Assembly: GCF_000807675.2 (NCBI RefSeq)
Contig: NZ_CP019962.1
Coordinates: 3,941,157 to 4,005,156, forward strand
Origin: Eubacterium limosum
Lineage (GTDB): Bacteria > Bacillota > Clostridia > Eubacteriales > Eubacteriaceae
Length of the DNA stretch: 64,000 nt
Direction: 5' to 3'
The notes beneath the pieces are model-generated. The model saw only the letters and a program-made list of their open reading frames with translations, made no database searches and was not told where the DNA came from. Position numbers and translations under genes: made by a program. Positions within the stretch are counted from its first letter, which is position 1. Each line of letters starts with the position of its first letter. This document shows, piece by piece, positions 1 to 64,000 of the stretch.

Positions 1-2
1 CA

Positions 3-41
3 GACATTTCCGAGATTGTCCGCGCTGCCGGCATCCGTTGA
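3..41 (+). CDS. C-terminal tail of an unidentified protein (partial)
   Basis: A reading frame entering from the left edge encodes DISEIVRAAGIR and stops at TGA. Only twelve residues are visible, too few to name a family. It lies about 100 bp upstream of the molbindin gene on the same strand, so it may belong to the same transcription unit, but no function can be assigned. Confidence 0.4.
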   Translation, partial: DISEIVRAAGIR

Positions 42-144
42 CCGATAGCATTGAAAGATCGGACTCCGCTTTTCCTTAAAGTCATTCTTAAGCTATATTC
101 ATTATGATAATAATAAAATAAACCATAGAAAGAAGGCATTTCTT

Positions 145-357
145 ATGAAATTAAGTGCTCGCAACCAATTGGCCGGAAAGGTCGTCTCGATTAAAGAAGG
201 CGCCGTAAACGGCATTGTTGTTTTAGATATCGGCGGCGGAAACCAGATTTCCTCCACCATCTCCATGGATTCCATCAGGGAACTGGGCTTACAGGTTGGC
301 TCTGACGCCTATGCGGTGATCAAAGCGACCTCTGTCATGATCGGTATTGATGACTAG
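145..357 (+). CDS. Molbindin-type TOBE (Mop) protein
   Basis: A 70-residue single-domain protein. It opens with the typical KLSARNQLAGKV motif of Mop/TOBE domains and continues with the expected GxVNxIVxLDIG and SVMIGID strands. Molbindins oligomerise in the cytoplasm and bind molybdate or tungstate oxyanions as a store or buffer; ModE and ModC carry the same domain fused to others. An AGAAGG ribosome-binding site precedes the ATG and a strong bidirectional terminator follows. It fits the molybdenum-oriented physiology seen in the right-hand part of the window, although the modABC genes lie 44 kb away. The family call is firm; metal preference cannot be read from the sequence. Confidence 0.9.
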   Translation: MKLSARNQLAGKVVSIKEGAVNGIVVLDIGGGNQISSTISMDSIRELGLQVGSDAYAVIKATSVMIGIDD

Positions 358-361
358 TATT

Positions 362-404
362 AAAAAAACCAGGACGCTTTTAACGAAGGCGTCCTGGTTT
401 TTTT
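362..404. terminator. Bidirectional rho-independent terminator
   Basis: A 13-bp inverted repeat (AAAACCAGGACGC and its complement) with an 11-nt loop is flanked by A and T tracts. It can end both the Mop gene (+) and the converging hypothetical gene (-), whose stop codon abuts it. Confidence 0.9.
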
Positions 405-1056
405 AGAGCTGTGCTTTATACGCATCCAGCAGTGCTGCGTATTCCCTGTAGGGAACCTTGTACTTCTTTGCGCAGCCACAGCCAAGCCCTACGCAGTATG
501 GCTCCAAATTCACTTCTATCCAGTCGTCCAGGTCCAGATTACCATCAAACTGAGACCATATTTTTGACTCGGCCTTTTCCCTATTTGAATCGAAGGGGTA
601 ACGAACCCCCACAAAGCGCGGGCTGTAGGACAGCTCAATAATATCGTCATCCCGCACGTTTTTGTCATTTTCATCCCGCCGTTTTTCGGCCTCTGCCTGC
701 AGGTCCTCTATCTCTTTATCAAGACTTTCAATCTGCTCCAGATAAGCTGCCTGCACGTTTTCGGGGATACCCACATAGAGGGCCTGTCCCTTTTTATTTT
801 CAATGCCGAACTGCTCTTCCATCCACTTGGCCATACCAAACTTAAAGCATAGCGCAGGACCTTCTTTTTTGTTGGTTTCGGCATAACAGCTGATAAAAGC
901 CGGATTTTTCAGGGCTTCACCGTTTACCATGACCTGCTCACATTTATAACCGCGCAAAGTCGTTTTCTTGGCGGCATCCTCATCGGTTAAAGGGGCTGTA
1001 CGAAGTTCAAACATGGCGTTTTTACCACCCAGCTCTGTTTCAAATCTAAATTCCAT
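403..1056 (-). CDS. Hypothetical protein with central coiled coil and C-terminal Cys cluster
   Basis: About 217 residues when started at the second ATG, which sits 5-6 nt after an AGGTGG ribosome-binding site; the first ATG (1065) is too close to that site. I recognise no family. Visible parts are an N-terminal mixed alpha/beta section, a charged Glu/Lys-rich segment near residues 105-135 with coiled-coil character, and a C-terminal YCVGLGCGCAKKY segment whose three clustered cysteines could bind a metal. There is no signal peptide or membrane segment, so it is probably cytoplasmic. It is monocistronic and ends in the shared terminator at 362-404. Confidence 0.7.
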   Translation of the reverse strand: MEFRFETELGGKNAMFELRTAPLTDEDAAKKTTLRGYKCEQVMVNGEALKNPAFISCYAETNKKEGPALCFKFGMAKWMEEQFGIENKKGQALYVGIPENVQAAYLEQIESLDKEIEDLQAEAEKRRDENDKNVRDDDIIELSYSPRFVGVRYPFDSNREKAESKIWSQFDGNLDLDDWIEVNLEPYCVGLGCGCAKKYKVPYREYAALLDAYKAQL

Positions 1057-1158
1057 CCATTCCACCTCATTCTGTCAATTTTCCTCGTCTATTATACACC
1101 TTACGCCAAAGAATTTCAGCAAAAATCAAAGATAAAAAGCGGTCTGTCTCAATAAAGC

Positions 1159-2556
1159 CTACTCTTTACCCGGCTTCACTAAAAATACAGCAACCGCCAG
1201 CAAAACCGTTGTGGAGAGCGCCATGGCCAGAAAGGTGACATTTAATCCATGGATCGGCGCACGCGCGCCATAGCTGGTAAGGGAGCTGTTTGTCACAGCG
1301 GTCATAATACCTACAAAAACAGCCGAACCGATGGCGCCGGCAATTGTCCGGAGCGAAGTCAGGAGGGCGGTGCCGTGGGCGGTCAGCTCAATTTTAACCC
1401 CACTGATGCCCCAGGTTACCAACGGCATCATCAGGCAGCCAATGGCGGCACAGCGAATCGTATTGTAAAGGGACGCGACCCAGACAGAGGTATTCATCGT
1501 GATAAAGAACATGCCGATATTACTGGTCAGCATGAAAAGCGCGCCGGCAACAAATAATTTTTTGATTCCGATCCGGTCATAAATCTTCCCGGCAAAAGGG
1601 CTCACAATAGCCATAACCAGCGACCCGGGAAGGGTGACTAACCCGGAGAGTGTTGCCGAATAGCCCATAATGGACTGAACGTAAAGAGGCATGATGATGG
1701 ACGACCCCATCATCACAAAATACAACAGCATGCTGCCAATCAGACTCAGGGTATACTCCTTATTTTTAAGAACGCGCAGCTCCAGGAAGGGCTCTTTTAA
1801 ATGGAGCTGCCGATGAACGAAAAAGACCGAGGCCGTACAGCCAACCGCGAGGGGCAAGAGGATTTTAAAACTGACGAAAGCGCCGCTTCCCATATTTCCG
1901 ATGCCCAGTGTAATGCCGCCAAAGGCAAAGGCACTGAGGATAAAGGACAGCAAGTCAAACCGGGTAATAACATTCTCCAGCACATTATCAAAAACAAAAA
2001 CGGCAAAGACCAGCGAGATGAGCATAATAAAAATAGCAATGCAAAAGATCATCCGCCATCCCACTGAGTCTACCAGAAGCCCTGCAATTGTCGGCGCAAT
2101 TACCGGAGCGGCGCCAACCGAGAGGCCGTACCACCCCATGATGCTCCCCTTTTTCTCAACCGGATAGATGGTCAGGAGGATAACCTGGGCCATGGAGGTC
2201 AGGACGCCGTTTCCGCAGGCCTGAAGAATTCTTCCAAACATCATGAACTGAAAATTAGGCGCGGCAGCACAGAGCAGCAATCCTAAGATAAAACAGCCAA
2301 TAGCGGACAGATAAAGTTTTCTGGTTGGAAAACGGGTTATGAGAAAAGCTGTCAGCGGCATCATGGTTCCCATGGCCAGCGAATAACCGCTTGTGAGCCA
2401 TTGTCCTGTCGTCACACTGATGTCGAAGGCTTTGATAATAGGCGGCAGAGCCGTTGTCAGGGCTGTTGCCAGCATGGACGAGGCAATACAGGTGATTAAT
2501 ATATTGATAAAAATCAGGGTTCTTTTCCTGTCGGTAATGTTAATGGTGTTGGTCAA
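1159..2556 (-). CDS. MFS multidrug efflux transporter, DHA2 (EmrB/QacA) type
   Basis: A 465-residue hydrophobic protein expected to export drugs by proton antiport across the cytoplasmic membrane. The first helix and TTALPPIIKAFDIS loop are typical of EmrB/QacA proteins. The antiporter motif C region (GWYGLSVGAAPVIAPTIAG) lies near residues 140-165, and about 14 membrane segments can be counted. The start is TTG at 2556, overlapping the TGA of the upstream marR gene and preceded by AGAGGGGAAG. Translational coupling to a MarR repressor is the usual arrangement for drug-inducible efflux. The substrate is unknown. Confidence 0.88.
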   Translation of the reverse strand: MTNTINITDRKRTLIFINILITCIASSMLATALTTALPPIIKAFDISVTTGQWLTSGYSLAMGTMMPLTAFLITRFPTRKLYLSAIGCFILGLLLCAAAPNFQFMMFGRILQACGNGVLTSMAQVILLTIYPVEKKGSIMGWYGLSVGAAPVIAPTIAGLLVDSVGWRMIFCIAIFIMLISLVFAVFVFDNVLENVITRFDLLSFILSAFAFGGITLGIGNMGSGAFVSFKILLPLAVGCTASVFFVHRQLHLKEPFLELRVLKNKEYTLSLIGSMLLYFVMMGSSIIMPLYVQSIMGYSATLSGLVTLPGSLVMAIVSPFAGKIYDRIGIKKLFVAGALFMLTSNIGMFFITMNTSVWVASLYNTIRCAAIGCLMMPLVTWGISGVKIELTAHGTALLTSLRTIAGAIGSAVFVGIMTAVTNSSLTSYGARAPIHGLNVTFLAMALSTTVLLAVAVFLVKPGKE

Positions 2557-2996
2557 TGTTCTTCCCCTCTTGCGCTGTGATTGTTTATCTTATTTAAAAG
2601 AGCATAAAATGTCCGCTTTTCATCATCTGTTAAAGACGCCAGCATATCGCTGTGTACTTTCTTCTGCTTTTTTCGGCTTTTTTTTACTTCCTCTATCCCC
2701 TCCGCGGTCAGGGAGACCATTAAGCTTCGCCTATCCTTTTTAGACGGGACACGCTGCACATATCCCTTCTCCTCCAATTTAGACAGCAGCTCGCTTAAAG
2801 AAGGCGGGCGAATCTGCAGGGCATCAGCCATTTCTCTCTGGCTGATTTCATGTTTGTCTTCGAGAAAGAACAAACACCGGTATTGCCCCATAAATGGCCT
2901 CAGGTTGTCTCCCTCAGTATCCCGGGATGGAATATAACGGTTCATTCTCGCAACATTAAAAAACAGCTCAATGATTTCATTATCTGTGATATTCAA
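2553..2996 (-). CDS. MarR-family transcriptional regulator
   Basis: A 147-residue winged-helix repressor. The HTH spans about residues 50-95 (REMADALQIRPPSLSELLSK, then EEKGYVQRVPSKKDRRSLMV, the conserved DxR wing). The TTG start is preceded by GAGGAG at good spacing. It is first in a two-gene operon with the DHA2 efflux pump and overlaps it by a few bases. A consensus promoter and a palindromic site lie directly upstream, so autorepression released by a small ligand is the likely control. The ligand cannot be predicted. Confidence 0.92.
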   Translation of the reverse strand: MNITDNEIIELFFNVARMNRYIPSRDTEGDNLRPFMGQYRCLFFLEDKHEISQREMADALQIRPPSLSELLSKLEEKGYVQRVPSKKDRRSLMVSLTAEGIEEVKKSRKKQKKVHSDMLASLTDDEKRTFYALLNKINNHSARGEEH

Positions 2997-3039
2997 AGCA
3001 GTCTCCTCTTTTTTTTAGTTTATAAATACGCTTATTATC

Positions 3040-3053
3040 GTTAGGTACCTATC
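3040..3053. promoter_or_regulatory. Candidate MarR operator
   Basis: GTTAGGTACCTATC contains a perfect 10-bp palindrome, TAGGTACCTA. It lies about 20 bp downstream of the -10 box of the marR promoter, a position where bound repressor would block transcription of marR and the efflux gene. Assignment to this regulator is inference. Confidence 0.5.
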
Positions 3054-3071
3054 ATTTTATATCTGTTTAGT

Positions 3072-3100
3072 ATTATAGATAAGCCGTTCTTTTTTGTCAA
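3072..3100 (-). promoter_or_regulatory. Consensus sigma-A promoter of the marR-efflux operon
   Basis: Read on the minus strand: TTGACA, a 17-bp spacer, then TATAAT. Both hexamers match consensus exactly. Transcription would start near 3065, leaving a leader of about 65 nt before the TTG start of marR. Confidence 0.75.
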
Positions 3101-3126
3101 GCTTGTTTTAGCACGGGCACAAAAAG

Positions 3127-3169
3127 AAAAAGACCGATGGTTTTTCCAAAGAAAACCATCGGTCTTTTT
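3127..3169. terminator. Bidirectional rho-independent terminator
   Basis: An inverted repeat of AAAAGACCGATGGTTTT with a short loop is bordered by A and T runs. It lies just downstream of the small Cys-rich gene (-) and upstream of the marR promoter, insulating the two units. Confidence 0.9.
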
Positions 3170-3179
3170 AATGGGCGGC

Positions 3180-3434
3180 CTAAGCCTGCTGCCTTCTCTT
3201 TACATCCTCTAAAAATGCTTCCAGGCTTCTGTCGTGGAGCTTTTCTCCTTCTTTGGAAAACAGGCAGCCTGGTATCTGTCCCCGGCCCCGATGCTTGGCG
3301 ATACATTCACAGCAGTAGCCATGCTGTTTACAGCCAAATTCGGTACAGGTACAGCCCTGTTCATTTTTATCCTTCCGGCAGATACGCTCTTCGGCAGTTT
3401 CGGGTGTTTGACATGTGTTGCAGCTCATGATCAT
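3180..3434 (-). CDS. Small Cys-rich protein (DUF6485-like)
   Basis: 84 residues with eleven cysteines, including CNTCQ near the N-terminus and a central CTCTEFGCKQHGYCCECIAKH block followed by RGQIPGCLF. The spacing CxC...C...CC.C...HR.......GC is typical of a short uncharacterised Firmicutes family that I recall as DUF6485; the family number is from memory. A metal-binding role is plausible but unproven. No signal peptide is visible. It is monocistronic, preceded by AGGAGG at suitable spacing and followed by a strong terminator. Confidence 0.75.
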   Translation of the reverse strand: MIMSCNTCQTPETAEERICRKDKNEQGCTCTEFGCKQHGYCCECIAKHRGRGQIPGCLFSKEGEKLHDRSLEAFLEDVKRRQQA

Positions 3435-3500
3435 ACTCCTCCTGATTCGTTTTTCAGGATTATTATATCACAGTACCCGGCACTTTGAAAACTTTCAGTT

Positions 3501-4718
3501 TTAATGGCTCGTTTTAGTAGTCTCCCTGAAACGGGAAGCCTGATCACATCTTACGCTGCGGTACTCCATCAGGGCAGACAGCAGAATCCATATGACTGGA
3601 AAAATAAGGATTGGCGTGAGCTCAGCGGTATCCAGAAGCTTCATCAACCCGGTGGTGATATATGTAGCCAAAAAGGTGGCGATGTACTGGACCCCGACCA
3701 CAATTCCCATGGCGCGTGTCATACATACCGAGGGTACCACCTCTGTCACCTCCTGATAGACATAGGCAATGGACGTCATATAGGCCCCTCCCATCAGGGT
3801 TACAATTATAATCAGCAGAAAACGGTTCGGAAAAAGATATAAAAGTAAAAGTACAACAGACATGAGGACATCCGATACAACCGAGGTAAAGCTTCCCAAT
3901 TTTCGATAGGTCCGATCAAAGAAAAAGGCAAAGACGGCACCGCCCAGGGTATCGACTGAAAGTGCGATGCCGGCATAACCGACATCGCCCAGACCATGTT
4001 CTACAATATATAAGGATAAAAAGAAACCCGGAACAAAATAGGTTATGCCCAGCACGATGAAATTTAAAAGCATTATCCAGAACCTGGAGCCTAATCTGGC
4101 AATGCCCGTGCCATTTTCCATTTTGTCTTTCTCCTGGTCGAAAAGCGTTTTGGGAAGGCTTGGGATAAACAAAGCCACCATCAGAGTCATCAAAGCCGCA
4201 GTCCAGTAAACATTAAAGGCACCGACCCATGACCGGTGTGCCAGATAGCCTGCCGCCACTGAAAAAAGAGACCCCGCCGCTGCCATGGCAGAATTGTAAT
4301 ATCCCATGTATTTTGCCCGGATACGCTCATCGACATACAGCTCCGCGATCATCGTAACTGCCGCGACATTGATATAAGCAGAGGCTGTCCCACAGATCAG
4401 ATTTACTGCGATAAAACCATAAATACTAACCTGACGTGTAAAAAGCAGCGCTGAAACGGTAAAGATCACACAGGCTGTCAGCAGGGCTTTTTTCCGGTTT
4501 GTCCGGCTGTAGATCGCTGGTGAGATAAAGGATACGCACATTATTACAATATATGGACCGGAAATAAAGAAATTGACAGCCATTGCCTGTTCTGGAAAGG
4601 CTTCGTAGATATTATAATTGATCACCTGAAAAATGGTGGTGTACATCACCGCAAAGGAGGTGGTCAAGATACTGACATAAGCCAGCAGCCTTCTTGTTCT
4701 GGAGAACGCCTCTAACAT
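3501..4718 (-). CDS. MFS transporter (paralogue of the carrier at 6933-8141)
   Basis: 405 residues, about twelve membrane segments. Near residues 45-60 it carries NFFISGPYIVIM, closely matched by NYFISGPMLIVV in the second MFS carrier of this cluster; the shared YMGYYNSAMAAAGSLFSVAAG / ITGYYNAALSLVGVIFSYAAG pattern confirms that they are paralogues. It is probably an uptake or exchange carrier of the cytoplasmic membrane, with unknown substrate. It is divergent from the TetR gene, with a candidate TetR operator in the gap. The neighbouring UROD-type methyltransferase suggests a methylated compound or its demethylation product as cargo (inference). Confidence 0.85.
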   Translation of the reverse strand: MLEAFSRTRRLLAYVSILTTSFAVMYTTIFQVINYNIYEAFPEQAMAVNFFISGPYIVIMCVSFISPAIYSRTNRKKALLTACVIFTVSALLFTRQVSIYGFIAVNLICGTASAYINVAAVTMIAELYVDERIRAKYMGYYNSAMAAAGSLFSVAAGYLAHRSWVGAFNVYWTAALMTLMVALFIPSLPKTLFDQEKDKMENGTGIARLGSRFWIMLLNFIVLGITYFVPGFFLSLYIVEHGLGDVGYAGIALSVDTLGGAVFAFFFDRTYRKLGSFTSVVSDVLMSVVLLLLYLFPNRFLLIIIVTLMGGAYMTSIAYVYQEVTEVVPSVCMTRAMGIVVGVQYIATFLATYITTGLMKLLDTAELTPILIFPVIWILLSALMEYRSVRCDQASRFRETTKTSH

Positions 4719-4815
4719 AATAGACCTCTGATTCTGGATGATTTATCCTTTAAATAAAATAATTCTTCTGTTTTAATCTCTGTATATTTTGTGTTATCAT
4801 AATGGTACATTATTA

Positions 4816-4831
4816 TTTGACCGCGATTAAA
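4816..4831. promoter_or_regulatory. Candidate TetR operator, copy 1
   Basis: TTTGACCGCGATTAAA is an imperfect 16-bp palindrome (12 of 16 positions symmetric) lying between the tetR ribosome-binding site and the divergent MFS gene. Near-identical 16-mers occur twice in tandem at the promoter of the second MFS gene (8224-8255). The match to copy 2 extends outward to 19 bp with 17 identities. Confidence 0.6.
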
Positions 4832-4849
4832 AAAGGAGGCGTAATCAAA

Positions 4850-5518
4850 ATGGCAACAGAAAATAAAAACGGGATTTCGACACGAAAGAAAATTCTCAGC
4901 ACTTGCAGGCATCTGTTTTATGAAGAAGGGTTTTCTGCCGTAACCTTTGCTGGAATCTGTAAAGCGACAAATACAAACCCCGGCTCAGTCTCTTACCATT
5001 TTAAAAGCAAGATTAACATTGCCCTGCTGATCTATCAGGAAATCATGGAGACGCTCTCAAACGAATCCAAGGCACTTTTTCCCGACAGCGATCTGACACA
5101 GCAGCGCATGCTGGCACTTGCCATGCATTTACGTCTGCTTTATGACAACGCCAAATACCGGCGTTTTTCGGCCGAGGTCTGCACACAGCGCGCTTATGAC
5201 AAGGAGCTGTCACGTTTTGTCTACAGCTATTCGGAACCCTTTCTTGTCGCCAAGGAGTACATGAGCGAACAGAAAGCCCTGTTCTACTTTGCCGCTATGA
5301 TTGGAATGGACGGTTACCTGGAGTCCTATATCGACCGGGACATTGACCATCTGACCTTTGATGAAATCTTTAATTATTATATTGAGCTGCACTACTCCTT
5401 CCTGGAAAAAATGGATTTCTCCAAACGCATATCCCGCGTTTATGAGGATCTGGGCACTCTGGATATCCGGATATCCGAGGACTTCAAGCTCTCCATCGCA
5501 CCCTGTCCTCAAGAATAG
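4850..5518 (+). CDS. TetR-family transcriptional regulator
   Basis: 222 residues from the ATG at 4850, preceded by AAAAGGAGG at 8-nt spacing; an earlier in-frame ATG at 4802 lacks such a site and is rejected. The N-terminal HTH occupies about residues 10-60 (TRKKILSTCRHLFYEEGF, then the recognition element NPGSVSYHFKSK). The helical C-terminal domain would bind a ligand and form dimers. It is divergent from one MFS gene and converges on the methyltransferase gene with only two bases between stop codons. The repeated 16-bp operator suggests that it controls both MFS promoters and so the whole cluster. Confidence 0.9.
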   Translation: MATENKNGISTRKKILSTCRHLFYEEGFSAVTFAGICKATNTNPGSVSYHFKSKINIALLIYQEIMETLSNESKALFPDSDLTQQRMLALAMHLRLLYDNAKYRRFSAEVCTQRAYDKELSRFVYSYSEPFLVAKEYMSEQKALFYFAAMIGMDGYLESYIDRDIDHLTFDEIFNYYIELHYSFLEKMDFSKRISRVYEDLGTLDIRISEDFKLSIAPCPQE

Positions 5519-5520
5519 GT

Positions 5521-6894
5521 CTAGCAGCTCATATAGAAAAATTTTTCAAATACTGCGTCCTGGGCTGCCATTACCAATGCCCTGGCGTTATCTGGCGTAT
5601 TGGGATAGTATTTCAGATAATCGTCCCAGCTCTGGTAATAGCGGCTTTTAAATGCCGGAACCTCTGAATGGTGATAGTCTTCCTTCCTGAAGACTTCGCC
5701 CGTGGCGGTTCCGTCATTTTCATATACGCCATAATCCCGCACTGTTTCACAGACCGCCGCCAGGTTTTCAAGCTTGATATCCGCCAGTGTGATGGGGTCC
5801 TTGTCAAAGCCGAAAATATATTGTCCGCCGGGCGCCATAATATCCAGCCAGGCCTTTGTTTTATCAATAACCTCCTGCTTTGTACAGGTTAAAAGATTGT
5901 TCAGCGGGAAGCCGCCGCCCAAAACAAACTTTTTGCCCAGTTTTTTCTTGATTTCGCGTGGGTCGGTCAGTTCAAAGGTAAAGTACATACCCGTTGGCAG
6001 CTCATACAGATAATCCAGCAGCCTTGTCCAGTCGTGCTCTAAAAAGGCGCCGCAGCGCATTCCGAGGGCCGCGTAATCTGTTACCAGGCGTTTCCAAGAA
6101 GGCAGCCACACCTCTGCAAAATCCTTCTCACGGATATAGGTTGCCATATGCAGCTGGAACATGGTTGGATTATAGCGGTTGATCTGACGGCTGTCTGTGC
6201 ATTTTCCCATTTTGTACATCATTGGATAAATGGCGTCAAGGGCTTCTGACAGCTCCTTCCGGTGTCTTCGGACATCCATGCAGATTCCTGAAAAGCTCCT
6301 GAGCTGATCCCCGATCCAGTCCATCGGGGCACGGCCAAAGCCCTGAATGCCGACATCTGATGGGTAGCCGTATTTTTCGTTAAGCCTCTCTACCATGGAC
6401 CCTGTTTTTGCATAGTAGTCGCCCTCCAGAACCATCTCCTCATACAATGAAAACAAAACCTTTCCCGCACTTTCCTCCACATTAAGGTTTTTATAAAGCC
6501 GCGGAACACATTTATCAATTAAAAAGGCATAGGGATCTTCGATGAGCTCGCTGTACTCATCGGCCTGCATGCACTCTGTGTTGGGGTGCTGCATGATCCC
6601 GGTATTGGACATCAGCTTGTTTTTGGCGTCCAGAGTCTGGGATGAGTAAGGTGCGTAGACAGATCCCGCATAAATACAGGTATCGGTCGGGATCATTTCG
6701 CACAGCTCCTCCGCTGCCGGCTCAAGCAGTGAAGGGTCCCAGTAGGCGGCCTTTCGGTCTACTTTACCATAATCTGCCACTGCTGTTAAAGGCAGGCTGA
6801 CCGAAATAGGCACCCGTTTCGGAATTTTATTGTCAAATACATCTTTGATATTTTGTGTTCGTTCTTCACATGTTTTTTTTACGTCATCTCTCAT
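5521..6894 (-). CDS. UROD/MtaA-family protein, putative corrinoid-dependent methyltransferase
   Basis: 457 residues with the uroporphyrinogen-decarboxylase fold seen in heme UROD and in MtaA/MtbA-type methyltransferases. Family-like segments are RVPISVSLPL near the start, the central GIQGFGRAPMDWIGDQLRSF region, and FELTDPREIKKKLGKKFVLGGGFP towards the end. No heme pathway gene is nearby and the N-terminus is longer than in HemE, so heme synthesis is unlikely. The histidine of the MtaA zinc motif appears as EHDW instead of HxCG, and the C-terminal zinc cysteine position is also not Cys, so chemistry may differ. It lies downstream of the MFS gene at 6933 in the same operon, with no corrinoid protein beside it. 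Transport plus demethylation of a methylated substrate is the inferred role. Confidence 0.75.
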   Translation of the reverse strand: MRDDVKKTCEERTQNIKDVFDNKIPKRVPISVSLPLTAVADYGKVDRKAAYWDPSLLEPAAEELCEMIPTDTCIYAGSVYAPYSSQTLDAKNKLMSNTGIMQHPNTECMQADEYSELIEDPYAFLIDKCVPRLYKNLNVEESAGKVLFSLYEEMVLEGDYYAKTGSMVERLNEKYGYPSDVGIQGFGRAPMDWIGDQLRSFSGICMDVRRHRKELSEALDAIYPMMYKMGKCTDSRQINRYNPTMFQLHMATYIREKDFAEVWLPSWKRLVTDYAALGMRCGAFLEHDWTRLLDYLYELPTGMYFTFELTDPREIKKKLGKKFVLGGGFPLNNLLTCTKQEVIDKTKAWLDIMAPGGQYIFGFDKDPITLADIKLENLAAVCETVRDYGVYENDGTATGEVFRKEDYHHSEVPAFKSRYYQSWDDYLKYYPNTPDNARALVMAAQDAVFEKFFYMSC

Positions 6895-6932
6895 TTATTT
6901 TAATCTCCTTTTGATTTGTTAAACCGATGCTT

Positions 6933-8141
6933 TTACGCTTCACTGGTCTTTGTAAAACGTTTCTTTTCAATTGCCGATACAAATATTTCTGCCACAAACA
7001 GTACTGCCAGTATGATGGCTGAAATAATCCATGTTTTTACGAAGGAATCGGTGTGCATGATCTGTGTCAGCCATGTTGCGTAGTAAGTACTGGCAAAAGA
7101 GCCAATGCCGTAAACCGCTGTCGAGATGGATACTGAATCGTCATACCGGGATTTTGGTACAATCGCAAATCCCTGGGCATAAGCATATGAGAAAGCATAT
7201 TTGTAGGTACAGCCCCCTATAGTACCCACAACCAGAACCGTTGCCACTGATGGGAAAAGAATCAGAATAAACAGGGACAGCGCGGCTACAAGATAACAGA
7301 GGGTAATGGTCTGCCGTTTGAGCTTGCTGTAAACAAATCCAAAGCCCAGGCAGAGCACAAACCCGGCCAGGGATTTAACTGAGGCCGAAATTCCTGCCAG
7401 CTCGGTCCCGCCAATACCATTTTCCATAATGTAGGAGGACAGATAATAGAGGACCGTCCCCCCCAATACCACATTCATCACAAACCATCCAAAGCTCATC
7501 CACCAAAACCGCCAGCCCAGGGATTCCTTTTCAGCCTTGCCGCCGGACTGCTGCGCGGCCTGGCTCTCTGGACGGATACTGGGAATAAACACGATCAGCA
7601 AAATTACCATTGGCACCGCTGACCAGTAAATCTTAAAGACATTCTGCCAGACACCGCTGGCTGCCAGAATACCGGCCGCATAGCTGAAGATAACCCCTAC
7701 GAGACTCAGGGCCGCATTATAATAGCCTGTAATTTTAGCCCTTTTCGTCTCGTCCTCATAGAGATCCGCGATCAGGGCGACAGCCACCACATTGACAACA
7801 CCTGAACCAATCCCCACCAGAGTACGCATGATACACATGTATAAAAAATCATCGACTAAAACGCCTAAGATCGCCCCAACGGCAAAAACAACGCCGCCCG
7901 CAATCATAACGGTCCGCTTGTTAACCTTTTTCAGAACCACGCCGGTTAATAAAGACGCAATGACAACAATTAACATTGGTCCCGAAATAAAATAATTAAT
8001 ATACCCCATTGAATCCGGATAGGCCTGATATAACAGACCAATTACAGGATTAATGGCCAGATCCGCCATAACGGCAATGGCTGTGGCCATAATGGCAATG
8101 ACTGCCAACGTTTTCTTTGACTGTGACATTTCCACTGACAT
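6933..8141 (-). CDS. MFS transporter, first gene of the methyltransferase operon
   Basis: 402 residues with about twelve membrane segments. It is a paralogue of the carrier at 3501-4718 (shared INYFISGP and TGYYNAALSLVG segments). The ATG at 8141 follows TAAGGAGAGAG. The gene lies 38 bp upstream of the UROD-family gene and shares its promoter, a perfect TTGACA-17-TATAAT on which two tandem candidate TetR operators sit. Probably it brings in the methylated substrate or exports the demethylated product; specificity is unknown. Confidence 0.85.
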   Translation of the reverse strand: MSVEMSQSKKTLAVIAIMATAIAVMADLAINPVIGLLYQAYPDSMGYINYFISGPMLIVVIASLLTGVVLKKVNKRTVMIAGGVVFAVGAILGVLVDDFLYMCIMRTLVGIGSGVVNVVAVALIADLYEDETKRAKITGYYNAALSLVGVIFSYAAGILAASGVWQNVFKIYWSAVPMVILLIVFIPSIRPESQAAQQSGGKAEKESLGWRFWWMSFGWFVMNVVLGGTVLYYLSSYIMENGIGGTELAGISASVKSLAGFVLCLGFGFVYSKLKRQTITLCYLVAALSLFILILFPSVATVLVVGTIGGCTYKYAFSYAYAQGFAIVPKSRYDDSVSISTAVYGIGSFASTYYATWLTQIMHTDSFVKTWIISAIILAVLFVAEIFVSAIEKKRFTKTSEA

Positions 8142-8223
8142 AACACTCTCTCCTTAATACTTGATTTACTGCATTAACCTCTGCTCCTCTTTATGTAACA
8201 CACTTTTTTACTCCCTTCAATTA

Positions 8224-8255
8224 TTTGAGCGTGATTAAATTTGAGTATGCTCAAA
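8224..8255. promoter_or_regulatory. Tandem TetR operators, copies 2 and 3
   Basis: TTTGAGCGTGATTAAA (8224-8239) is followed without a gap by TTTGAGTATGCTCAAA (8240-8255). Both match the 16-mer at 4816-4831. The second is nearly perfectly palindromic, with AATTTGAG and CTCAAATT arms. They lie at and just downstream of the -10 box of the MFS-methyltransferase promoter, ideal for repression. Confidence 0.65.
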
Positions 8256-8283
8256 TTATATTTCGTTTAATTTCGTTTGTCAA
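8255..8283 (-). promoter_or_regulatory. Consensus sigma-A promoter of the MFS-methyltransferase operon
   Basis: Minus-strand TTGACA (8283-8278), a 17-bp spacer and TATAAT (8260-8255). With perfect hexamers and operators covering the start site, this looks like a strong promoter held off by a repressor. Confidence 0.85.
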
Positions 8284-8442
8284 GACAAAATTTTAAAAAT
8301 TCTATATTTTACGTTTTTCGAAATTATGGAAATCCGCCGCAATTTCTCCCACAATATCCCATCTTAACTATAGGCTTTTGCACAATTTTATGATATTATT
8401 TTAGGAAGTATAAAAATTAAGGATCACAACAGGAGAGAATAG

Positions 8443-10113
8443 ATGGAGACAAACGAAAAAACCAATTTTATTATCAACGCCATTGATGAGGATAACAAAA
8501 ACCATGTGTATACCGACGAGCGCGTACACACCCGTTTTCCACCCGAACCCAATGGCTATTTACATATTGGCCACGCCAAGGCCTCTTTGCTGAACTACCG
8601 CATTGCCAAAAAATACAACGGAAAGTTCAACCTGCGTTTTGACGACACCAACCCTGTCAAGGAAGACATTGAATATGTCAACTCGATCAAAGAGGATTTA
8701 TCCTGGCTGGGCATTGACTGGGAAGACCGCCTCTACTTTGCGTCCAGCTATTTTTCAAAAATGGCGGAATACGCCGTAGAGCTCATTAAAAAGGGCCTGG
8801 CCTTTGTAGATGACTTAAACGCAGACCAGATTCGTGAATACCGCGGCACACTCAAGGCGCCCGGTAAGGAAAGCCCCTACCGCAACCGCTCTGTATCCGA
8901 AAACCTTGAACTTTTTGAAAAAATGAAAGCCGGCGAATTTGACGAGGGCGTTAAAGTACTCCGGGCTAAAATCGACATGGCCAGCCCGAATATGAACATG
9001 CGCGATCCAGTCATTTACCGTATCCTGCACACCAAGCACCCCAATACCGACGAAGACTGGTACATCTACCCCATGTACGATTTTGCCCATCCGGTGGAGG
9101 ATGCCATCGAAGGCATCACCCATTCCCTCTGTACCCTGGAATTTGAAGACCACCGTCCCTTCTACGACTGGGTTCTGGCCAACCTGGACGACTTTAAGGC
9201 CGAGCACCCCCGCCAGATCGAATTTGCAAAGCTGAACCTGTCCGGTACCATTATGGGCAAACGCTACCTGAAAAGACTGGTCGATGAAGGCATTGTGGAT
9301 GGCTGGGATGACCCGAGACTGGCGACTATCTCCGGTATGCGCCGCCGTGGCTATACACCGGAGGCTATTCAGGCTTTCTGTGAGGAGATCGGCGTCGCCA
9401 AGGCAAACTCCACTGTCGACATCGCCATGCTGGAGCATTTTATCCGCGACGACTTAAAGCTGAAAGCCCCGCGTGTCAATGCTGTACTCGATCCGCTCAA
9501 GGTTACCATTACCAATTATCCTGAGGATCAGATCGAGTGGCTTGAAATTGAGACAAATCTGGATGTACCGGAAATGGGCATGCACAAAATGCCTTTTGGA
9601 CGTGAAATCTATGTTGAAAAATCAGACTTTATGGAAGTTCCGGTTAAAAAATACTTCCGTCTCTTCCCTGGCAATGAAGTCCGCCTGAGAGGCGCCTATT
9701 TCATTACCTGCAACGAGGTTATCAAGGATGAAAACGGCGAGGTCATCGAGCTTAAATGTACCTATGACCCAGAAACAAAATCCGGCTCCGGTTTTACAGG
9801 CCGCAAAGTCAAGGGAACCATCCACTGGGTATCAGCCTCCGAAGGAGAACAGGTTGAGGTTCATATGCTGAACCCGCTGCTTAAGGATGAAGAAGGCTTT
9901 GACGCTGACACCTTCCTTGATAAAATTAACCCGGACTCACTGAAAAAGATCACCGCCTGGGTAGAACCGCGTGTGCTGGAAGCCAGCCCCTATGACAAGT
10001 TCCAGTTTGTCCGCCAGGGTTATTTCTCCGTTGACCCTAAATATTCAACCGAGGGAAATCCGGTCTTTAATCAGGTCGTGCCGCTTAAAAGTTCCTGGCG
10101 TCCAGGTAAGTAA
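8443..10113 (+). CDS. glnS: Glutaminyl-tRNA synthetase
   Basis: 556 residues, the normal size for bacterial GlnRS. It charges tRNA-Gln with glutamine using ATP. The HIGH signature appears as [15 protein letters not shown] near residues 32-46, followed by NLRFDDTNP of the class I fold. The KMSKS-type loop reads IMGKRYL where GlnRS usually has MSKR, a Ser-to-Gly change. The C-terminal third forms the anticodon-binding beta barrels. The start follows CAGGAGAGAATAG. The next gene begins 35 bp downstream, so glnS heads a three-gene unit ending at the terminator at 11921. Confidence 0.96.
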
Positions 10114-10148
10114 TCCGCATTCAATCGCGTTTATCATAAGGAGTAAAT

Positions 10149-11450
10149 ATGATTTGGTCATTAAAAGAAACCCTGCCCCGCGAAGAAATTCGCGAAATTC
10201 AATTCAAACGTCTGAAAAAAACACTCAAGCACGTCTATAAAAATGTGCCTTACTACAGAAACCTGTTTAAGGCCAATAAAATCAAGCCCGATGATATCCG
10301 TTCTCTGGAGGACCTGCGTTTTCTGCCTTTTACCACCAAGGAGGATCTTCGGATGAACTATCCCTTCGGCCTGTTCGCAGTGCCGAAGGAAAAAATCGTG
10401 CGCTACCATGCGTCCTCCGGCACCACCGGCAACCCCACTGTTGTAGGCTACACCAGGAAGGATCTTGAAACCTGGGCCGAGTGTATTGCCCGTCTGGTTA
10501 CCATGGGTGGCGTTACCAAACGGGATACTGCGCATGTATCCTTTGGCTACGGCCTGTTCACGGGCGCTTTTGGCCTACACCAGGGCCTTGAAAAGGTTGG
10601 AGCCGGCGTTGTGCCCATGTCCAGCGGCAATACCCAGAAGCAGATAAAAATCATGAAGGATTTTGGCGCCACTGTACTCATCGGCACGCCTTCCTACGCG
10701 CTGCGCCTGGCTGAGGTGGCTCAGGATATGGGCCTGGACCCGGCGACGGATTTAAACCTGCGGGTCGGCTGTTTTGGCGGTGAAGGCTCCACCGAGGCCA
10801 TGCGCGCCAAGATCAACGAGGCCTTTGGCCTGTTTGCCACTGAAAACTACGGGATGAGCGAGCTCATCGGCCCTGGTGTTTCCGGCGAATGCCAGGCGCT
10901 CACTGGCATGCACATCAATGAGGATCACTTTATCGCAGAAATCATTGACCCTGTGACCTTGGAGGTTCTGCCAGAAGGCGAAACCGGCGAGCTGGTCATC
11001 ACGCCTATCACCAAGCAGGCACTGCCGCTGATCCGTTACCGCACAAAGGATATCACCCATCTCGATTATTCCCCCTGTGCCTGTGGCCGTACCACTGCCC
11101 GCATGGCCAAGATTGAAGGCCGTACCGATGATATGCTCATCATCAGCGGTGTCAATGTCTTCCCGTCCCAGATCGAGGAAGTGCTGCTGAGTATTGACGG
11201 CATTGGCTCCAACTATCTGATTACCGTCAGCAAGAAGGGGTATCTGGATAAAATCGAAATTGATGTGGAGGTAATCGACCACGATCTGCTGGATTCTGTC
11301 ACCAAGCTGGACGCGCTCTATGCCGAAATCAAGACCAAGCTTCATACCATCCTGGGGATTCACCCAACCATCCACCTCGTTGAACCAAAGAGCTTAAAAC
11401 GTTCCGAAGGAAAGGCCCAGCGTGTCCTTGACCTTCGCAATGAAAAATAA
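10149..11450 (+). CDS. Phenylacetate-CoA ligase (PaaK-type adenylate-forming enzyme)
   Basis: 433 residues, typical PaaK length. It should activate an aryl acid with ATP and CoA. The AMP-binding loop YHASSGTTGNPTVVGYT is near residues 88-104. ENYGMSELIGPG and the YRTKDIT hinge motif follow, then the C-terminal AMP-binding lid. In anaerobes, PaaK homologues often accompany indolepyruvate:ferredoxin oxidoreductase in amino-acid fermentation, usually with an ACT-domain partner as here; iorAB is not in this window. The ATG follows AAGGAG. Substrate range (phenylacetate, indoleacetate or similar) cannot be decided. Confidence 0.92.
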   Translation: MIWSLKETLPREEIREIQFKRLKKTLKHVYKNVPYYRNLFKANKIKPDDIRSLEDLRFLPFTTKEDLRMNYPFGLFAVPKEKIVRYHASSGTTGNPTVVGYTRKDLETWAECIARLVTMGGVTKRDTAHVSFGYGLFTGAFGLHQGLEKVGAGVVPMSSGNTQKQIKIMKDFGATVLIGTPSYALRLAEVAQDMGLDPATDLNLRVGCFGGEGSTEAMRAKINEAFGLFATENYGMSELIGPGVSGECQALTGMHINEDHFIAEIIDPVTLEVLPEGETGELVITPITKQALPLIRYRTKDITHLDYSPCACGRTTARMAKIEGRTDDMLIISGVNVFPSQIEEVLLSIDGIGSNYLITVSKKGYLDKIEIDVEVIDHDLLDSVTKLDALYAEIKTKLHTILGIHPTIHLVEPKSLKRSEGKAQRVLDLRNEK

Positions 11451-11461
11451 GGAGGCCCGAT

Positions 11462-11899
11462 ATGTTAATCAAACAATTATCCATTTTTATCGAAAACAAA
11501 AAAGGACATCTTGCCAGCATCACAAAGGTGATCTGTGACGCCGGAATTGATATCCGGGCGATCTCGGTTTTTGACAGCTCGGAATTCGGCATACTGCGCC
11601 TGGTCGTCAACGAACCCTACAAAGCCGCTGAGCTACTGAAAGAGGCCGGTCACGTGGCCAAAATGACCGATGTGCTGGCGGTTGAGCCCGAAGACCGAAT
11701 CGGCGCCATGTACCGCATTTTTGACACTTTATCCGATAACGACATCAATGTGGAATACGTCTATTCCTTTGTCATGCGCAATCAGAGCGCCATGCCCCTG
11801 GTCATCATGAAAACAAGCGACCAGGAAAAAGCCATCGAGGTGCTCAAGAACTCTGGCGTTATTGTTCTGCCAAAGGAAGATGTCTATCAGGTCGATTGA
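11462..11899 (+). CDS. Tandem ACT-domain protein
   Basis: 145 residues made of two ACT domains: residues 1-70 (KQLSIFIENKKGHLASITKV) and about 72-145 (DRIGAMYRIFDTLSDNDINVEYVYSF). ACT pairs bind amino acids and regulate partner enzymes. This size class is regularly found next to paaK, and here it starts 11 bp after it with AAGGAGG. It probably senses an aromatic or branched amino acid to tune the ligase or its pathway. It is last in the operon, followed by a hairpin terminator. Confidence 0.9.
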   Translation: MLIKQLSIFIENKKGHLASITKVICDAGIDIRAISVFDSSEFGILRLVVNEPYKAAELLKEAGHVAKMTDVLAVEPEDRIGAMYRIFDTLSDNDINVEYVYSFVMRNQSAMPLVIMKTSDQEKAIEVLKNSGVIVLPKEDVYQVD

Positions 11900-11920
11900 A
11901 ATTGCTTTAAAGACTAAAAT

Positions 11921-11954
11921 AAAAATCACAGGGCGTTCGCTCTGTGATTTTTTT
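11921..11954. terminator. Rho-independent terminator of the glnS-paaK-ACT unit
   Basis: AAATCACAG and CTGTGATTT arms around a GGCGTTCGCT loop, followed by seven or more T on the plus strand. The upstream A run lets it also serve the converging minus-strand gene. Confidence 0.9.
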
Positions 11955-11973
11955 GAATCCAAAATTTCAAACA

Positions 11974-12279
11974 TTAAAGCAACAGTTCCGCACTCTCAGG
12001 TGTAAAGATGACTTCTTTATCCTTAACCACTGCATTTCCGACAAGACGGTAGCCCTTTGGGCCGCCGTCTACAGTTGCTGCCAATATCCAGGTCTTTGGA
12101 TTTTTCTGTAAATTTTTCTGGGTAACTTCCATTTTATATATGCCAATAATAATGGCATCTTCACCTGCTTTGACATTTCCCACAATGATCGGATGGGGCT
12201 CTCCTGCTTCACCAACCGTTACGATGGTTACATAGCTGGAACCTTCAATTACTTTTTTGACATCTTCCTGTATTTTCAT
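11974..12279 (-). CDS. Pyridoxamine 5'-phosphate oxidase-fold protein (FMN-binding type)
   Basis: About 101 residues, a minimal split-barrel flavin-binding domain. GEAGEPHPIIVGNVK and KNPKTWILAATVDGGPKGYRLVG are typical of the short PNPOx-like family. Such proteins bind FMN or F420-like cofactors and reduce varied substrates; a true PdxH role is unlikely at this length. The ATG at 12279 is preferred over the GTG at 12282 because of spacing from GGAG. It is divergent from an HxlR regulator with overlapping promoters, which suggests redox- or electrophile-responsive control. Confidence 0.82.
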   Translation of the reverse strand: MKIQEDVKKVIEGSSYVTIVTVGEAGEPHPIIVGNVKAGEDAIIIGIYKMEVTQKNLQKNPKTWILAATVDGGPKGYRLVGNAVVKDKEVIFTPESAELLL

Positions 12280-12309
12280 CACAATACTCCTTTGTTTTAT
12301 TGACAGCTG

Positions 12310-12365
12310 TTTACTCCGGATTTACTATCTGGTATAATTATACTACCATAAAAAGATGTAATCAA
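12310..12365. promoter_or_regulatory. Overlapping divergent promoters with shared palindromic -10 region
   Basis: Plus: TTTACT (12310), 17-bp spacer, TATAAT (12333). Minus: TTGATT (12365), 17-bp spacer, TATAAT (12342). The two -10 boxes overlap within the perfect palindrome GTATAATTATAC (12332-12343). Only one polymerase could occupy the site, and one bound regulator could switch both genes. Confidence 0.7.
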
Positions 12366-12398
12366 TTACGCAGTTTATTATGAGTAGGTGAGAAAAAA

Positions 12399-12779
12399 AT
12401 GAGTACCCTGAAAAACACTGAAAGCCAAACCTGTACTGGCAATTGCCCCTGCGGCGAATACTGCCTGCTGACCATTGCGCTTAACCTGATTGGCGGCAAA
12501 TGGAAGATTCCGATCATCTGTGCCTTGAAGCAGGACGGCCCCACACGTTATAACGAATTGAAACGAAAGATATCCGGTATTACCAACACCATGCTGGCCA
12601 GCTCATTAAAAGAACTGGAAAGCAGCGGCCTGATCTACCGAAGACAATATGATGAAATGCCGGTCCGGGTAGAATACAGTCTGGCCGAGCTGGCCGAAGG
12701 CTTAATTCCTATTCTTTCTCAGCTTGCCATGTGGGGACAGCAAATGCACGAGCTGGCCTCCCCCACAGTAAACAAATAG
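12399..12779 (+). CDS. HxlR-family regulator with an N-terminal four-cysteine cluster
   Basis: 126 residues. The winged helix covers about residues 25-110 (IGGKWKIPIICALKQDGPTRYNELKRKI, then MLASSLKELESSGLIYRRQYDEMPVRVEYSL), matching HxlR/HypR/QorR regulators. These commonly sense reactive electrophiles or redox state through a conserved N-terminal cysteine. This one has four: Cys12, Cys16, Cys18 and Cys22, which could form disulfides or a metal site. The divergent PNPOx-fold gene is the natural target. Confidence 0.9.
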   Translation: MSTLKNTESQTCTGNCPCGEYCLLTIALNLIGGKWKIPIICALKQDGPTRYNELKRKISGITNTMLASSLKELESSGLIYRRQYDEMPVRVEYSLAELAEGLIPILSQLAMWGQQMHELASPTVNK

Positions 12780-12812
12780 GCTGCTATAAAGTCCTTGTAT
12801 TCCCAATGGTTC

Positions 12813-13022
12813 TCAACCCTGGCTGCCGCCGGCCAGACGGTGCTTTACGGCTATGTGATAGAGCTTTATTTTATGCTGCAGGTTTTGTCTGGATATCCCC
12901 AAAATCCTGGCGCTTTTGGAAATATTGTAGCAGTTCTCGGCCAGCACATCCAATAAAAGCTCTTTTTCATAGGCATGAAGGGCTTCCTTTAAGTCACGTG
13001 TTCCTGTTTCTTCGCCTTTCAT
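12813..13022 (-). CDS. Lone Fis-type HTH protein
   Basis: 69 residues. Residues 10-60 are the Fis/NtrC C-terminal helix-turn-helix (LKEALHAYEKELLLDVL, then NISKSARILGISRQNLQHKI). Normally this module is the DNA-binding tail of a sigma-54 activator; no AAA+ or sensor domain is attached. The ATG has a good GGAGG site, so it may be expressed on its own, but a decayed activator is equally possible. It is third in a minus-strand unit after an MFS carrier and a MetH-activation-like protein, 14 bp downstream of the latter. Confidence 0.7.
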   Translation of the reverse strand: MKGEETGTRDLKEALHAYEKELLLDVLAENCYNISKSARILGISRQNLQHKIKLYHIAVKHRLAGGSQG

Positions 13023-13036
13023 TTTTTACCTCCATT

Positions 13037-13702
13037 TTATCCAAATATCCGTTCATAGGCCTCTGGATCAAAGGGGACCTTGCGCCCGATGCAGTCATAT
13101 TTCTTGCACAGACTACAATTATCATAATCCGCATCGCTTGAAAAAAGCAGCTCCGACACCGAGTATCCCGGCTCCATATAGTTTTTTTCTGTCAGCCGGA
13201 CCCCAATGGTCTCCGTCACGTCTCCGATGATCTCAAAAAGAGCAGGATTGTTGGCGATCGGCCAGTCTGGCAGTGAGCCCGGATTCAAGCGTCCCATATG
13301 GTCAAAGGCAAAATGCTCTTTTAAATAGCGGTCCACCGCCGCACGAGCCTCTCTGAGCGCGGCATATTTTAACAGATTACGCACCTCATCTGAGGGCTGC
13401 CGGAGGGCGTCCAGCTCGTCGCCGGCAGTTACCACTGTGGCAAAAACCCGTTCGATTCCCTTCAGCTTTTCCGCCAGCAGATGGCTTTCAAAAGTTTTAT
13501 GCGCAACCTGCACCCGGTCATCGCCAAGCGCCTTTACAGCGCACCATTTAATGATGGCCCTGGGCCTCACAATCTTTTCGGCCGCTGCTGCCCATCGTAG
13601 AAGCTCGCTGTAAACCTGTGATTGGGGATCAATGTTTTTATCCTCTGCAAAAGCCTCGATGTCATAAAAAATTTCCATGGGATTAAATACGATTTTTTCC
13701 AT
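13037..13702 (-). CDS. Vitamin B12-dependent methionine synthase activation-domain-like protein
   Basis: About 221 residues from the ATG at 13702, which follows AGAAAGGCGG; the upstream GTG at 13729 lacks a site. The segment GRLNPGSLPDWPI, followed by NNPALFEIIGD and a C-terminal NCSLCKKYDCIGRK cysteine cluster, is characteristic of stand-alone relatives of the MetH reactivation domain. These are abundant in acetogens near corrinoid methyltransferases and are thought to bind cobalamin proteins or support methyl transfer. It overlaps the end of the MFS gene by about 20 bp. Its corrinoid partner is not adjacent. Confidence 0.8.
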   Translation of the reverse strand: MEKIVFNPMEIFYDIEAFAEDKNIDPQSQVYSELLRWAAAAEKIVRPRAIIKWCAVKALGDDRVQVAHKTFESHLLAEKLKGIERVFATVVTAGDELDALRQPSDEVRNLLKYAALREARAAVDRYLKEHFAFDHMGRLNPGSLPDWPIANNPALFEIIGDVTETIGVRLTEKNYMEPGYSVSELLFSSDADYDNCSLCKKYDCIGRKVPFDPEAYERIFG

Positions 13703-14921
13703 TTTGTTTTCCGCCTTTCTCGCGATCACTTTTTATCATCAAGCAGATTACCACGGCTAAAACTGCCATTACCAGCATCAGCTGATAGGCCAGAGTAAAG
13801 CTGCCTGTTGCCTTTTTAATTGCGCCGCCCGCATAATTGCCGATCATGGAGCCCAGCCCCAGCGAAAGGTTTAACAGCCCGAACAGGCGGGCTGTTTTAT
13901 CCGGCGGCAAAATTCTTGAAACATAGGTAGGATGCAGTCCAAAAATACCATTGTAGGTCAGCCCAAAAATAGCACAGGCCAAAAGCGCAGCAGCCGCACC
14001 GCCTAAAAAGACCACTGAGGCAATGGACAGCACCGATATCCCGTAGGTTATGATCATGGCTGTTTTAGCCGAGGTGCGGTCCGCCAGCATACCGGCCATA
14101 AGACCGCTGAAAATACCGATAAAGCCAAACACGCTCCAGCAAAGTCCTGAAACCTGCTCACTGAGTCCCAGATCCTCCTGCATAAGGGGAACAATGTAGC
14201 TTTGAAAGGGGATCAGATAAAGACCCGAAACCACAAGCAGAGCCACCAGCAGCAAGTAATGCCGCCAGACACTGCCGGCGGGCTGTCCTCCCTGCGCAAC
14301 CGGTCCGGGCTCATGCCCTGACTCCGCCAGCCCAGGACCCTCTGGGCTCTTTTTCCCGAGCGCTGTAACTGCATAAATTCCTACGGCCCCCAGAATAAGA
14401 CTGATCATCCCAAAGACCAGCCACACTGTGTGCCATGTGCCGTATTTAAGGAGCCACGGAATAAGCACACCGTTTAAAATCAAGCCAAAGGAGGTTCCGC
14501 TTGAGATAATCCCCAGGCTCTTTCCCCGGTTCTTCTCCTGGATATTTTCTGCCACAAAGGCCACCATGGGTATCCAGGAGGTTGCGGCAAAAATCCCCTG
14601 GAGGGTAACAATACAGAGCAGTACCCATGGGTTATTCACAAACGCCAGCAGTGTGACGCTGACGCCGCAGAGCACTACCGAGCCTCCAATCAAATGCCTG
14701 ACGCTGACCACGCTGCAGAGCAGCCCGCCAAGCAGTGAAAACAACAGATAGGCGCCCTGATGAAAGGCGTTAATCCGGCCTACAAATTCATAGTCAATCC
14801 CCAGCTCTCTGACAATATCCGGGGTAATCATCGAAAAAATATATCTTCCAAAAGCAAAGGTAATCGTGATAAAGCCTGTCAGGCAGCAGACATAAATAAG
14901 CTCTCTGCGTCTTTCAGTCAT
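13683..14921 (-). CDS. MFS transporter (YbfB/YjiJ-like)
   Basis: 412 residues with about twelve membrane segments. FITITFAFGRYIFSMITPDI in helix 1 and the RGKSLGIISSGTSFGLILNG segment resemble YbfB/YjiJ-type carriers. A short hydrophilic Pro/Gly-rich loop (around residues 190-215) separates the two halves. The ATG follows AGAAGGAAGGG. It heads the unit with the MetH-activation-like protein and the Fis HTH, from a TTGTTT-18-TATAAT promoter about 150 bp upstream. A methylated or carboxylic substrate is plausible from the context only. Confidence 0.82.
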   Translation of the reverse strand: MTERRRELIYVCCLTGFITITFAFGRYIFSMITPDIVRELGIDYEFVGRINAFHQGAYLLFSLLGGLLCSVVSVRHLIGGSVVLCGVSVTLLAFVNNPWVLLCIVTLQGIFAATSWIPMVAFVAENIQEKNRGKSLGIISSGTSFGLILNGVLIPWLLKYGTWHTVWLVFGMISLILGAVGIYAVTALGKKSPEGPGLAESGHEPGPVAQGGQPAGSVWRHYLLLVALLVVSGLYLIPFQSYIVPLMQEDLGLSEQVSGLCWSVFGFIGIFSGLMAGMLADRTSAKTAMIITYGISVLSIASVVFLGGAAAALLACAIFGLTYNGIFGLHPTYVSRILPPDKTARLFGLLNLSLGLGSMIGNYAGGAIKKATGSFTLAYQLMLVMAVLAVVICLMIKSDREKGGKQNGKNRI

Positions 14922-15461
14922 GATAATCCCTTCCTTCTGTCATTCAGTTTTTAAAAATATCCGCGGATTCCCAACTCTCCGGAATCTGCGTCTCTATAAC
15001 GTCGCATACCATTTCTTCATAGCCTGTTTATGTTTTATGGAGGTTTTTTAAACCGCTTTTTTTCTACATTCATTATACTTTCCTTTCCCTGTTTTAAACA
15101 AGCCTTTTCTGCCTAAAACAAACTAAATTTCCTGACATTATACCAATGCAATTTTCGTGCCAGTTCCTTCAATATTTTCAAGGAAAGTCTGATTTTCATC
15201 ATACCTAAAATATCTTATAAAATCACAATTATTTTATAAAAACAGACTGCTTATTCTTTTAACAGACCTTTTTTACTGCATAAACCCATTACACGCAAAA
15301 TCATATGACACCCTCCCTACTAAAGCCATTGTCAACGTTTTACAAACCGCAATTTAAAAAAACGCCAAATATTTTGCACCCAATATGTTTTAAAAAACAG
15401 CAAAAAATAGAAAAATCTTGAGCTTTTTCAGACATTTTTTAACAAACCGGACGCTCTGACC
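14922..15461. other. AT-rich intergenic region at the left border of the accessory island
   Basis: 540 bp without a plausible gene. Apart from the promoter at 15072-15101 I see only A/T-rich tracts and scattered short TTTTATAAAA-like repeats near 15220-15240. No terminator with a clear stem, RNA gene or att-like duplication was recognised. It separates the MFS unit from the island. Confidence 0.6.
15072..15101 (-). promoter_or_regulatory. Promoter of the MFS/MetH-activation-like unit
   Basis: Minus-strand TTGTTT (15101-15096), an 18-bp purine-rich spacer, and TATAAT (15077-15072). It would give a leader of about 145 nt before the MFS start codon. Confidence 0.5.
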
Positions 15462-16022
15462 TCAGGGAATGATCTCCACATGAATATACCCGCTGCCGTA
15501 ATAGGGCAGCACGTTCAGGCCCAGTTCTTTGGCAGTCTGGGCCAGATCCCCAACCCCGATCCCCGGGCAGTAGAGATCCGCCGCGCAGCCCCGCTTGTGG
15601 AAGGACCAGCTGACGCCCCCCACCTCCTCGTTGCGCGCCTCACACCGCACCCCGGAGGTGATGATGATTGGCCGTTCATAACTGCACCGCAGCGCCTCAA
15701 TCTTCTCCAAAAGCTCGGGCCGCATGGCGCAGGGCCAGCCATCACAGTAGCCTGTACAGTCGCATCGATATTCTTCCATGGCAAAATGGGGGGATGCCAT
15801 GAGGGGTTCTCTTTCTTCGGGTTCTGGCGCTTTTGGTTCTTCTGTCGCTCCGGCCGGGATTTCCGGCTCAGCGGGCGGCGCCTTTAGGGTCTGCTCCACT
15901 GCCCGCTCTGCTGTGGGTGCGGGCGGGGCTGCCTCCCTGTCCAGCCGCCCCAAAAAGACCAGGGCGGTCAATGCGCAGGCAGCTATCAGTGTGAAAGTCA
16001 CACCTTTTTTATATGTGTTCAT
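15462..16022 (-). CDS. Membrane-anchored M15-family peptidase (peptidoglycan hydrolase)
   Basis: 186 residues. A hydrophobic segment (residues 9-25) anchors the protein; a Pro/Glu-rich linker (about 28-75) follows, then an M15A-type zinc peptidase domain. Zinc ligands are visible in SFHKRGCAADLY (SxHxxGxAxD) and GYIHVEI (HxE). These enzymes cleave D-Ala-containing or cross-bridge peptides in peptidoglycan, and close relatives are phage endolysin domains. The location is outside the cytoplasmic membrane. It lies downstream of a terminator after the DUF2922 gene, so it probably has its own promoter. Its RBS is AAAGGAAAA. Confidence 0.85.
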   Translation of the reverse strand: MNTYKKGVTFTLIAACALTALVFLGRLDREAAPPAPTAERAVEQTLKAPPAEPEIPAGATEEPKAPEPEEREPLMASPHFAMEEYRCDCTGYCDGWPCAMRPELLEKIEALRCSYERPIIITSGVRCEARNEEVGGVSWSFHKRGCAADLYCPGIGVGDLAQTAKELGLNVLPYYGSGYIHVEIIP

Positions 16023-16074
16023 TCGATTTTCCTTTCTTTTCTGGATTTCTTCTCTAGTTTGTCCCTCTCGCTAT

Positions 16075-16103
16075 TAAAAAAAGGGCTTTCGCCCCTTCTT
16101 TTA
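16075..16103 (-). terminator. Rho-independent terminator after the DUF1659-DUF2922 pair
   Basis: Minus strand: AAGGGGC, a GAAA tetraloop, GCCC and a run of seven T. It ends the small DUF1659-DUF2922 unit before the peptidase gene. Confidence 0.8.
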
Positions 16104-16337
16104 TGCTGCTTCCTCAATGACCACGTCGGTTTTGGTGGTGTCGACCTTCACGGCCCCGGTCACCTTGACCAGCCCAAATCCGTCGGGCAGAAAGGCGCCC
16201 TGGTCCACAATGGCTTGGGCTCCGGCCTTGATCTCGGCGTCGGTGATGCCCTCCTTATAATCGGGAATGGTGATTTTGAATTCCTTCCCGTCCGCTCGCT
16301 GGAAATAGATGGTTAAATCTTTATTGGTTGTTGGCAT
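16101..16337 (-). CDS. DUF2922 family protein
   Basis: 78 residues. The LTIYFQRADGKEFKITIPDYKEGITDAEIKAGAQAIVDQG pattern, split here by description only, is that of DUF2922: an F...DGK..ti.i...k...t..ei...m..iv pattern. The function is unknown. In Firmicutes these genes regularly pair with DUF1659 genes, as here (16397-16624), often near a sigma factor. The ATG follows AGAAGGAGAC. There is no signal peptide. Confidence 0.82.
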   Translation of the reverse strand: MPTTNKDLTIYFQRADGKEFKITIPDYKEGITDAEIKAGAQAIVDQGAFLPDGFGLVKVTGAVKVDTTKTDVVIEEAA

Positions 16338-16396
16338 TTTTTAGTCTCCTTCTAAATTTAAATTTTGTGGTTCTGGCTTAAATCGCTGCTTTTCCA

Positions 16397-16624
16397 CTAC
16401 GCTACTTCGATAAATTCTTCCGCAGTCACCTTTACCTGCTTTTCCCGAATGGGTTCCTGCATACCGGTGATGGCTTTGGCTGTGCCTATAAAGGCTTCGT
16501 CGGTGACTGCTGGATCGACGTCGCCATAGGTTTTTGAGGACTTGACGATCTTCCCTTCTCTTTCGCCGTGGTTCACGGTGACTTTCATGCCAACGGATTC
16601 AATGTTTTTTTCAATGGTTGCCAT
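16397..16624 (-). CDS. DUF1659 family protein
   Basis: 75 residues, with GKIVKSSKTYGDVDPAVTDE and a C-terminal half around residues 40-60 typical of DUF1659, the usual partner of DUF2922. The role is unknown. The start follows AGGAGGTAAG. It is the first gene of the pair, transcribed from somewhere in the AT-rich gap 16625-16745. Confidence 0.82.
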   Translation of the reverse strand: MATIEKNIESVGMKVTVNHGEREGKIVKSSKTYGDVDPAVTDEAFIGTAKAITGMQEPIREKQVKVTAEEFIEVA

Positions 16625-16746
16625 TTTCTTACCTCCTGAATTGTTTTTTGTGTCTGGCGTTTTGCCTTACACTTATACAATCCGTTTTTGGGGTACAAAA
16701 AGGACATGGTGGGTTAAAAAAATATAATTTAAGTTTTTATTAAGCT

Positions 16747-17364
16747 TTAGAGAACTTCTCTGAGTTTTCTAAAAGCGCTTCGGCAGGCCCGGGTCATCAT
16801 GGACGGATTCACACCTTCTGCCCTTGCCAGCTCTGTCAGATCCCCTTTCTGCTGGTAAAAATACTGAAAAGCTGCCTTCTGGCGGGGCGGCAGCTTCTCG
16901 TAGACCTGGACCAGCCGCTGGTTTTTCTCTTTTCGCAGATATGCCTCTGCCACATCGGTTTTCTCATCTATAATCAACTCGATCAGCGCTATGGCTCCGC
17001 CTTCTCCTTCTATCTGCCGGTCCAGGGATTCCTCTGGCTTGACGGATCTTTCAAACCGCCCCTCCCGCCGCTTTTTAAAGTAGTTGGTGAGCCGTAACCG
17101 GATGAACACCTGAAAGTAAACCCGGGCGTCCAGCTCAAAATCACGGAGGGCTTCCAGAAAAACGCAGACAGCGTCCTGGTAAGCGTCCTCATATTCCTTT
17201 TGATCATACACATACTTTTGTATGGTCGTTAAAATCAGCGGCCTGAAGGCAAAGATCAGCTTTTCCTTTGCCTGTTGATCGCCCGCCTTCGCTTTTTTTA
17301 CCAGCCGCTCTAAGCCGATGTAGTTTTCTGAATCATCGTTTTGTTTCAAACGCGCCTCCTTCAT
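16747..17364 (-). CDS. Sigma-70 family RNA polymerase sigma factor (ECF-like)
   Basis: 205 residues. Region 2 lies near residues 35-95 (PLILTTIQKYVYDQKEYEDAYQDAVC, then ALRDFELDARVYFQVFIRLRL). Region 4 lies near 145-205 (YEKLPPRQKAAFQYFYQQKG, then an HTH ending in AFRKLREVL). There is no region 1.1 or 3, so it is a minimal alternative sigma. It is translationally coupled to the upstream 69-residue gene (ATGA overlap). It presumably drives island genes; the nearby DUF1659 promoter is a candidate target, but I cannot identify a shared motif. No anti-sigma factor is obvious. Confidence 0.85.
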   Translation of the reverse strand: MKEARLKQNDDSENYIGLERLVKKAKAGDQQAKEKLIFAFRPLILTTIQKYVYDQKEYEDAYQDAVCVFLEALRDFELDARVYFQVFIRLRLTNYFKKRREGRFERSVKPEESLDRQIEGEGGAIALIELIIDEKTDVAEAYLRKEKNQRLVQVYEKLPPRQKAAFQYFYQQKGDLTELARAEGVNPSMMTRACRSAFRKLREVL

Positions 17365-17570
17365 TCCTCCTCCCGGATGCTCTTAAGCTCCAGCACAATC
17401 CCCGGATAACGGCTCTCCACCGAATCCGAAAACTCGTTAAACAGATCCTCGGCCTCCTCGTCACTCCTCGCGAAAAAGCCCATATCCAAGAAACATTCTG
17501 CCTTGACCCGGTAAGCTCGTCTCCGCCCGATGATCCCCGGGCCGGTTCCATAAAAATTCTGCGCGTGCAT
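17361..17570 (-). CDS. Small hypothetical protein coupled to the sigma factor
   Basis: 69 residues starting at MHAQNFYGTG, whose ATG is preceded by AGGAGGTGCGCC. A longer open frame extends upstream to 17783 but has no start support and runs through an AT-rich promoter-like region. It contains a YRVKAECFLDMGFFA strand and an acidic helix with EEAEDLFNEFSDSV. Its stop overlaps the sigma start by four bases. A regulator or partner of that sigma is possible from position alone. Confidence 0.65.
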   Translation of the reverse strand: MHAQNFYGTGPGIIGRRRAYRVKAECFLDMGFFARSDEEAEDLFNEFSDSVESRYPGIVLELKSIREEE

Positions 17571-17631
17571 GGCGCACCTCCTGTATGTATATATATAATA
17601 TATAAAAATAATAATGTTATTGTTATTTATG

Positions 17632-17703
17632 TCGACACGGGTGTCGGTGATTTGGCGTCCACTTTTTGTTTTTGCCAAAATTTGCCGACACCGATGTCGG
17701 TCA
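17632..17703. promoter_or_regulatory. Pair of palindromic sites 53 bp apart
   Basis: TCGACACGGGTGTCGGTGA (17632-17650) and CCGACACCGATGTCGGTCA (17685-17703) match at 15 of 19 positions and each is internally palindromic (GACAC/GTGTC; CCGACA/TGTCGG). The repeat distance of 53 bp is about five helical turns. The first overlaps a possible -35 box of the sigma-factor unit; the second overlaps the stop codon of the upstream gene. They are likely operators or partition/iteron-like sites. Confidence 0.55.
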
Positions 17704-18141
17704 TGCCTGTGGATAACTTTTTCCGGCATCCTTCCCCGGTTCCAGGGAAAAGGACTCTGGATTACCCACGTAATCGTAAACAATGGTCACCTTTTCGGAT
17801 AACACATGCCTGATCTCCCGGGGCTCCACATTGGGGCGCAGAGGGATCATCGTGTAAATCCCTGCGCCTTGGGCACTGCCCTTTTGATAGATGATCCGCC
17901 CCTTAGCTTCAAGCTCCTGCCGGTAGCGCATCATCTGCCGCTCCGAACAGTGCATCACATCAATAATCCGCTTGTTGCCGATAATGAATTCCACCCGCCA
18001 GAGCCATTCGCCCGAGGTAGTGAGCAGCGCACACCAGCTGTTAAACACCATGAGCACCACCCATAAGAAGAAAGCGCCCGGGCTCAGCTCGTGATCCTCC
18101 AGCCACTCAAACAGATAGCGGATCTCCTTGAAAAAGCTCAA
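17701..18141 (-). CDS. Winged-helix, phage replication-initiator-like protein
   Basis: 146 residues. Residues 20-95 (GAFFLWVVLMVFNSWC, VEFIIGNKRIIDVMHCSERQMMRYRQELEAKGRIIY and the following GIYTM) follow the pattern of the N-terminal winged helix of DnaD/replisome-organiser proteins of phages and plasmids. The C-terminal helicase-loader part is absent or unrecognisable. The TTG start overlaps the stop of the upstream gene and follows GGAG. The assignment is by pattern only. Confidence 0.5.
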   Translation of the reverse strand: MSFFKEIRYLFEWLEDHELSPGAFFLWVVLMVFNSWCALLTTSGEWLWRVEFIIGNKRIIDVMHCSERQMMRYRQELEAKGRIIYQKGSAQGAGIYTMIPLRPNVEPREIRHVLSEKVTIVYDYVGNPESFSLEPGKDAGKSYPQA

Positions 18142-18851
18142 GCCCCATACTCCACAATAAAACGGATATCCTCAAACAGCGCTTCCTTATGCTTAAGGCG
18201 GCTGATCTCTTTGTCAAGATGGGCAAGATTGCGGTGAAGCGCCCCGTTTGTAGACGCTTGCTTCTCAAGGGCTTCTGTCAGAATTGATATAGTTTTATCC
18301 TTAGCGTAATCAACGCTGCCCAGAGCTTCCAGATACACAAGGGGCGGATAATAGTCCATAATGATCGAACAAAAACGCCTTGCCTCATCCCTGAAGCTGG
18401 CTACACCCATGAGCTGAAGCTCATTGCCGCTGACCAGATAGGCCCAATGCCGCTTTCCGTCCGAGCACCGAACCCGTTCCATTCTCAGGCCGCCGGGGAG
18501 TGCAATCTTCTCCAGAAAATCTCTATGACAGCGAAGTTCCAGATAATCACAAAGGTCTGTTGCCACATACCAGTAAGCCCTGACCTCAAAGATATCATAA
18601 TCCCCTTTCATGCCGTTAATCAGCTTTTTGAGATGAATGATCTGATCCATCAAAGCGCCCGACTCGTTGTCATGGGCGGTCATCAGGCGCTTTTTAAGCT
18701 TTGATATCTCATGGTGTAAAACAGAGACGTGCAGCTCGCGCTTTTCCTGGATCAAAACACAGCGTACATCTGCATATTCGGATGATTTCAGGGTTTTTTC
18801 TTCCAAAATTATGGTCTCTTCGTCAATTTTTCGGTTTAATATTCTGTTCAT
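18138..18851 (-). CDS. Hypothetical coiled-coil protein of the island
   Basis: 237 residues, family not recognised. An N-terminal basic/acidic helix (HEISKLKKRLMTAHDNES region, residues 47-85) and a C-terminal helix (residues 190-225) have coiled-coil spacing. The middle contains EVRAYWYVATDLCDYLELRC and DGKRHWAYLVSGNEL strands. The ATG follows GGAGAGTTTAC. It is transcriptionally and translationally linked to the winged-helix gene downstream. Confidence 0.6.
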   Translation of the reverse strand: MNRILNRKIDEETIILEEKTLKSSEYADVRCVLIQEKRELHVSVLHHEISKLKKRLMTAHDNESGALMDQIIHLKKLINGMKGDYDIFEVRAYWYVATDLCDYLELRCHRDFLEKIALPGGLRMERVRCSDGKRHWAYLVSGNELQLMGVASFRDEARRFCSIIMDYYPPLVYLEALGSVDYAKDKTISILTEALEKQASTNGALHRNLAHLDKEISRLKHKEALFEDIRFIVEYGA

Positions 18852-18873
18852 TGTAAACTCTCCTTTTAACCTT

Positions 18874-19422
18874 TTAATCCACTTTTAAAACAACCGGAAC
18901 CGATACATTACAGCGTACCTCAATGCCCGCTTTCTCCGGCTCCAGACTAAGCAGCCAGCTGCGCAGCGTCTGCCACTCTCTAAAAATTTGATGGTCTGTT
19001 TTGGTTTTTCTCACAGTTCTGCGTTTGGCCTCAAGCATTTTTCTCAGCCCCGTTTCATCTACAAAGTTCTTGTACTGAACCCGCTCTGCATTTCCCGGAT
19101 GTGGGATGGGTAAAACCTGCATACCCAGCCTCTTAAAATGCCGGCTGGTATAGCGCCTCGTTTTTTTAAAACCCAATACCCGTTCCACATCGGTAGTAGA
19201 ATAAAATACTTTTCCCTCTCCTACACACAGAGTATCCACCTTACCATAGGCGCTGTGCTCCAGCTTATGGTAGCTCTGGAGAACTCTTTTTACTTTTTCC
19301 GAAAGTTTGGCGACAAAATGCTCCCGCTGGGAACCGTGGTTATTTTGACCGCATGGAACCGCCCTTTTTTCCGCTGTTTTTTTGGAAAAAGTGTTTTGTT
19401 TCTTTTGTACTGATTTTTTCAT
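18874..19422 (-). CDS. Divergent BRO-N/antirepressor-like domain protein
   Basis: 182 residues from the ATG at 19422, preceded by GAGGAGG at eight bases; an ATG seven codons upstream would place that site inside the gene. The N-terminus is basic and low complexity. Residues about 55-150 follow the BRO-N pattern: KVFYSTTDVERVLGFKKTRR for WFVAKDVAEALGYKN, then NFVDETGLRKMLEAKRR for the INESGLYRLI.SR element, then FREWQTLRSWL for FKRWV. BRO-N domains bind DNA in phages and mobile elements. The similarity is weak but ordered. Confidence 0.45.
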   Translation of the reverse strand: MKKSVQKKQNTFSKKTAEKRAVPCGQNNHGSQREHFVAKLSEKVKRVLQSYHKLEHSAYGKVDTLCVGEGKVFYSTTDVERVLGFKKTRRYTSRHFKRLGMQVLPIPHPGNAERVQYKNFVDETGLRKMLEAKRRTVRKTKTDHQIFREWQTLRSWLLSLEPEKAGIEVRCNVSVPVVLKVD

Positions 19423-19483
19423 CCTCAGTACCTCCTCATTCAATTATTGATCCGCGCTTTCCTGCGCTGACCTTGACTCTATT

Positions 19484-20491
19484 CTACAGCCTGAAGGACG
19501 GTGTGAGAATATACTCAGAGTTGGACTTTCTTCTGGGAACCGGCTTTTTCCAGAGCGGATCGCCGTTGGTGTCTGAGCATTTCAGGCGCAGCAGGCTGTA
19601 CCAGTTTTTTACACAAGTGATTTCCTCTATAAATCCGGCGGCAAAAGCCTGGGCCCAGACTGCCAGCTGACGCAGCCGGTTTCTTTTAGCATCCTTGCGG
19701 TCAGGCTTCTCGCCCTTTTTAGGGGCGGGAAGGTCTACCTCTGGCCGCAGACCCATAGGCCCCTGAACAACCCGCTTCGCATAGGCAACGTTCTTCTGGA
19801 AATCCCGTTTTCGGGCCTCAGCCTGCTCCTCCTCGAAGTAAACCACCAGCTCGCCAGCCTCCAGGAGCTCCAGAATATCCTCGGTCAAAAGCTTCTCATA
19901 AACCTCGGAATCGTAACGGCAGTGCTTGATCATCTCAAGGGTGAGCACCCGGTGGCAGTACTGGAGCTTCTTAAAACATTCGAACTCCCGCCGCTTTTTA
20001 CAGTCGGGGCAAAAAAGAACCGGTATGAGGAAGATGGTGATCTCCTCATACCGGTTGATTACAATGCGCACCGCAAAACCATTACGGTTCAGCTTTCTAA
20101 GACACTTGCGTGTTTTCTTCCTGAGCCGTTTTTTCAATTTTTTGTTGTAGCTGGTCAATACTTTTTTGCCGCTGGCGGTCCGTTTTAAGCGGGGTTTTCG
20201 CTTTCTTTTACGCTTTGGCGGTTTTGATTCTTTTCGCTCTTTCCCGGGCTCGGGTTCCATGTCCTTTAAAACTTCTTTGTCCACCCAAATATCGTTCTGG
20301 CAGTGCAGCTCCAGCCCTTCTTTGAGGTTTAACTCTTTCACGCAAGGAGCCTTGCCGGTCCGGCTGATAATCGTTTCCACAAGCGCCTGCGCAGCCTGGG
20401 TGGGCGCTTTGAGAAGGGCCTGATCCGGCATGTCTTCTGGGGTGATGAGGGTGGTTAGGGTGTAGTGGGATTCGGGTAGGTGGATGGTCAT
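19484..20491 (-). CDS. Hypothetical basic protein with a Cys cluster
   Basis: 335 residues from MTIHLPESHYTL, whose ATG follows AAAGGAG; the longer frame up to 20656 has no start signal. A Lys/Arg-rich stretch covers about residues 80-130. Then comes CPDCKKRREFECFKKLQYCH (around 165-185), a possible zinc site, and an acidic LLTEDILELLEAGELVVYFEEE segment. Its family is unknown. The basic tract and Cys cluster suggest nucleic-acid binding. It is the most upstream gene of the island, next to the capsule operon terminator. Confidence 0.55.
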   Translation of the reverse strand: MTIHLPESHYTLTTLITPEDMPDQALLKAPTQAAQALVETIISRTGKAPCVKELNLKEGLELHCQNDIWVDKEVLKDMEPEPGKERKESKPPKRKRKRKPRLKRTASGKKVLTSYNKKLKKRLRKKTRKCLRKLNRNGFAVRIVINRYEEITIFLIPVLFCPDCKKRREFECFKKLQYCHRVLTLEMIKHCRYDSEVYEKLLTEDILELLEAGELVVYFEEEQAEARKRDFQKNVAYAKRVVQGPMGLRPEVDLPAPKKGEKPDRKDAKRNRLRQLAVWAQAFAAGFIEEITCVKNWYSLLRLKCSDTNGDPLWKKPVPRRKSNSEYILTPSFRL

Positions 20492-20625
20492 GATGGGCGC
20501 TCCTTTGGTTTTATTTTGGGTTATTTTTGTTAAGATTTGCGGTAGGTTCAGGGTGTTTTTTGAGTTTTTTAATTTGATGGACAGTGGATGGGCGGGGTTT
20601 TCTAATGTTTTTGGGTTGGGGCTTG

Positions 20626-20681
20626 CAAAAAATAAAAACCGGCAAGCGAAAGGCATATTGCTATGCTTTCGTTTGCCGGTT
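20626..20681 (-). terminator. Terminator of the capsule operon
   Basis: Minus strand: AACCGGCAA and TTGCCGGTT outer arms with a further CGAAAG/CTTTCG inner stem, followed by TTTTTATTTTTT. It lies 28 bp after the flippase stop codon. Confidence 0.85.
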
Positions 20682-20708
20682 GATTGGTATGTGTCCCGGA
20701 AACCATGA

Positions 20709-22154
20709 TTAATTTTTAAAAAACTTAAACTGCTTAAGTATATTTAAAACAACAGGATTCTTTCTTTTGATAAAATATACGAATGTGCAAATCAGATAGA
20801 AAGCGCCACCTGCTATTATTTCAATACATATGGTAAAAATAGATTCTCCAAGTTTAACGCCGATAAACCGGATGATTCCAAACATAGCAATGCCGATGAA
20901 AAGAAAATAAATACTGTTCACAAAATATTTTCCAATCGGCAATTCTTTGCGGACAATAACCGTTTGATAAAGCGCTACAGCGGCCTCGGCAAAAATTGTT
21001 CCAACAACTGCGCCAAATGCTCCGTACTTAGGAATAAGGGTTAAGTTAATGATAAGATTTACAACTGCCCCTAAGAATACAGAAGCAATATATTCCCGAT
21101 CCTGGCATTGTGGAATTAAATACTGGGTTCGGATGACATTGGCCCAGGAAAGAAATAAAATAATTATGGCTAAATAACTAATCAATTCCCCACAAACTCG
21201 AAATGCTTCGCCAAAAAAGATTGGTGCAAAAATTGGTGCAATTCCCGCGATACCAAAGCACAGCGCACAGGCTAAAAGCATCACCATTTCCATAGATAGA
21301 TTCATGTATCGCTGGCTGTTTTTTTTATCTCCCTTTGCTGCAAGATTCGACATTCTTGGCAGCATAACCGTTCCCAACGCTGTGATGATGCCTTGAGGAA
21401 TGTTAATGATTTTTTCAGAATTTTCATAAAATCCCGTTTGTGTCATGCTGCTCATGGCGCCTAGCATAATTTTATCCATGACCTTGTATAAACTAATGGC
21501 AATCACTGGAATAAACAGAACCAAATTGGGTTTAATATGGCTTTTCATTTCCTTCCATTCCGGTTTACTGAAATAGATATAGCGCTTTAAAAATAGCCAC
21601 AAAATCAGATTGCTGAAAAACATTCCCAACGCTAGGATAAGTGTATAAAGCCACAGGTCCTCACTGGACTTTACAAAAATAAAAGTGCAGACCACAGTAA
21701 TAAGTTTGATGATGGCATTTCGAGTAACGGTTAGTTTAAACTGCTCAACACCAAAGAAAAACCAGTTAATGTCAAAAGCATATGCTAAAAGAAATATGGC
21801 TTGAATGGCCGTAATGGTGAAATATGCCGGATTGACAAAGCAAAAGAGATAAATACAATAAAATGCAATAACTAAAACGGCCATCATAAACTGCGTTGCA
21901 TAAATATTCCAAAATGTTTTACTTAGCTTTTCAGGATCGTCCCGAACCATTGCGATGCTACGGTTACCATAGTTATTAAGCCCTAAAATAATAAACATGG
22001 AAAAATAAAAAGCAATAGAATAAGTGAAGGAATAAATCCCAATCCCTTCTGCGCCGATGACCCGCGCAATGTATGGCGCAGTCATCAAAGGTAAAATCAT
22101 GATTAAAATTTGGTAGGCTGAATTATATGCAAAATTCTTTTTTACACTGCTCAT
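20709..22154 (-). CDS. Polysaccharide repeat-unit flippase (Wzx/PST family)
   Basis: 481 residues, about fourteen membrane segments. The N-terminal NFAYNSAYQILIMILPLMTAPYIARVIGAEGIGIYSFTYS region is diagnostic of Wzx/RfbX flippases. It should move lipid-linked repeat units across the cytoplasmic membrane. It is the last gene of the capsule operon and follows the Wzy-like and glycosyltransferase genes, consistent with a Wzx/Wzy-dependent pathway. GC content is intermediate, higher than in the genes just upstream of it. Confidence 0.92.
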   Translation of the reverse strand: MSSVKKNFAYNSAYQILIMILPLMTAPYIARVIGAEGIGIYSFTYSIAFYFSMFIILGLNNYGNRSIAMVRDDPEKLSKTFWNIYATQFMMAVLVIAFYCIYLFCFVNPAYFTITAIQAIFLLAYAFDINWFFFGVEQFKLTVTRNAIIKLITVVCTFIFVKSSEDLWLYTLILALGMFFSNLILWLFLKRYIYFSKPEWKEMKSHIKPNLVLFIPVIAISLYKVMDKIMLGAMSSMTQTGFYENSEKIINIPQGIITALGTVMLPRMSNLAAKGDKKNSQRYMNLSMEMVMLLACALCFGIAGIAPIFAPIFFGEAFRVCGELISYLAIIILFLSWANVIRTQYLIPQCQDREYIASVFLGAVVNLIINLTLIPKYGAFGAVVGTIFAEAAVALYQTVIVRKELPIGKYFVNSIYFLFIGIAMFGIIRFIGVKLGESIFTICIEIIAGGAFYLICTFVYFIKRKNPVVLNILKQFKFFKN

Positions 22155-22202
22155 ATATCTATTTTCCCTACAGAAAACAAATCCGCATATTTACTTTTCA
22201 TG

Positions 22203-23078
22203 TTAAATTATCCCTTTTCTTTTATATATTGGTATGATTATACAAAATTTTGCCATTAAAAATTTTAAAAATAAAGATTTATCAAATTTAATTTTTAGTG
22301 CTTTTCTATACTCATTCGCAGGATTTTCAAAGCAAGCAAGCTTATAATTCCCTAAATATACATACCAGTTCTTCCTTGCACTATGATTAATAGACAACCC
22401 CTCTTTATTCTTCTCCCATAATATTTTTATAGCCTGAACTCCCTTTTCAGGACTATTACTAATACTATCCATTTGAAGATACATATTCACTAATGGAATA
22501 TTTATATGTAAAACCGGATATTTCTTAGATAATTGTAGCACTATATCCCAGTCCTGCAATCTAGGAAGTCTCGAATCAAATTGTATTTTAGAAAAACACT
22601 CTTTTTTTGCAACCATACATTGAGTGCTCACAACAGATTTTTGAAGTAAAAAATCATAATCTAAAAAACCTTCCTTACAATTAACTGGGATAACTCTAGT
22701 ACAATTTTTACCTATTCTGTACTCATTCATATTTGAAAACGATATTACCGCTTTTTTCTTTTTCATTAATTCTATTTGTATTTCCAACTTATTTTCATGC
22801 CAGACATCGTCACTATCTTGAAAAGCAATATAGCTTCCTCTTGAAGCATTAATTCCAACATTCCTAGCAACACAAGCCCCTGAATTTCTATCTAACTTTA
22901 TATATTTTAATCGTTTATCCAAAATATTTTTAACGACTTTCTCCGTATTATCAAAAGAACAATCATCTATCACGATGACTTCTAATTCCTTGTAGGTTTG
23001 ATTCAATACGCTTTCTATAGATCTTTTTATCAACTTTTGTCTATTATATGTGGGGATAATTACAGAAACTAATTCCAT
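22203..23078 (-). CDS. Family 2 glycosyltransferase
   Basis: About 291 residues from the ATG at 23078, which has better spacing from AGAGG than the GTG at 23087. The GT-A fold signature VSVIIPTYNRQKLIKRSIES opens the protein. VIDDCSFDNTE and FQDSDDVWHENKLEIQ (the metal-binding DXD region) lie near residues 40-95. It adds one sugar of the repeat unit on the cytoplasmic face. Very AT-rich codon use (many AAA, ATA, TTA) sets it apart from the flanking operon genes, suggesting recent exchange. Confidence 0.9.
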   Translation of the reverse strand: MELVSVIIPTYNRQKLIKRSIESVLNQTYKELEVIVIDDCSFDNTEKVVKNILDKRLKYIKLDRNSGACVARNVGINASRGSYIAFQDSDDVWHENKLEIQIELMKKKKAVISFSNMNEYRIGKNCTRVIPVNCKEGFLDYDFLLQKSVVSTQCMVAKKECFSKIQFDSRLPRLQDWDIVLQLSKKYPVLHINIPLVNMYLQMDSISNSPEKGVQAIKILWEKNKEGLSINHSARKNWYVYLGNYKLACFENPANEYRKALKIKFDKSLFLKFLMAKFCIIIPIYKRKGII

Positions 23079-23099
23079 ATTTTTCACCTCTTCTCTTAC

Positions 23100-24233
23100 T
23101 CAAAAAAATATTCTGTATGGAAAAATCTTATCATTTAACCAAACATAATAACTCATATAAAAATAGTACATATAATAGGCAATAGAGTATAAAGCAATTA
23201 CAGTTTTCTTACGTTTCTGGCTATACTTAACAATTTGCGGAACAAGTACAACCTCAGAGATAAAACAATAATAGATCAATCTCATTGCCCAGTGCATATA
23301 AAAACTCATGATGAGTGCCGTAAACTCCAAAATATACATAAATATGTATATTCTATTTTCTTCTCTTACTATAATTAGTCTACGTATATTTAATACAATC
23401 AAGATAAAAATCGGTATACGAAATAGTAGATTCCCAAAGCTAATATCCATCACAAACATGTTTGAATAGTCATTTGCATAACTTGAAAAGAACTTAAATG
23501 AGGAAATCACATTAAAAAAATATTCAAATCCTAATGGAAGCATCAATACAAAAATTATAGTAAAAACATCTCTAACTGAATATGTCGATTCTTTCTTATA
23601 ATACAGAAAATATATTGGTAGACAAAACAATGCACTACTATGAAACGTTGTCGCAATGCAAATTAAAAGCAAGTATTTCAACAGACACCGTGTTTCAACA
23701 TATCTAAGACTTACAAAAACTATCATAACAGCAATAATTTGTCTTATAATGTTCAATGAAGGCCCCCAATATAAGACAAACATAATAAACGTCATTAATC
23801 CAACACTTGCAAATTGTGAATAATATTTTATCCCTTTAGTTCCCAGCAAATATATCAAAAATGCACTTAAAAATAAAACACCATGATATTCGTTGAATAT
23901 TATAAATGCAATTTTGCATAGATAGAAAAAACCAATTTCCATACTTAATGAATGTACATCATGAAAGTTTGACACGTTAATATAGGTATTATATATTAAT
24001 TCATAAGTATTATAGTCAGAGCCCACTTTATATCTAATTCCCGATACAATCGCCGGGATCAAAATCATAATCAATGTAATCGCAAAATTAGTTACACGCA
24101 AATGAGGTTCTCTTTTTTCAAAATATATGCTATTCAAGACATCTTTATTTCCATTATTTTTTTTTTCTAAAAACAATCCCAACAGCAATTCTGCAAAAAA
24201 GATAGATGTATAAATAATCAATGATTGAATCAT
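23100..24233 (-). CDS. EpsG/Wzy-like polysaccharide polymerase
   Basis: 377 residues with about ten or more membrane helices. SGIRYKVGSDYNTYELIYN (residues 64-82) is the signature loop of EpsG-family proteins, which polymerise repeat units outside the membrane. The ATG follows AGGAGACAG. It belongs to the AT-rich variable block. Which linkage it makes cannot be inferred. Confidence 0.85.
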   Translation of the reverse strand: MIQSLIIYTSIFFAELLLGLFLEKKNNGNKDVLNSIYFEKREPHLRVTNFAITLIMILIPAIVSGIRYKVGSDYNTYELIYNTYINVSNFHDVHSLSMEIGFFYLCKIAFIIFNEYHGVLFLSAFLIYLLGTKGIKYYSQFASVGLMTFIMFVLYWGPSLNIIRQIIAVMIVFVSLRYVETRCLLKYLLLICIATTFHSSALFCLPIYFLYYKKESTYSVRDVFTIIFVLMLPLGFEYFFNVISSFKFFSSYANDYSNMFVMDISFGNLLFRIPIFILIVLNIRRLIIVREENRIYIFMYILEFTALIMSFYMHWAMRLIYYCFISEVVLVPQIVKYSQKRKKTVIALYSIAYYMYYFYMSYYVWLNDKIFPYRIFF

Positions 24234-24266
24234 TCTGTCTCCTATCTATTATAACTATAACGATTA

Positions 24267-25169
24267 TCAAAATAGACCCAATAGCACCGTTAATCTAAAT
24301 ATAATATCTATTCTAAAATTTGGTGAATAAATTTTTTTACTAAATAAAAGTCTAAATCTCGCACGAGTACTCATTTTATAGTCAACAACAAGTCGACACA
24401 GTTCAATATTTTCAGTGGACATATACTGCTCATACCCCGATAGCAATTCTTCGACTGCACGACTTCTTGGACATTTTTCCTTTTTTATAGTACCGTATCT
24501 TCTTTTCCATTTTTTAATCAGTGACGCCTTCCCACCTATCACATTATTTCCATGCTGCCGATATTTTATATACGAATTTTTATCATAATACAAATTCCCA
24601 TCCAAAGCCAAACAGACTTTATGCAACCACCCGTCATGCATTATTTGATATTTTGGCTTGTAAATTTTTATCATTTCTAACAATTTACGATTAAAACACA
24701 TCGTACATCCTGTAGCATTACTACTAACCACTGCTTCTTCAAAACTAGTGAAAATTTTATCATTAGATGCCATTGAAATATAGTTTAATTCAGCATCCGC
24801 TAATATTGTATTGCTATAATACATAGCCGGCTCATCTTCATTCATATTTTTTAATGCACTAATTGATATACTTAATTTTTCTGGTAACCAATAATCATCT
24901 TGATCACTAAAAGCATAATATTTTGCATCCGGTGCATTATATATCAAATCCATAAAACTCTTTGCCGGTTTGATATTTTGACCAGAATACCATTCTAATT
25001 TCCCGTTCTCCTGATATTTCTGAAGTATCTTTATTGTATTATCAGACGACCCATCATCTCTTACCAATAAACAAATATCTACATTCTTTTGGCAAAGAAT
25101 ACTATCTATTTGCTGCGATAAATACTTTTCGCCATTATATGTAGACATAAGCACTACTACTTTATCCAT
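24267..25169 (-). CDS. Family 2 glycosyltransferase (rhamnosyltransferase-like)
   Basis: 300 residues. VVLMSTYNGEKYLSQQIDSI, VRDDGSSDNTIKIL and FSDQDDYWLPEKL are the standard GT2 elements of the branch that includes rhamnosyl- and related transferases. The ATG lacks a strong ribosome-binding site, and a 200-bp gap with no gene lies upstream. It is AT-rich like its neighbours. The sugar specificity is unknown. Confidence 0.88.
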   Translation of the reverse strand: MDKVVVLMSTYNGEKYLSQQIDSILCQKNVDICLLVRDDGSSDNTIKILQKYQENGKLEWYSGQNIKPAKSFMDLIYNAPDAKYYAFSDQDDYWLPEKLSISISALKNMNEDEPAMYYSNTILADAELNYISMASNDKIFTSFEEAVVSSNATGCTMCFNRKLLEMIKIYKPKYQIMHDGWLHKVCLALDGNLYYDKNSYIKYRQHGNNVIGGKASLIKKWKRRYGTIKKEKCPRSRAVEELLSGYEQYMSTENIELCRLVVDYKMSTRARFRLLFSKKIYSPNFRIDIIFRLTVLLGLF

Positions 25170-25375
25170 TTTTTATCCATTCTATAAAAGTTAATTTTTA
25201 TATAATTATAACTATTTTCTTCAATTACAATGTTTATCTTGCTAAAATTTTATTTTTTAGAGAGTCTTTCTGGAAAACCCCTATATATGCAAAAATAACT
25301 ACTAATACTTTTTTATTTATCATTATATATCTCTTGTTACATTATCGTTATTGCATAAATTATGTTTTTATTAAG

Positions 25376-26287
25376 TTAATTAGTATCTATTAATTTTTTA
25401 GGCAATTTAAATTCTTTTCCCAAAATAAAATCGAATTCGTCTGGATCAAACTGCACATAACCACTCCATGGATAAAAAGTTAGTTCTCCAAAATATATCT
25501 TTCCTTTACAATTATACAAATCGACTCTAACATACGGAAATTCTTCAGATAATTTGCTTGCTATTTCTAGCATCTTTTCGAAATTTTTTGGTTTTTCCAG
25601 TACTCTGTCCGCGGAAGGACAATCGCTTTTAACAGCTATATTATTCCATTCTGTGTCATAAAAATTCCTCTTGTGTCCTACATATCTATCAACATCCACA
25701 ATTATATATTTGGGGTTCCCTTTATAGCAAAAAATCTTATAATCGTTAACTCCAGCTTCAGGGTTTTCTTCATTCACTAATAGTTCTTCCAATATGATAC
25801 CTGGTATAAGGTTATAATAGGCCCATTCTCGTCCTCCTGTCCTTGTTTTAAATATTTGGGGTTTTAATTTCTTATTCAATTCCGTTATATCAAGTTTTTT
25901 TTTATCCTTACAAATAACTACATTTAATCCACCGCCACCATTTGTCGTTTTAATTACAAATTGATTTGGTAATCTTTCCCACTCTACCTGATCAATAGAA
26001 TCGTATTTTGCAATTAATTTTACCAGTATATTATCTAGTCCTTTGCTTTTTACATATTCTCGTACTTTATATTTATCTACACATTGATGCATAATTGAAT
26101 TTTTATAATTAAGCTTATACCACTGCAATTTTTCTGTATATCGCTTAGGATCTTCTAAATTTAAACTTCTTCCCGTTTTAATTTTGTACTGAAACTTTAA
26201 CATAAGTTTATCTGGAACAAAACGCAATGCATTCAAAATAATTGCTCTTGCTTCAGGTGTCTTTATAATTTTTTTATAATCCATCAT
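25376..26287 (-). CDS. TupA-like ATP-grasp protein
   Basis: 303 residues. DKYKVREYVKSKGLDNILVKLI, FVIKTTNGGGGLNVVICKDK and YVRVDLYNCKGKIYFGELTFYP match the ATP-grasp family named after the teichuronic-acid protein TupA. Members are common in capsule and teichuronic loci and are thought to ligate an amino acid or other carboxylate to the glycan. This fits an operon that makes uronic-acid precursors. The ATG follows GGAGATTAG. It is strongly AT-rich. Confidence 0.85.
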   Translation of the reverse strand: MMDYKKIIKTPEARAIILNALRFVPDKLMLKFQYKIKTGRSLNLEDPKRYTEKLQWYKLNYKNSIMHQCVDKYKVREYVKSKGLDNILVKLIAKYDSIDQVEWERLPNQFVIKTTNGGGGLNVVICKDKKKLDITELNKKLKPQIFKTRTGGREWAYYNLIPGIILEELLVNEENPEAGVNDYKIFCYKGNPKYIIVDVDRYVGHKRNFYDTEWNNIAVKSDCPSADRVLEKPKNFEKMLEIASKLSEEFPYVRVDLYNCKGKIYFGELTFYPWSGYVQFDPDEFDFILGKEFKLPKKLIDTN

Positions 26288-26361
26288 CTAATCTCCGAAA
26301 TATATTTTCCACCACTATTTTTTGCGAACATTTAATCGCATTTACCAGTGGTCTTTTATGC

Positions 26362-27339
26362 TTAAGTCAACAAACTATCGCTATACCAGTCAACAAATTT
26401 AATCGCACCTTCCTTCAATCCTATCGACGGTTTAAATCCAATATCCTCCACCAACTCCTTCACATCCGCAAACGTCTGATAAACATCCCCCGGCTGCATC
26501 GGATAAAATTCCTTAACAGCTTTCTTCCCAATGCACTCTTCCAGAATTTCAATAAAATCCATCAGCTTTTCCGGATGGTTATTTCCGATGTTGTAGACCT
26601 TGTGTTGCACGTTGTTTTCGTCCTCTTTTGGAGCAAAGGTTAAAAGCCTGAAGATTCCCTCAACGATATCGTCGATATAGGTGAAATCCCGGTACATCTC
26701 TCCATTGTTAAAAACCTTGATGGGCTCTCCCTTGAGGATCTTCTCTGTAAAGGAATAGTAGGCCATGTCTGGCCGGCCATAAGGGCCGTAGACGGTGAAG
26801 AATCTTAAGCCGGTTGATGGGATGCTGTACAGCTTGCTGTAGGCATAGGCCAGAAGTTCATTGCTCTTTTTGGTGGCCGCATAAAGGCTGACGGGCTGAT
26901 CGGTTTTATCTTCGGTTGAGAAGGGCACTTTTTTATTAGCGCCGTAAACGGAGCTTGAGGATGCGTAGATTAAATGTTTTGGTTTGTGGTAGCGGCAGGC
27001 TTCCAAAATATTGAAAAATCCAATGATGTTGGATTCAATATAGGCCTCTGGATTTTTGATGCTGTAGCGCACGCCTGCCTGTGCCGCCAAATTTACGACA
27101 ATTTCATGTTGATATTGTTCAAAAATACGGTCTATGGCTTCTTTGTCTGCCAGATCGCCTTTGATAAAAATAAAATTGCTGTATTCTTTTAAAATGTTCA
27201 AACGGCTCTCTTTTAAGCGGACATCGTAGTAAGGGTTCATATTGTCAAACCCAATGACTTTTTTCCCTTCGTCCAACAGCCTTTTTGACAGATGAAATCC
27301 GATGAAGCCAGCTGCTCCGGTAACAAGGATATTTTCCAT
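26362..27339 (-). CDS. UDP-glucuronate 4-epimerase-type SDR
   Basis: 325 residues, extended SDR. The NAD-binding ENILVTGAAGFIGFHLSKRL motif, the catalytic SLYAATKKSNE (YxxxK) and the TGLRFFTVYGPYGRPDMA signature are those of UDP-GlcA 4-epimerases (CapI/LpsL type). With the adjacent UDP-glucose dehydrogenase it would produce UDP-galacturonate for the capsule. It marks the boundary where GC content returns to the genome norm. Confidence 0.9.
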   Translation of the reverse strand: MENILVTGAAGFIGFHLSKRLLDEGKKVIGFDNMNPYYDVRLKESRLNILKEYSNFIFIKGDLADKEAIDRIFEQYQHEIVVNLAAQAGVRYSIKNPEAYIESNIIGFFNILEACRYHKPKHLIYASSSSVYGANKKVPFSTEDKTDQPVSLYAATKKSNELLAYAYSKLYSIPSTGLRFFTVYGPYGRPDMAYYSFTEKILKGEPIKVFNNGEMYRDFTYIDDIVEGIFRLLTFAPKEDENNVQHKVYNIGNNHPEKLMDFIEILEECIGKKAVKEFYPMQPGDVYQTFADVKELVEDIGFKPSIGLKEGAIKFVDWYSDSLLT

Positions 27340-27369
27340 TATTTCTATACTCTCTTTTTTAATGTGTCG

Positions 27370-28695
27370 TTACTTTAAGCTTGGTCTCCCAATGCTGTGG
27401 TATTCAACGCCTGTTTCTTTCATACGCTGCAGGTCATAGATGTTTCTGCCGTCATAGACAAGGGGTGTTTTCATTTTCGCTGTATAAATTTCAGGAGGAA
27501 GTTCTTTTATTTCTGTCCATTCGGTAAAGATAAAGGTAACGCTGGCGTCTTCAAGGGCTTCCTCTGGGGTGGAGACATAGGTGATCGTTCCCTTATCATT
27601 TTTTCCTTCAGGGTATTTTTTCTTAAAATTTTCTTTCCCTACGGGATCGTAGGCAAAAATCTGGGCGCCCTGTTTTAAAAGCAGGGGTATGTTTTCTAAG
27701 GATGGAGCTTCTCTTAGATCATCGGTGCCAGGTTTAAAGGTTAAACCGAGAACAGCGACTTTTAATCCGTTAAAGGTAATCAGGCGTTCACAAGCTTTTT
27801 TAAAGAGCCGCACCTTTTGCGCCTGATTCACATCCACAGCGGCCTCAACGGTTTTCAACTGATAACCATTCTGACGGGCCAGGTATTTGAGGGCCTTGGT
27901 ATCTTTGGGAAAACAGGAACCGCCGTATCCGATGCCGGCATTTAAAAACCGTTGGCCAATTCTTTGGTCATAAGACATACCTTTTGCCACATCTTCAATA
28001 TTTGCGCCGACCCGTTCGCACAGATTGGCAATATCGTTCATATAGGATATTTTGAGTGCCAGGAAGTCATTGCTGGCGTACTTGATCATTTCTGCGCTTC
28101 GTCGGCTGACGGATACGATGGGCAGGTGAAAAGGCTCATAGATTTCTTTCAGTATTTTTTCTGCTTTTTTGCTTTCGGTCCCGATGATAATTCTTGCGGC
28201 CTGCAGCGTATCTCTCACCGCGGTTCCCTGGGCTAAAAACTCGGGATTGCTGGCCACCTCCACGCTAACGTCTTTTTCCAGTGAATCTTTGATAAACTGC
28301 TCAACTTTATCGTTTGTGCCAACCGGCACGGTGGACTTTACAACGACCAGACAGTCATGCTCAATGCTCTCGGCAATCTGCCTGGCAACCATGGCCACAT
28401 AGGTTAAATCGGCGGAACCGTCTGGCTGTTCGGGTGTACCGACGCCGATAAAGATCGCATCGGCTTCACGGTAGGCTTTCTGATAATCGGTGGTGTAGTC
28501 AAGACGTCCGGCTTTGTAATTCTTAACCATCAGGGCTTCTAAATCCTGTTCATAAATCGGGCTTTTTCCAGACTGCATCTGCCGGACCTTATTCTCATCA
28601 ACGTCCACGCAGAGCACCTGATGTCCCACTTCGGCAAAACACACGCCGGCGACTAAGCCGACATAGCCAGTGCCTGCTACTGCGATTTTATACAT
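27370..28695 (-). CDS. ugd: UDP-glucose 6-dehydrogenase
   Basis: 441 residues. It oxidises UDP-glucose to UDP-glucuronate with two NAD+. The Rossmann motif VAGTGYVGLVAGVCFAEVGH opens the protein; GYGGSCFPKDTKAL (about residue 257-270) carries the catalytic cysteine; the C-terminal domain contains VLGLTFKPGTDDLREAPS. The ATG follows AAAGGAG. The next gene downstream is the UDP-GlcA epimerase, giving a two-step route to galacturonic acid. Confidence 0.95.
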   Translation of the reverse strand: MYKIAVAGTGYVGLVAGVCFAEVGHQVLCVDVDENKVRQMQSGKSPIYEQDLEALMVKNYKAGRLDYTTDYQKAYREADAIFIGVGTPEQPDGSADLTYVAMVARQIAESIEHDCLVVVKSTVPVGTNDKVEQFIKDSLEKDVSVEVASNPEFLAQGTAVRDTLQAARIIIGTESKKAEKILKEIYEPFHLPIVSVSRRSAEMIKYASNDFLALKISYMNDIANLCERVGANIEDVAKGMSYDQRIGQRFLNAGIGYGGSCFPKDTKALKYLARQNGYQLKTVEAAVDVNQAQKVRLFKKACERLITFNGLKVAVLGLTFKPGTDDLREAPSLENIPLLLKQGAQIFAYDPVGKENFKKKYPEGKNDKGTITYVSTPEEALEDASVTFIFTEWTEIKELPPEIYTAKMKTPLVYDGRNIYDLQRMKETGVEYHSIGRPSLK

Positions 28696-28728
28696 ATAAA
28701 CTCCTTTTTTGTCTCAAATATTTGATGC

Positions 28729-29838
28729 TTATTTATTTTTATCAATTAAAAACTTTTCAATTTCTTCCATATAAGCGTCAACCACAATCTGGCGGTCAAA
28801 TTCCTGTTCTACTTTTTTGCGGCCGTTTAGTCCCATTTGTACACGCTCTTCATTTGAAAGGGCTAAAAATCTTTCGATGGCCTGAACTAAGCTTTCTGTA
28901 TTCTTTGCCTCAAAAAGAAACCCGGTCTTTCCGTCCTCCATGGTTTCGCCACAGCCGCTCCGGTTGGTGGTGATCACGGGACGTCCGCAAGCTTCGCTTT
29001 CTAACAATACGTTTGACATCCCTTCTGGATAATAGGATGGGTGAATGGTACAATGGGCTCTTTGATGGAATACCCTCACATCGTCTTGAAGTCCGTGATA
29101 TTGAATCACACCGCGCGCTTCATAGGCCTTTAAAATGTCCTCATAGGCTTCCTCACAAAAACCCAGGACGTGAAAACGCGTATGGGGATATTTCTCGCGA
29201 ATGATTTCTGCGGCTTCTAAATATTGATCAATGCCTTTTTCTTTCATTACTCGGGCGATAAATAAAAACTCGATGGTGTCATCGGGCGGGTATGGTAAAA
29301 GGATGAAATGTTTTAGATTGACGCCTGATCCCGGAATGAGGCGATGCTTGTCATTAGCGATTTGACGTTCTGAAAAAAACTGTTTGTTTTCTTTGTTTTG
29401 GAAAAAAACGCAACGTACACTCTGAAAGGCTTTTTTATAAAGTGCCACGGTTATTTTTTGCATGATACCTGGATTTTCAACGGCTGTACCTAATCCGGTG
29501 ATGTTGGCAATGTAAGGAATGCCCAATTTTTGACAGGCCATGCCTCCGTAGATTGTGGGTTTGATGGTGTAGGTTAGAACCGCATCGGGGTTGTACTCTT
29601 GCATAATTTTTTTGTAATTTTGAAGGAGCTTCATATCGGTGACGAGATTTGTGCCGTGGCGGTCAATGGGGGTTTCATAATAAGTACATCCCATTTGGAT
29701 TAATCGATCGACTTTTTTTCCATACGGCAATACGATTGCTACCGCCAACCCTTTTTCTAAAAGTTTTTCAATGATTTCTTTTCGGAAGTTGTAGATGACA
29801 ATATCGTGATTTCCAATAAGCATTATTCTTTTCTTCAT
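28729..29838 (-). CDS. Family 4 glycosyltransferase (GT-B)
   Basis: 369 residues. MLIGNHDIVIYNFRKEIIEKL near the start and SYYPEGMSNVLLESEACGRPVI (E-x7-E motif) near residue 275 define a GT-B retaining transferase. It probably adds the second sugar to the lipid-linked first sugar. It overlaps the upstream SDR gene by four bases (ATGA), so translation is coupled. Confidence 0.92.
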   Translation of the reverse strand: MKKRIMLIGNHDIVIYNFRKEIIEKLLEKGLAVAIVLPYGKKVDRLIQMGCTYYETPIDRHGTNLVTDMKLLQNYKKIMQEYNPDAVLTYTIKPTIYGGMACQKLGIPYIANITGLGTAVENPGIMQKITVALYKKAFQSVRCVFFQNKENKQFFSERQIANDKHRLIPGSGVNLKHFILLPYPPDDTIEFLFIARVMKEKGIDQYLEAAEIIREKYPHTRFHVLGFCEEAYEDILKAYEARGVIQYHGLQDDVRVFHQRAHCTIHPSYYPEGMSNVLLESEACGRPVITTNRSGCGETMEDGKTGFLFEAKNTESLVQAIERFLALSNEERVQMGLNGRKKVEQEFDRQIVVDAYMEEIEKFLIDKNK

Positions 29839-30710
29839 ACTGTCGCTTTACTCTCTGTCTTTATAATCGAATCTTTTACATCACAGATACAATATTTAAA
29901 GTTCTGATAATTGGACATTTCTTTTTCATACACCAGACTTCCAAAAACTTTGTTAATCATGGGCACTTCTTTAAAGCCCCATCGGATCAATCCATTAAAC
30001 ACTTTGGTTAAACGCATTTTCTTTCCATAAACCTCGGCGATGGTTTTGACCAGCTCAGTGGTTTTGACGTATTCCTTATTTTGTGGAAAGAAAATGCCTC
30101 TCGCTTCATTGTCGATCATCAAGCGGATAAATTCGCAGAGATTCTCAATGTAGAGCATACTCCGCTCATTCTCAATGTCTGGGAATACTGGTGTTTTTCT
30201 GGCTAATCTGGCTAGCTTTGGGTAATTCCCTTTGGAGCCTTTGCCGTAGATCATGGGTGGTCTGAGGATCACAACCTTAAAGTGCTCATCCTGAAGGGGC
30301 TGGATGCCCTGTTCGGCCTGCAGCTTGCTGTTGCCGTAGAAGTTGGTCGGTGTGGGGATGGTGTCTTTTGTGATCACGCGCTTTTCACCGAGCTTGCTGC
30401 TGTCGCCATAGACAATGATGCTGCTCATGAAGATGAATTGCTTCACGCCCTCGGCTTTGGCTTTTTTAGCGGCTTCAATGGTCAGATCTCGGTTCACTTG
30501 ATAATACAGATCCTCCATGTTGGCTTTGGCGTCCACATGGGCGATGCCTGCGACGTGAAAGACCACGTCGTAGTCGCTAAAATCATAGGACTGCCAGTCT
30601 TCCTTGGTATCAAGGGTATCGATCGGGTACTCCTCTGGCCACTGACGCACCCACTTCTCAAAGGAGGTGCCAATATAGCTGTCTTTTCCGGTGATTAAAA
30701 TCCGTTTCAT
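29835..30710 (-). CDS. NAD-dependent epimerase/dehydratase family SDR
   Basis: 291 residues. The nucleotide motif is ILITGKDSYIGTSFEKWV, with SYIG replacing the usual GFIG. FMSSIIVYGD and YGNSKLQAE supply the catalytic Ser and YxxxK. The subfamily seen next to initiating sugar transferases modifies a nucleotide sugar or polyprenyl-linked sugar. It overlaps both neighbours (ATGA at each end). Exact reaction unknown. Confidence 0.85.
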   Translation of the reverse strand: MKRILITGKDSYIGTSFEKWVRQWPEEYPIDTLDTKEDWQSYDFSDYDVVFHVAGIAHVDAKANMEDLYYQVNRDLTIEAAKKAKAEGVKQFIFMSSIIVYGDSSKLGEKRVITKDTIPTPTNFYGNSKLQAEQGIQPLQDEHFKVVILRPPMIYGKGSKGNYPKLARLARKTPVFPDIENERSMLYIENLCEFIRLMIDNEARGIFFPQNKEYVKTTELVKTIAEVYGKKMRLTKVFNGLIRWGFKEVPMINKVFGSLVYEKEMSNYQNFKYCICDVKDSIIKTESKATV

Positions 30711-31327
30711 TTCAAGTCCTCCTCAATGCCCATGGCCCCGGTACCGCCTTCCTGTACGCCTTCGTTTTTTAAAACGGAGGTGATGGTTTTAAAGAACATT
30801 TTACAGTCAAAGGGAAAGCTGATGTTTTTTACATATTGTCCATCCAGCTTTGCTTTGATTGGGATTTCCAGTTCATCCCGGCCGCTGATCTGTGCCAGAC
30901 CGGTAAGCCCTGGCCGCACGTCGTTGGCCTTGTACTGGTCTCGTTCTGCAATCAAATCTTCCTGATTCCAGAGTGCCGGGCGTGGTCCGATGATGCTCAT
31001 CTCGCCTTTGATGATGTTAAAAATCTGTGGCAGCTCATCTAAACTTGTTTTCCTTAAAAACTTGCCGACCTTTGTAATGTACTGATCGGGGTTTTTGAGC
31101 ATGTGGGTAGGGGTATCTTTTGGCGTATCGATGGACATGGTCCGGAATTTATAAATATTAAAGTGCTGTTTATGGATTCCAACACGTTTTTGTTTGAAAA
31201 GTATCGGTCCTTTGGAATCGGCTTTGATGGCGATCACAAGGATACCGTACACGGGTGAAAGGATGATCAGTCCAACCGTGGACAGTGTAAAATCCAGTAT
31301 TCGCTTGAGATATTTCTGATAGATCAT
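30707..31327 (-). CDS. Initiating sugar transferase (undecaprenyl-phosphate sugar-1-P transferase)
   Basis: 206 residues, the short form with one N-terminal membrane segment (residues 10-35). KADSKGPILFKQKRVG, FKFRTM-like YKFRTMSID, and KTSLDELPQIFNIIKGEMSIIGPRP are the hallmark motifs of the WcaJ/PglC fold. It loads the first sugar phosphate on undecaprenyl phosphate and so starts capsule synthesis. Its ribosome-binding site AGGAGTG lies inside the coding end of a 27-codon upstream frame. Confidence 0.94.
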   Translation of the reverse strand: MIYQKYLKRILDFTLSTVGLIILSPVYGILVIAIKADSKGPILFKQKRVGIHKQHFNIYKFRTMSIDTPKDTPTHMLKNPDQYITKVGKFLRKTSLDELPQIFNIIKGEMSIIGPRPALWNQEDLIAERDQYKANDVRPGLTGLAQISGRDELEIPIKAKLDGQYVKNISFPFDCKMFFKTITSVLKNEGVQEGGTGAMGIEEDLK

Positions 31328-31328
31328 C

Positions 31329-31412
31329 TTACACTCCTACTTCAAAGCTGTATTCTGGTTCTTCTTCCTCTATGACTTCTTCTGGTTCTTTCAGCTTTTC
31401 TTCTTGTTCCAT
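31329..31412 (-). CDS. Short Glu-rich peptide leading the capsule operon
   Basis: A 27-codon frame starting at an ATG with an AGAGGA site seven bases upstream and ending two bases before the sugar-transferase ATG. Twelve of 27 residues are Glu (EEVIEEEEPEY in the centre), with no Cys, His or aromatic cluster beyond one Tyr and one Phe. The stop region carries the ribosome-binding site of the next gene, so translation of this peptide would affect capsule initiation. It may be a coupling leader or a small acidic partner protein. Confidence 0.55.
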   Translation of the reverse strand: MEQEEKLKEPEEVIEEEEPEYSFEVGV

Positions 31413-31682
31413 ATTGCATCCTCTTTTCGGAACGCTGGGGGTAGCATTCCCTACATTTCATTCAATAATTTAAAACTCGTAGCACTCATGATCAAAACTG
31501 ATCTTTGATCTTTACTTTCATCGCATTGCGTTTGCTTTCTCTATAAGGAAAAAGACAAACACAATGCGATGTGAAATAAAAATAGGTGGTGCTAAACCTG
31601 TACTTCTGGCCTTATAGACGAAAAGCACACCTATAAATTTCTTCACAGGATTTAATTATAATTAGCTCAACCACTATGTTTA
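31413..31682. other. Structured spacer between the TnpB-like gene and the capsule operon
   Basis: 270 bp with no gene. It holds a hairpin over the TnpB-like stop codon (31679-31702), a TATAAT-like element on the minus strand near 31655, a long hairpin (31519-31571), a GATCAAA/TTTGATC inverted repeat near 31490-31512 and a small GTAGGGAATGCTAC hairpin near 31440. It must contain the capsule promoter or leader and could contain a guide RNA for the TnpB-like protein. None of these roles is proven. Confidence 0.5.
31519..31571. repeat. Long near-perfect hairpin in the capsule leader
   Basis: Arms CATCGCATTGCGTTTG (31519-31534) and CAAACACAATGCGATG (31556-31571) pair over 16 positions with one wobble, and the CTTT/AAAG bases inside extend the stem. 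No T tract follows on either strand, so it is not an ordinary terminator. It may be an RNA processing, antitermination or guide-RNA structure. Confidence 0.6.
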
Positions 31683-31702
31683 TCAGGCAACACCCTGATA
31701 AA
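31679..31702. repeat. Hairpin over the stop codon of the TnpB-like gene
   Basis: TTTATCAGG and CCTGATAAA form a perfect 9-bp stem with a six-base loop that includes the end of the gene. IS200/IS605 elements carry subterminal hairpins at the right end, and omega RNAs end in this region, so this may mark the relic element end. Confidence 0.55.
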
Positions 31703-33038
31703 ATTTGTAATAAAACCCTTTCCCCAGATTTCTCGCGCTGTTCAGCGCTGTACTCCCCCGGTGCCCTTCTTTACACATGAAGTTCTTCCCACCGTAAAAG
31801 TTTGGGCTGGGGTTCTGGTACTCGGTGTTGTGCTTGGCGATGGGGGCATCGCAGTGGTAGCACCGGGTGCTGGCGTAGTAGGGTTTGCTGGTCATTGCGA
31901 CCAGGCCTTGCTGCCAGGATTTGTACTGGACATAGCGGGCAATGCGCCTTCCGATAAAGTCGTAGAGTGTTTTGCCCAGATAGGGCTTTTTCGCCTGATT
32001 GAAGCTTTCTTTTAGCTCGGGCAGAACGATGAGTTTGGCGCCCTGCTTAATGGCGTAATCGACGATTTTACGGCTTACCTCATGAGCGTAGTGGTCGGTC
32101 AGGCGGGTGATTTTGTCATAATATTTTGCATTGGGGCGGCCTGGTTGATGACCTTGCGGAACGATACCCGCTTCGGCTTGTCCATAAGACGACAAGCCTC
32201 GGGGGCAGACCTCGAGGGCTTCGTTCCCCTCAGGTTGCTTTATAAGCCTGGGGGCCTTGTTCCCAGCAAGGCCGCGTTTGGTATACCCCAGAAGCAGCTT
32301 CCTACGGTGGGCCAGTTCTTTTCCGCCCTTGATGAAATATGGGGCGGTGGCGCGACCGTCTGCTTCGATGGTGGTACAAACCGCGAGACTGTCGGAACCG
32401 GTGAGGGCCACGGCGACAAACTTTTCATTTTGCTGTACACGCTCCTTGGCGGTCCGGCTGTCTTCCACGATCTCCTTGACGGGGATGTGTAGCATGACTT
32501 TTTTCTTCTTAATGACAATGGTCGGGCTCATAAGCTCGGCGTTTTCTGGAAAGGGCCTTCCCGTATAACGGTGCTTGACCCAGGCCCAGGTTTTGCCGGT
32601 GTTGAGCTTAAGCAGTATGCTTTTCTCGTCAAAGTCTTTGTACATGCCCTTGTAGTAGAGCATGGACATATGCAGACACTTTGGCGGTCTGGGCTTTCCG
32701 CTTTTTATCGGGCCTTCCTGCCACGCCTTGAGCTTTCCCACATAGCTTCTATACATGCTGATGGCCGCGTTGATGGCGGCGCGCCGGAAGTACAGGGGGA
32801 TTTTCTCAAAGGGCAGGGGCGTTTCGGGCGGGGTGCCGTCTCGCTGTTTTATTGTCTGCAGCTCTAAATGACGCAGTAAATTCTGATTGGAGAGACTGAG
32901 TGCTTCGGGCTGCTTCTCGAGCAGTTTGTAGTAGAATGCCAGGACAGCGTCAAAGAGAGACTGGGTTTGTTTAAACCAGTCTAAATGCTTGTAATTTAGC
33001 TGTATTTTGTACGTCGTGATGGCGTATCCCGCACTCAT
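31683..33038 (-). CDS. TnpB-like protein with substituted RuvC active site
   Basis: 451 residues from the ATG at 33038, preceded by GGAGG at seven bases (an earlier ATG at 33098 has no site). It belongs to the IS200/IS605 TnpB (OrfB) superfamily: an N-terminal recognition region, RuvC segments, and a C-terminal zinc finger (CYHC ... CKEGH). By my alignment the RuvC-I Asp is Ala (VAVALTG instead of GIDxG), the RuvC-II Glu is Pro (IVLPELK instead of IVxEDL) and the RuvC-III Asp is Ala (STALNSARNLG instead of ADxNAAxNIG). The frame is otherwise intact. No TnpA is present. This resembles nuclease-dead TnpB homologues (TldR) that act as RNA-guided repressors. An alternative arrangement of catalytic residues (Asp in TGSDS, Glu in PELKE) cannot be excluded. 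Confidence 0.8.
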   Translation of the reverse strand: MSAGYAITTYKIQLNYKHLDWFKQTQSLFDAVLAFYYKLLEKQPEALSLSNQNLLRHLELQTIKQRDGTPPETPLPFEKIPLYFRRAAINAAISMYRSYVGKLKAWQEGPIKSGKPRPPKCLHMSMLYYKGMYKDFDEKSILLKLNTGKTWAWVKHRYTGRPFPENAELMSPTIVIKKKKVMLHIPVKEIVEDSRTAKERVQQNEKFVAVALTGSDSLAVCTTIEADGRATAPYFIKGGKELAHRRKLLLGYTKRGLAGNKAPRLIKQPEGNEALEVCPRGLSSYGQAEAGIVPQGHQPGRPNAKYYDKITRLTDHYAHEVSRKIVDYAIKQGAKLIVLPELKESFNQAKKPYLGKTLYDFIGRRIARYVQYKSWQQGLVAMTSKPYYASTRCYHCDAPIAKHNTEYQNPSPNFYGGKNFMCKEGHRGSTALNSARNLGKGFYYKFYQGVA

Positions 33039-33057
33039 TTTGGGGCCTCCGTTTGTT

Positions 33058-33090
33058 CGCAGACTATTCAAGGTCTGCGAGTCTTTTTTT
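33058..33090. repeat. Hairpin repeat, copy 1 (loop TATTCAAG)
   Basis: CGCAGAC, an 8-nt loop TATTCAAG, GTCTGCG, then AGTC and a T run. Compared with copy 2 at 33419-33449, the flanks (TTGTTCG before, CGAGTCTTTTT after) are in the same orientation while the central 22 bp is inverted. It lies directly upstream of the ribosome-binding site of the TnpB-like gene. Confidence 0.65.
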
Positions 33091-33265
33091 AATTTCACTT
33101 TTTTATAATTTAACTGCGATACCTATTATAACATTAGGTAATGAAAAAAGCATCAACTTTTTTAAAAAAATTAAATATTTTTCTTCAAAGTCAATTTATG
33201 TCTATATTTTAACAATAAAAGTGTTTTTCGTCAAATTTTCGTTTCTTATTTATAAAAGACCGATG

Positions 33266-33285
33266 TGGTCAAAACATGGTCAGAG
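33266..33285. repeat. TGGTCA direct repeat, copy 1
   Basis: TGGTCAAAACATGGTCAGAG contains two GGTCA units. A second copy with one inserted base is at 33355-33375, about 90 bp away. Confidence 0.55.
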
Positions 33286-33354
33286 TAAAGCTTGAATATC
33301 TTGATTTTATGCTGTTTTCTTTATGCTTTTATTTTTAAATTCTAAAATCTTCTT

Positions 33355-33375
33355 TGGTCAAAAATATGGTCAGCG
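33355..33375. repeat. TGGTCA direct repeat, copy 2
   Basis: TGGTCAAAAATATGGTCAGC matches copy 1 with a single-base insertion. Four GGTCA units in about 110 bp suggest a protein-binding array. Confidence 0.55.
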
Positions 33376-33418
33376 AAACGGAAAAGCATGTAATTGCTTG
33401 GCCTTTAAATGTATTGTT

Positions 33419-33449
33419 CGTAGACCTTGAATAGTCCACGAGTCTTTTT
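33419..33449. repeat. Hairpin repeat, copy 2 (loop CTTGAATA)
   Basis: CGTAGAC, an 8-nt loop CTTGAATA, GTCCACG, then AGTCTTTTT. The loop is the exact reverse complement of the copy 1 loop, so the two RNAs or strands could pair over about 20 bases. Confidence 0.65.
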
Positions 33450-33530
33450 CTTTTTATAATGAGTATATCTCAACCGTTCCAAGAATTCAGGACCGGGTAC
33501 ACTTTAAAGCTTTCATCAATATTCTTCAAC

Positions 33531-33579
33531 AAAAAAACCTCTCTGCAAAACCGGGATTACCCGGTGCGCAGAGAGGTTT
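33531..33579 (-). terminator. Terminator of the G5/3D gene
   Basis: Minus strand: AAACCTCTCTGC and GCAGAGAGGTTT arms, with an inner ACCGGG/CCCGGT stem, followed by a run of seven T. It lies 11 bp after the stop codon. Confidence 0.9.
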
Positions 33580-33590
33580 ACAATTTCGAT

Positions 33591-34988
33591 TTAATTTAAC
33601 ACATAAGCATCCAGATTCCGGCGTCCAAAGCTGATGGCTTCGGCGTAGCTGTCAAAGAAGATGTCAATGACATTGCCTTTTACAGCGCCGCCACTGTCTT
33701 CTACGGTAAATACAGTGTCAAAATATGGAATATAGATTCTGGTGCCAATGGGATAATTGGTCAGATCGGCTGCGATGGTATGGCCGGATGTGGGCCATGC
33801 GCCGGATGCTGTCGCGTTACCGGTTGCCACATAAGCGGTACAGTTTGCGGTAAAATGGGTCGCATTACTCAGATCAATCCCATTGCTTTCTTCTGCAGGC
33901 TGTTCAGGTTCTGGCTCAGGTGCCGGGGTGGGCTCTGGCGTTGGGGCTGGAGCTGGTTCCGGTGTAGGAGCAGGCTGTTCTGCGGGAGCTTCTGGCTGTG
34001 TGGCTTCGGGTGTGGGTTCAGGCGTCGGGGTTGGCACCGGTTCTGCGGCTTTTGTTCCAACCTCTACGACCTCGGTCACCGGCTCCTTAATGGTTTCCTT
34101 AGAGACGACTGAACGGGCAATTTCCTTGCCATTTTCGTAGGTTACATTTTCGGTGATCCTGGCTGTGCCGTTAACACCGGCGGTTTTTACATTGGTTTTT
34201 CCCTGTTCCAGCTCTGGGTTTTCGACCTTCTGACTGGTAAAGGCAATGGCTTCTTCACGGGTTTCCTGTTTTACTTCGGTGGTTACCTTGCTGCCGACTT
34301 CAATGACTTCGGTCACGGGCTCCAGCACGGTCTGAGTCGACACGGTTTCACGGCTGACCAGAATGCCATCTTCATAGGTTAGCTTATCAGTAATTTTTTT
34401 GCTGCCATTTACGCCTGCGGTTACGATATTCTGTTTTCCATCTTCAAGCTCAGGATTAACACTCTGTTTAACCTCAAAGGGAATGGCCTCCATACGGCTT
34501 TCTTCCTTTTCCTCACGGCGGACGATTTTGATTTCCTTAACCTCTGTGGTCAGGGCGGTATCCGCTGATGGCACCACGACGTCGCTCGCACCCAGAGTAA
34601 TGTTCTGATCCTTTAACAGGTCTCCGACCGTGTCGGCTGTGGAATCATAGGTATGGCCGTTTCCGTCCACGTTTAAGGTTCCCTTGGCGTTCTTTTTAAT
34701 GGTAACATTGTCGACGTCTTTCACCTTGGTATCAAGGGGGACGCTGACAGTGTACTCACTGGTATCGACAGGATAGCCCTTTTGCTTGAGCACTTCGCCG
34801 ATCTGGGACTGACGCTGGCTGGCCAGTGTCTGGGTCTGGACGCTGCCGTTTCCGGTGTTTTCGTCCAGTGATACTTCAATGTTCTTGGTCATTGTAAAGG
34901 CACAGGCAATGCCCATGGCAACGGTCAATACGATTAAGAAAATCATACCGACGATCTTTTTCCAATGACTGCTCATGAATTCACTCAT
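33591..34988 (-). CDS. YabE-like cell-wall protein: DUF348, two G5 domains, 3D domain
   Basis: 465 residues. A signal anchor (residues 12-33) is followed by DUF348-type repeats (about 35-140), two G5 domains (about 150-228 and 229-305, each ending near VTEVxEVG), a Pro/Glu/Ala/Thr-rich wall-spanning linker (about 306-375) and a C-terminal 3D domain. In the 3D domain the conserved Asp residues are visible in IAADLTNYPIGT, VEDSGG and VIDIFF. Such proteins are exported and probably cleave peptidoglycan, by analogy with Rpf/YabE stationary-phase enzymes. It is monocistronic, with its own promoter and terminator. Confidence 0.92.
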   Translation of the reverse strand: MSEFMSSHWKKIVGMIFLIVLTVAMGIACAFTMTKNIEVSLDENTGNGSVQTQTLASQRQSQIGEVLKQKGYPVDTSEYTVSVPLDTKVKDVDNVTIKKNAKGTLNVDGNGHTYDSTADTVGDLLKDQNITLGASDVVVPSADTALTTEVKEIKIVRREEKEESRMEAIPFEVKQSVNPELEDGKQNIVTAGVNGSKKITDKLTYEDGILVSRETVSTQTVLEPVTEVIEVGSKVTTEVKQETREEAIAFTSQKVENPELEQGKTNVKTAGVNGTARITENVTYENGKEIARSVVSKETIKEPVTEVVEVGTKAAEPVPTPTPEPTPEATQPEAPAEQPAPTPEPAPAPTPEPTPAPEPEPEQPAEESNGIDLSNATHFTANCTAYVATGNATASGAWPTSGHTIAADLTNYPIGTRIYIPYFDTVFTVEDSGGAVKGNVIDIFFDSYAEAISFGRRNLDAYVLN

Positions 34989-35075
34989 AAATAATTGCTT
35001 CCTTTCATTTTCTTGTGTTCTTCTTTTGGAAAAACGGTTGAAAGTATAATAGAAAAAATAATAATTTCACTATAA

Positions 35076-35104
35076 ATTTTATCAAAATTCAACTAAAGTG
35101 TCAA
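35076..35104 (-). promoter_or_regulatory. Promoter of the G5/3D gene
   Basis: Minus-strand TTGACA, 17-bp spacer, TAAAAT. The transcript would begin near 35069, about 80 nt before the start codon. No riboswitch-like fold was recognised in this leader. Confidence 0.75.
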
Positions 35105-35180
35105 TAAATCTTAATATTGTAACAATTTCAAAAAATTTGGTCGACTTTGTAAAGATGACCTAAAAAACAGGCAAAATAAG

Positions 35181-35206
35181 AAAAACCACCGAAAACGGTG
35201 GTTTTT
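35181..35206. terminator. Terminator of the V-ATPase operon
   Basis: AAAAACCACCG, a short A-rich loop and CGGTGGTTTTT. Perfect arms and T tract on either strand. It lies 12 bp after the subunit D stop codon. Confidence 0.9.
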
Positions 35207-35217
35207 GTAACGTTACG

Positions 35218-35844
35218 TTATGATTGATTGTGTTTTTTGACCTTTTTAATACGAAAGTTCTCTTCCCTGTCTTTTTCTTCGATGCTTTCTTCGATGTATT
35301 TAATTTGATCCTTAAGCTTTGGAATCTGAATTTTATCCAGAGCATTGGCGCTTTTCTGTGTTTTTTTGATTTCAATGGACAACTTGAAGGCTGTGCTCTC
35401 GATTTCTGCCAGCTTATAGGAAAGGTGCTTTACCTCATTAAATTTCTCGATGGCCACATCCAGGGCCGGATTATTTTCATGGAAGCCATAGGGCAGGCTG
35501 AAATTTTTGTTCTTGTCCACGTTATCCACGATCTCTGGAATATCGACGCCCATGACGCTTCGGGTACGAACGTCAAAGTCTTCCTCCTGCGGGATAGACA
35601 AAGCATATTCCTCAACGTGGTTGAGTCCCATGCTGATGGTTACCTGCTGTAATGCAATATAAGCTTCCTTAAAAATTTCGGTAATTTGCTGTTCGATCTC
35701 CTCGGACTGCTTGACCAGCTTCATGATTTCCTGAATCAGAACCGTCCGCTTTTTATCGAGCAGGTTATACCCTTTGGTTGAAAAGGCCAGGCTTGACTTC
35801 GACTTGATTAAATTTGCCTTAGTCGGCGTGATTTTAATGGCCAT
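35218..35844 (-). CDS. ntpD: V-type ATPase subunit D (central stalk)
   Basis: 208 residues, the normal length. ITPTKANLIKSKSSLAFSTKGYNLLDKKRTVL is the diagnostic N-terminal helix of the coiled-coil rotor shaft (split here by description); the C-terminal half returns as a long helix. It rotates inside the A3B3 head and links it to the membrane ring. It is last in the nine-gene operon, preceded by AGGTGAT, and followed by a terminator. Confidence 0.95.
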   Translation of the reverse strand: MAIKITPTKANLIKSKSSLAFSTKGYNLLDKKRTVLIQEIMKLVKQSEEIEQQITEIFKEAYIALQQVTISMGLNHVEEYALSIPQEEDFDVRTRSVMGVDIPEIVDNVDKNKNFSLPYGFHENNPALDVAIEKFNEVKHLSYKLAEIESTAFKLSIEIKKTQKSANALDKIQIPKLKDQIKYIEESIEEKDREENFRIKKVKKHNQS

Positions 35845-35854
35845 AAATGATCAC

Positions 35855-37240
35855 CTACGCATTCTTCTTTGGCAGATATTTTTCGATCAGTTTTGGACTC
35901 AGACGGTCAAGCTCTGTGACTGGCAGAATGGTTAACAGCTTCCAGCCAAGGTCCAGACTTTCATAGATGGTCCGGTTTTCATCAAAGTCCTGGCTCAGGA
36001 ATTCATCTTCAAAGGCACGGCCAAATTCCATATACAGCTTATCGGTTTCGGAAAGGTCATCTTCACCCATGATCTGGGAGAGGTCACGGACTTCCTGAAC
36101 TCTGGAATAAGCGGCAAACAGCTGGTTTGCAAGATCCTGATGGTCTTCACGGGTGTATCCCTCCCCGATACCGTCCTTCATAAGACGAGAAAGGGATGGC
36201 AGAACGTCAATCGGCGGATAAATACTCCGCTGGAACAAATCACGCCCCAATACGATCTGACCTTCGGTAATATAACCCGTTAAGTCAGGAATCGGGTGAG
36301 TGATATCATCATTCGGCATGGTCAGAATCGGCAGGAAGGTGATAGAACCCTTGCTGCTCTTTAGCATGCCGGCGCGTTCGTACAGTGCTGCCAGGTCGGA
36401 GTACATGTAGCCAGGGTAGCCCTTACGGCTTGGTACTTCTTCACGGGCGGACGAAATTTCACGTAAACCCTCGCAGTAAGCGGTAATATCGCTCATGACG
36501 ACCAGAATGTGCATGTCTTTCTGGAAAGCCAGATATTCGGCAACCGTCAGCGCACACCGCGGCGCGGTGTTTCTCTCTGCTACCGGGTCATCGGCATAGT
36601 TGACAAACATGACAACCCGATCCATGACATTGGCTTCCTCGAAGGTTTTGCGGAAGAACTTTTCATCATCGTGCTTAACACCAATGGCGGCAAACACAAT
36701 GGCGAACTGTTCGTCCACATCGTCACTCAGCTTTGCCTGACGCACGATCTGTGCGGCCAGCTCGTTATGTGACAGACCATTTCCGGAGAAGATCGGCAGC
36801 TTCTGGCCACGGATAAGGGTCATCAGCACGTCGATGGCGGAAATGCCCGTCTGAATAAAGTTACGCGGGTATTCACGGCTCATGGGGTTGATGGGCGCAC
36901 CGTTGATATTGGATTCAATGGTACTGAAGATATCCGCACCGTTATCAATGGGCTCTCCAATCCCGTTAAACACACGGCCCATGAGGTCCATGGACATTGG
37001 GATCTTAAAGGCGTCGCCTGTAAAGCGGGTAACGCTGTTTTCTGCTGCCAGGCCGGCTGTGGACTGGAACACCTGGACGGTGATGGTCGTGCCGTCAATT
37101 TTGATGACCTTCCCCTTTTTCACTTCGCCAGTGGCCTGGTCCTGAATGTTTACAACCTCGCCGTAAAAAACATCCTCAACGTCTGTGATCAGAATAAGAG
37201 GCCCGTTAATGTTGTCTATTTTTAGATATTCTCTCTGCAT
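35855..37240 (-). CDS. ntpB: V-type ATPase subunit B (non-catalytic)
   Basis: 461 residues. [16 protein letters not shown] starts the beta barrel. The nucleotide-fold region contains [18 protein letters not shown] in place of a P-loop, as expected for the regulatory B subunit. [19 protein letters not shown] is strongly conserved. It forms the hexameric head with subunit A. It lies between A and D with short gaps of 10-11 bp. Confidence 0.96.
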
Positions 37241-37251
37241 ACTGTGCCTCC

Positions 37252-39039
37252 TTAATCCTGATATCTGCGCATGAGATCATCGTAGTATTCATCAATATCC
37301 TGTCTCAGGACATCAATACCACTGAAATCATCATTCGGAATATTGTATTTCATCTTGATGACATCATCAAAGATTTTTTCATTGTACAGCACGGATGTCG
37401 GTATCCCCTGCTTAAGGCCTACCAGCCCTTTTTCATAGAGATAATCCATAATCTTTAACATGCGGTACTGTTTTTCGAGCGGTACATAGGTATCGGTATC
37501 GTCAAAGGTATTCTGCTGTAAGAAGCCGACTCGGATGAGCTTGGCGATACTGAGTACCCAGCGCTGGTCGTCTGGCAGTGCATCTTCACCGATGAGCATA
37601 ACCATTTCCTGCAGCTTGTTTTCCTGGAACAGGAGATCCAGCATTTTATTCCGCAGCTGGATGCTGTCCTCTGCCACGTTGTCTTCATACCAGTCGGTCA
37701 GCAGCTTCACATAGCCGGAATAGCTTTCCATCCAGTTGATGGCAGGATAGTGGCGGGCGTAGGCCAGGTTCTTATCCAGCGCCAGGAAAGTATTGACATA
37801 ACGCTTGGTATTTTCGGTAACGGGTTCTGAGAAGTCCCCGCCGGCCGGTGATACGGCGCCGACAATACTGATGGAGCCCTCTTCCCCGCACAAGGTATCT
37901 ACAGAGCCTGCACGTTCGTAGAACTCTGCGATACGGGATGATAGATAGGCCGGATAACCTTCTTCAGCCGGCATTTCTTCCAGACGGCCGGAGATTTCAC
38001 GCAGGGCTTCTGCCCAACGAGAGGTCGAGTCTGCCATCATGGCCACGTCATAACCCATATCTCTGAAATATTCTGCCATGGTAATACCTGTATAGATGCT
38101 GGCTTCGCGGGCCGCAACCGGCATATTTGAGGTGTTGGCGATCATAACCGTACGTTCCATGATGGATTCGCCGGATTTCGGGTCGATGAGGCCTGGGAAA
38201 TCTTCGATAACCTCGGTCATTTCATTACCACGTTCGCCACAGCCGATGTAAATGATAATATCCGCATCGGACCATTTGGCCAGCTGATGCTGGGTTGTTG
38301 TTTTACCTGTACCGAAACCACCAGGGATGGCTGCTGTACCGCCCTTGGCGATGGGGAAGAAAAAGTCGATGATACGCTGGCCAGTGACCAGTGGTTTTTC
38401 CGGCTCTCTTCTGAACTTGGTTGGACGCGGTGTTCTTACCGGCCATTCCTGGTACATTTTGAGCTCATGGCGTCTTTTTCTTTCATCCTCAACAACGACT
38501 AAAACTGTTTCGATATTATAGCTGCCATCTTCTTTGGCTTCCACGACGGTGCCCTTTACGTTCGGCGGCACCATGAGGCGGTGCTCAATCATCAGGGTTT
38601 CCTGGACAGTCCCAAAGATCTGTCCGGGTTTTACGGTATCGCCAACACTCAGTCTGGCTTTGTAATCCCACAATTTTTCTTCATCAATGGACATCAGGCC
38701 GATCCCTTCCGGGATAAACACCGGTGAGATTTCCTGAATTTTTTCCAGCGGCCGCTGGATACCATCGAACATATTTTTTAGCATCCCCGGTCCAAGCTTA
38801 ACGCTTAAAGGCATCCCGGTTGACAGGATTTCCTCGCCGGGCATCAGGCCTTCGGTTTCTTCATATACCTGGATGGTTCCAATGTCGCCGTCCAGAACGA
38901 TGACTTCACCGATCAGCTTTTTCTTGCCAACCATGACCATTTCACGCATTTGGAAGGCGGTCATATTGGTCCCTGTAACAACGGGTCCGTTGATGCCTGA
39001 AATAACGCCTTTTACTTCATTCTTTACTTCATTACTCAA
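37252..39039 (-). CDS. ntpA: V-type ATPase catalytic subunit A
   Basis: 595 residues, the normal length. The Walker A motif [17 protein letters not shown] lies near residue 235, after the non-homologous region typical of A subunits. [15 protein letters not shown] and [19 protein letters not shown] are conserved catalytic segments. It hydrolyses or makes ATP coupled to ion movement. The start is TTG, preceded by AGGTGGG; it directly follows the subunit E stop codon. Confidence 0.97.
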
Positions 39040-39657
39040 TTAACCCACCTGCTTTTCCATTACTTCGTTTAAGTACATACCGATTGTCTTGTAGTTGGTA
39101 CGAACAAGATTTTCAACGGTAAAGTCACAATTTATACGATTGTCTGTGTCTCTGACGACAATGCCTCCAATGGTGCCTGCAGGTAATGCATCAAATGTGA
39201 TGGTGTAATCGGGCAGAACCCTTGAGGCGTTTTGTTTGACAAACGCACTGTCGGGGTCATTTACAAAAATAATAATATCCCTGCGGTCTCTCAAAATGCT
39301 CGGAACCTTTTCCAGACATTTTACAAGGTAACCGCGGTAGATTTCTGTGCCGACATAATTTCTGGCTTCATCCAGCACCGCCTGTTTAAAATCCTCCAAA
39401 ATACGGCTTTTTTCTTCCAAAAGCTCTGTTTTTGCAGTGTTTTTACCCTGGGCGATGATTTTATTCTTATCACGGAAAATAACGTGGTAACCGCGTTCTT
39501 CGATACTGCGTTTTTCTTCCTTGATTTTTTCACCAGAAGCCTTCACCATTTCCAGCTTTTTATCCTTCGCTGTATTGATGGTCTGCTTGCCCCATTCGCG
39601 TTGTTTCCTTAGGAGATATTGTGTAAAGACACCAAGTTTTTCTTCAACTGATATCAT
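39040..39657 (-). CDS. ntpE: V-type ATPase subunit E (peripheral stalk)
   Basis: 205 residues. A long charged N-terminal helix (to about residue 100) is followed by a globular C-terminal domain with DYTITFDALPAGTIGGIVVRDTDNRINCDFTVENLV, whose GGIVVRD element is characteristic of subunit E. With subunit H/G it forms the peripheral stalk that holds the A3B3 head. Its place between F and A is consistent with an archaeal/clostridial-type operon. Confidence 0.92.
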   Translation of the reverse strand: MISVEEKLGVFTQYLLRKQREWGKQTINTAKDKKLEMVKASGEKIKEEKRSIEERGYHVIFRDKNKIIAQGKNTAKTELLEEKSRILEDFKQAVLDEARNYVGTEIYRGYLVKCLEKVPSILRDRRDIIIFVNDPDSAFVKQNASRVLPDYTITFDALPAGTIGGIVVRDTDNRINCDFTVENLVRTNYKTIGMYLNEVMEKQVG

Positions 39658-39669
39658 GTGTTCACTTCC

Positions 39670-39972
39670 TTACAATCCTACGGATTCTTTAATATATTGG
39701 GTGATGATTCCCTGCTCTCTCTGATAACCATAGCGGTCAGGTATGACCGTGATCAAAGGGAAGAGAACCTTTTTTTTGGTATCCAGTACGAGATCCTCGA
39801 TCATTAAATAAGCCTTTTCGGTCAGAAAGATAATGCCGATTTCCTTGTTCTTCAGGGCTTCTTTAAACGTACTTTCAATGGTTTCCTGATCTCTGACGTA
39901 GGCGCCTTCGATTCCAGCTAATTTCATGCCTAAATAGGAATCACGATTTTCGCTGATCACAAAAGATTTCAT
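39670..39972 (-). CDS. ntpF: V-type ATPase subunit F
   Basis: 100 residues. MKSFVISENRDSYLGMKLAGIEG and IGIIFLTEKAYLMIEDLV match the Rossmann-like subunit F of the central stalk, which binds subunit D. The size is normal. It starts 20 bp after subunit K. Confidence 0.92.
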   Translation of the reverse strand: MKSFVISENRDSYLGMKLAGIEGAYVRDQETIESTFKEALKNKEIGIIFLTEKAYLMIEDLVLDTKKKVLFPLITVIPDRYGYQREQGIITQYIKESVGL

Positions 39973-39992
39973 TTTGTCATATCCTTAAAGGC

Positions 39993-40427
39993 TTAGAGGC
40001 TACCGATGATCATGATAGAGATAATTAATCCGTAAATGGCAACCCCTTCAGCCAGGCCTACGTAGATCAGAGTTTTACCAAGAATCTTTTCATTTTCGGA
40101 TACAGCGCCAAGAGCGGCAGAACCAACGACACCAACAGCGTAACCTGCACCCACACAGGCTAAACCGGTAGACAGTGCGGCGCCAATGTAACCCAGACCA
40201 GCGTCAGACATGCCAGCAGGATTGGTAGCAGCAGCAACAGCAGATGGAGCAAACATAATTAAAGCAGCCGCCATAGTCGGGATGAATCCGGCTAAATTAA
40301 ATCTCAAAAACTTTTTCAGACGGCTCTGTTCAGAGGTGCAGTCCTTATAAATAAAATAAACACCACCGGCAATGGTTGCCAGAACTAAAAGACCAGCTAA
40401 AATTGTAATAATTGTTAAAATACTCAT
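39993..40427 (-). CDS. ntpK: V-type ATPase subunit K (rotor ring proteolipid)
   Basis: 144 residues from MSILTI, whose ATG follows AAAAAGGAG; the longer frame reads through that site. There are four membrane helices: about 5-27, 44-68, 76-106 and 113-143. The ion-binding carboxylate is the Glu of LAEGVAIYGL in helix 4; the first hairpin has no equivalent, as in Enterococcus NtpK. The only Gln in the protein is in a loop (SEQSR), whereas sodium-binding NtpK uses glutamines in the site. Proton coupling is therefore possible, but this is inference. Confidence 0.93.
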   Translation of the reverse strand: MSILTIITILAGLLVLATIAGGVYFIYKDCTSEQSRLKKFLRFNLAGFIPTMAAALIMFAPSAVAAATNPAGMSDAGLGYIGAALSTGLACVGAGYAVGVVGSAALGAVSENEKILGKTLIYVGLAEGVAIYGLIISIMIIGSL

Positions 40428-40489
40428 TTTAAACTCCTTTTTCTTCGTGTATCCCATCAGGGATAGAAATATTGATCATGTTATTTTTA

Positions 40490-42457
40490 TTAAAGTGTGT
40501 TTCTGATTTCACTGCTCAGAGGAACAAACTCTTCCCCGTCGCCTGTGTAATATTTACTGAACAGTTCATAGAACTGTAATCTCAGGCACTGGATAAAGTC
40601 GATCAGACCTTCCAGCACGATGATTAAAACATTACCAATGATCAGAACAATCACACCACCGAAACCGCCGCCCACCATTGTGGCCAGGGTTTCAAATGCC
40701 ATAAACAGTCCAACGTGAGTCAGCGCAAAGGCCCCGACTCTGATAAACGACAGGGTGTTGCTGAGCATGGCCAGCAGCATCTCAAAAAGCTCAAAACCGC
40801 TTTCCACATAATAATCCCCTGCGGATGTATCGTATAATTTTCTTTTTCTGATGGTATTGGCAATAGGCTCACGCAGCAGCACCAAGATGACCAAAGCGAC
40901 TGCAAGAACTGCCAAAAACGGTGTAAAAGCACTGCCGCCCGGGATAATTCCCGTAGCGCAGAGCGCGCACAACAAGATGCTGATATAAAGGACAAAGCCG
41001 GCAATACCATTCTTGCCAAAGAGTCCTTCTTTAATGTCCCCCGCTCGCAGCTTGTTGATAATGCTGTACAGATAAGCAATAAACAGCATGACTACACCGA
41101 GCACGACTGCCGTCAAAAGCACCGTATTGATGTTTTCAAAGGGCCTGACCCAAAGTGTCGGCAGAATCGACTCATTACCAAATATACTTCCGTATATGAA
41201 GCCAAAAATAATGGAACTGCATGCCATTCGTGCAATAACATGCCCCAGTTCTACTCCCCGTTTGCCTAAGATATAGCCGGCCAGTAATAGGACAAGACCT
41301 TGGCCTACATCCCCAAACATATATCCAAAGCAAAATAAATATGTGATACTGAGAAATGGGGTGGGATCTAACTCGTTATACGCTGGCACCCCGTACATTT
41401 TTACCAGTGTCTCAAAGGGCCTGAAAACCCAGTTGTTTTTCATTTTTGTCGGCGGTTTGTTAGCGGCGTCGGGATCGGTGAACATGACAATCATATTGTC
41501 ATACTGCGCAGCGATCTTTTCCAGGGCCGCTCTGTCTTTTTTGGAGACCCAACCGGAAAAATAGAAGTTTTCTTCACTGAAAGCCATGTACTTTTTAATA
41601 ATATTCAAGTTTGCATAAAGTGTGAGCACATTAAAAACTTCTTCGGCCTCCACTTTGTTTTCATCACGGTGCTTTTCAAGCAGCGTTTCATTTTCGGAAA
41701 TTGTTTTTTCCAGTTTTACTTTTTCGAGCCCCAGGTCTGTTAAAATGTCACCCGGTGCTTTTACATAAGCATCATCATAGCCTTCAACCAGCTTGAAATT
41801 CAGCGCCTTTAAAATACGGTTGGTTTCCACCTCAAAATCCTTAGGCGAAATAATCATAAAGACTTCTTCGTTCTGGCTGGTGTCCCCCACATGGAACACA
41901 ATGGAAGTAACCGTGTTGTAAATACTCTTTAACCGGGCCGCATTGTCTTTAGAGACAGAGCCGATGGTATAGGTGAAGTATTCCATGTTGTTTAAATTTT
42001 CCATTTTCACATCAATATTTTTGATGTATTCGTAGGCTTCGATACTCGTGTTAACTCTTTTAAGTTCTTCCCGCGCTTTTCCAAGATTTTCAAATTCCGT
42101 ATCCAGATAGTTTTGGAAACGATCGGTTTTTTCAAGGATTTCACCAAGGTCGTATTCCTTTTTGGACAGGGCTTTTGTATCCAGGGTCAGCTTATTGTCG
42201 TAAAGCTCATTTAATTTTTGCACCTTCTGCACAAAAATCTTCTCATCCACCATGTTCTCGCCAGGAACGAGCTGGGCAAATCCCAGCAGCTCACCGATGT
42301 TTTCTTCGCAGACTGGCAAAGTAAAACGCCCGGTATCAATTTCGTTCATGGCATCAACAATCTGGATATCATTGAAAAGAAAAATGTCTTTAGCGAAACG
42401 GTCGACGTAGTTTATTTTGCCTACAACGTTCATCATCATAACATTTTCTATAGCCAT
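40490..42457 (-). CDS. ntpI: V-type ATPase subunit I (a-subunit)
   Basis: 655 residues. The N-terminal half is a soluble, coiled-coil-rich arm (for example KLEKTISENETLLEKHRDEN). The C-terminal half has about seven to eight membrane helices with YLFCFGYMFGDVGQGLVLLLAGY and LSFIRVGAFALTHVGLFMAF, which includes the conserved Arg of the ion half-channels. It forms the stator next to the K ring. Confidence 0.95.
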   Translation of the reverse strand: MAIENVMMMNVVGKINYVDRFAKDIFLFNDIQIVDAMNEIDTGRFTLPVCEENIGELLGFAQLVPGENMVDEKIFVQKVQKLNELYDNKLTLDTKALSKKEYDLGEILEKTDRFQNYLDTEFENLGKAREELKRVNTSIEAYEYIKNIDVKMENLNNMEYFTYTIGSVSKDNAARLKSIYNTVTSIVFHVGDTSQNEEVFMIISPKDFEVETNRILKALNFKLVEGYDDAYVKAPGDILTDLGLEKVKLEKTISENETLLEKHRDENKVEAEEVFNVLTLYANLNIIKKYMAFSEENFYFSGWVSKKDRAALEKIAAQYDNMIVMFTDPDAANKPPTKMKNNWVFRPFETLVKMYGVPAYNELDPTPFLSITYLFCFGYMFGDVGQGLVLLLAGYILGKRGVELGHVIARMACSSIIFGFIYGSIFGNESILPTLWVRPFENINTVLLTAVVLGVVMLFIAYLYSIINKLRAGDIKEGLFGKNGIAGFVLYISILLCALCATGIIPGGSAFTPFLAVLAVALVILVLLREPIANTIRKRKLYDTSAGDYYVESGFELFEMLLAMLSNTLSFIRVGAFALTHVGLFMAFETLATMVGGGFGGVIVLIIGNVLIIVLEGLIDFIQCLRLQFYELFSKYYTGDGEEFVPLSSEIRNTL

Positions 42458-42477
42458 ATAATACTTCCTTTCACATC

Positions 42478-43527
42478 TTACTCAAAAGATCTGATTAAAA
42501 ATTTTTCTGTTTCTTCTACAGACATACGGTAGCGCTTGCTTTCGATAATGGAGGTAATGTCCTCAATTTCGTATTCAATGAGCCGTATGAATGCAACGAC
42601 TTTTCCCAGGCCAGCTTCTGTTCCGCTAAACAGCTTCAGATAGGCATAGTACATAAATCGTTCACGTCTTCTTTCCATATACAGGTCCAGTGTTTTCGAA
42701 TGATTAAACAGAAAAGCATATTCACTGTAGGATTTCATGACTTCATGGAGGGCATCCATGTTTTTGATCTCACTCATATGCTGAATATCTTTCTCTTTAA
42801 TCTTAAGACCGCCGCGCAGCGCATAGGCCAGCAGCTCCTCACGGGAAAGGTGATAGAACTTTTTCCCACGATAAAACCAAACCAGGTTTAAAAGATCAAT
42901 GCCCTCGCGCGTTGTCTTGATAAGGTCCTTGTTCTTCTTCTGATCCAGCTTGTTCAGGTTGTTCTTCAGCTTATCGTAGTAATAACGTTCCAGCCCTTTT
43001 TCAATGGGAAAGAGGTCATCCTCTACGGTTACCTGCTTGTAGATTTCGAGAAGACGATAATAATCTGTGCCGACCAGGGCTTTTTTAAAGCTGTCCCAAT
43101 CTTTTGTTTTTACCAATTTGTCAAAGGGTATGTTGGTATACTTTTCTGAATAGACCAAAAACCCGGCGAGTTCTTCAAGATTGTCGCCGCGGGCAATCCC
43201 GCGGATCAAAACACGAAGGCTTTCAATATCTGAACGGATCAGCAAAGTTTTTACAAAGGTCTTTTCTTCTCCCTGCAGATAATGCATCAGCTTCTCAATT
43301 TCATAAATCTTCATCCGGGTGAGGGGCACTTCCAGTTCCAGGCGGTGAAGATGGTCCGTGTGAACCTCCTCCAGAAATGGCCCGTAATAGGTATTGTCCT
43401 TCAGGTAATAAAAAAGGTCATTCAGCGAAGGGGCTTTAATCAGCGCCTCGTAATCCTGAGTTCCAAGCATCTTTGACTTCATTGCCAATAATTTCGTGTT
43501 CACACACGCATGATTACTATTCGCCAT
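42478..43527 (-). CDS. ntpC: V-type ATPase subunit C (AC39/d-type)
   Basis: 349 residues, all-helical. VNTKLLAMKSKMLGTQDYEALI and the VPLTRMKIYEIEKLMHYL and LIRSDIESLRVLIRGIARGD segments are typical of the funnel-shaped subunit that caps the K ring and receives the D-F shaft. It is the second gene of the operon. Confidence 0.94.
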   Translation of the reverse strand: MANSNHACVNTKLLAMKSKMLGTQDYEALIKAPSLNDLFYYLKDNTYYGPFLEEVHTDHLHRLELEVPLTRMKIYEIEKLMHYLQGEEKTFVKTLLIRSDIESLRVLIRGIARGDNLEELAGFLVYSEKYTNIPFDKLVKTKDWDSFKKALVGTDYYRLLEIYKQVTVEDDLFPIEKGLERYYYDKLKNNLNKLDQKKNKDLIKTTREGIDLLNLVWFYRGKKFYHLSREELLAYALRGGLKIKEKDIQHMSEIKNMDALHEVMKSYSEYAFLFNHSKTLDLYMERRRERFMYYAYLKLFSGTEAGLGKVVAFIRLIEYEIEDITSIIESKRYRMSVEETEKFLIRSFE

Positions 43528-43562
43528 TAATCTTCACTACTTTTCTTTAAATTTTTCAAGAA

Positions 43563-43880
43563 TCAGATCGACTGAAACAGTTCGTCCAAAACTCTTTTTG
43601 CACTTTCTTGTTTTGCACTTTCGTACTGCTCTCGCAATGATTTAATCGAGCTAGACATTTCTTTTATGGCGTTATCTTTCTCTTCTTCAGCTTTCCTGAT
43701 TTCAACGTCATAATTGTGTTTACTTTCTTCTTTTGCAGTGGTGATAACATTCGTTTCTTCTTCTTTCAATTCGTCTTTGGTATCGGATACGATTTTTTCC
43801 GCACGGGCTGTGGCGCTGGCTTTAATTTTCTTGGCCCGGTTGTCCAGATCGATAATCTGATGAAGCACTTCATTTATCAT
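43563..43880 (-). CDS. V-type ATPase peripheral-stalk subunit (H/G type)
   Basis: 105 residues from MINEVLHQII; the ATG follows AAGGAGG, which would be coding in the longer TTG frame. It is almost entirely a charged coiled coil (RAKKIKASATARAEKIVSDTKDEL and EEEKDNAIKEMSSSIKSL segments), as expected for the partner of subunit E. It is the first gene of the operon. Confidence 0.85.
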   Translation of the reverse strand: MINEVLHQIIDLDNRAKKIKASATARAEKIVSDTKDELKEEETNVITTAKEESKHNYDVEIRKAEEEKDNAIKEMSSSIKSLREQYESAKQESAKRVLDELFQSI

Positions 43881-43926
43881 CCTAATAACGACCTCCTTCT
43901 TCAAAAATTAATTCTAGTCTGAACCC

Positions 43927-43954
43927 ATTATAGCACTTTGTGTATACAAAGCAA
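43927..43954 (-). promoter_or_regulatory. Promoter of the V-ATPase operon with an internal near-palindrome
   Basis: Minus-strand TTGCTT, 16-bp spacer, TATAAT. The spacer lies within CTTTGTATACACAAAG, a 16-base near-palindrome (14 of 16 symmetric), a plausible operator between the promoter boxes. Confidence 0.6.
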
Positions 43955-44425
43955 CCACTATTTTTGTTTTTGAAATGGTTTTAAATGCAAATTTTAGACA
44001 AAAGCCCATCATTGTAGTATCTTTTGTCGCTAATCGGTAATAATAGCGTGGCTTTTTATAAATAATAGATTCCCAGAATGAAATTATATTCACTCTGTTG
44101 ATATTTTATACCCTTTTACACTGAAAATCCACGAAAAATTAAATTTACCTTCCTATTAAATATATATAAAAGAGTGTGATGGCAATAATCATTTGAAAAT
44201 AAATCCATCGCCAGCCTTCATACAAAACCATACAATGCGTTAAAATCAACCACAGTTTTTGTTTATCATTTTAATATAAAATAAGCCCCCCGTCTTTTGA
44301 CAGGGGACTACTAAAGAGAAAATTTGGGAGGTAGATTTTTAATTGAAGTATGATTGCTCGAAAATATTTATATCCTCGAATCGTTTTTTTAAACAAAATA
44401 TTTTAAAAAAATTCAAAATAACAGC
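43955..44425. other. Gene-free spacer between the V-ATPase promoter and the small-RNA promoter
   Basis: About 470 bp of AT-rich DNA with no plausible reading frame. The only clear structure is a hairpin at 44286-44307 (CCCC..GTC, TTTT loop, GAC.GGGG), which lacks a proper T tract, followed by a purine-rich GGGAGG near 44325 that is not attached to a start codon with a useful frame. Confidence 0.5.
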
Positions 44426-44454
44426 TTGATATTTCTTTGACAATCCGATATAAT
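44426..44454 (+). promoter_or_regulatory. Promoter of the predicted small RNA
   Basis: TTGATA (44426), 17-bp spacer, TATAAT (44449). A start near 44461 leads into a structured sequence ending at a terminator, with no reading frame between. Confidence 0.65.
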
Positions 44455-44460
44455 ATAAAC

Positions 44461-44586
44461 GAGTTCGATGAGTCTAACTTACTTCATGAGCAACACGCGG
44501 TTTTCTCCCTAACTCCTTGATTTGTTTAACCGCGAACCCCTCGTTAGACACACATTACATGTGCCCGGCATTCTCCGGGCTTTTTT
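44461..44586 (+). ncRNA. Predicted small RNA of about 125 nt
   Basis: Bounded by a good promoter and a GC-rich terminator. A closing stem forms between GAGTCTAAC near 44470 and GTTAGACAC near 44545. Inside it, CGCGGTT and AACCGCG form a stem with a long pyrimidine-rich loop containing CTCCCTAACTCCTTG. Exposed CUCC/UCCUU stretches can pair with Shine-Dalgarno sequences, as in several Firmicutes trans-acting RNAs. I do not recognise a named RNA family. It converges on modA. Confidence 0.55.
44563..44586 (+). terminator. Terminator of the predicted small RNA
   Basis: GCCCGG, six-base loop, CCGGGC and six T on the plus strand. The minus side lacks a T run, so it does not serve modA. Confidence 0.85.
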
Positions 44587-44623
44587 AATGGTGAGTTTTC
44601 CTCTTAAAAAGTTTTATTCCCAT

Positions 44624-45424
44624 TTATAATGGCTCAAAGCCATATTTTTCAAAAACAACTTTAGCTTCATCACTTTTTAAAAAACTTTCAAAATTTTTAG
44701 CCGCGTCCAGCTGGGTACTGTCCTTAAGAACAGCCATCGGATAAATAACGGTTTTGTAACTGCTTTCCGGAACTTTGCTGACAATAGCAACCTTATCTGG
44801 GACTGATTTTGCGTCCGTTTCGTAGACCAGCCCTGCATCCACTTCCCCATTTTCTACATAGGTCAATACCTGTGTAACATCTTTACCATAAACAGCTTTT
44901 GTCTTTACGCTGTCTAAAAGATTAAGGTTGGTCAGCGCTTCTTCAGCATATTGACCGGCAGGTACTGCGCTCGGTTCACCTAACGCCACCTGAACAGCCT
45001 TATCTGTACCAAGATCCTCAATGGTCGTGATCTCCGTATTTCCCTGGGGCACAATTAAAACCAGATTGTTTTTCAGCAAATCTTCACGAGTTCCACCTGC
45101 CAAAAGCCCCTCCTGTTCCAAAGCATCCATCTGCTTTTGTGCAGCAGAGATAAAAACATCTGCCGGCGCACCATTCTCAATCTGTTTCTGAAGATCACCA
45201 GAACCGCCATAATTAAAAGTTAATGTCTGCCCTTTATTGGCCTCCTGGTACATTGGTGTCAGTTCCTCCATGGCATTTTTTAAACTGGCAGCTGCCGAAA
45301 TGGTCAGGTTGATATTGTCTGTGCTGTCTCCTGTTTGTGCATTGTTTTGTGTGCTGCAAGCGGTAAATCCAAAAACTAAGGCGCCTGTCAAAACAGTAAT
45401 AATTAATCTTTTTACATTTTTCAT
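44624..45424 (-). CDS. modA: Molybdate ABC transporter substrate-binding lipoprotein
   Basis: 266 residues. The signal peptide ends in a lipobox, VFGFTAC, with Cys at residue 23. The mature protein begins after a Ser/Thr/Asn-rich linker; TISAAASLKNAMEELTPMYQ and FNYGGSGDLQKQIENGAPADVF are ModA signatures. It captures molybdate or tungstate outside the membrane and hands it to ModBC. It is the last gene of the long Mo/Se maturation operon. The nearby hydroxylase maturation genes explain the need for molybdenum. Confidence 0.95.
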   Translation of the reverse strand: MKNVKRLIITVLTGALVFGFTACSTQNNAQTGDSTDNINLTISAAASLKNAMEELTPMYQEANKGQTLTFNYGGSGDLQKQIENGAPADVFISAAQKQMDALEQEGLLAGGTREDLLKNNLVLIVPQGNTEITTIEDLGTDKAVQVALGEPSAVPAGQYAEEALTNLNLLDSVKTKAVYGKDVTQVLTYVENGEVDAGLVYETDAKSVPDKVAIVSKVPESSYKTVIYPMAVLKDSTQLDAAKNFESFLKSDEAKVVFEKYGFEPL

Positions 45425-45429
45425 GTTTT

Positions 45430-46482
45430 TTATCCTTTCATTAATATGATATTTTGGGGTGAAATTTTTAAATATTGGGGAAATTCACGCCCAGGTTCTT
45501 TTCCAAAGTGAACACGTTCAAAATCCCAGCACAGCGGACGGTTCACCTCCTTTCCATAAGGTTTGAATAAAACAGACACCTTAAATTGGGATTCGATAAC
45601 ATTCTCAATCTCTATCTGAATGGTGTTTTCACCAGGATGTTCTGTCGGTTCAAAAAAATGCGCCCGGATACCCGCATGGGTAATATCCTTCGAAAGTGAA
45701 ACGTCCGAGCAAAGCACACAACCCCAGTCCACTGCCTCAAAGCAATGGTCTTGCAAAGGGATTATTCTTGAAATATTCTTGCAACCAGTTAGTTTCGTAG
45801 CAGAAATGGATATGGGATCAGCAAAAACATTTCGCAACGCACCAAATCGATCGATTTTTCCGTCGTTGATTACTGCAACACACTCGCAAATGGCAAAGAC
45901 TTCATCTCTCGAATGCGAGACAAAAAGCGTAGTCCCTTCATAGTCCTTCAAAATTTTTGAAACCTCACATTGCAGTTCCCACTTTAAAAAGGTGTCCAAA
46001 GCAGAGAAGGGTTCATCCAGCATGAGTACTTTCGGGCTGCGCGCAAAAATTCTTGCCAACGCCACACGCTGCTGCTGTCCGCCTGAAAGCTGTGCCGGGT
46101 AACGGTTCTCTAATTCATTAATTTGAAAGCGCTCAAGCATTTGCTGCAGGATTTTCTGTGTACATTCCGCGCCTTTCTTCATACCGGCTGTGATATTCTG
46201 CCTTACCGTCATATTCGGAAACAACGCGTAATTTTGAAAAAGATAGCCGGCGTTCCTTTTTTGAGGCGACAGATTGATTTTCTTTTCAGCATCAAAGTAG
46301 GTAACACCATCGACTATGATTCGTCCTTTATCTGGCTTTTCAATCCCTGCAATACATCGCAGGGTCATGCTTTTTCCCGACCCGGAGGCACCCAGCAAAC
46401 CGTTCACTCCCTCACCGCTTTCAAATTGTACTTTCAAATTAAACCCTTTAAACTGCTTTTCAATATCTACCAGTATACTCAT
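45430..46482 (-). CDS. modC: Molybdate ABC transporter ATP-binding protein
   Basis: 350 residues from MSILVDIEKQ, whose ATG overlaps the modB stop (ATGA) and follows AGGCGG; the longer upstream frame is rejected. The Walker A motif GASGSGKS, the LSGGQQQRVALARI signature, Walker B VLMLDEPFSALD and the H-loop FVSHSRDE are all present in the first 230 residues. The C-terminal third is a regulatory TOBE-like region. It powers import of molybdate. Confidence 0.94.
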   Translation of the reverse strand: MSILVDIEKQFKGFNLKVQFESGEGVNGLLGASGSGKSMTLRCIAGIEKPDKGRIIVDGVTYFDAEKKINLSPQKRNAGYLFQNYALFPNMTVRQNITAGMKKGAECTQKILQQMLERFQINELENRYPAQLSGGQQQRVALARIFARSPKVLMLDEPFSALDTFLKWELQCEVSKILKDYEGTTLFVSHSRDEVFAICECVAVINDGKIDRFGALRNVFADPISISATKLTGCKNISRIIPLQDHCFEAVDWGCVLCSDVSLSKDITHAGIRAHFFEPTEHPGENTIQIEIENVIESQFKVSVLFKPYGKEVNRPLCWDFERVHFGKEPGREFPQYLKISPQNIILMKG

Positions 46483-47156
46483 GCTCCGCCTGCCTTTCTT
46501 TCCTGCCGGGCCAGCCAGATATTCATGCCTCCGATGGAAAGCAGTGAGATGGCGACGATAACGGCTACCCACTGCATGGCTAAATGCATATCTCCAGCCG
46601 CTGTCGCCGTGTAGATGATCAGGGGAACGGTTTGTGTCTTGCCTGGAATGTTCCCGGCAATCATAAGTGTCGCCCCAAATTCGCCAATCGCCCGGGCAAA
46701 AGCCAGTACCATACCAGCTCCAATCCCCGGCAGGCTTACCGGAACTCTGATTCGCCAGAAAATATAGCGTTCTGAAAGCCCCAGCGTTCTCCCGGCATCA
46801 ATAAGGTTCTGATCCATCTGTTCAAAAGCAGCCTTGGTCGTGCGGTACATAAGCGGAAAGGAAACGACAATGGCGGCGATAACCGCTCCGCTCCACGAAA
46901 AAACAACGCGTATCCCTAACTGCAGCAGTACCTGTCCCAAAGGGCTGTTTTTGCCAAAAATCATCAACAGAAAAAAACCAATAACTGTGGGGGGCAAAAC
47001 CAGCGGCAGCGTCAGGATGCCATCGGTCAGCCACTGGGCCTTTTCTGGAAGACGGATAACCAGCCGGGCTGCCAGAATTCCGAGGACAACAGTAACAGCC
47101 GTTGCCAGAATGGCTGTTTTTAATGAAATCAGAAGGGGCGAATAACCCTCTGCCAT
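46479..47156 (-). CDS. modB: Molybdate ABC transporter permease
   Basis: 225 residues, about five to six membrane helices. LPLVLPPTVIGFFLLMIFG and the EAA loop EFGATLMIAGNIPGKTQTVP are diagnostic of ModB. It overlaps modC by four bases and follows xdhC by 27 bp, so molybdate import is co-transcribed with maturation genes. Confidence 0.95.
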   Translation of the reverse strand: MAEGYSPLLISLKTAILATAVTVVLGILAARLVIRLPEKAQWLTDGILTLPLVLPPTVIGFFLLMIFGKNSPLGQVLLQLGIRVVFSWSGAVIAAIVVSFPLMYRTTKAAFEQMDQNLIDAGRTLGLSERYIFWRIRVPVSLPGIGAGMVLAFARAIGEFGATLMIAGNIPGKTQTVPLIIYTATAAGDMHLAMQWVAVIVAISLLSIGGMNIWLARQERKAGGA

Positions 47157-47183
47157 ACAATCACCTCCATGATTTAAAAGCTT

Positions 47184-48191
47184 TTATACATTGTCGGATG
47201 CCCTCACTTCAATCAGCTCTGCTGCAATACTGATCGCTATTTCTGCTGGTGTTTTTGCTTTGATTGCCTTTCCAATCGGTGTATAAACCATGCTCAGTCT
47301 TTCCTGCGTAAAGCCGTCAATCCTCATGAGCTTTTCATTAACAGCTGCTGTTTTTCTCTTGCTGCCAATAACACCTATATAGCGGGCATTTGTTTTAAGG
47401 ACCTGCGCCTCTACCAGATAATCGTTCTGGTGTCCTCTGGTCATGATGACCACATAATCTGAAGGGCCAATCTTTAAAAATGTGCTGATATTTTTAAAAT
47501 CACTGACAAAGACCTCCTCCGCGTCTGGAAAGGACTCTTTGTTGGCAAACACCTCCCGATCATCAATGACTACACATTTAAAGTCCAGATGGCTGAGCAC
47601 CGGCACAAGCTCTTTAGCGATATGCCCGCCGCCAAACACATAAACCCGTTCGTTTTGCAGCAATGGCTGTGAAAAAATACAGGTTTCATTCTTCCTAAAC
47701 AATCGACTTTCTTTTTGAAACAATTCGTCATCGAAAGGCGCTGTTTCTTTCATCCTTTCATCAACCACGATCATCTCAAATGCCGCAGGCTTTTCCCAGC
47801 TAGTTAACAGCCAGGCATCCTCATTGGATTCAAAGACTCTTCCCAGCCCCTCTATCAGATTTTCTGTCTGTCGATTATCGGGAGATAAATACTGAAAATA
47901 CAGTGTGGCGTTGCCGCCGCATACCATGCCGAGATCACCGGCTTCATTTGGCCTCAGTATGTATTCTTTCATAAAAGAAGTTTTGGTTTCAAACAGTTTC
48001 TGAGCTTCCTTCTGGGCATCGTATTCCATGGCACCACCACCCACGGTACCAATGGTGGTGCCATCCTTATAAACAGCCATCCAGGCACCCGTCCCTCTGG
48101 GTGCAGAGCCATGAAAATTAACGATCGTAACGAATGCCAGGGGTTCATTTCTCTTTTTTGAAAGCTTAAGCGCTTTGTAAAAATTCTTCAT
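47184..48191 (-). CDS. xdhC: XdhC/CoxI-family molybdenum hydroxylase maturation factor
   Basis: 335 residues. The N-terminal XdhC_CoxI domain shows GSAPRGTGAWMAVYKDG and TVGGGAMEYDAQKEA. The C-terminal Rossmann domain begins VYVFGGGHIAKELVPVL. These proteins bind the molybdenum cofactor, help install the sulfido (or selenido) ligand and deliver it to xanthine dehydrogenase-type enzymes. The gene begins 8 bp after the molybdopterin-binding gene. Confidence 0.92.
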   Translation of the reverse strand: MKNFYKALKLSKKRNEPLAFVTIVNFHGSAPRGTGAWMAVYKDGTTIGTVGGGAMEYDAQKEAQKLFETKTSFMKEYILRPNEAGDLGMVCGGNATLYFQYLSPDNRQTENLIEGLGRVFESNEDAWLLTSWEKPAAFEMIVVDERMKETAPFDDELFQKESRLFRKNETCIFSQPLLQNERVYVFGGGHIAKELVPVLSHLDFKCVVIDDREVFANKESFPDAEEVFVSDFKNISTFLKIGPSDYVVIMTRGHQNDYLVEAQVLKTNARYIGVIGSKRKTAAVNEKLMRIDGFTQERLSMVYTPIGKAIKAKTPAEIAISIAAELIEVRASDNV

Positions 48192-48199
48192 GTCGTCCT

Positions 48200-49216
48200 C
48201 TACTTTCCAAACCCACAGTTTGGGTAGGTGCAGACTTCACAGTTCAGGCACAAACCGCCCTCACCCAGAGAGGACAAATCCTCCGGCATCAGTTTTTCCC
48301 CTGCCAATACCCTTGGGAGCACCAGATCAAACACCGTTCTTTTGGCGTACATCACGCATCCCGGCAGCCCCATGATGGGTATTTCGCCCTCATAAGCCAA
48401 TAAGAACATTGCCCCCGGCAATACCGGCGCACCATAGCTGACAATCTCAGCGCCAGTCTTTTGAATGGCGTTTGGCGTAATATCGTCGGGGTCCACGCTC
48501 ATGCCTCCGGTACAGATGACTATTTCGGCGCCTTTTTCAATGAATTCACTGATTTTTCCTGAAACCAGCGCCTCATCATCGGGAAGAATCTCCTGTGCTA
48601 TAACCTCGACTCCATATTCATCCAGCTTATCCTTGATCACAGGACCAAAAGCATCCTCAATCCGTCCCGCATAAAGTTCACTCCCAGTATTGATGACAGC
48701 CGCCTTCTTTCTTTTAAAAGGCAGCAGCTTGAGAATGGGCTCTCCGCCCCCCAGGGCTACCGCGCGGTCCAGTTTATCCTGATCAATGGCCAGTGGAATA
48801 ATCCGGGTTCCTGCCAGCTTATCGCCCCTTTTAACTGGAAAATTCCCATGCCTGGTGGCAATCATGAGCTCACCCAGTGCATTGAGCGCTTTCAGCTTTC
48901 CGCTGTCTATCTTCAGCAATCCGTCGATCTCTGCGATCACCTCAATTTTTCCTTCTTTTACCTCCGAAGGCGACATATGCTCGCCTGCACATATCCGGTA
49001 CAGCACCTCGGCCCCGGCATTCTCATGAACCATGCCTGGGTCGTTTTTCCAAATATATACGTGCTCCTTTCCCATGGATAAAAGCACCGGTATATCTTCC
49101 TCCTGAATCACATGGCCCTTCCGAAACCTCGGGCCTTTAAACGCATCTTTTATAATTTGTGTCATATCGTGGCATAGTATCAGACCTACAGCCTCTGTTG
49201 TTTTTACACTTTCCAT
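48200..49216 (-). CDS. MoeA/MogA-like molybdopterin-binding protein with C-terminal Cys cluster
   Basis: 338 residues from MESVKTTEAVG; the ATG follows GAGG at about eight bases, better than a start eleven codons earlier. The MoCF-binding core has INTGSELYAGR, ICTGGMSVDPDDITPNAI and GAPVLPGAMFLLAY. Instead of a full MoeA architecture it ends in CLNCEVCTYPNCGFGK, a four-cysteine tail that could hold an Fe-S cluster or metal. This variant type accompanies selenium-dependent molybdenum hydroxylase operons. It is likely involved in cofactor insertion or modification. Confidence 0.85.
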   Translation of the reverse strand: MESVKTTEAVGLILCHDMTQIIKDAFKGPRFRKGHVIQEEDIPVLLSMGKEHVYIWKNDPGMVHENAGAEVLYRICAGEHMSPSEVKEGKIEVIAEIDGLLKIDSGKLKALNALGELMIATRHGNFPVKRGDKLAGTRIIPLAIDQDKLDRAVALGGGEPILKLLPFKRKKAAVINTGSELYAGRIEDAFGPVIKDKLDEYGVEVIAQEILPDDEALVSGKISEFIEKGAEIVICTGGMSVDPDDITPNAIQKTGAEIVSYGAPVLPGAMFLLAYEGEIPIMGLPGCVMYAKRTVFDLVLPRVLAGEKLMPEDLSSLGEGGLCLNCEVCTYPNCGFGK

Positions 49217-49236
49217 TTTCACTGCCTCGTTTAGTT

Positions 49237-49512
49237 TTATTTGGAACACACTGGTTCTGGACAGATTTTTCCATCTCTGTGGTGCACTGCGTAGGTGTCC
49301 ATCAGTGCTTCATCAAATTTCGCTGTTTTCAGCTGTTTTAATACGTTTTCTATATCCAATGCCTTAATAGCGATTGAAATACCGCATCCCGCTGAAATCT
49401 CCCTTAACGTCGGAATAATCGTGATTTCAAAAAGGCCCTTTAAAATTCCTTCGGCCATCATTGCCGCATGGGTATTGGCAAAGGTCAGCAAATAATAATC
49501 TTGTTCTTTCAT
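49237..49512 (-). CDS. DUF3343 protein (putative Se/S carrier-like)
   Basis: 91 residues. YYLLTFANTHAAMMAEGILK and REISAGCGISIAIK are typical of DUF3343, a small ferredoxin-like-fold family found with selenium genes. The conserved SAGCGI cysteine could carry persulfide or selenide. It lies 2 bp after yedF on the same strand, a standing partnership. The function is not established. Confidence 0.85.
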   Translation of the reverse strand: MKEQDYYLLTFANTHAAMMAEGILKGLFEITIIPTLREISAGCGISIAIKALDIENVLKQLKTAKFDEALMDTYAVHHRDGKICPEPVCSK

Positions 49513-49514
49513 AA

Positions 49515-50126
49515 TTACAGTGTAATGACTTTTGAGGCGGCAGACATCTTTTCTGTAATGTCATACATATTGCTGATTTCACCAATCTTCAGGTTATCCT
49601 TGAGCTTATAATAGTCAAGGCAGGTTCCGCAGACCAATATTTTTACACCCCGGTCCTCCAGAGCCTGTAAATGGGCAACCACCTGCTCATCCAGGCTTGT
49701 CAGCTTAACGCCGCTGTTCATAAACAAGATGCTCTCCGGCACATCATCGGCCTGGGAAAGGGTATAAAAAAACATTTTTACCAAGGCGTTTCCCAGTTCA
49801 TAGTCGCCCTCGCCGATATAGTCCTTTCCCATAAAGACGACCCACTTACCTGTTCCAAAGGCAGCGGAGCTGCCATCAGGCATTACATTCATCTCTGTCT
49901 CTGGTATTTCCCGGCCATCTGTAATAAACCGGACTTCAAAGCGTTCTCCACTACCGCTTACTGCAGCGTCATAGTTTTTGCTTGTTGCCAGTTTTTTCAG
50001 GTTTTCCACCGCAATGGCGTTGTCAACGGTTATGATAAAGCTGTCATGATTTGCTTCAATTTCCTTTTTGGCCATGATGACCGGCATGGGACACGCCTTA
50101 CCCATGGCATCAATTATTTTTGTCAT
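49515..50126 (-). CDS. yedF: Selenium metabolism protein YedF (TusA-like + DsrE-like)
   Basis: 203 residues. The N-terminal TusA-like domain has the sulfur-carrier motif KACPMPVIMAKKEI (CPxP). The C-terminal domain (about 95-203) is DsrE-like, with ILVCGTCLDYYKL bearing two further cysteines. YedF accompanies SelD and selenium-dependent hydroxylases and is thought to carry selenium or sulfur from the desulfurase. It follows selD by 13 bp. Confidence 0.92.
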   Translation of the reverse strand: MTKIIDAMGKACPMPVIMAKKEIEANHDSFIITVDNAIAVENLKKLATSKNYDAAVSGSGERFEVRFITDGREIPETEMNVMPDGSSAAFGTGKWVVFMGKDYIGEGDYELGNALVKMFFYTLSQADDVPESILFMNSGVKLTSLDEQVVAHLQALEDRGVKILVCGTCLDYYKLKDNLKIGEISNMYDITEKMSAASKVITL

Positions 50127-50139
50127 TATGCTTTCTCCT

Positions 50140-51186
50140 TTATTCTCTTATGATCAGGGCCTTGTCCTGCCTGTCTGTAAGCTGTCCCACAAGCGCGCAG
50201 TCTGTTTTCAGCTCAACCTTCAGGGTTTTCAAAAGATTCTCCGCCTCAGAGGGCGCTACGCTGATCAGCAGACCGCCGGAAGTCTGGGGGTCAAAAATGA
50301 TGTCCTCCATCTGTCCACTCACCGATGATCTGTAATCTGGTCCAAAGTATTCCCTGTTCCGATATGTGCCGCCAGGCACAATACCCATCTCCGCCAGTTC
50401 GATGACTCCAGGCAGAAGCGGAATGGCCGAAGCCTCAAGCTCCATACTCAGATGGCTGGCCTTGGCCATCTCAATTCCATGACCACCCAGGCTGAAACCG
50501 GTAATATCGGTACAGCCGTGCACCTCATCGTATAAGCCCATAACCTCACAGGCTGTCTTATTCAGCGTCGTCATGGACAAAATCGCTGCTTCACGCGATT
50601 CATCCGTTGCAATGCCGCCCTTGATCGCGGATACGATAATCCCGGTACCGACAGGCTTGGTAAGAATGAGCTTGTCACCCTCCCGCGCATGGCAGTTCCC
50701 ACAAAGATGCAGGCAGTCCGTTATGCCAGTCACTGACAGGCCATATTTGGGCTCAGTATCATCGACTGAGTGTCCGCCTACCAAAACAGCTCCGGCCTCC
50801 TGTATCTTATCCGCGCCGCCTCTCAAAATTTCGGATAAAATTCCTTTGTCTTCCTTTTCTGGAAAACAGACAATATTCATCGCGGTCAGCGGCTTTCCGC
50901 CCATTGCGTAAATATCGCTCAGGGCATTGGTCGCGGCAATTTGTCCAAAGAGATAAGGGTCATCCACAATGGGTGGAAAAAAATCCAGGGTCTGGAGCAG
51001 GATCTGCTTGTCATTAATCCTGTAAGCCGCAGCATCATCCGAATTTTCCAGCCCGATGATCAGGCTGTCACAGCCTTTAAGTTCAAGGTCTTTTAAGACC
51101 TTTGACAGAGCGCCTGGTCCAAGCTTCGCGGCACATCCGCAATTTCTGACCATTTCGGTCAAGCGTTTCGGTTTATTTTCTGACAT
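50140..51186 (-). CDS. selD: Selenide, water dikinase
   Basis: 348 residues from MSENKPKRL (ATG after GAAAGG); the upstream extension overlaps the desulfurase and is rejected. The active-site motif is NCGCAAKLGPG, with Cys where some clostridial enzymes have selenocysteine. GGHSVDDTEPKYGLSVTG is the conserved ATP/metal motif. It makes selenophosphate from selenide and ATP, for selenoprotein synthesis and probably for the selenium of labile-Se molybdenum hydroxylases. Confidence 0.96.
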   Translation of the reverse strand: MSENKPKRLTEMVRNCGCAAKLGPGALSKVLKDLELKGCDSLIIGLENSDDAAAYRINDKQILLQTLDFFPPIVDDPYLFGQIAATNALSDIYAMGGKPLTAMNIVCFPEKEDKGILSEILRGGADKIQEAGAVLVGGHSVDDTEPKYGLSVTGITDCLHLCGNCHAREGDKLILTKPVGTGIIVSAIKGGIATDESREAAILSMTTLNKTACEVMGLYDEVHGCTDITGFSLGGHGIEMAKASHLSMELEASAIPLLPGVIELAEMGIVPGGTYRNREYFGPDYRSSVSGQMEDIIFDPQTSGGLLISVAPSEAENLLKTLKVELKTDCALVGQLTDRQDKALIIRE

Positions 51187-51199
51187 GGCATTTATCCTT

Positions 51200-52351
51200 T
51201 CATTCTGTTGTGATTTTTTGAAGAGCCTCCAAAGCGCAGTCCACTTCATCTCGTGTATTGAAATGATTGAAGGAAAAGCGCAGTGTTCCCTGGGGATAGG
51301 TTTCCAAGGACCTGTGCGCAAGCGGAGCGCAGTGCATTCCCACCCGCGTCATAATGCCGTAATCCCTGTCCAGCTCAAAAGCTATCTGCGCATTGTCCTT
51401 TGTCAGGCAATCTACCGAAACCAGGGCACAACGGTTCCGGTGATCCGCAGTTCCGACAAGGCGCAGGCTGTCAATGGCTTCGACACCACGGATAAAAGCA
51501 CCCATTAACTGTTCTTCAATCATAAGGAGCTCGTTTTTATCAACTGAGCTCAGATAATCCAACGCGCTGCTGAGTCCATAAATTCCCGGAAGATTCAGCG
51601 TCCCAGCCTCAAACCGATCCGGCAAAAATCCCGGCATATCCAGCTGGTCTGATACACTTCCTGTGCCTCCGTCTAACAGTGGGACCATCTGCTCTGCCAA
51701 TTCGTCTGTCACCAGAAAACCGCCAATCCCCTGTGGCCCCATCAGCCCTTTGTGCCCGGTAAAGCACAGGGCGCTGATGTTGGCTTTTTTCATACTGATG
51801 TCATGCAGACCGGCTGTCTGGGCCGTATCCACAATAAAATACAGGCCACGGCTTGTGCATATCCGCCCCACAGCCTCAACGGGCAGAATATTTCCGCTTA
51901 CATTAGAACCATGCGTCATAACAACAGCCCTGGTTTCTGGCTTTATCATCTTTTCAATACACGTTACTTCTAAGTTACCCAGATTGTCACATGGAATCAC
52001 ATCGTAGGTAACACCTGTCTGCTTCAGATGTTCCAGCGGTCTCACCACGGCATTATGCTCCAAACCAGAAATAAGCACATGGTCTCCCCGTCTCAGAAAA
52101 CCCTTAAGCACCGTGTTGATCGCCTGCGTGACATTTGCTGTAAAAATGACGTTTTTATTATCCTCGGCGTCAAACAGGCAGCGCAGCTTCTCACGGGTTT
52201 CATAAACCTTTCTTGACACCACATACGCCCGTCCATAGCTCCCCCGTCCCACATTACAGCCAATATTCTCCAGATAGCCTGCCATTTCAGACGCCACTCC
52301 CGGAGCTTTTGGCCAACTGGTACTGGCATTGTCAAAATAAATCCCTTTCAT
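51200..52351 (-). CDS. Cysteine desulfurase-family PLP enzyme
   Basis: 383 residues, class V aminotransferase fold. The PLP lysine is in CFTGHKGLMGPQG (about residue 195). The catalytic cysteine is in TRVGMHCAPLAHRS (about 335). IYFDNASTSWPKAPGV starts the protein. It mobilises sulfur, or selenium from selenocysteine, as enzyme-bound persulfide. Its position before selD and yedF points to a supply role for selenium (inference). Confidence 0.92.
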   Translation of the reverse strand: MKGIYFDNASTSWPKAPGVASEMAGYLENIGCNVGRGSYGRAYVVSRKVYETREKLRCLFDAEDNKNVIFTANVTQAINTVLKGFLRRGDHVLISGLEHNAVVRPLEHLKQTGVTYDVIPCDNLGNLEVTCIEKMIKPETRAVVMTHGSNVSGNILPVEAVGRICTSRGLYFIVDTAQTAGLHDISMKKANISALCFTGHKGLMGPQGIGGFLVTDELAEQMVPLLDGGTGSVSDQLDMPGFLPDRFEAGTLNLPGIYGLSSALDYLSSVDKNELLMIEEQLMGAFIRGVEAIDSLRLVGTADHRNRCALVSVDCLTKDNAQIAFELDRDYGIMTRVGMHCAPLAHRSLETYPQGTLRFSFNHFNTRDEVDCALEALQKITTE

Positions 52352-52394
52352 CCTGCACGCTCCTTAAGCTTTCGCTGCCCTATTACCGCCGCTT

Positions 52395-53192
52395 CTACTC
52401 CTTCAGTAAATGCATAACTGCCTCCAGTACCCCACCGCTGATGTTACGGGCCTTATCCGAAATTGTATGGCAATAGGCTGTATCACCTCGTGGGTCGACA
52501 TCGGCTATTTTTAATCCTTTTTTAACATTCGTACCATGGGAAATCATACCGCGCAGCACACCGTCGAGCTTAGATATAACCGGGGTTTCTCCGATAAAGG
52601 CAAGACATTCACCCTTTTTTACCAAATCCCCAATATCATGGCACAGCCGGATCGCTCCAGAATCTGGCGCGTGTATTACCCGTTCGTGTGTGTAACCGCC
52701 AATATTTCCAGGAATACCGGTATTTCTTGCCGCCATTCCCTCATACAAAATTCTTCCAAGGTGGTGCCCCCGGTTGGTTTCAATCACAGCGTCAACATCC
52801 TCTTTTGCAGTGAAGCCAGGTCCCAGAGCAATAACGGCTTTTGCCATATCCCTGGTCGTTCCCAGATTTTTTTTTGCAAGTATTGCGTCAACCACCGCAT
52901 CCGGACGGACCATCCGGATCATATCACCTCTTGGATCGACACAGACGGGTATCTCATCCCTTTTCAAACAATAGCACGCCTCCTCAATGGACTCACAGCG
53001 CCTCGCCATCACTCCTTCCACAACAGCCGTACCATCGTGAATGGCCTGGGCAAACGCAACAGTGCGCCGGATAACAGTAGGGGCTTCAATGTCAAGGGCA
53101 ATCACTCTGAATCCCGCTTTATAAAGCCGGTATATGGTACCGGTGGCAATATCTCCGGCTCCACGCACAATAATCGTTTCACTAATTTTCAT
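52395..53192 (-). CDS. yqeB: Selenium-dependent molybdenum hydroxylase accessory protein YqeB
   Basis: 265 residues from MKISETIIVRGAGD; seven further codons upstream are unlikely. IIVRGAGDIATGTIYRLYKAG is a Rossmann-like start, and GRILYEGMAARNTGIPGNIGGYTHERVIHAP is characteristic of the EF2563/YqeB family of hydroxylase maturation proteins. It overlaps mocA slightly. Biochemistry is not established; genomic linkage to selenium-dependent xanthine dehydrogenases defines it. Confidence 0.9.
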   Translation of the reverse strand: MKISETIIVRGAGDIATGTIYRLYKAGFRVIALDIEAPTVIRRTVAFAQAIHDGTAVVEGVMARRCESIEEACYCLKRDEIPVCVDPRGDMIRMVRPDAVVDAILAKKNLGTTRDMAKAVIALGPGFTAKEDVDAVIETNRGHHLGRILYEGMAARNTGIPGNIGGYTHERVIHAPDSGAIRLCHDIGDLVKKGECLAFIGETPVISKLDGVLRGMISHGTNVKKGLKIADVDPRGDTAYCHTISDKARNISGGVLEAVMHLLKE

Positions 53193-53793
53193 TCTCAGAC
53201 CATTCCTTTTCATAATATTCCAGTAAACGCCGATAGTCCTCAGGCGTGTCAGCGTCCATGACGCAGGTTCTGTCTCCCTGAATTTTTATCAGCGCCTCGG
53301 TGTGTTCTTTTATAATCCCCCGGCCCCCGGCATCACCTGAGACTGTCAACAGCTCCTTAAACCAGCATTTTCCAAAAGCTACGGGGTGCCCTTTCTGGCC
53401 TTTATATTCCGGCATTATTATGCTCGTCGGATTTTTCATAATCGCCTGTTCTATTTGCCCCACCAGCTTCCTGCTGACCAGAGGCTGATCACCAAGGAAC
53501 ACCAGAATACCCTGACACTCCGGATAATGCTTCGCGAGATAAGCGACTGCTATTTTTAAAGAAGTCGACTGTCCAAGCTCTGGCTGATCATTGACTAAAT
53601 AAATAAGCCCTTTACCCGTCTCAATACTGCCAAGAATGGCATTTCGCGTTACAATAACGATTACATCCCCAAAGCTTTCTGCCACACCATCAATGGTTTT
53701 TTCCAGAATCCTTTTTCTGCCGATGGGCAAAAGAAGCTTTTCACTGCCCATGCGGCGTGACAATCCTGCTCCAAGAATAACAGCTCCTAACAT
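53182..53793 (-). CDS. mocA: Molybdenum cofactor cytidylyltransferase
   Basis: 203 residues. GAVILGAGLSRRMGSEKLLLPIG is the nucleotidyltransferase signature; ILVFLGDQPLVSRKLVGQI carries the metal-binding GDQP. It transfers CMP to Mo-molybdopterin, making the dinucleotide cofactor used by xanthine dehydrogenase-family enzymes. It overlaps both yqeC and yqeB, so the three are coupled. Confidence 0.92.
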   Translation of the reverse strand: MLGAVILGAGLSRRMGSEKLLLPIGRKRILEKTIDGVAESFGDVIVIVTRNAILGSIETGKGLIYLVNDQPELGQSTSLKIAVAYLAKHYPECQGILVFLGDQPLVSRKLVGQIEQAIMKNPTSIIMPEYKGQKGHPVAFGKCWFKELLTVSGDAGGRGIIKEHTEALIKIQGDRTCVMDADTPEDYRRLLEYYEKEWSENEN

Positions 53794-54530
53794 AAATACC
53801 AGGTCCCTTCACGCAAAGACGCAGCAATACAACCGTCAAAATAAGGTTTTGCCGCTTCACAAAGCATCTCTGCTTTCTTTTCATTTCCACTATCTGCCTT
53901 ATTAACAAGCAAAAATTTTGGATTTTTAAAGTTTTTCAGTTTCTCACTCACGAACCAGTCCATACTCTCCCTGAAAAAAGCGAGATCAAAACGCTTTCCC
54001 TTCAAATTCCGAGGGCAGCGGTGCAGGTTCACATCGCTCATGGATTCGTTTAAAAGCTCACAGCCAATCACATGAATCAGCTTCGTTGTGTTTTGGGGAA
54101 TAACCGGTTCCCACTCTCTGTATATTTTATAGGGATTTCCTCCAGCTCCATCTCCTTCATTCAGAAAAATCCAGTCCTCCAGCTCTTTAAACAGACAGTC
54201 CAACAGCTCGGGTGCCGCCCCTTTTACCTTATGATCCTCAATACAGCGTTCTGCAAAATAATACAGGTCACTGTCCTGTTTCACTAAACGGCTCAACAGC
54301 GCCTTATACGACGCTGTTATGATCACCTCGCCGTCAAAGGCATATGGATAACGCATTTTTGTGGTGGTGGTTAAAAGGGTTCTGCCCTTATCCTTAAGCT
54401 CACTGCCTAAACAGGAGAGCAAAGACGTCTTACCACCGCCTCCGGTGACCGTAACAAAGTCAGGCTGTTCGATACCGAACAGCGCTGACAGTTTCATGTT
54501 CTCATTTTGCACACAAAGTTTTTTATTCAT
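53787..54530 (-). CDS. yqeC: Selenium cofactor biosynthesis protein YqeC
   Basis: 247 residues from MNKKLCVQNEN, whose ATG lies inside the end of the regulator gene just after AGAAGGA; a start 11 codons later lacks a site. VTVTGGGGKTSLLSCL is a P-loop-like motif. LLTTTTKMRYP and LLVNKADSGNEKKAEML follow the YqeC pattern. It is probably a nucleotide-dependent maturation factor for selenium-containing molybdenum hydroxylases, alongside YqeB and MocA. Confidence 0.88.
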   Translation of the reverse strand: MNKKLCVQNENMKLSALFGIEQPDFVTVTGGGGKTSLLSCLGSELKDKGRTLLTTTTKMRYPYAFDGEVIITASYKALLSRLVKQDSDLYYFAERCIEDHKVKGAAPELLDCLFKELEDWIFLNEGDGAGGNPYKIYREWEPVIPQNTTKLIHVIGCELLNESMSDVNLHRCPRNLKGKRFDLAFFRESMDWFVSEKLKNFKNPKFLLVNKADSGNEKKAEMLCEAAKPYFDGCIAASLREGTWYLC

Positions 54531-55170
54531 TTTCCTTCTTAATGGTAGCCAGGTAGCGGTAAACGGTCGGTACCGAAACACCGAGCATATCCGCCACATG
54601 CCAGATGGTCCCTTTAACCATAAAGGTTCCAAGTCCCTGAAGTCTTTCAACCACTTCAATTTTTTCCTGCTTGCCCATTTTCCTAAGGTCTCCGTGATTG
54701 CTTGGCAGCACACGGCTCATGTTATTGATGACCAGTTCTTTGACGTTAATATTGAAGTTTTCTTCAGTCTCTTCATCTTTTCTGAGTGGTTCAACCGTAA
54801 TGAGCGATTCGAGGATATCCCGGGCTTCTGCAAATTTCTGACAATCCATATTCAGACAGAGCAGGCCGATCAGCTCGCCGTCATCATCCTTAATAAAATA
54901 CGTTGCCGAACGTATAATGTTGCCTCTCGGAGACATTCCCCGATAGTTTACACGGTATGGTGCTTCTTTGTAGGCCTCATTCTTAATGAGCTTAAGGCCA
55001 TAGTCCGTAACCGGAGCCCCTAATTCACGTCCGCTGATATCGCCATTTCGGATTGCCACAATCGATGATTGACAGTCCGAGAGGTCGTGCAGTACCACCT
55101 CTGTGTTTTCTCCTAAATAATCTGCTAAAAAGTCTACCAGTACTTTGTAGGATTCAAGATCTTTTGCCAT
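54523..55170 (-). CDS. YheO-type PAS/HTH regulator of the Mo/Se operon
   Basis: 215 residues from MAKDLESYKV (ATG after AGAAGGAGAAT). The N-terminal YheO-like PAS domain (about 1-120) has EVVLHDLSDCQSSIVAIRNG and ATYFIKDDDGELIGLLCLNMD. The C-terminal HTH (about 165-215) has HVADMLGVSVPTVYRYLATI. It is a paralogue of the regulator at 62051-62707. It heads the maturation operon and overlaps yqeC. It likely senses a purine-pathway metabolite through the PAS-like domain (inference). Confidence 0.88.
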   Translation of the reverse strand: MAKDLESYKVLVDFLADYLGENTEVVLHDLSDCQSSIVAIRNGDISGRELGAPVTDYGLKLIKNEAYKEAPYRVNYRGMSPRGNIIRSATYFIKDDDGELIGLLCLNMDCQKFAEARDILESLITVEPLRKDEETEENFNINVKELVINNMSRVLPSNHGDLRKMGKQEKIEVVERLQGLGTFMVKGTIWHVADMLGVSVPTVYRYLATIKKENE

Positions 55171-55302
55171 AATTATTCTCCTTCTGAACTTTAATTCATA
55201 TAAACAAAGAACGCTTATAATCATTGTTTAAAAATGTTATATTCCTATTATCGCAGATTTCGGAGAAAAATTCAATAATAATTTATTATTGTGTCGATTT
55301 TT

Positions 55303-56628
55303 TTAAAGATCCTCATTTTCAAAGGGTGTATTCTTTGGTAAAATTAAGTTTAAAAGGATTGCAGACAGGGTTGAAACCACAACGGCCGACTCTCCAAAAA
55401 GACTGTCAATCCAGGCCGGAAGCTGTTCCATCGCGCCGGGAACCTGGGAAATGCCAATGCCAAGCGCAACCGATAGACCAACAATGGTTGCATTTCTCTG
55501 AGTCAGTTCACTCTGCATAAAAAGCTTAACCCCGGTCATGGTAATGGTAGCAAAAACTGAAATTGTCGCGCCGCCCAGTACACAGTACGGGATGGTCATC
55601 ATTAAAGCTGAAAATTTTGGAAAAAGACCGGCCAGGACAATAAAGCCTGCGGCAAATCCGATGACCACACGGTTAATAACCCGGTTCGTTACAACAATAC
55701 CAACATTTTGCCCAAAGGTAGAAGTCGGAAGCCCACCAAAGATCGAACCGATAATACTGGAGACACCATTGCCCATCAGGCCTCTTGACAGTTCATCAGT
55801 CGTAGGTTCACGGTCCATGGCGCCCACACTGAGTGCGGAAAACTGCCCGATGGATTCCACCGAGTTGACCACAAACAAAATCGACATGGATATAATCGCA
55901 GGCAAATGAAATTCATATCCAAAATGCCCTATCGCCGGCAGCATAAACCAGCTGGCCTCCTGTACGGTTGTGAAATCAATCATTCCACAGAACAGGGCGA
56001 TGACATAACCGATGATCATCGACAAAAGAATGGACGCCAGACGGGCAAAGCCCTTGGTAAAGTTATTAAAGAAAATAACCAGTACCAATGTGATCATGGC
56101 GATGATCCAGTTCATGGGAGAACCGAAATTTTCGCTTCCCGCGCCCCCTGCCATATATTTAATGGCGGTAGGATATAATGACAGACCAATGGTAAAAACC
56201 ACGGTACCAGTAACTACCGGCGGAAAAAGTTTTCGAAGCTTTTTAATGAAAATACCAATCAGTATTCCCACAACGCCGCCAATAACCTGGGAGCCTAGTA
56301 TGGTCGCAATATTATAATCGCTGACAATACCAATCATCGTTGGAAGATAGGCAAAGCTGACCCCCATAATAACCGGAAGACCAGAGCCAACCTTTCTGAA
56401 GGGTGGAAATAACTGAATAAGCGTGGCGATACCGGAGATGATAAGCGCCGCCTGAATAAGAATCCGGGTATCGGCCGGCGATAAGCCTCCCGTACCGGCC
56501 ACAATAATGGCTGGAGTTACACAGCCAACAATCATCGCTGCAACATGCTGCAGTGCCAACGGGATCGCTTCTTTAATTTTCGGCATTCCCTTAAGTTGAT
56601 AAATGACATTATCTTTATCGTTATTCAT
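55303..56628 (-). CDS. NCS2-family purine/urate permease
   Basis: 441 residues, about twelve to fourteen membrane segments. KEAIPLALQHVAAMIVGCVTPAI at the start and STFGQNVGIVVTNRVINR (a NAT-signature variant, one residue shorter after the Gly than the usual QNxGxxxxT) identify the nucleobase:cation symporter-2 group of xanthine and uric acid carriers. It is last in the ygeW-type operon. Uptake of urate or xanthine fits the neighbouring enzymes. The spacer to the divergently placed upstream regulator of the Mo/Se operon holds no other gene. Confidence 0.9.
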   Translation of the reverse strand: MNNDKDNVIYQLKGMPKIKEAIPLALQHVAAMIVGCVTPAIIVAGTGGLSPADTRILIQAALIISGIATLIQLFPPFRKVGSGLPVIMGVSFAYLPTMIGIVSDYNIATILGSQVIGGVVGILIGIFIKKLRKLFPPVVTGTVVFTIGLSLYPTAIKYMAGGAGSENFGSPMNWIIAMITLVLVIFFNNFTKGFARLASILLSMIIGYVIALFCGMIDFTTVQEASWFMLPAIGHFGYEFHLPAIISMSILFVVNSVESIGQFSALSVGAMDREPTTDELSRGLMGNGVSSIIGSIFGGLPTSTFGQNVGIVVTNRVINRVVIGFAAGFIVLAGLFPKFSALMMTIPYCVLGGATISVFATITMTGVKLFMQSELTQRNATIVGLSVALGIGISQVPGAMEQLPAWIDSLFGESAVVVSTLSAILLNLILPKNTPFENEDL

Positions 56629-56707
56629 GATTTTCTCCTCATGACCTTAGAGGACCGTTAAGGGCAGCCCTCCAAGAACACTTTGTGCACGGTGTGTTAA
56701 CGCATCG

Positions 56708-57085
56708 TTATTTTGCTGCAATGGCTTCAATCTCAAAAGAAGCCCCTTTTGGCAATGCTGCAACCTGAACGCAGGAACGCGCCGGGTAGTCGGCTGTAAA
56801 GTATTGCGCATAAATATCATTAACCGCAGCAAAGTCATTCATGTCTGTTAAAAAGACCGTTGTTTTCACAACGTTTTCAAAAGAAACACCTGCTTCGGTT
56901 AAAATGGTTTTTAAATTTTCAAAACCTGTTTTAGCCTGGGCTTCTAAACCTTCTGCCAGAACACCGGTTTCCGGATCCAGACCCAGCTGTCCTGAAATAT
57001 AAATAGTTTCTCCCGCGGCATTGGCATGTGAATAAGGTCCGACAGCGGCTGGTGCTTTCGCCGCATTGATAACTGTTTTACTCAT
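56708..57085 (-). CDS. ridA: RidA-family enamine/imine deaminase
   Basis: 125 residues, full RidA length. AVGPYSHANAAGETIYISGQLGLDPETG and the C-terminal PARSCVQVAALPKGASFEIEAIA with the substrate-binding Arg are canonical. RidA clears reactive 2-aminoacrylate and related imines. These form during the beta-elimination reaction of diaminopropionate ammonia-lyase encoded three genes upstream, which explains its presence in the operon. Confidence 0.95.
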   Translation of the reverse strand: MSKTVINAAKAPAAVGPYSHANAAGETIYISGQLGLDPETGVLAEGLEAQAKTGFENLKTILTEAGVSFENVVKTTVFLTDMNDFAAVNDIYAQYFTADYPARSCVQVAALPKGASFEIEAIAAK

Positions 57086-57125
57086 AATATTCTCCTTCTT
57101 GTTACTTGTTAAAAATTTAACTTAT

Positions 57126-58058
57126 CTATTTAATAATAGTTCCTGTTTTTCCCTGGATACCGTCCTTTGCCTTTTCAAGCAGAGTAATCAACGCAAAACG
57201 GTCTGAACCCGATTTTGCAAATTCCATTGCCGCCTGAACTTTCGGCAGCATGGAACCAGGAGCAAACTGTCCCTCATCAGCGTATTTTTGAGCTTCTTCA
57301 ACACTGATTTCAGACAGCCATTCTTCATTCGGCTTGCCAAAATTAATGGCAACCTTTTCGACAGCAGTTAAAATAATCAGACAGTCTGCGCCGATTTCCT
57401 TTGCCAGCAGACAGCTTCCAAAATCCTTGTCCACGACAGCGGCAGCGCCTTTTAAATGATTTCCCTGAGCATAAACAGGGATTCCGCCGCCCCCGGCTGC
57501 CACAACGACCTGCCCGGCGTCTGCCAGAGCTTTAACGGTTTCAATTTCAATTATCTCAACGGGTTTGGGTGAGGCGACAACACGCCGGTAGCCCCGCCCC
57601 GCATCCTCCACAACATCATAATTTCTTTCCCGGACCATTTCGTCCGCTTCTTCCTTTGTCATGAAACGGCCAATGGGTTTTGTTGGATGGCTGAAGGCTT
57701 CATCGTCAGGATCGACGCGCATCTGGGTAATAATGCTTGAAACCGGTTTGTGAATTCCCCGGTTAAGGAGCTCCTCCCTCAACGCATTCTGAAGATCATA
57801 ACCAATATATCCCTGGCTCATCGCCACACAAACAGATAAAGGCGCCACCGGATTTCCCGGGTCTGCCTTTGCCAGCTCACCCATGGCCAGATTGATCATA
57901 CCGACCTGCGGCCCGTTTCCGTGAGAAATAACAACTTCATTTCCTTCCTCTATTAAATCCGCGATGGCTTTAGCCGTATTTTTAACCGCCGCCATTTGTT
58001 CTGGTAGATTGTTGCCTAAAGCGTTTCCACCTAGGGCGATCACAATTTTCTTGCTCAT
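57126..58058 (-). CDS. arcC: Carbamate kinase
   Basis: 310 residues from MSKKIVIALGGNALGNN (ATG after AAAGGAGAAAACC); a 14-codon extension lacks a site. VISHGNGPQVGMINLAM, VVAAGGGGIPVY and VDKDFGSCLLAKEIGADCLIILT are the conserved amino-acid kinase motifs. It converts carbamoyl phosphate and ADP to ATP, ammonia and CO2, the energy-yielding last step of the pathway fed by YgeW. Confidence 0.95.
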   Translation of the reverse strand: MSKKIVIALGGNALGNNLPEQMAAVKNTAKAIADLIEEGNEVVISHGNGPQVGMINLAMGELAKADPGNPVAPLSVCVAMSQGYIGYDLQNALREELLNRGIHKPVSSIITQMRVDPDDEAFSHPTKPIGRFMTKEEADEMVRERNYDVVEDAGRGYRRVVASPKPVEIIEIETVKALADAGQVVVAAGGGGIPVYAQGNHLKGAAAVVDKDFGSCLLAKEIGADCLIILTAVEKVAINFGKPNEEWLSEISVEEAQKYADEGQFAPGSMLPKVQAAMEFAKSGSDRFALITLLEKAKDGIQGKTGTIIK

Positions 58059-58086
58059 GGTTTTCTCCTTTAAATGAAAAATGGAT

Positions 58087-58115
58087 GGATGGCTGAGCAA
58101 AGGGCCCGGCCATCC
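58087..58115. repeat. Intercistronic hairpin between ygeW and arcC
   Basis: GGATGGC and GCCATCC arms around a loop that contains GGGCCC. The minus strand continues with ATCCATTTTT, so it might act as a weak attenuator or mRNA-stabilising structure between the two genes. Confidence 0.45.
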
Positions 58116-58139
58116 TCAAATTTATTTTTCGGCTCGCTT

Positions 58140-59339
58140 TTATTTGGTAAAGAAGCGGTCAATACCTCTTTCTTCCAGAGCCTTTAGGGTTGCCTGAGGA
58201 TCTTTTTCCTTTGCCAGGAAGATCATAGCGGCAATAATATATGGTTTGTAGCTGGCTTCTTTATATAATTCTGTACGATAGCGGTCGAATACAGAGGCTT
58301 CAACTTCGCCTTCTTCACAGCTAACGCCAGTAATGTCAGCTGGGAGGCAGTGCATATAAAGCGCTTTGCCGTCTTTGGTTGTTTTCATCAACTCTTCGGT
58401 GCATTCCCAGTCTTTATGGTTTGCATTCTGAGCGAGCAGTTCTTTTTCTAAGCGATCGATGCCTTCCTGGTCACCGTTGCCGTATAAGATGGTCCGTTCT
58501 TCCATTGCGGAGAAGGGTGCCCAGCTCTTTGGATAAACAACGTCAGCGTCTTTAAAAGCTTCTGCCATGCTGTTGGTCTTTATAAAAGATCCACCGCTTT
58601 CAGCTGCATTCTTTTTAGCCACTTCTTCTACGTCAGACATAATTTCATATCCTTCCGGATGTGCCAGAGTAACGTCCATGCCCAGACGGGTCATCAGACC
58701 GACAATCCCCTGCGGTACAGATAACGGTTTTCCATAGGATGGGGAGTAGGCCCAGGTCATAGCGACTTTTTTACCCTTAAGGTTTTCAATACCGCCAAAA
58801 TAATGGATTAGGTGGAGGGCATCGGCCATTGCCTGTGTTGGATGGTCAATGTCGCACTGCAGGTTGACTAAGGTTGGTTTCTGTTCCAAAATACCGTCTT
58901 TGTGTCCTTCAGTCACAGCGTCGACCACTTCGTGCATATAGGCGTTACCCTTGCCAATATACATGTCATCCCGAATACCGATAACATCTGCCATAAAGGA
59001 GATCATATTAGCAGTTTCACGCACAGTTTCTCCGTGGGCTACCTGAGACTTACCTTCATCTAAATCCTGTACTTCCAGACCTAACAGGTTGCAGGCAGAA
59101 GCAAAGCTGAAACGGGTACGGGTTGAATTATCACGGAACAGAGAAATTCCCAGACCACTCTCAAAGATTTTAGTCGAAATATTATTTTCACGCATATATC
59201 TTAAAGCGTCAGCCACGGTAAACACAGCTTCCAGCTCTTCCGGTGTTTTTTCCCAGGTCAGGAAAAAGTCATTTTCATACATTTCTTTAAAATTCAACGC
59301 ATTCAGTTTATCGATATAGGTTTGTAAAGTTTTATCCAT
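58140..59339 (-). CDS. ygeW: Knotted carbamoyltransferase YgeW
   Basis: 399 residues, longer than ordinary ornithine or aspartate carbamoyltransferases, as usual for YgeW. The carbamoyl-phosphate motif is SLFRDNSTRTRFSFASACN (about residue 67-85); LQCDIDHPTQAMADALHL and MHCLPADITG follow. It is thought to split a carbamoylated purine-breakdown product (such as a 2,3-diaminopropionate- or ureido-type substrate) phosphorolytically and pass carbamoyl phosphate to ArcC. Confidence 0.95.
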   Translation of the reverse strand: MDKTLQTYIDKLNALNFKEMYENDFFLTWEKTPEELEAVFTVADALRYMRENNISTKIFESGLGISLFRDNSTRTRFSFASACNLLGLEVQDLDEGKSQVAHGETVRETANMISFMADVIGIRDDMYIGKGNAYMHEVVDAVTEGHKDGILEQKPTLVNLQCDIDHPTQAMADALHLIHYFGGIENLKGKKVAMTWAYSPSYGKPLSVPQGIVGLMTRLGMDVTLAHPEGYEIMSDVEEVAKKNAAESGGSFIKTNSMAEAFKDADVVYPKSWAPFSAMEERTILYGNGDQEGIDRLEKELLAQNANHKDWECTEELMKTTKDGKALYMHCLPADITGVSCEEGEVEASVFDRYRTELYKEASYKPYIIAAMIFLAKEKDPQATLKALEERGIDRFFTK

Positions 59340-59389
59340 TTTTTAATCTCCTTGGTTTTTATAAATTAATGCTCATAGTTTAAAGCCCA

Positions 59390-59433
59390 GGATAAAGGAT
59401 AAAACGTACAACGTCGCAAATTATCCTTTATCC
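59390..59433. repeat. Perfect 13-bp inverted repeat between ygeY and ygeW
   Basis: GGATAAAGGATAA and TTATCCTTTATCC are separated by 18 bp. No T tract follows, so it is probably an mRNA stem-loop affecting relative expression of the flanking genes, or an operator for an internal promoter. Confidence 0.6.
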
Positions 59434-59447
59434 ACAGCCGAAGTTTT

Positions 59448-60758
59448 TTATTTGGTGTAAACAGTCGGTAAAGCAGCGTAAACAGCGGCACAGGTCACAA
59501 GATCCTGTTTCCAGGTTTTTTCATTTGGTGCATGAGCCTGCGCTTCCGCTCCAGGGCCAAAACCGATTACCGGAATACCGTTACGTCCCATGATGGACAC
59601 GCCGTTAGTTGAGAAGGTCCATTTATCTGTCAGCGGTCGGGCTTTACGTTCTGCCACTGTCTCAGAAGAGCCGATACGTTCTTCACCGTACATTCCTTTG
59701 TAAGCTTCTTCCAATGCTTTAGTAACCTTGTGGTCTTCTGGAATAACCCATGTCGGGAAATAGCACTCGATCGGATAAACACATCCGGTGTAAGAAGGAC
59801 GGTCATATTCATACATCGAAACCTTCACATCATTCCCGTATTTTTTTACATTCGGCAGATTGCGGATTTCTTCCAGACAGCTTTCCCAGGTTTCCCCGGC
59901 AGTCATACGGCGGTCCAGAGAAACCGAACAGCCATCCGCTACTGCACAGCGGCTTGGTGAGCTAAAGAAGATTTCCGATGTGGTGACAGTGCCACGGCCT
60001 AAGAAACGGGCTTCCTTCCACTCCGGATTGTATTTTTCATCCAGCATTTTAACCAGACCCTTGATTTCAGTACCTTCTTCAGCATCATTTTCATTCAGGG
60101 CACGGACATCCTGAAGAATATCCGCCATTTTATAAATGGCGTTGTCGCCACGCTCCGGAGCAGATCCGTGACAGGAGACACCTGCAACGTCGATCCGGAT
60201 TTCCATACGGCCACGCTGTCCACGGTAGATACCGCCATCTGTCGGCTCGGTAGAAACGACAAATTCGGGGCGGACCTTGTCTTCATTGATGATATATTGC
60301 CAGCACAGACCATCGCAATCCTCTTCCTGAACTGTACCGGTTACCAGCACGCTGTATTTGTCATTCAGCATCCCAAGGTCTTTCATAATTTTAGCGCCAT
60401 ATACAGCGGATACAATCCCGCCAAGCTGATCAGAGGTTCCACGCCCTCCGATTTCGCTATCCGATTCAAACCCTTCATAAGGATCAAAATCCCAGTTATC
60501 CATATTGCCAACGCCAACAGTGTCAATATGAGCGTCAAAACCGATCAGGGTATCGCCGGTTCCCATATATCCCAAGACATTCCCCTGTGGGTCAATTTCC
60601 ACTTTGTCAAAACCGAGCTTACGCATTTCTTCAGCAATGGTATTAATATGCTTTTCCTCATCACAGCTTTCGCCCGGGTTTTTCACAATATTGCGGAGGA
60701 ATTTTGTCATATCCTCTTCATAACCCTGTGCCGCTTTTTTGATTGCTTCAAAATCCAT
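59448..60758 (-). CDS. ygeY: YgeY family M20 metallohydrolase
   Basis: 436 residues from [12 protein letters not shown], preceded by AGGAGGCAATTGAAA; a 43-codon extension is rejected. Metal-binding elements of the M20 family are visible in [18 protein letters not shown] and [15 protein letters not shown]. YgeY is linked to selenium-dependent purine degradation and is expected to hydrolyse an amide or ureido bond in a ring-opened intermediate. It lies between the ammonia-lyase (22 bp upstream) and ygeW. Confidence 0.94.
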
Positions 60759-60780
60759 TTTCAATTGCCTCCTGTTTAAT

Positions 60781-61992
60781 TTAAATTGATGGGTGTGCGC
60801 CATTCCAGACAATAGCGCGGTAATTTTCAGGATCTGTATCCCCTTCCGTTGAAAACATAATGATCTTAGAATTATGGTCCAGACCAATGCTCTCTCTCAG
60901 CTCTTTATAGTCGTCGCTTTCCATTAAGGTTGCGATTAATCCCATGGATACCGCTCCGGACTCACCGGAGGTTACAGGCATATCCCCTTTTACTGGGGCC
61001 GCCAGCATTCTCATGCCCTTTGCCGCTACCCAGTCCGGGCAGGAAACGAAAAAGGAGCTGTTGTTTTTTAAAATTTCCCATGAGATGGTGTTCGGCTCAC
61101 CACAGGCTAAACCGGCCATGATCGTTTGCATATCTCCATCCACAAAACGGATCTTACTGTCTTTAGCAGAGGCCGATTTATATAAGCAGGCTGCTTCATC
61201 CGCTTCAACCACAACCGTTGTGGGACAGTTTCCCGGGAACAGGTTTGCGAAAAATCCTTGTACTGCTCCGGCCAGAGATCCAACGCCTGCCTGAATAAAA
61301 ATATGTGTCGGACGTTCACAGCCAGCAGTCTTTAACTGCTCGGCGGCTTCCAGCGCCATTGTCCCGTAGCCCTGCATGATCCAGGCTGGAATTTCTTCAT
61401 AACCATCCCATGCCGTATCCTGAACAACCACGCCATTCTCTGTTTTTTCTGCTTCAGCCGCCGCTATACGGACACATTCATCATAGTTTACATCTGTAAT
61501 AGACGCCTCAGCGTTCTCCTTTAAGATGTTTTCCAACCGAATCGGGCTGGAACCCTTAGGCATATAGACGACTGCCTTTTGTCCGAGCTTATTGGCCGCC
61601 CACGCAACGCCACGTCCGTGGTTGCCGTCAGTAGCTGTAAAAAAAGTGGCCTGTCCAAATTCTTCTTTCAGTTTATCGGACGTCAGATAATCATAGTCCA
61701 GCTCGGAAACATCCCTGCCCAGTTTTTGTGCAATATATCTCGCCATTGCAAAGGAACCGCCTAAAACCTTAAAGGCATTGAGACCAAAACGGTAAGATTC
61801 ATCTTTCACAAACAAGCTGCCAATTCCCAGATACTCTGACATTTTGTCAAGCTTTACAAGCGGCGTCTGTGAATACTGCGGAAAGCTTTCATGAAAAGCT
61901 TTTGCCTTTTTAACCGATTCGATGGACATCACCGATAATTCCTTATCGTTCGTTTTTGGCATCTCATTGGATACCCATTTGATTTTTTCCAT
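60781..61992 (-). CDS. dpaL: Diaminopropionate ammonia-lyase (YgeX)
   Basis: 403 residues, fold-type II PLP enzyme. The PLP lysine is in [19 protein letters not shown] (about residue 77), and [19 protein letters not shown] is the second signature. It cleaves 2,3-diaminopropionate to pyruvate and two ammonia molecules. In the ygeWXY pathway this acts on a purine-derived diaminopropionate and yields usable carbon and nitrogen. It heads the catabolic genes after the regulator gene. Confidence 0.95.
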
Positions 61993-62050
61993 TGTTCTCT
62001 CCTGTTGAAGTGTAATACTAAATTGTTTTCAGGGCCGTGATGGTCCTCGC

Positions 62051-62707
62051 CTATTTCTTTTCTGACGGATCAGAACTGCTCTGATCTATATAGCTGTACA
62101 GCGTGTACTTGGATATTCCAAAGTAAGCTGTCAGCTTTTCGCTTGCCTTGGTGATCAGTAAAGCTCCGGCATCATTTAAAAATTTAAGCGCCTTAATCTT
62201 ATCCTCTTTGTTCATTAAGGCCACCGGCTTTCCAACCAAACGAACAGACTGCTCAAGCAGGTCGTCCAGTAAGTCATTAACATTTGTGGGAATGTTCTCC
62301 ACTTCCTCCTCTTTTTCTTTTTTGGTTCCGATAAGAGACTGAAGTGAGTTTTCCACCATCAATAAGCCTGTAATGTCATAATTAATCGAAAAAATACCGA
62401 TAACCTTATTGCCTTGATCTCTGATATAAACCGTACTTGATTTTAAAATTTTGCCATCTGCCGTTTTTGTCATATAATCCAGATGATCCTGTAAATCTTC
62501 AGGGCTTTTTTTCAGAGCTTCCAGCACAACATGGGAGGGCCCGTCTCCCAGCTTACGGTTGGTAACATGTCCATTCTCTATATAGACAACCGTGCTCTCT
62601 TTATTTTCAGTCGTAAGATCGTGCACTACCACTTCACAGTTGCTGCCAAACTGGGTAGCAATGCCATGGGCCAAATTTTTTAATAAATCCAGTGTTTCTC
62701 CTTGCAT
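62051..62707 (-). CDS. YheO-type PAS/HTH regulator of the purine operon
   Basis: 218 residues. The N-terminal PAS-like domain has NCEVVVHDLTTENKESTVVYIENG and TVYIRDQGNKVIGIFSINYD. The C-terminal HTH is about 165-210 (AGALLITKASEKLTAYFGISKYTLYSYID, described in parts). It is paralogous to the regulator at 54523-55170. It is first in the ygeX-ygeY-ygeW-arcC-ridA-permease unit and divergent from ssnA, so one regulator could control both directions. Confidence 0.88.
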   Translation of the reverse strand: MQGETLDLLKNLAHGIATQFGSNCEVVVHDLTTENKESTVVYIENGHVTNRKLGDGPSHVVLEALKKSPEDLQDHLDYMTKTADGKILKSSTVYIRDQGNKVIGIFSINYDITGLLMVENSLQSLIGTKKEKEEEVENIPTNVNDLLDDLLEQSVRLVGKPVALMNKEDKIKALKFLNDAGALLITKASEKLTAYFGISKYTLYSYIDQSSSDPSEKK

Positions 62708-62757
62708 CTTAATTAATTCCTTCGCATATCGACTTTTTCATATAATCAAACAGTTTA

Positions 62758-62770
62758 TCAGGTAACCTGA
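62758..62770. promoter_or_regulatory. Perfect palindrome, candidate operator
   Basis: TCAGGTAACCTGA: perfect six-base arms around a central A. It lies about 25 bp downstream of the -10 box of the minus-strand promoter, in the leader of the regulator gene, a position for autoregulation. Confidence 0.5.
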
Positions 62771-62793
62771 CAATTTGTTTGGTTTATGTGTCT

Positions 62794-62822
62794 ATCATAA
62801 CACCATTTTTGAAGAAGCGCAA
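62794..62822 (-). promoter_or_regulatory. Promoter of the purine-catabolic operon
   Basis: Minus-strand TTGCGC, 17-bp spacer, TATGAT. It would transcribe the PAS/HTH regulator and the genes after it. Confidence 0.55.
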
Positions 62823-62894
62823 CCCCTATTTTTAAAAAAAATAAAAATTTATTATATCACCAAAATAGATTTAATAAAATTTTTTAAAAAAGAC

Positions 62895-62923
62895 TTGCTT
62901 TTTGTTTTAAAACATGATAAATT
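62895..62923 (+). promoter_or_regulatory. Promoter of ssnA
   Basis: TTGCTT, 17-bp spacer, TAAATT on the plus strand. The -10 lies in the symmetric GATAAATTATC. The leader to the ssnA ATG is about 160 nt. Confidence 0.45.
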
Positions 62924-63089
62924 ATCGTTAGGATAATAAAGTATTATTGTCTCGTAAGTCCATTAAAAGGTTGCTGCATCTCATATAAAAACCTTCGCAT
63001 ATTCAATGTTTTGCAGTATTTATCAGTGATATAGAAAAACTCACTACCCTCTATATCCATTAAAAATAACAATAATCAAGGAGAGAACA

Positions 63090-64000
63090 ATGATTTTAAT
63101 TGGAAATGGTCGGTTAATCACCCGAGATGAAAAGAATACGTATTTAGATAATGGTTGTGTTGCAGTGGAAGGTAATGAAATTGTAAACGTTGCTTCTACA
63201 GAAGAAATGAAAAAGCAGTATCCCGATGCTGAATTTATTGATGCCAAAGGCGGCGTCATCATGCCAGGGCTCATCAATACCCATAACCATATTTACAGCA
63301 CCTTTGCAAGAGGACTTTCCATTGAAGGCTTTAACCCCCAAAATTTCATGGATATTCTAGACGGCCAGTGGTGGACCATTGACCGCAACCTGACAAACGA
63401 AGACAATAAATACAGCGCATACGATACTTATATCGACTGTATTAAGCAGGGTGTTACCACTGTGGTGGATCACCACGCCAGCTATGGCGAGATTAAAGAC
63501 AGCCTCTTTACAATTGCTGATGTCGCCAAGGAGCTGGGCGTACGTACCAGCCTTTGCTATGAGGTTTCTGACAGAGACGGTGCCGATAAAATGAAAGCCG
63601 CTGTTAAGGAAAACATCGATTTTATCAAGGCCGCCCACGAGGATAAAACCGGCATGGTTCACGGTATGCTCGGCCTGCACGCCGCCTTTACCCTGACCGA
63701 CGAAACGCTGGATTATTGCAACGCCGAGAAACCGGATTACGCCGGTTATCATGTGCACGTTGCCGAGGGACTGGACGATGTTTATGACTCTCTAGAAAAA
63801 TATGGCAAACGTGTGGTCAACCGCTTATTCGATAAAAATATTTTAGGTGAAAATACCATTGCTGTACACTGCATTCACATCAATGGCGAAGAAATGGCGA
63901 TTCTCAAAGATACCAACACTATGGTAGTACATAACCCAGAGTCCAATATGGGAAACGCTGTTGGCTGTCCGCCAGTGCTTCAATTAGTAAAGCGCGGTAT
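63090..64000 (+). CDS. ssnA: SsnA-type amidohydrolase (partial, runs off the window)
   Basis: The first 303 codons are present, with no stop before the edge. The ATG follows AAGGAGAGAACA. The amidohydrolase metal motif GLINTHNHIYSTFARGL is near residue 55-70, VVDHHASYGE and HVHVAEGLDDVYDSLEKYG follow, and VHCIHINGEEM with VVHNPESNMGNAVG contains later ligands. SsnA is the putative aminohydrolase of the ygeX/ygeY/ygeW/ygfK/ssnA/hyuA purine-degradation cluster. It is expected to hydrolyse a ring or amidine bond in a urate or xanthine breakdown intermediate. Cytoplasmic. Confidence 0.92.
   Translation, partial: MILIGNGRLITRDEKNTYLDNGCVAVEGNEIVNVASTEEMKKQYPDAEFIDAKGGVIMPGLINTHNHIYSTFARGLSIEGFNPQNFMDILDGQWWTIDRNLTNEDNKYSAYDTYIDCIKQGVTTVVDHHASYGEIKDSLFTIADVAKELGVRTSLCYEVSDRDGADKMKAAVKENIDFIKAAHEDKTGMVHGMLGLHAAFTLTDETLDYCNAEKPDYAGYHVHVAEGLDDVYDSLEKYGKRVVNRLFDKNILGENTIAVHCIHINGEEMAILKDTNTMVVHNPESNMGNAVGCPPVLQLVKRG

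What the first reader, a model, noticed from the sequence alone, without database searches (positions are those of the whole stretch)
31683..33038. TnpB-like protein with all three RuvC catalytic positions substituted: a candidate RNA-guided, nuclease-dead regulator
The gene is intact, has its own ribosome-binding site and keeps the TnpB fold and a CCCH-type zinc finger, yet the positions I align with the catalytic D/E/D read Ala, Pro and Ala. No TnpA transposase accompanies it. It lies immediately upstream of the capsule operon on the same strand. Nuclease-dead TnpB homologues (TldR) are known to have been domesticated as RNA-guided repressors of nearby surface genes such as flagellin, and a capsule operon would be a similar target. 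Guide and target here are unproven.
Basis: partly seen in the sequence, partly recalled or inferred. Interest (0 to 1): 0.78.

Follow-up and report, generated by a model that had tools for sequence, protein, structure and literature searches.

The report
Dead TnpB heads phase-variable capsule operons
In a group of gut bacteria, a relative of CRISPR-type DNA scissors that has lost its cutting residues sits, with a structured RNA, at the start of several flip-switch-controlled sugar-coat (capsule) operons, which suggests that an RNA-binding protein has been recruited to control the cell surface.

Summary
The 451-aa gene at 31683-33038(-) is a TnpB/Cas12f-fold protein whose RuvC catalytic positions read A211, P340, A431; six related TnpBs keep D/E/D. 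The finding is larger than stated. The genome (same size as E. limosum ATCC 8486) has 5 copies; three other species of the genus have 4 each. All 17 lack the catalytic residues, are under purifying selection (median dN/dS 0.17) and share one module: (i) a 331-348-bp promoter segment between 24-bp inverted repeats; (ii) dead tnpB; (iii) a 176-215-nt structured RNA ending in an invariant 16-nt tail; (iv) polysaccharide genes. Inversion is supported twice: one segment is 100% identical between species only when reversed, and one assembly is a base-by-base overlay of both orientations. The window copy is ON; the other four in this genome are OFF. The RNA lies where a TnpB guide RNA lies, with a predicted pseudoknot against the tail, so a short constant guide is plausible. 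No target outside the module was found. The TldR reading is therefore supported for nuclease loss and capsule linkage, and open for RNA binding, guide and target. I judge it a new variant of the TldR kind: capsule-linked and phase-variable.

The parts
33418..33441 (.). upstream inverted-repeat arm (TCGYRGAC-N8-GTCYRCGA type)
   Evidence: pairs with 33057-33080, 21 of 24 identical, core 8 identical
33081..33417 (-). 337-bp invertible promoter segment, ON orientation in this assembly
   Evidence: segments at the same chromosomal position in other species, L043 and L050, are 88% and 87% alike only when one is reversed; promoter motif faces the gene
33206..33234 (-). sigma-70-like promoter TTGACG-N17-TAAAAT inside the segment
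   Evidence: 10 of 12 match, TG before the second hexamer; 4 promoter-like sites found against 3.3 expected in shuffles, so the scan alone is not evidence
33057..33080 (.). downstream inverted-repeat arm; in this orientation part of a terminator-like hairpin (33055-33082, + strand) that faces away from the gene
33046..33050 (-). Shine-Dalgarno GGAGG
   Evidence: sequence; GGAGR is the reported consensus for E. limosum (PMC5651825, passage)
31683..33038 (-). TnpB/Cas12f-like protein without catalytic residues, 451 aa (A211/P340/A431 in place of D/E/D)
31468..31653 (-). 186-nt conserved structured RNA (guide-RNA-like scaffold plus tail)
   Evidence: fold z-score -9.1; 16 of 53 pairs with changes on both sides; model R1
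31589..31594 (-). loop UAGCAC predicted to pair with the tail GUGCUA (pseudoknot)
   Evidence: 99% of cells paired but nearly invariant, so not proven by covariation
31468..31485 (-). tail GTGCTACGAGTTTTAAAT; last 16 nt invariant in 17 of 17 loci; candidate constant guide
   Evidence: in this genome the 18-mer occurs at the five loci only (one of them with one mismatch), plus a decayed copy with three mismatches
31329..31412 (-). 27-codon acidic small ORF between the RNA and the first large capsule gene
   Evidence: sequence; a similar peptide can be read at L046, L049, L051
30707..31327 (-). first large gene of the operon: bacterial sugar transferase
   Evidence: Pfam Bac_transf E 5e-63
19484..30710 (-). 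rest of the polysaccharide operon: epimerases, glycosyltransferases, UDP-glucose dehydrogenase, TupA-like, EpsG, polysaccharide flippase-type protein; the last gene (19484-20656) has no Pfam match

Best explanation
A TnpB lost its nuclease residues and its transposon and became the first gene of phase-variable surface-polysaccharide operons in the Eubacterium limosum group. A site-specific recombinase, not identified, flips the promoter segment. When it is ON, one transcript carries dead tnpB, its own guide-RNA-like RNA and the capsule genes. I infer that the protein binds this RNA and that the ribonucleoprotein acts as a TldR-like, nuclease-free DNA-binding regulator, using the short constant tail as guide. 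The only exact matches to the tail are the modules themselves, so the likeliest targets are the sibling capsule loci (and the own locus), where binding would limit transcription into the capsule genes. Shown by sequence: loss of the catalytic residues, the switch and its inversion, the RNA's structure and conservation, the operon linkage. Inferred: a single transcript, RNA binding, guide function, DNA target, direction of regulation.
For: Catalytic loss in 17 of 17 members with purifying selection. TnpB/Cas12f fold. RNA just 3' of the gene in 17 of 17 loci, strongly structured (z -9.1 for the window copy), with covariation above all 500 shuffles and all slid controls (the tool warns that related sequences can exceed shuffles without structure), and with a predicted loop-tail pseudoknot. 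The 16-nt tail is invariant (16 of 16 columns) against 61 of 174 elsewhere; the longest other invariant run is 5. In the four species the RNA model gives 34 matches: the 17 loci, 16 mirror hits on their long hairpin, and one decayed remnant inside an operon, so the RNA travels with the protein (150 of 1,117-1,279 first-look candidates per genome were scored). Precedent: TldRs of Oscillibacter and Flavonifractor are linked to csrA and fliC, have hin and promoter-region inversions upstream, and in one Oscillibacter strain form four loci whose guides predict cross-targeting of fliC homologues; for the Enterobacter TldR guides of 6 nt suffice (PMC13418256, section 11 and passages).
Against: No protein-RNA or protein-DNA binding was tested. 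No target outside the module was found: in four genomes the exact 14-mer occurs only at the 17 loci, with 6 further one-mismatch sites against 18 for the reversed-pattern control; the 11-mer has 5 further sites against 23 for the control. All 10 distinct further sites were inspected; the one promoter lead (murA) varies between species and was dropped. No conserved 9-mer match was seen in the capsule genes. The pseudoknot has no compensatory changes. In L052 the long hairpin is largely broken (6 of 15 pairs). The DNA before the tail is not T-rich, unlike recalled TnpB/Cas12f target-adjacent motifs, which argues against self-targeting. Five of the six relatives used for the catalytic columns are at about 23-27% identity to the window protein; the sixth (L054) was found by profile only.
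Confidence: 0.45

Rival explanations
1. Operon-leader factor: the dead TnpB binds its RNA on the nascent transcript and acts in cis as an antiterminator or anti-Rho factor for the long operon, the place held by UpxY in Bacteroides capsule operons. DNA targeting is lost.
For: Position as first gene after an invertible promoter, with a structured RNA of 176-215 nt in the untranslated gap before the capsule genes. UpxY-like proteins sit at the start of capsule operons and prevent premature termination in the untranslated region (PMC7315117, passages). No DNA target was found. In the four species the 17 strong RNA matches all lie between dead tnpB and the operon.
Against: The fold is RuvC-type, with no link to antitermination known to me. 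The RNA is retained in TnpB guide-RNA position, with the most conserved stretch where a guide should start. The proteins are alike between loci (63-98% identity), so locus specificity as with UpxY is unlikely.
Confidence: 0.27
2. RNA-processing or self-regulation only: the protein binds and stabilises or trims its own 3' RNA, separating the tnpB message from the capsule message (for example with RNase III at the long hairpin), and has no other target.
For: The long hairpin keeps 13-16 of 16 pairs in 16 of 17 loci. An Oscillibacter TldR RNA is cut in an RNase III-dependent way at a stem-loop (PMC13418256, section 11).
Against: Does not explain the invariant tail downstream of the hairpin or the selection on the whole protein.
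Confidence: 0.13
3. Unknown role in cassette exchange or in the switch: the module's end is the junction where different polysaccharide operons meet the same chromosomal position, and the RNP may help recombination there.
For: 15 of 17 loci share upstream genes with a locus of another species while downstream genes often differ, and homology between loci with different operons stops at the tail.
Against: Homology is expected to end wherever function ends; the protein lacks nuclease residues; ordinary homologous recombination suffices.
Confidence: 0.07
4. Passive remnant: a dead IS605-type gene carried along by successful capsule operons.
For: Catalytic residues lost; relatives with intact residues lie beside annotated transposase genes.
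Against: Median dN/dS 0.17, open frames in 17 of 17, RNA covariation.
Confidence: 0.03

Closest known systems
TldR (TnpB-like nuclease-dead repressors), csrA/flagellin-linked clade of Oscillibacter and Flavonifractor (PMC13418256: passages and section 11 seen)
   Same: RuvC-dead TnpB-type protein, RNA 3' of the gene, promoter-region inversions upstream, several loci in one genome, link to a surface structure
   Different: Polysaccharide operons instead of flagellin; inverted repeats with an 8-bp core that differs among the five loci of this genome; constant tail instead of recognised guides to homologous genes; no target known. Presence of csrA or hin near the loci was not searched
Enterobacter prophage fliC-TldR (same paper; the original 2024 description is recalled, not held)
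   Same: Dead TnpB-type protein beside a surface-structure locus, guide-RNA-type element adjacent
   Different: Here the neighbours scanned in the window are polysaccharide genes and a G5/3D-domain protein, not a flagellin; prophage context was not tested
Bacteroides capsule loci with invertible promoters and UpxY/UpxZ (PMC7315117: passages)
   Same: Several capsule operons per genome, some with inverting promoters, a regulator gene at the start of the operon
   Different: The first gene is a dead TnpB followed by a structured RNA, not a NusG-like antiterminator (NusG kinship recalled); a UpxZ counterpart was not searched
Cas12f (AsCas12f1, 7wju/8dzj) and IS605 TnpB
   Same: Fold, C-terminal zinc-finger-like motif, RNA with a pseudoknot-type 3' end (recalled for Cas12f)
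   Different: All three catalytic residues replaced; no TnpA within 28 kb of the 17 loci; no direct-repeat array in window 30700-35200

Membership tests
TldR | TnpB-family protein with inactivated RuvC site | tested here: met
   A / P / A (V, I) in 17 of 17 against D/E/D in 6 of 6 relatives; activity itself not assayed
TldR | guide-RNA scaffold encoded directly 3' of the gene | tested here: met
   structured conserved RNA starting 30-62 nt after the stop codon in 16 of 17 loci and 74 nt after it in L050, whose start I set by hand; kinship to known guide RNAs rests on position and predicted pseudoknot only
TldR | protein binds that RNA | not testable with these tools
   needs RIP-seq or a structure
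TldR | guide complementary to a promoter or gene that is repressed | tested here: inconclusive
   no target outside the module with 11-18-nt patterns or 9-mers within the loci; a 6-nt seed would escape such searches
TldR | loss of transposon features (no TnpA, fixed position) | tested here: met
   no Y1-transposase match within 28 kb; 15 of 17 loci share upstream genes with a locus of another species; IS ends not searched
Active IS200/IS605 TnpB | D-E-D catalytic triad | tested here: not met
Type V CRISPR-Cas (Cas12f) | adjacent CRISPR array | tested here: not met
   no direct-repeat array in window 30700-35200; the other 16 loci were not scanned
Phase-variable (invertible-promoter) operon | promoter segment between inverted repeats found in both orientations | tested here: met
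   L046 and L043: 100% when reversed, 49% otherwise; overlay of both orientations in L052
Phase-variable (invertible-promoter) operon | identified recombinase | tested here: inconclusive
   20 Phage_integrase matches at E up to 1e-10 in this genome, none singled out; serine invertases not searched

The most novel reading that the evidence does not exclude
A self-recognising RNA-guided switchboard: every capsule module carries the same guide and the same guide-matching DNA, so the RNP made by whichever locus has flipped ON can find and hold down the leaders of all sibling capsule loci, coordinating which polysaccharide is made. This would be RNA-guided control whose target is the family of loci that encode it.
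Probability: 0.2. Interest if true: 0.88.

Novelty: new variant of a known kind. Interest (0 to 1): 0.73.

Why it matters
It would add capsule to flagellin as a surface structure controlled by domesticated TnpB, in a gut acetogen with a published primary transcriptome (PMC5651825, passages), and would tie two layers (promoter inversion and an RNA-protein regulator) into one module repeated 4-5 times per genome. The constant tail makes the guide hypothesis directly testable. My searches of the held library found no paper holding TnpB, capsular polysaccharide and guide RNA together, and one research paper on TldRs among the hits listed. Most subscription papers and bioRxiv preprints are not held there, and two primary papers that I looked up are not held.

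Tried and rejected
murA promoter as target: TACGAGTTGTAAAT lies before murA (named by reading its sequence) in G000 and G002, but G001 and G003 differ at one base of the site in a region 96-99% identical throughout, so there is no special constraint; rejected.

TACGAGTTTCAAAT in G000, G001 and G003 lies inside a conserved coding gene; rejected. The other five sites inspected lie in unlike surroundings in the different genomes.

Locus-specific guides (sequence after the tail) against sibling loci: mostly AT-rich 11-14-mers and a repeated hairpin element; nothing convincing.

Tail 9-mers within the 17 loci: no conserved position in the capsule genes; two sites upstream of the module are shared (AGTTTTAAA in a coding gene at L011, L042, L045, L049, and in an intergenic stretch at L043, L046), each among loci at one chromosomal position; not pursued.

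Orphan guide RNAs elsewhere in the four genomes: none, except one decayed copy without dead tnpB (not all first-look candidates were scored).

Known RNA family: nine Rfam matches, all far below gathering scores.

Recombinase beside the L058 switch as the master invertase: no homologue at E 0.001 in G000 or G003; rejected as the common enzyme.

Relatives in viral contigs: 37 pattern matches, none confirmed. Phages: one distant hit. Plasmids: 15 records, all below 60% identity. The module's DNA in plasmids: no match.

L052: its switch was first taken for a decayed or hypermutated promoter, then shown to be an overlay of both orientations.

Full report
OBSERVATION. The gene at 31683-33038(-) is intact. 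Family searches place it weakly but consistently in the TnpB/Cas12f superfamily: NCBIfam guided_TnpB E 2.2e-18, under its curated cut-off; PADLOC Cas12f E 3.2e-12; Pfam Cas12f1-like TNB E 1.5e-4, under the cut-off. An AlphaFold2 model built on 17 homologues has mean pLDDT 60 and pTM 0.47, so it is usable only for topology. Its best PDB matches are AsCas12f1, OsCas12f, CnCas12f1 and, at rank 17, ISFba1 TnpB (E 3.8e-14 to 4.3e-9; TM-scores only about 0.3-0.4).

CATALYTIC SITE. I aligned 7 of the 17 family members with six relatives from other organisms: Butyrivibrio plasmid, Allochromatium, Oscillatoria, Pseudomonas, an unnamed clostridial genome (L054) and a faecal phage record. Four of them lie beside annotated transposase genes; L054 lies beside an ORF that I read as a Y1 transposase by eye; the phage record has no annotation. 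All six have D, E and D. The family has A211 and P340 in 17 of 17, and at 431 A in 15 of 17, V in L041 and I in L048. The hmmsearch alignment to AsCas12f1 agrees for the second and third positions and does not reach the first. The alternative acid in PELKE is E in 9 of 17 members, D in 2, G, S or A in 6. The alternative D216 is invariant but displaced by five residues. Nuclease loss is therefore well supported by sequence; no assay exists.

COPIES AND RANGE. This genome is one contig of 4,422,837 bp, the size printed for E. limosum ATCC 8486 (PMC5651825, passages); identity is inferred from that. It holds 5 copies. Three other genomes of the genus, G001-G003, hold 4 each; the fifth searched genome of the genus (G004, 80% complete) holds none. 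In that 61-genome search 5 had a match at E 0.001, the fifth (G040) being a weak hit. Among 291 genomes of the class, 3 matched at 1e-10: this one and two distant relatives. A peptide-pattern scan of a collection of 84,980 species' genomes returned 4 loci, all E. callanderi FD; their four proteins are identical to those of G003 and were not counted again. The family thus appears confined to this genus, within the reach of these searches.

SELECTION. Over 136 pairs of the 17 genes, 106 gave usable estimates (the rest saturated or nearly identical at silent sites), with median dN/dS 0.17 and maximum 0.36. All 17 frames are open.

THE MODULE. Upstream of each of the 17 genes lie two 24-bp arms, TCGYRGAC-N8-GTCYRCGA, in inverted orientation 331-348 bp apart. 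The 8-bp core is identical between the two partners in 17 of 17 loci; the five loci of this genome have five different cores, while some loci of other genomes share one (L045 and L048 of G002). The segment carries a promoter, in the window TTGACG-N17-TAAAAT at 33234-33206. The promoter motif faces the gene in 3 loci (window copy L009, and L046 and L048 of G002), faces away in 13, and the last (L052) is mixed. In this genome 1 of 5 is ON. A T-run beside the upstream arm, making a terminator-like hairpin that faces the gene, is present in the 13 OFF loci and absent in the 3 ON loci (sequence reading; scan for the window only). OFF thus also seems to block read-through. The same type of arm also occurs without dead tnpB: two pairs in G001 and single arms in G000 and G003; the reversed-pattern control gives 1-5 sites per genome at up to one mismatch.

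INVERSION IS REAL. L046 (ON) and L043 (OFF) share the same upstream genes in two species. Their 338-bp segments are 49% identical as they stand and 100% when one is reversed. In E. callanderi FD, the L052 segment differs from L013 at 94 aligned positions, of which 80 match the reverse complement as separately aligned. Its base at each position is the alphabetically later of the two orientations: 167 of 167 symmetric pairs obey this, against a mean of 151 and at most 159 in 1000 shuffles of the same bases, and 56-73% in the other 16 segments; 309 of 328 bases are predicted from L013. The simplest reading is an assembly of a culture holding both orientations.

THE RNA. Between the gene and the operon lies a conserved RNA of 176-215 nt (window 31468-31653; lengths; the start in L050 was set by hand). 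The window copy folds at -67 kcal/mol, z -9.1. On 17 sequences, 96.8% of pair cells are standard, 16 of 53 pairs have changes on both sides, and the covariation score exceeds all 500 shuffles and all slid controls; the structure came from the same alignment, which favours it. The loop UAGCAC of the third hairpin can pair with GUGCUA of the tail (99% of cells) but barely varies, so that pseudoknot is predicted, not proven. In L052 the long hairpin keeps only 6 of 15 pairs. The last 16 nt, GCTACGAGTTTTAAAT, are invariant in 17 of 17, against 61 of 174 other columns. Homology between loci with different operons ends right after it. That a Cas12f or TnpB guide starts just after such a pairing is recalled, not tested.

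TARGET SEARCH. The exact 14-mer TACGAGTTTTAAAT occurs only at the 17 loci in four genomes; 6 more sites have one mismatch, against 18 for the reversed control. The 11-mer adds 5 sites, against 23 for the control. The 10 distinct extra sites were inspected and gave no conserved intergenic target. Matches of tail and following sequence to sibling loci were uninformative. An RNA model search of 11 genomes found, in the four species, the 17 loci, 16 mirror hits on their long hairpin, and one decayed copy at G000:1405735-1405909 inside the L013 operon with no dead tnpB before it; 150 candidates per genome were scored, out of 1,117-1,279 in these four. Weak hits in G037-G039 (E 0.007-0.84) were not followed. 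There is thus no sign of separate guides encoded elsewhere. Because 6 nt of guide suffice for a known TldR (PMC13418256, passage), failure to find a target is weak evidence.

GENES DOWNSTREAM. In the window the operon holds sugar transferase, epimerases, glycosyltransferases, UDP-glucose dehydrogenase, an EpsG-family protein and a flippase-type protein. At other loci I scanned representatives only: a DegT aminotransferase and a sugar transferase at L010, epimerases at L011 and L043. By single-linkage clustering of the ORFs within the stretches fetched, the sugar-transferase cluster is present at 15 of 17 loci, and the other two (L042, L052) have the L011-type epimerase. 15 of 17 loci share upstream genes with a locus of another species, while the downstream genes often differ, as expected of exchangeable capsule loci.

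MECHANISM. The anatomy says that dead tnpB and its RNA are made when a capsule operon is switched on, and only then unless another promoter exists. I favour an RNA-guided, TldR-like regulator with a constant short guide; the only exact target is the module itself. The main rival is an RNA-leader factor filling the place of UpxY. [quoted passage not shown] For capsules, UpxY prevents termination in its operon and UpxZ represses other loci (PMC7315117, passages).

NOVELTY. Dead TnpB regulators, TldR loci with upstream inversions, and invertible capsule promoters are all known. Their union with polysaccharide operons, at the head of 17 such operons in one genus, was not in the papers that I could search. 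I call it a new variant of a known kind.

Noticed in passing
L052 (E. callanderi FD, G003:C15, switch before dead tnpB): Assembly artefact that records biology: the 334-bp switch is a base-by-base overlay of its two orientations, the alphabetically later base being printed, so both orientations were in the culture.
   Followed up: yes
L058 5001-5382, L059 5001-5383, L060 5001 (G001, G003): The same type of inverted-repeat arms occurs without dead tnpB: as a pair beside a 197-aa tyrosine recombinase and a very large ORF without a Pfam match (L058), as a pair before a giant SpaA/DUF7601 protein (L059), and as a single arm beside another such protein (L060).
   Followed up: partly
dead-TnpB residues about 256-303; also before the first capsule gene in many loci: A repeated hairpin element (TGTAGGGAACGCTGCC...) lies both in the intergenic leader and, in frame, in a length-variable loop of several of the proteins. 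The related protein stretch also matches other places in the genome.
   Followed up: partly
L013 9482-9656 (G000:1405735-1405909): Decayed RNA copy without dead tnpB, before a gene that reads as UDP-glucose dehydrogenase: perhaps a fossil of an earlier module overlaid by a new operon.
   Followed up: partly
window 31329-31412: Small acidic peptide ORF between the RNA and the first large capsule gene; a similar one can be read at L046, L049 and L051.
   Followed up: no
L009, L010, L011: Three copies in one genome are 91-94% identical to each other, but the window copy is 85-90% identical to the copies at its own position in other species: possible exchange between loci.
   Followed up: no
G001:3409032-3409277 and G003:C15:40728-40925: Y1 transposase fragments about 0.7 and 7.6 kb from switch arms that lack dead tnpB.
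   Followed up: no
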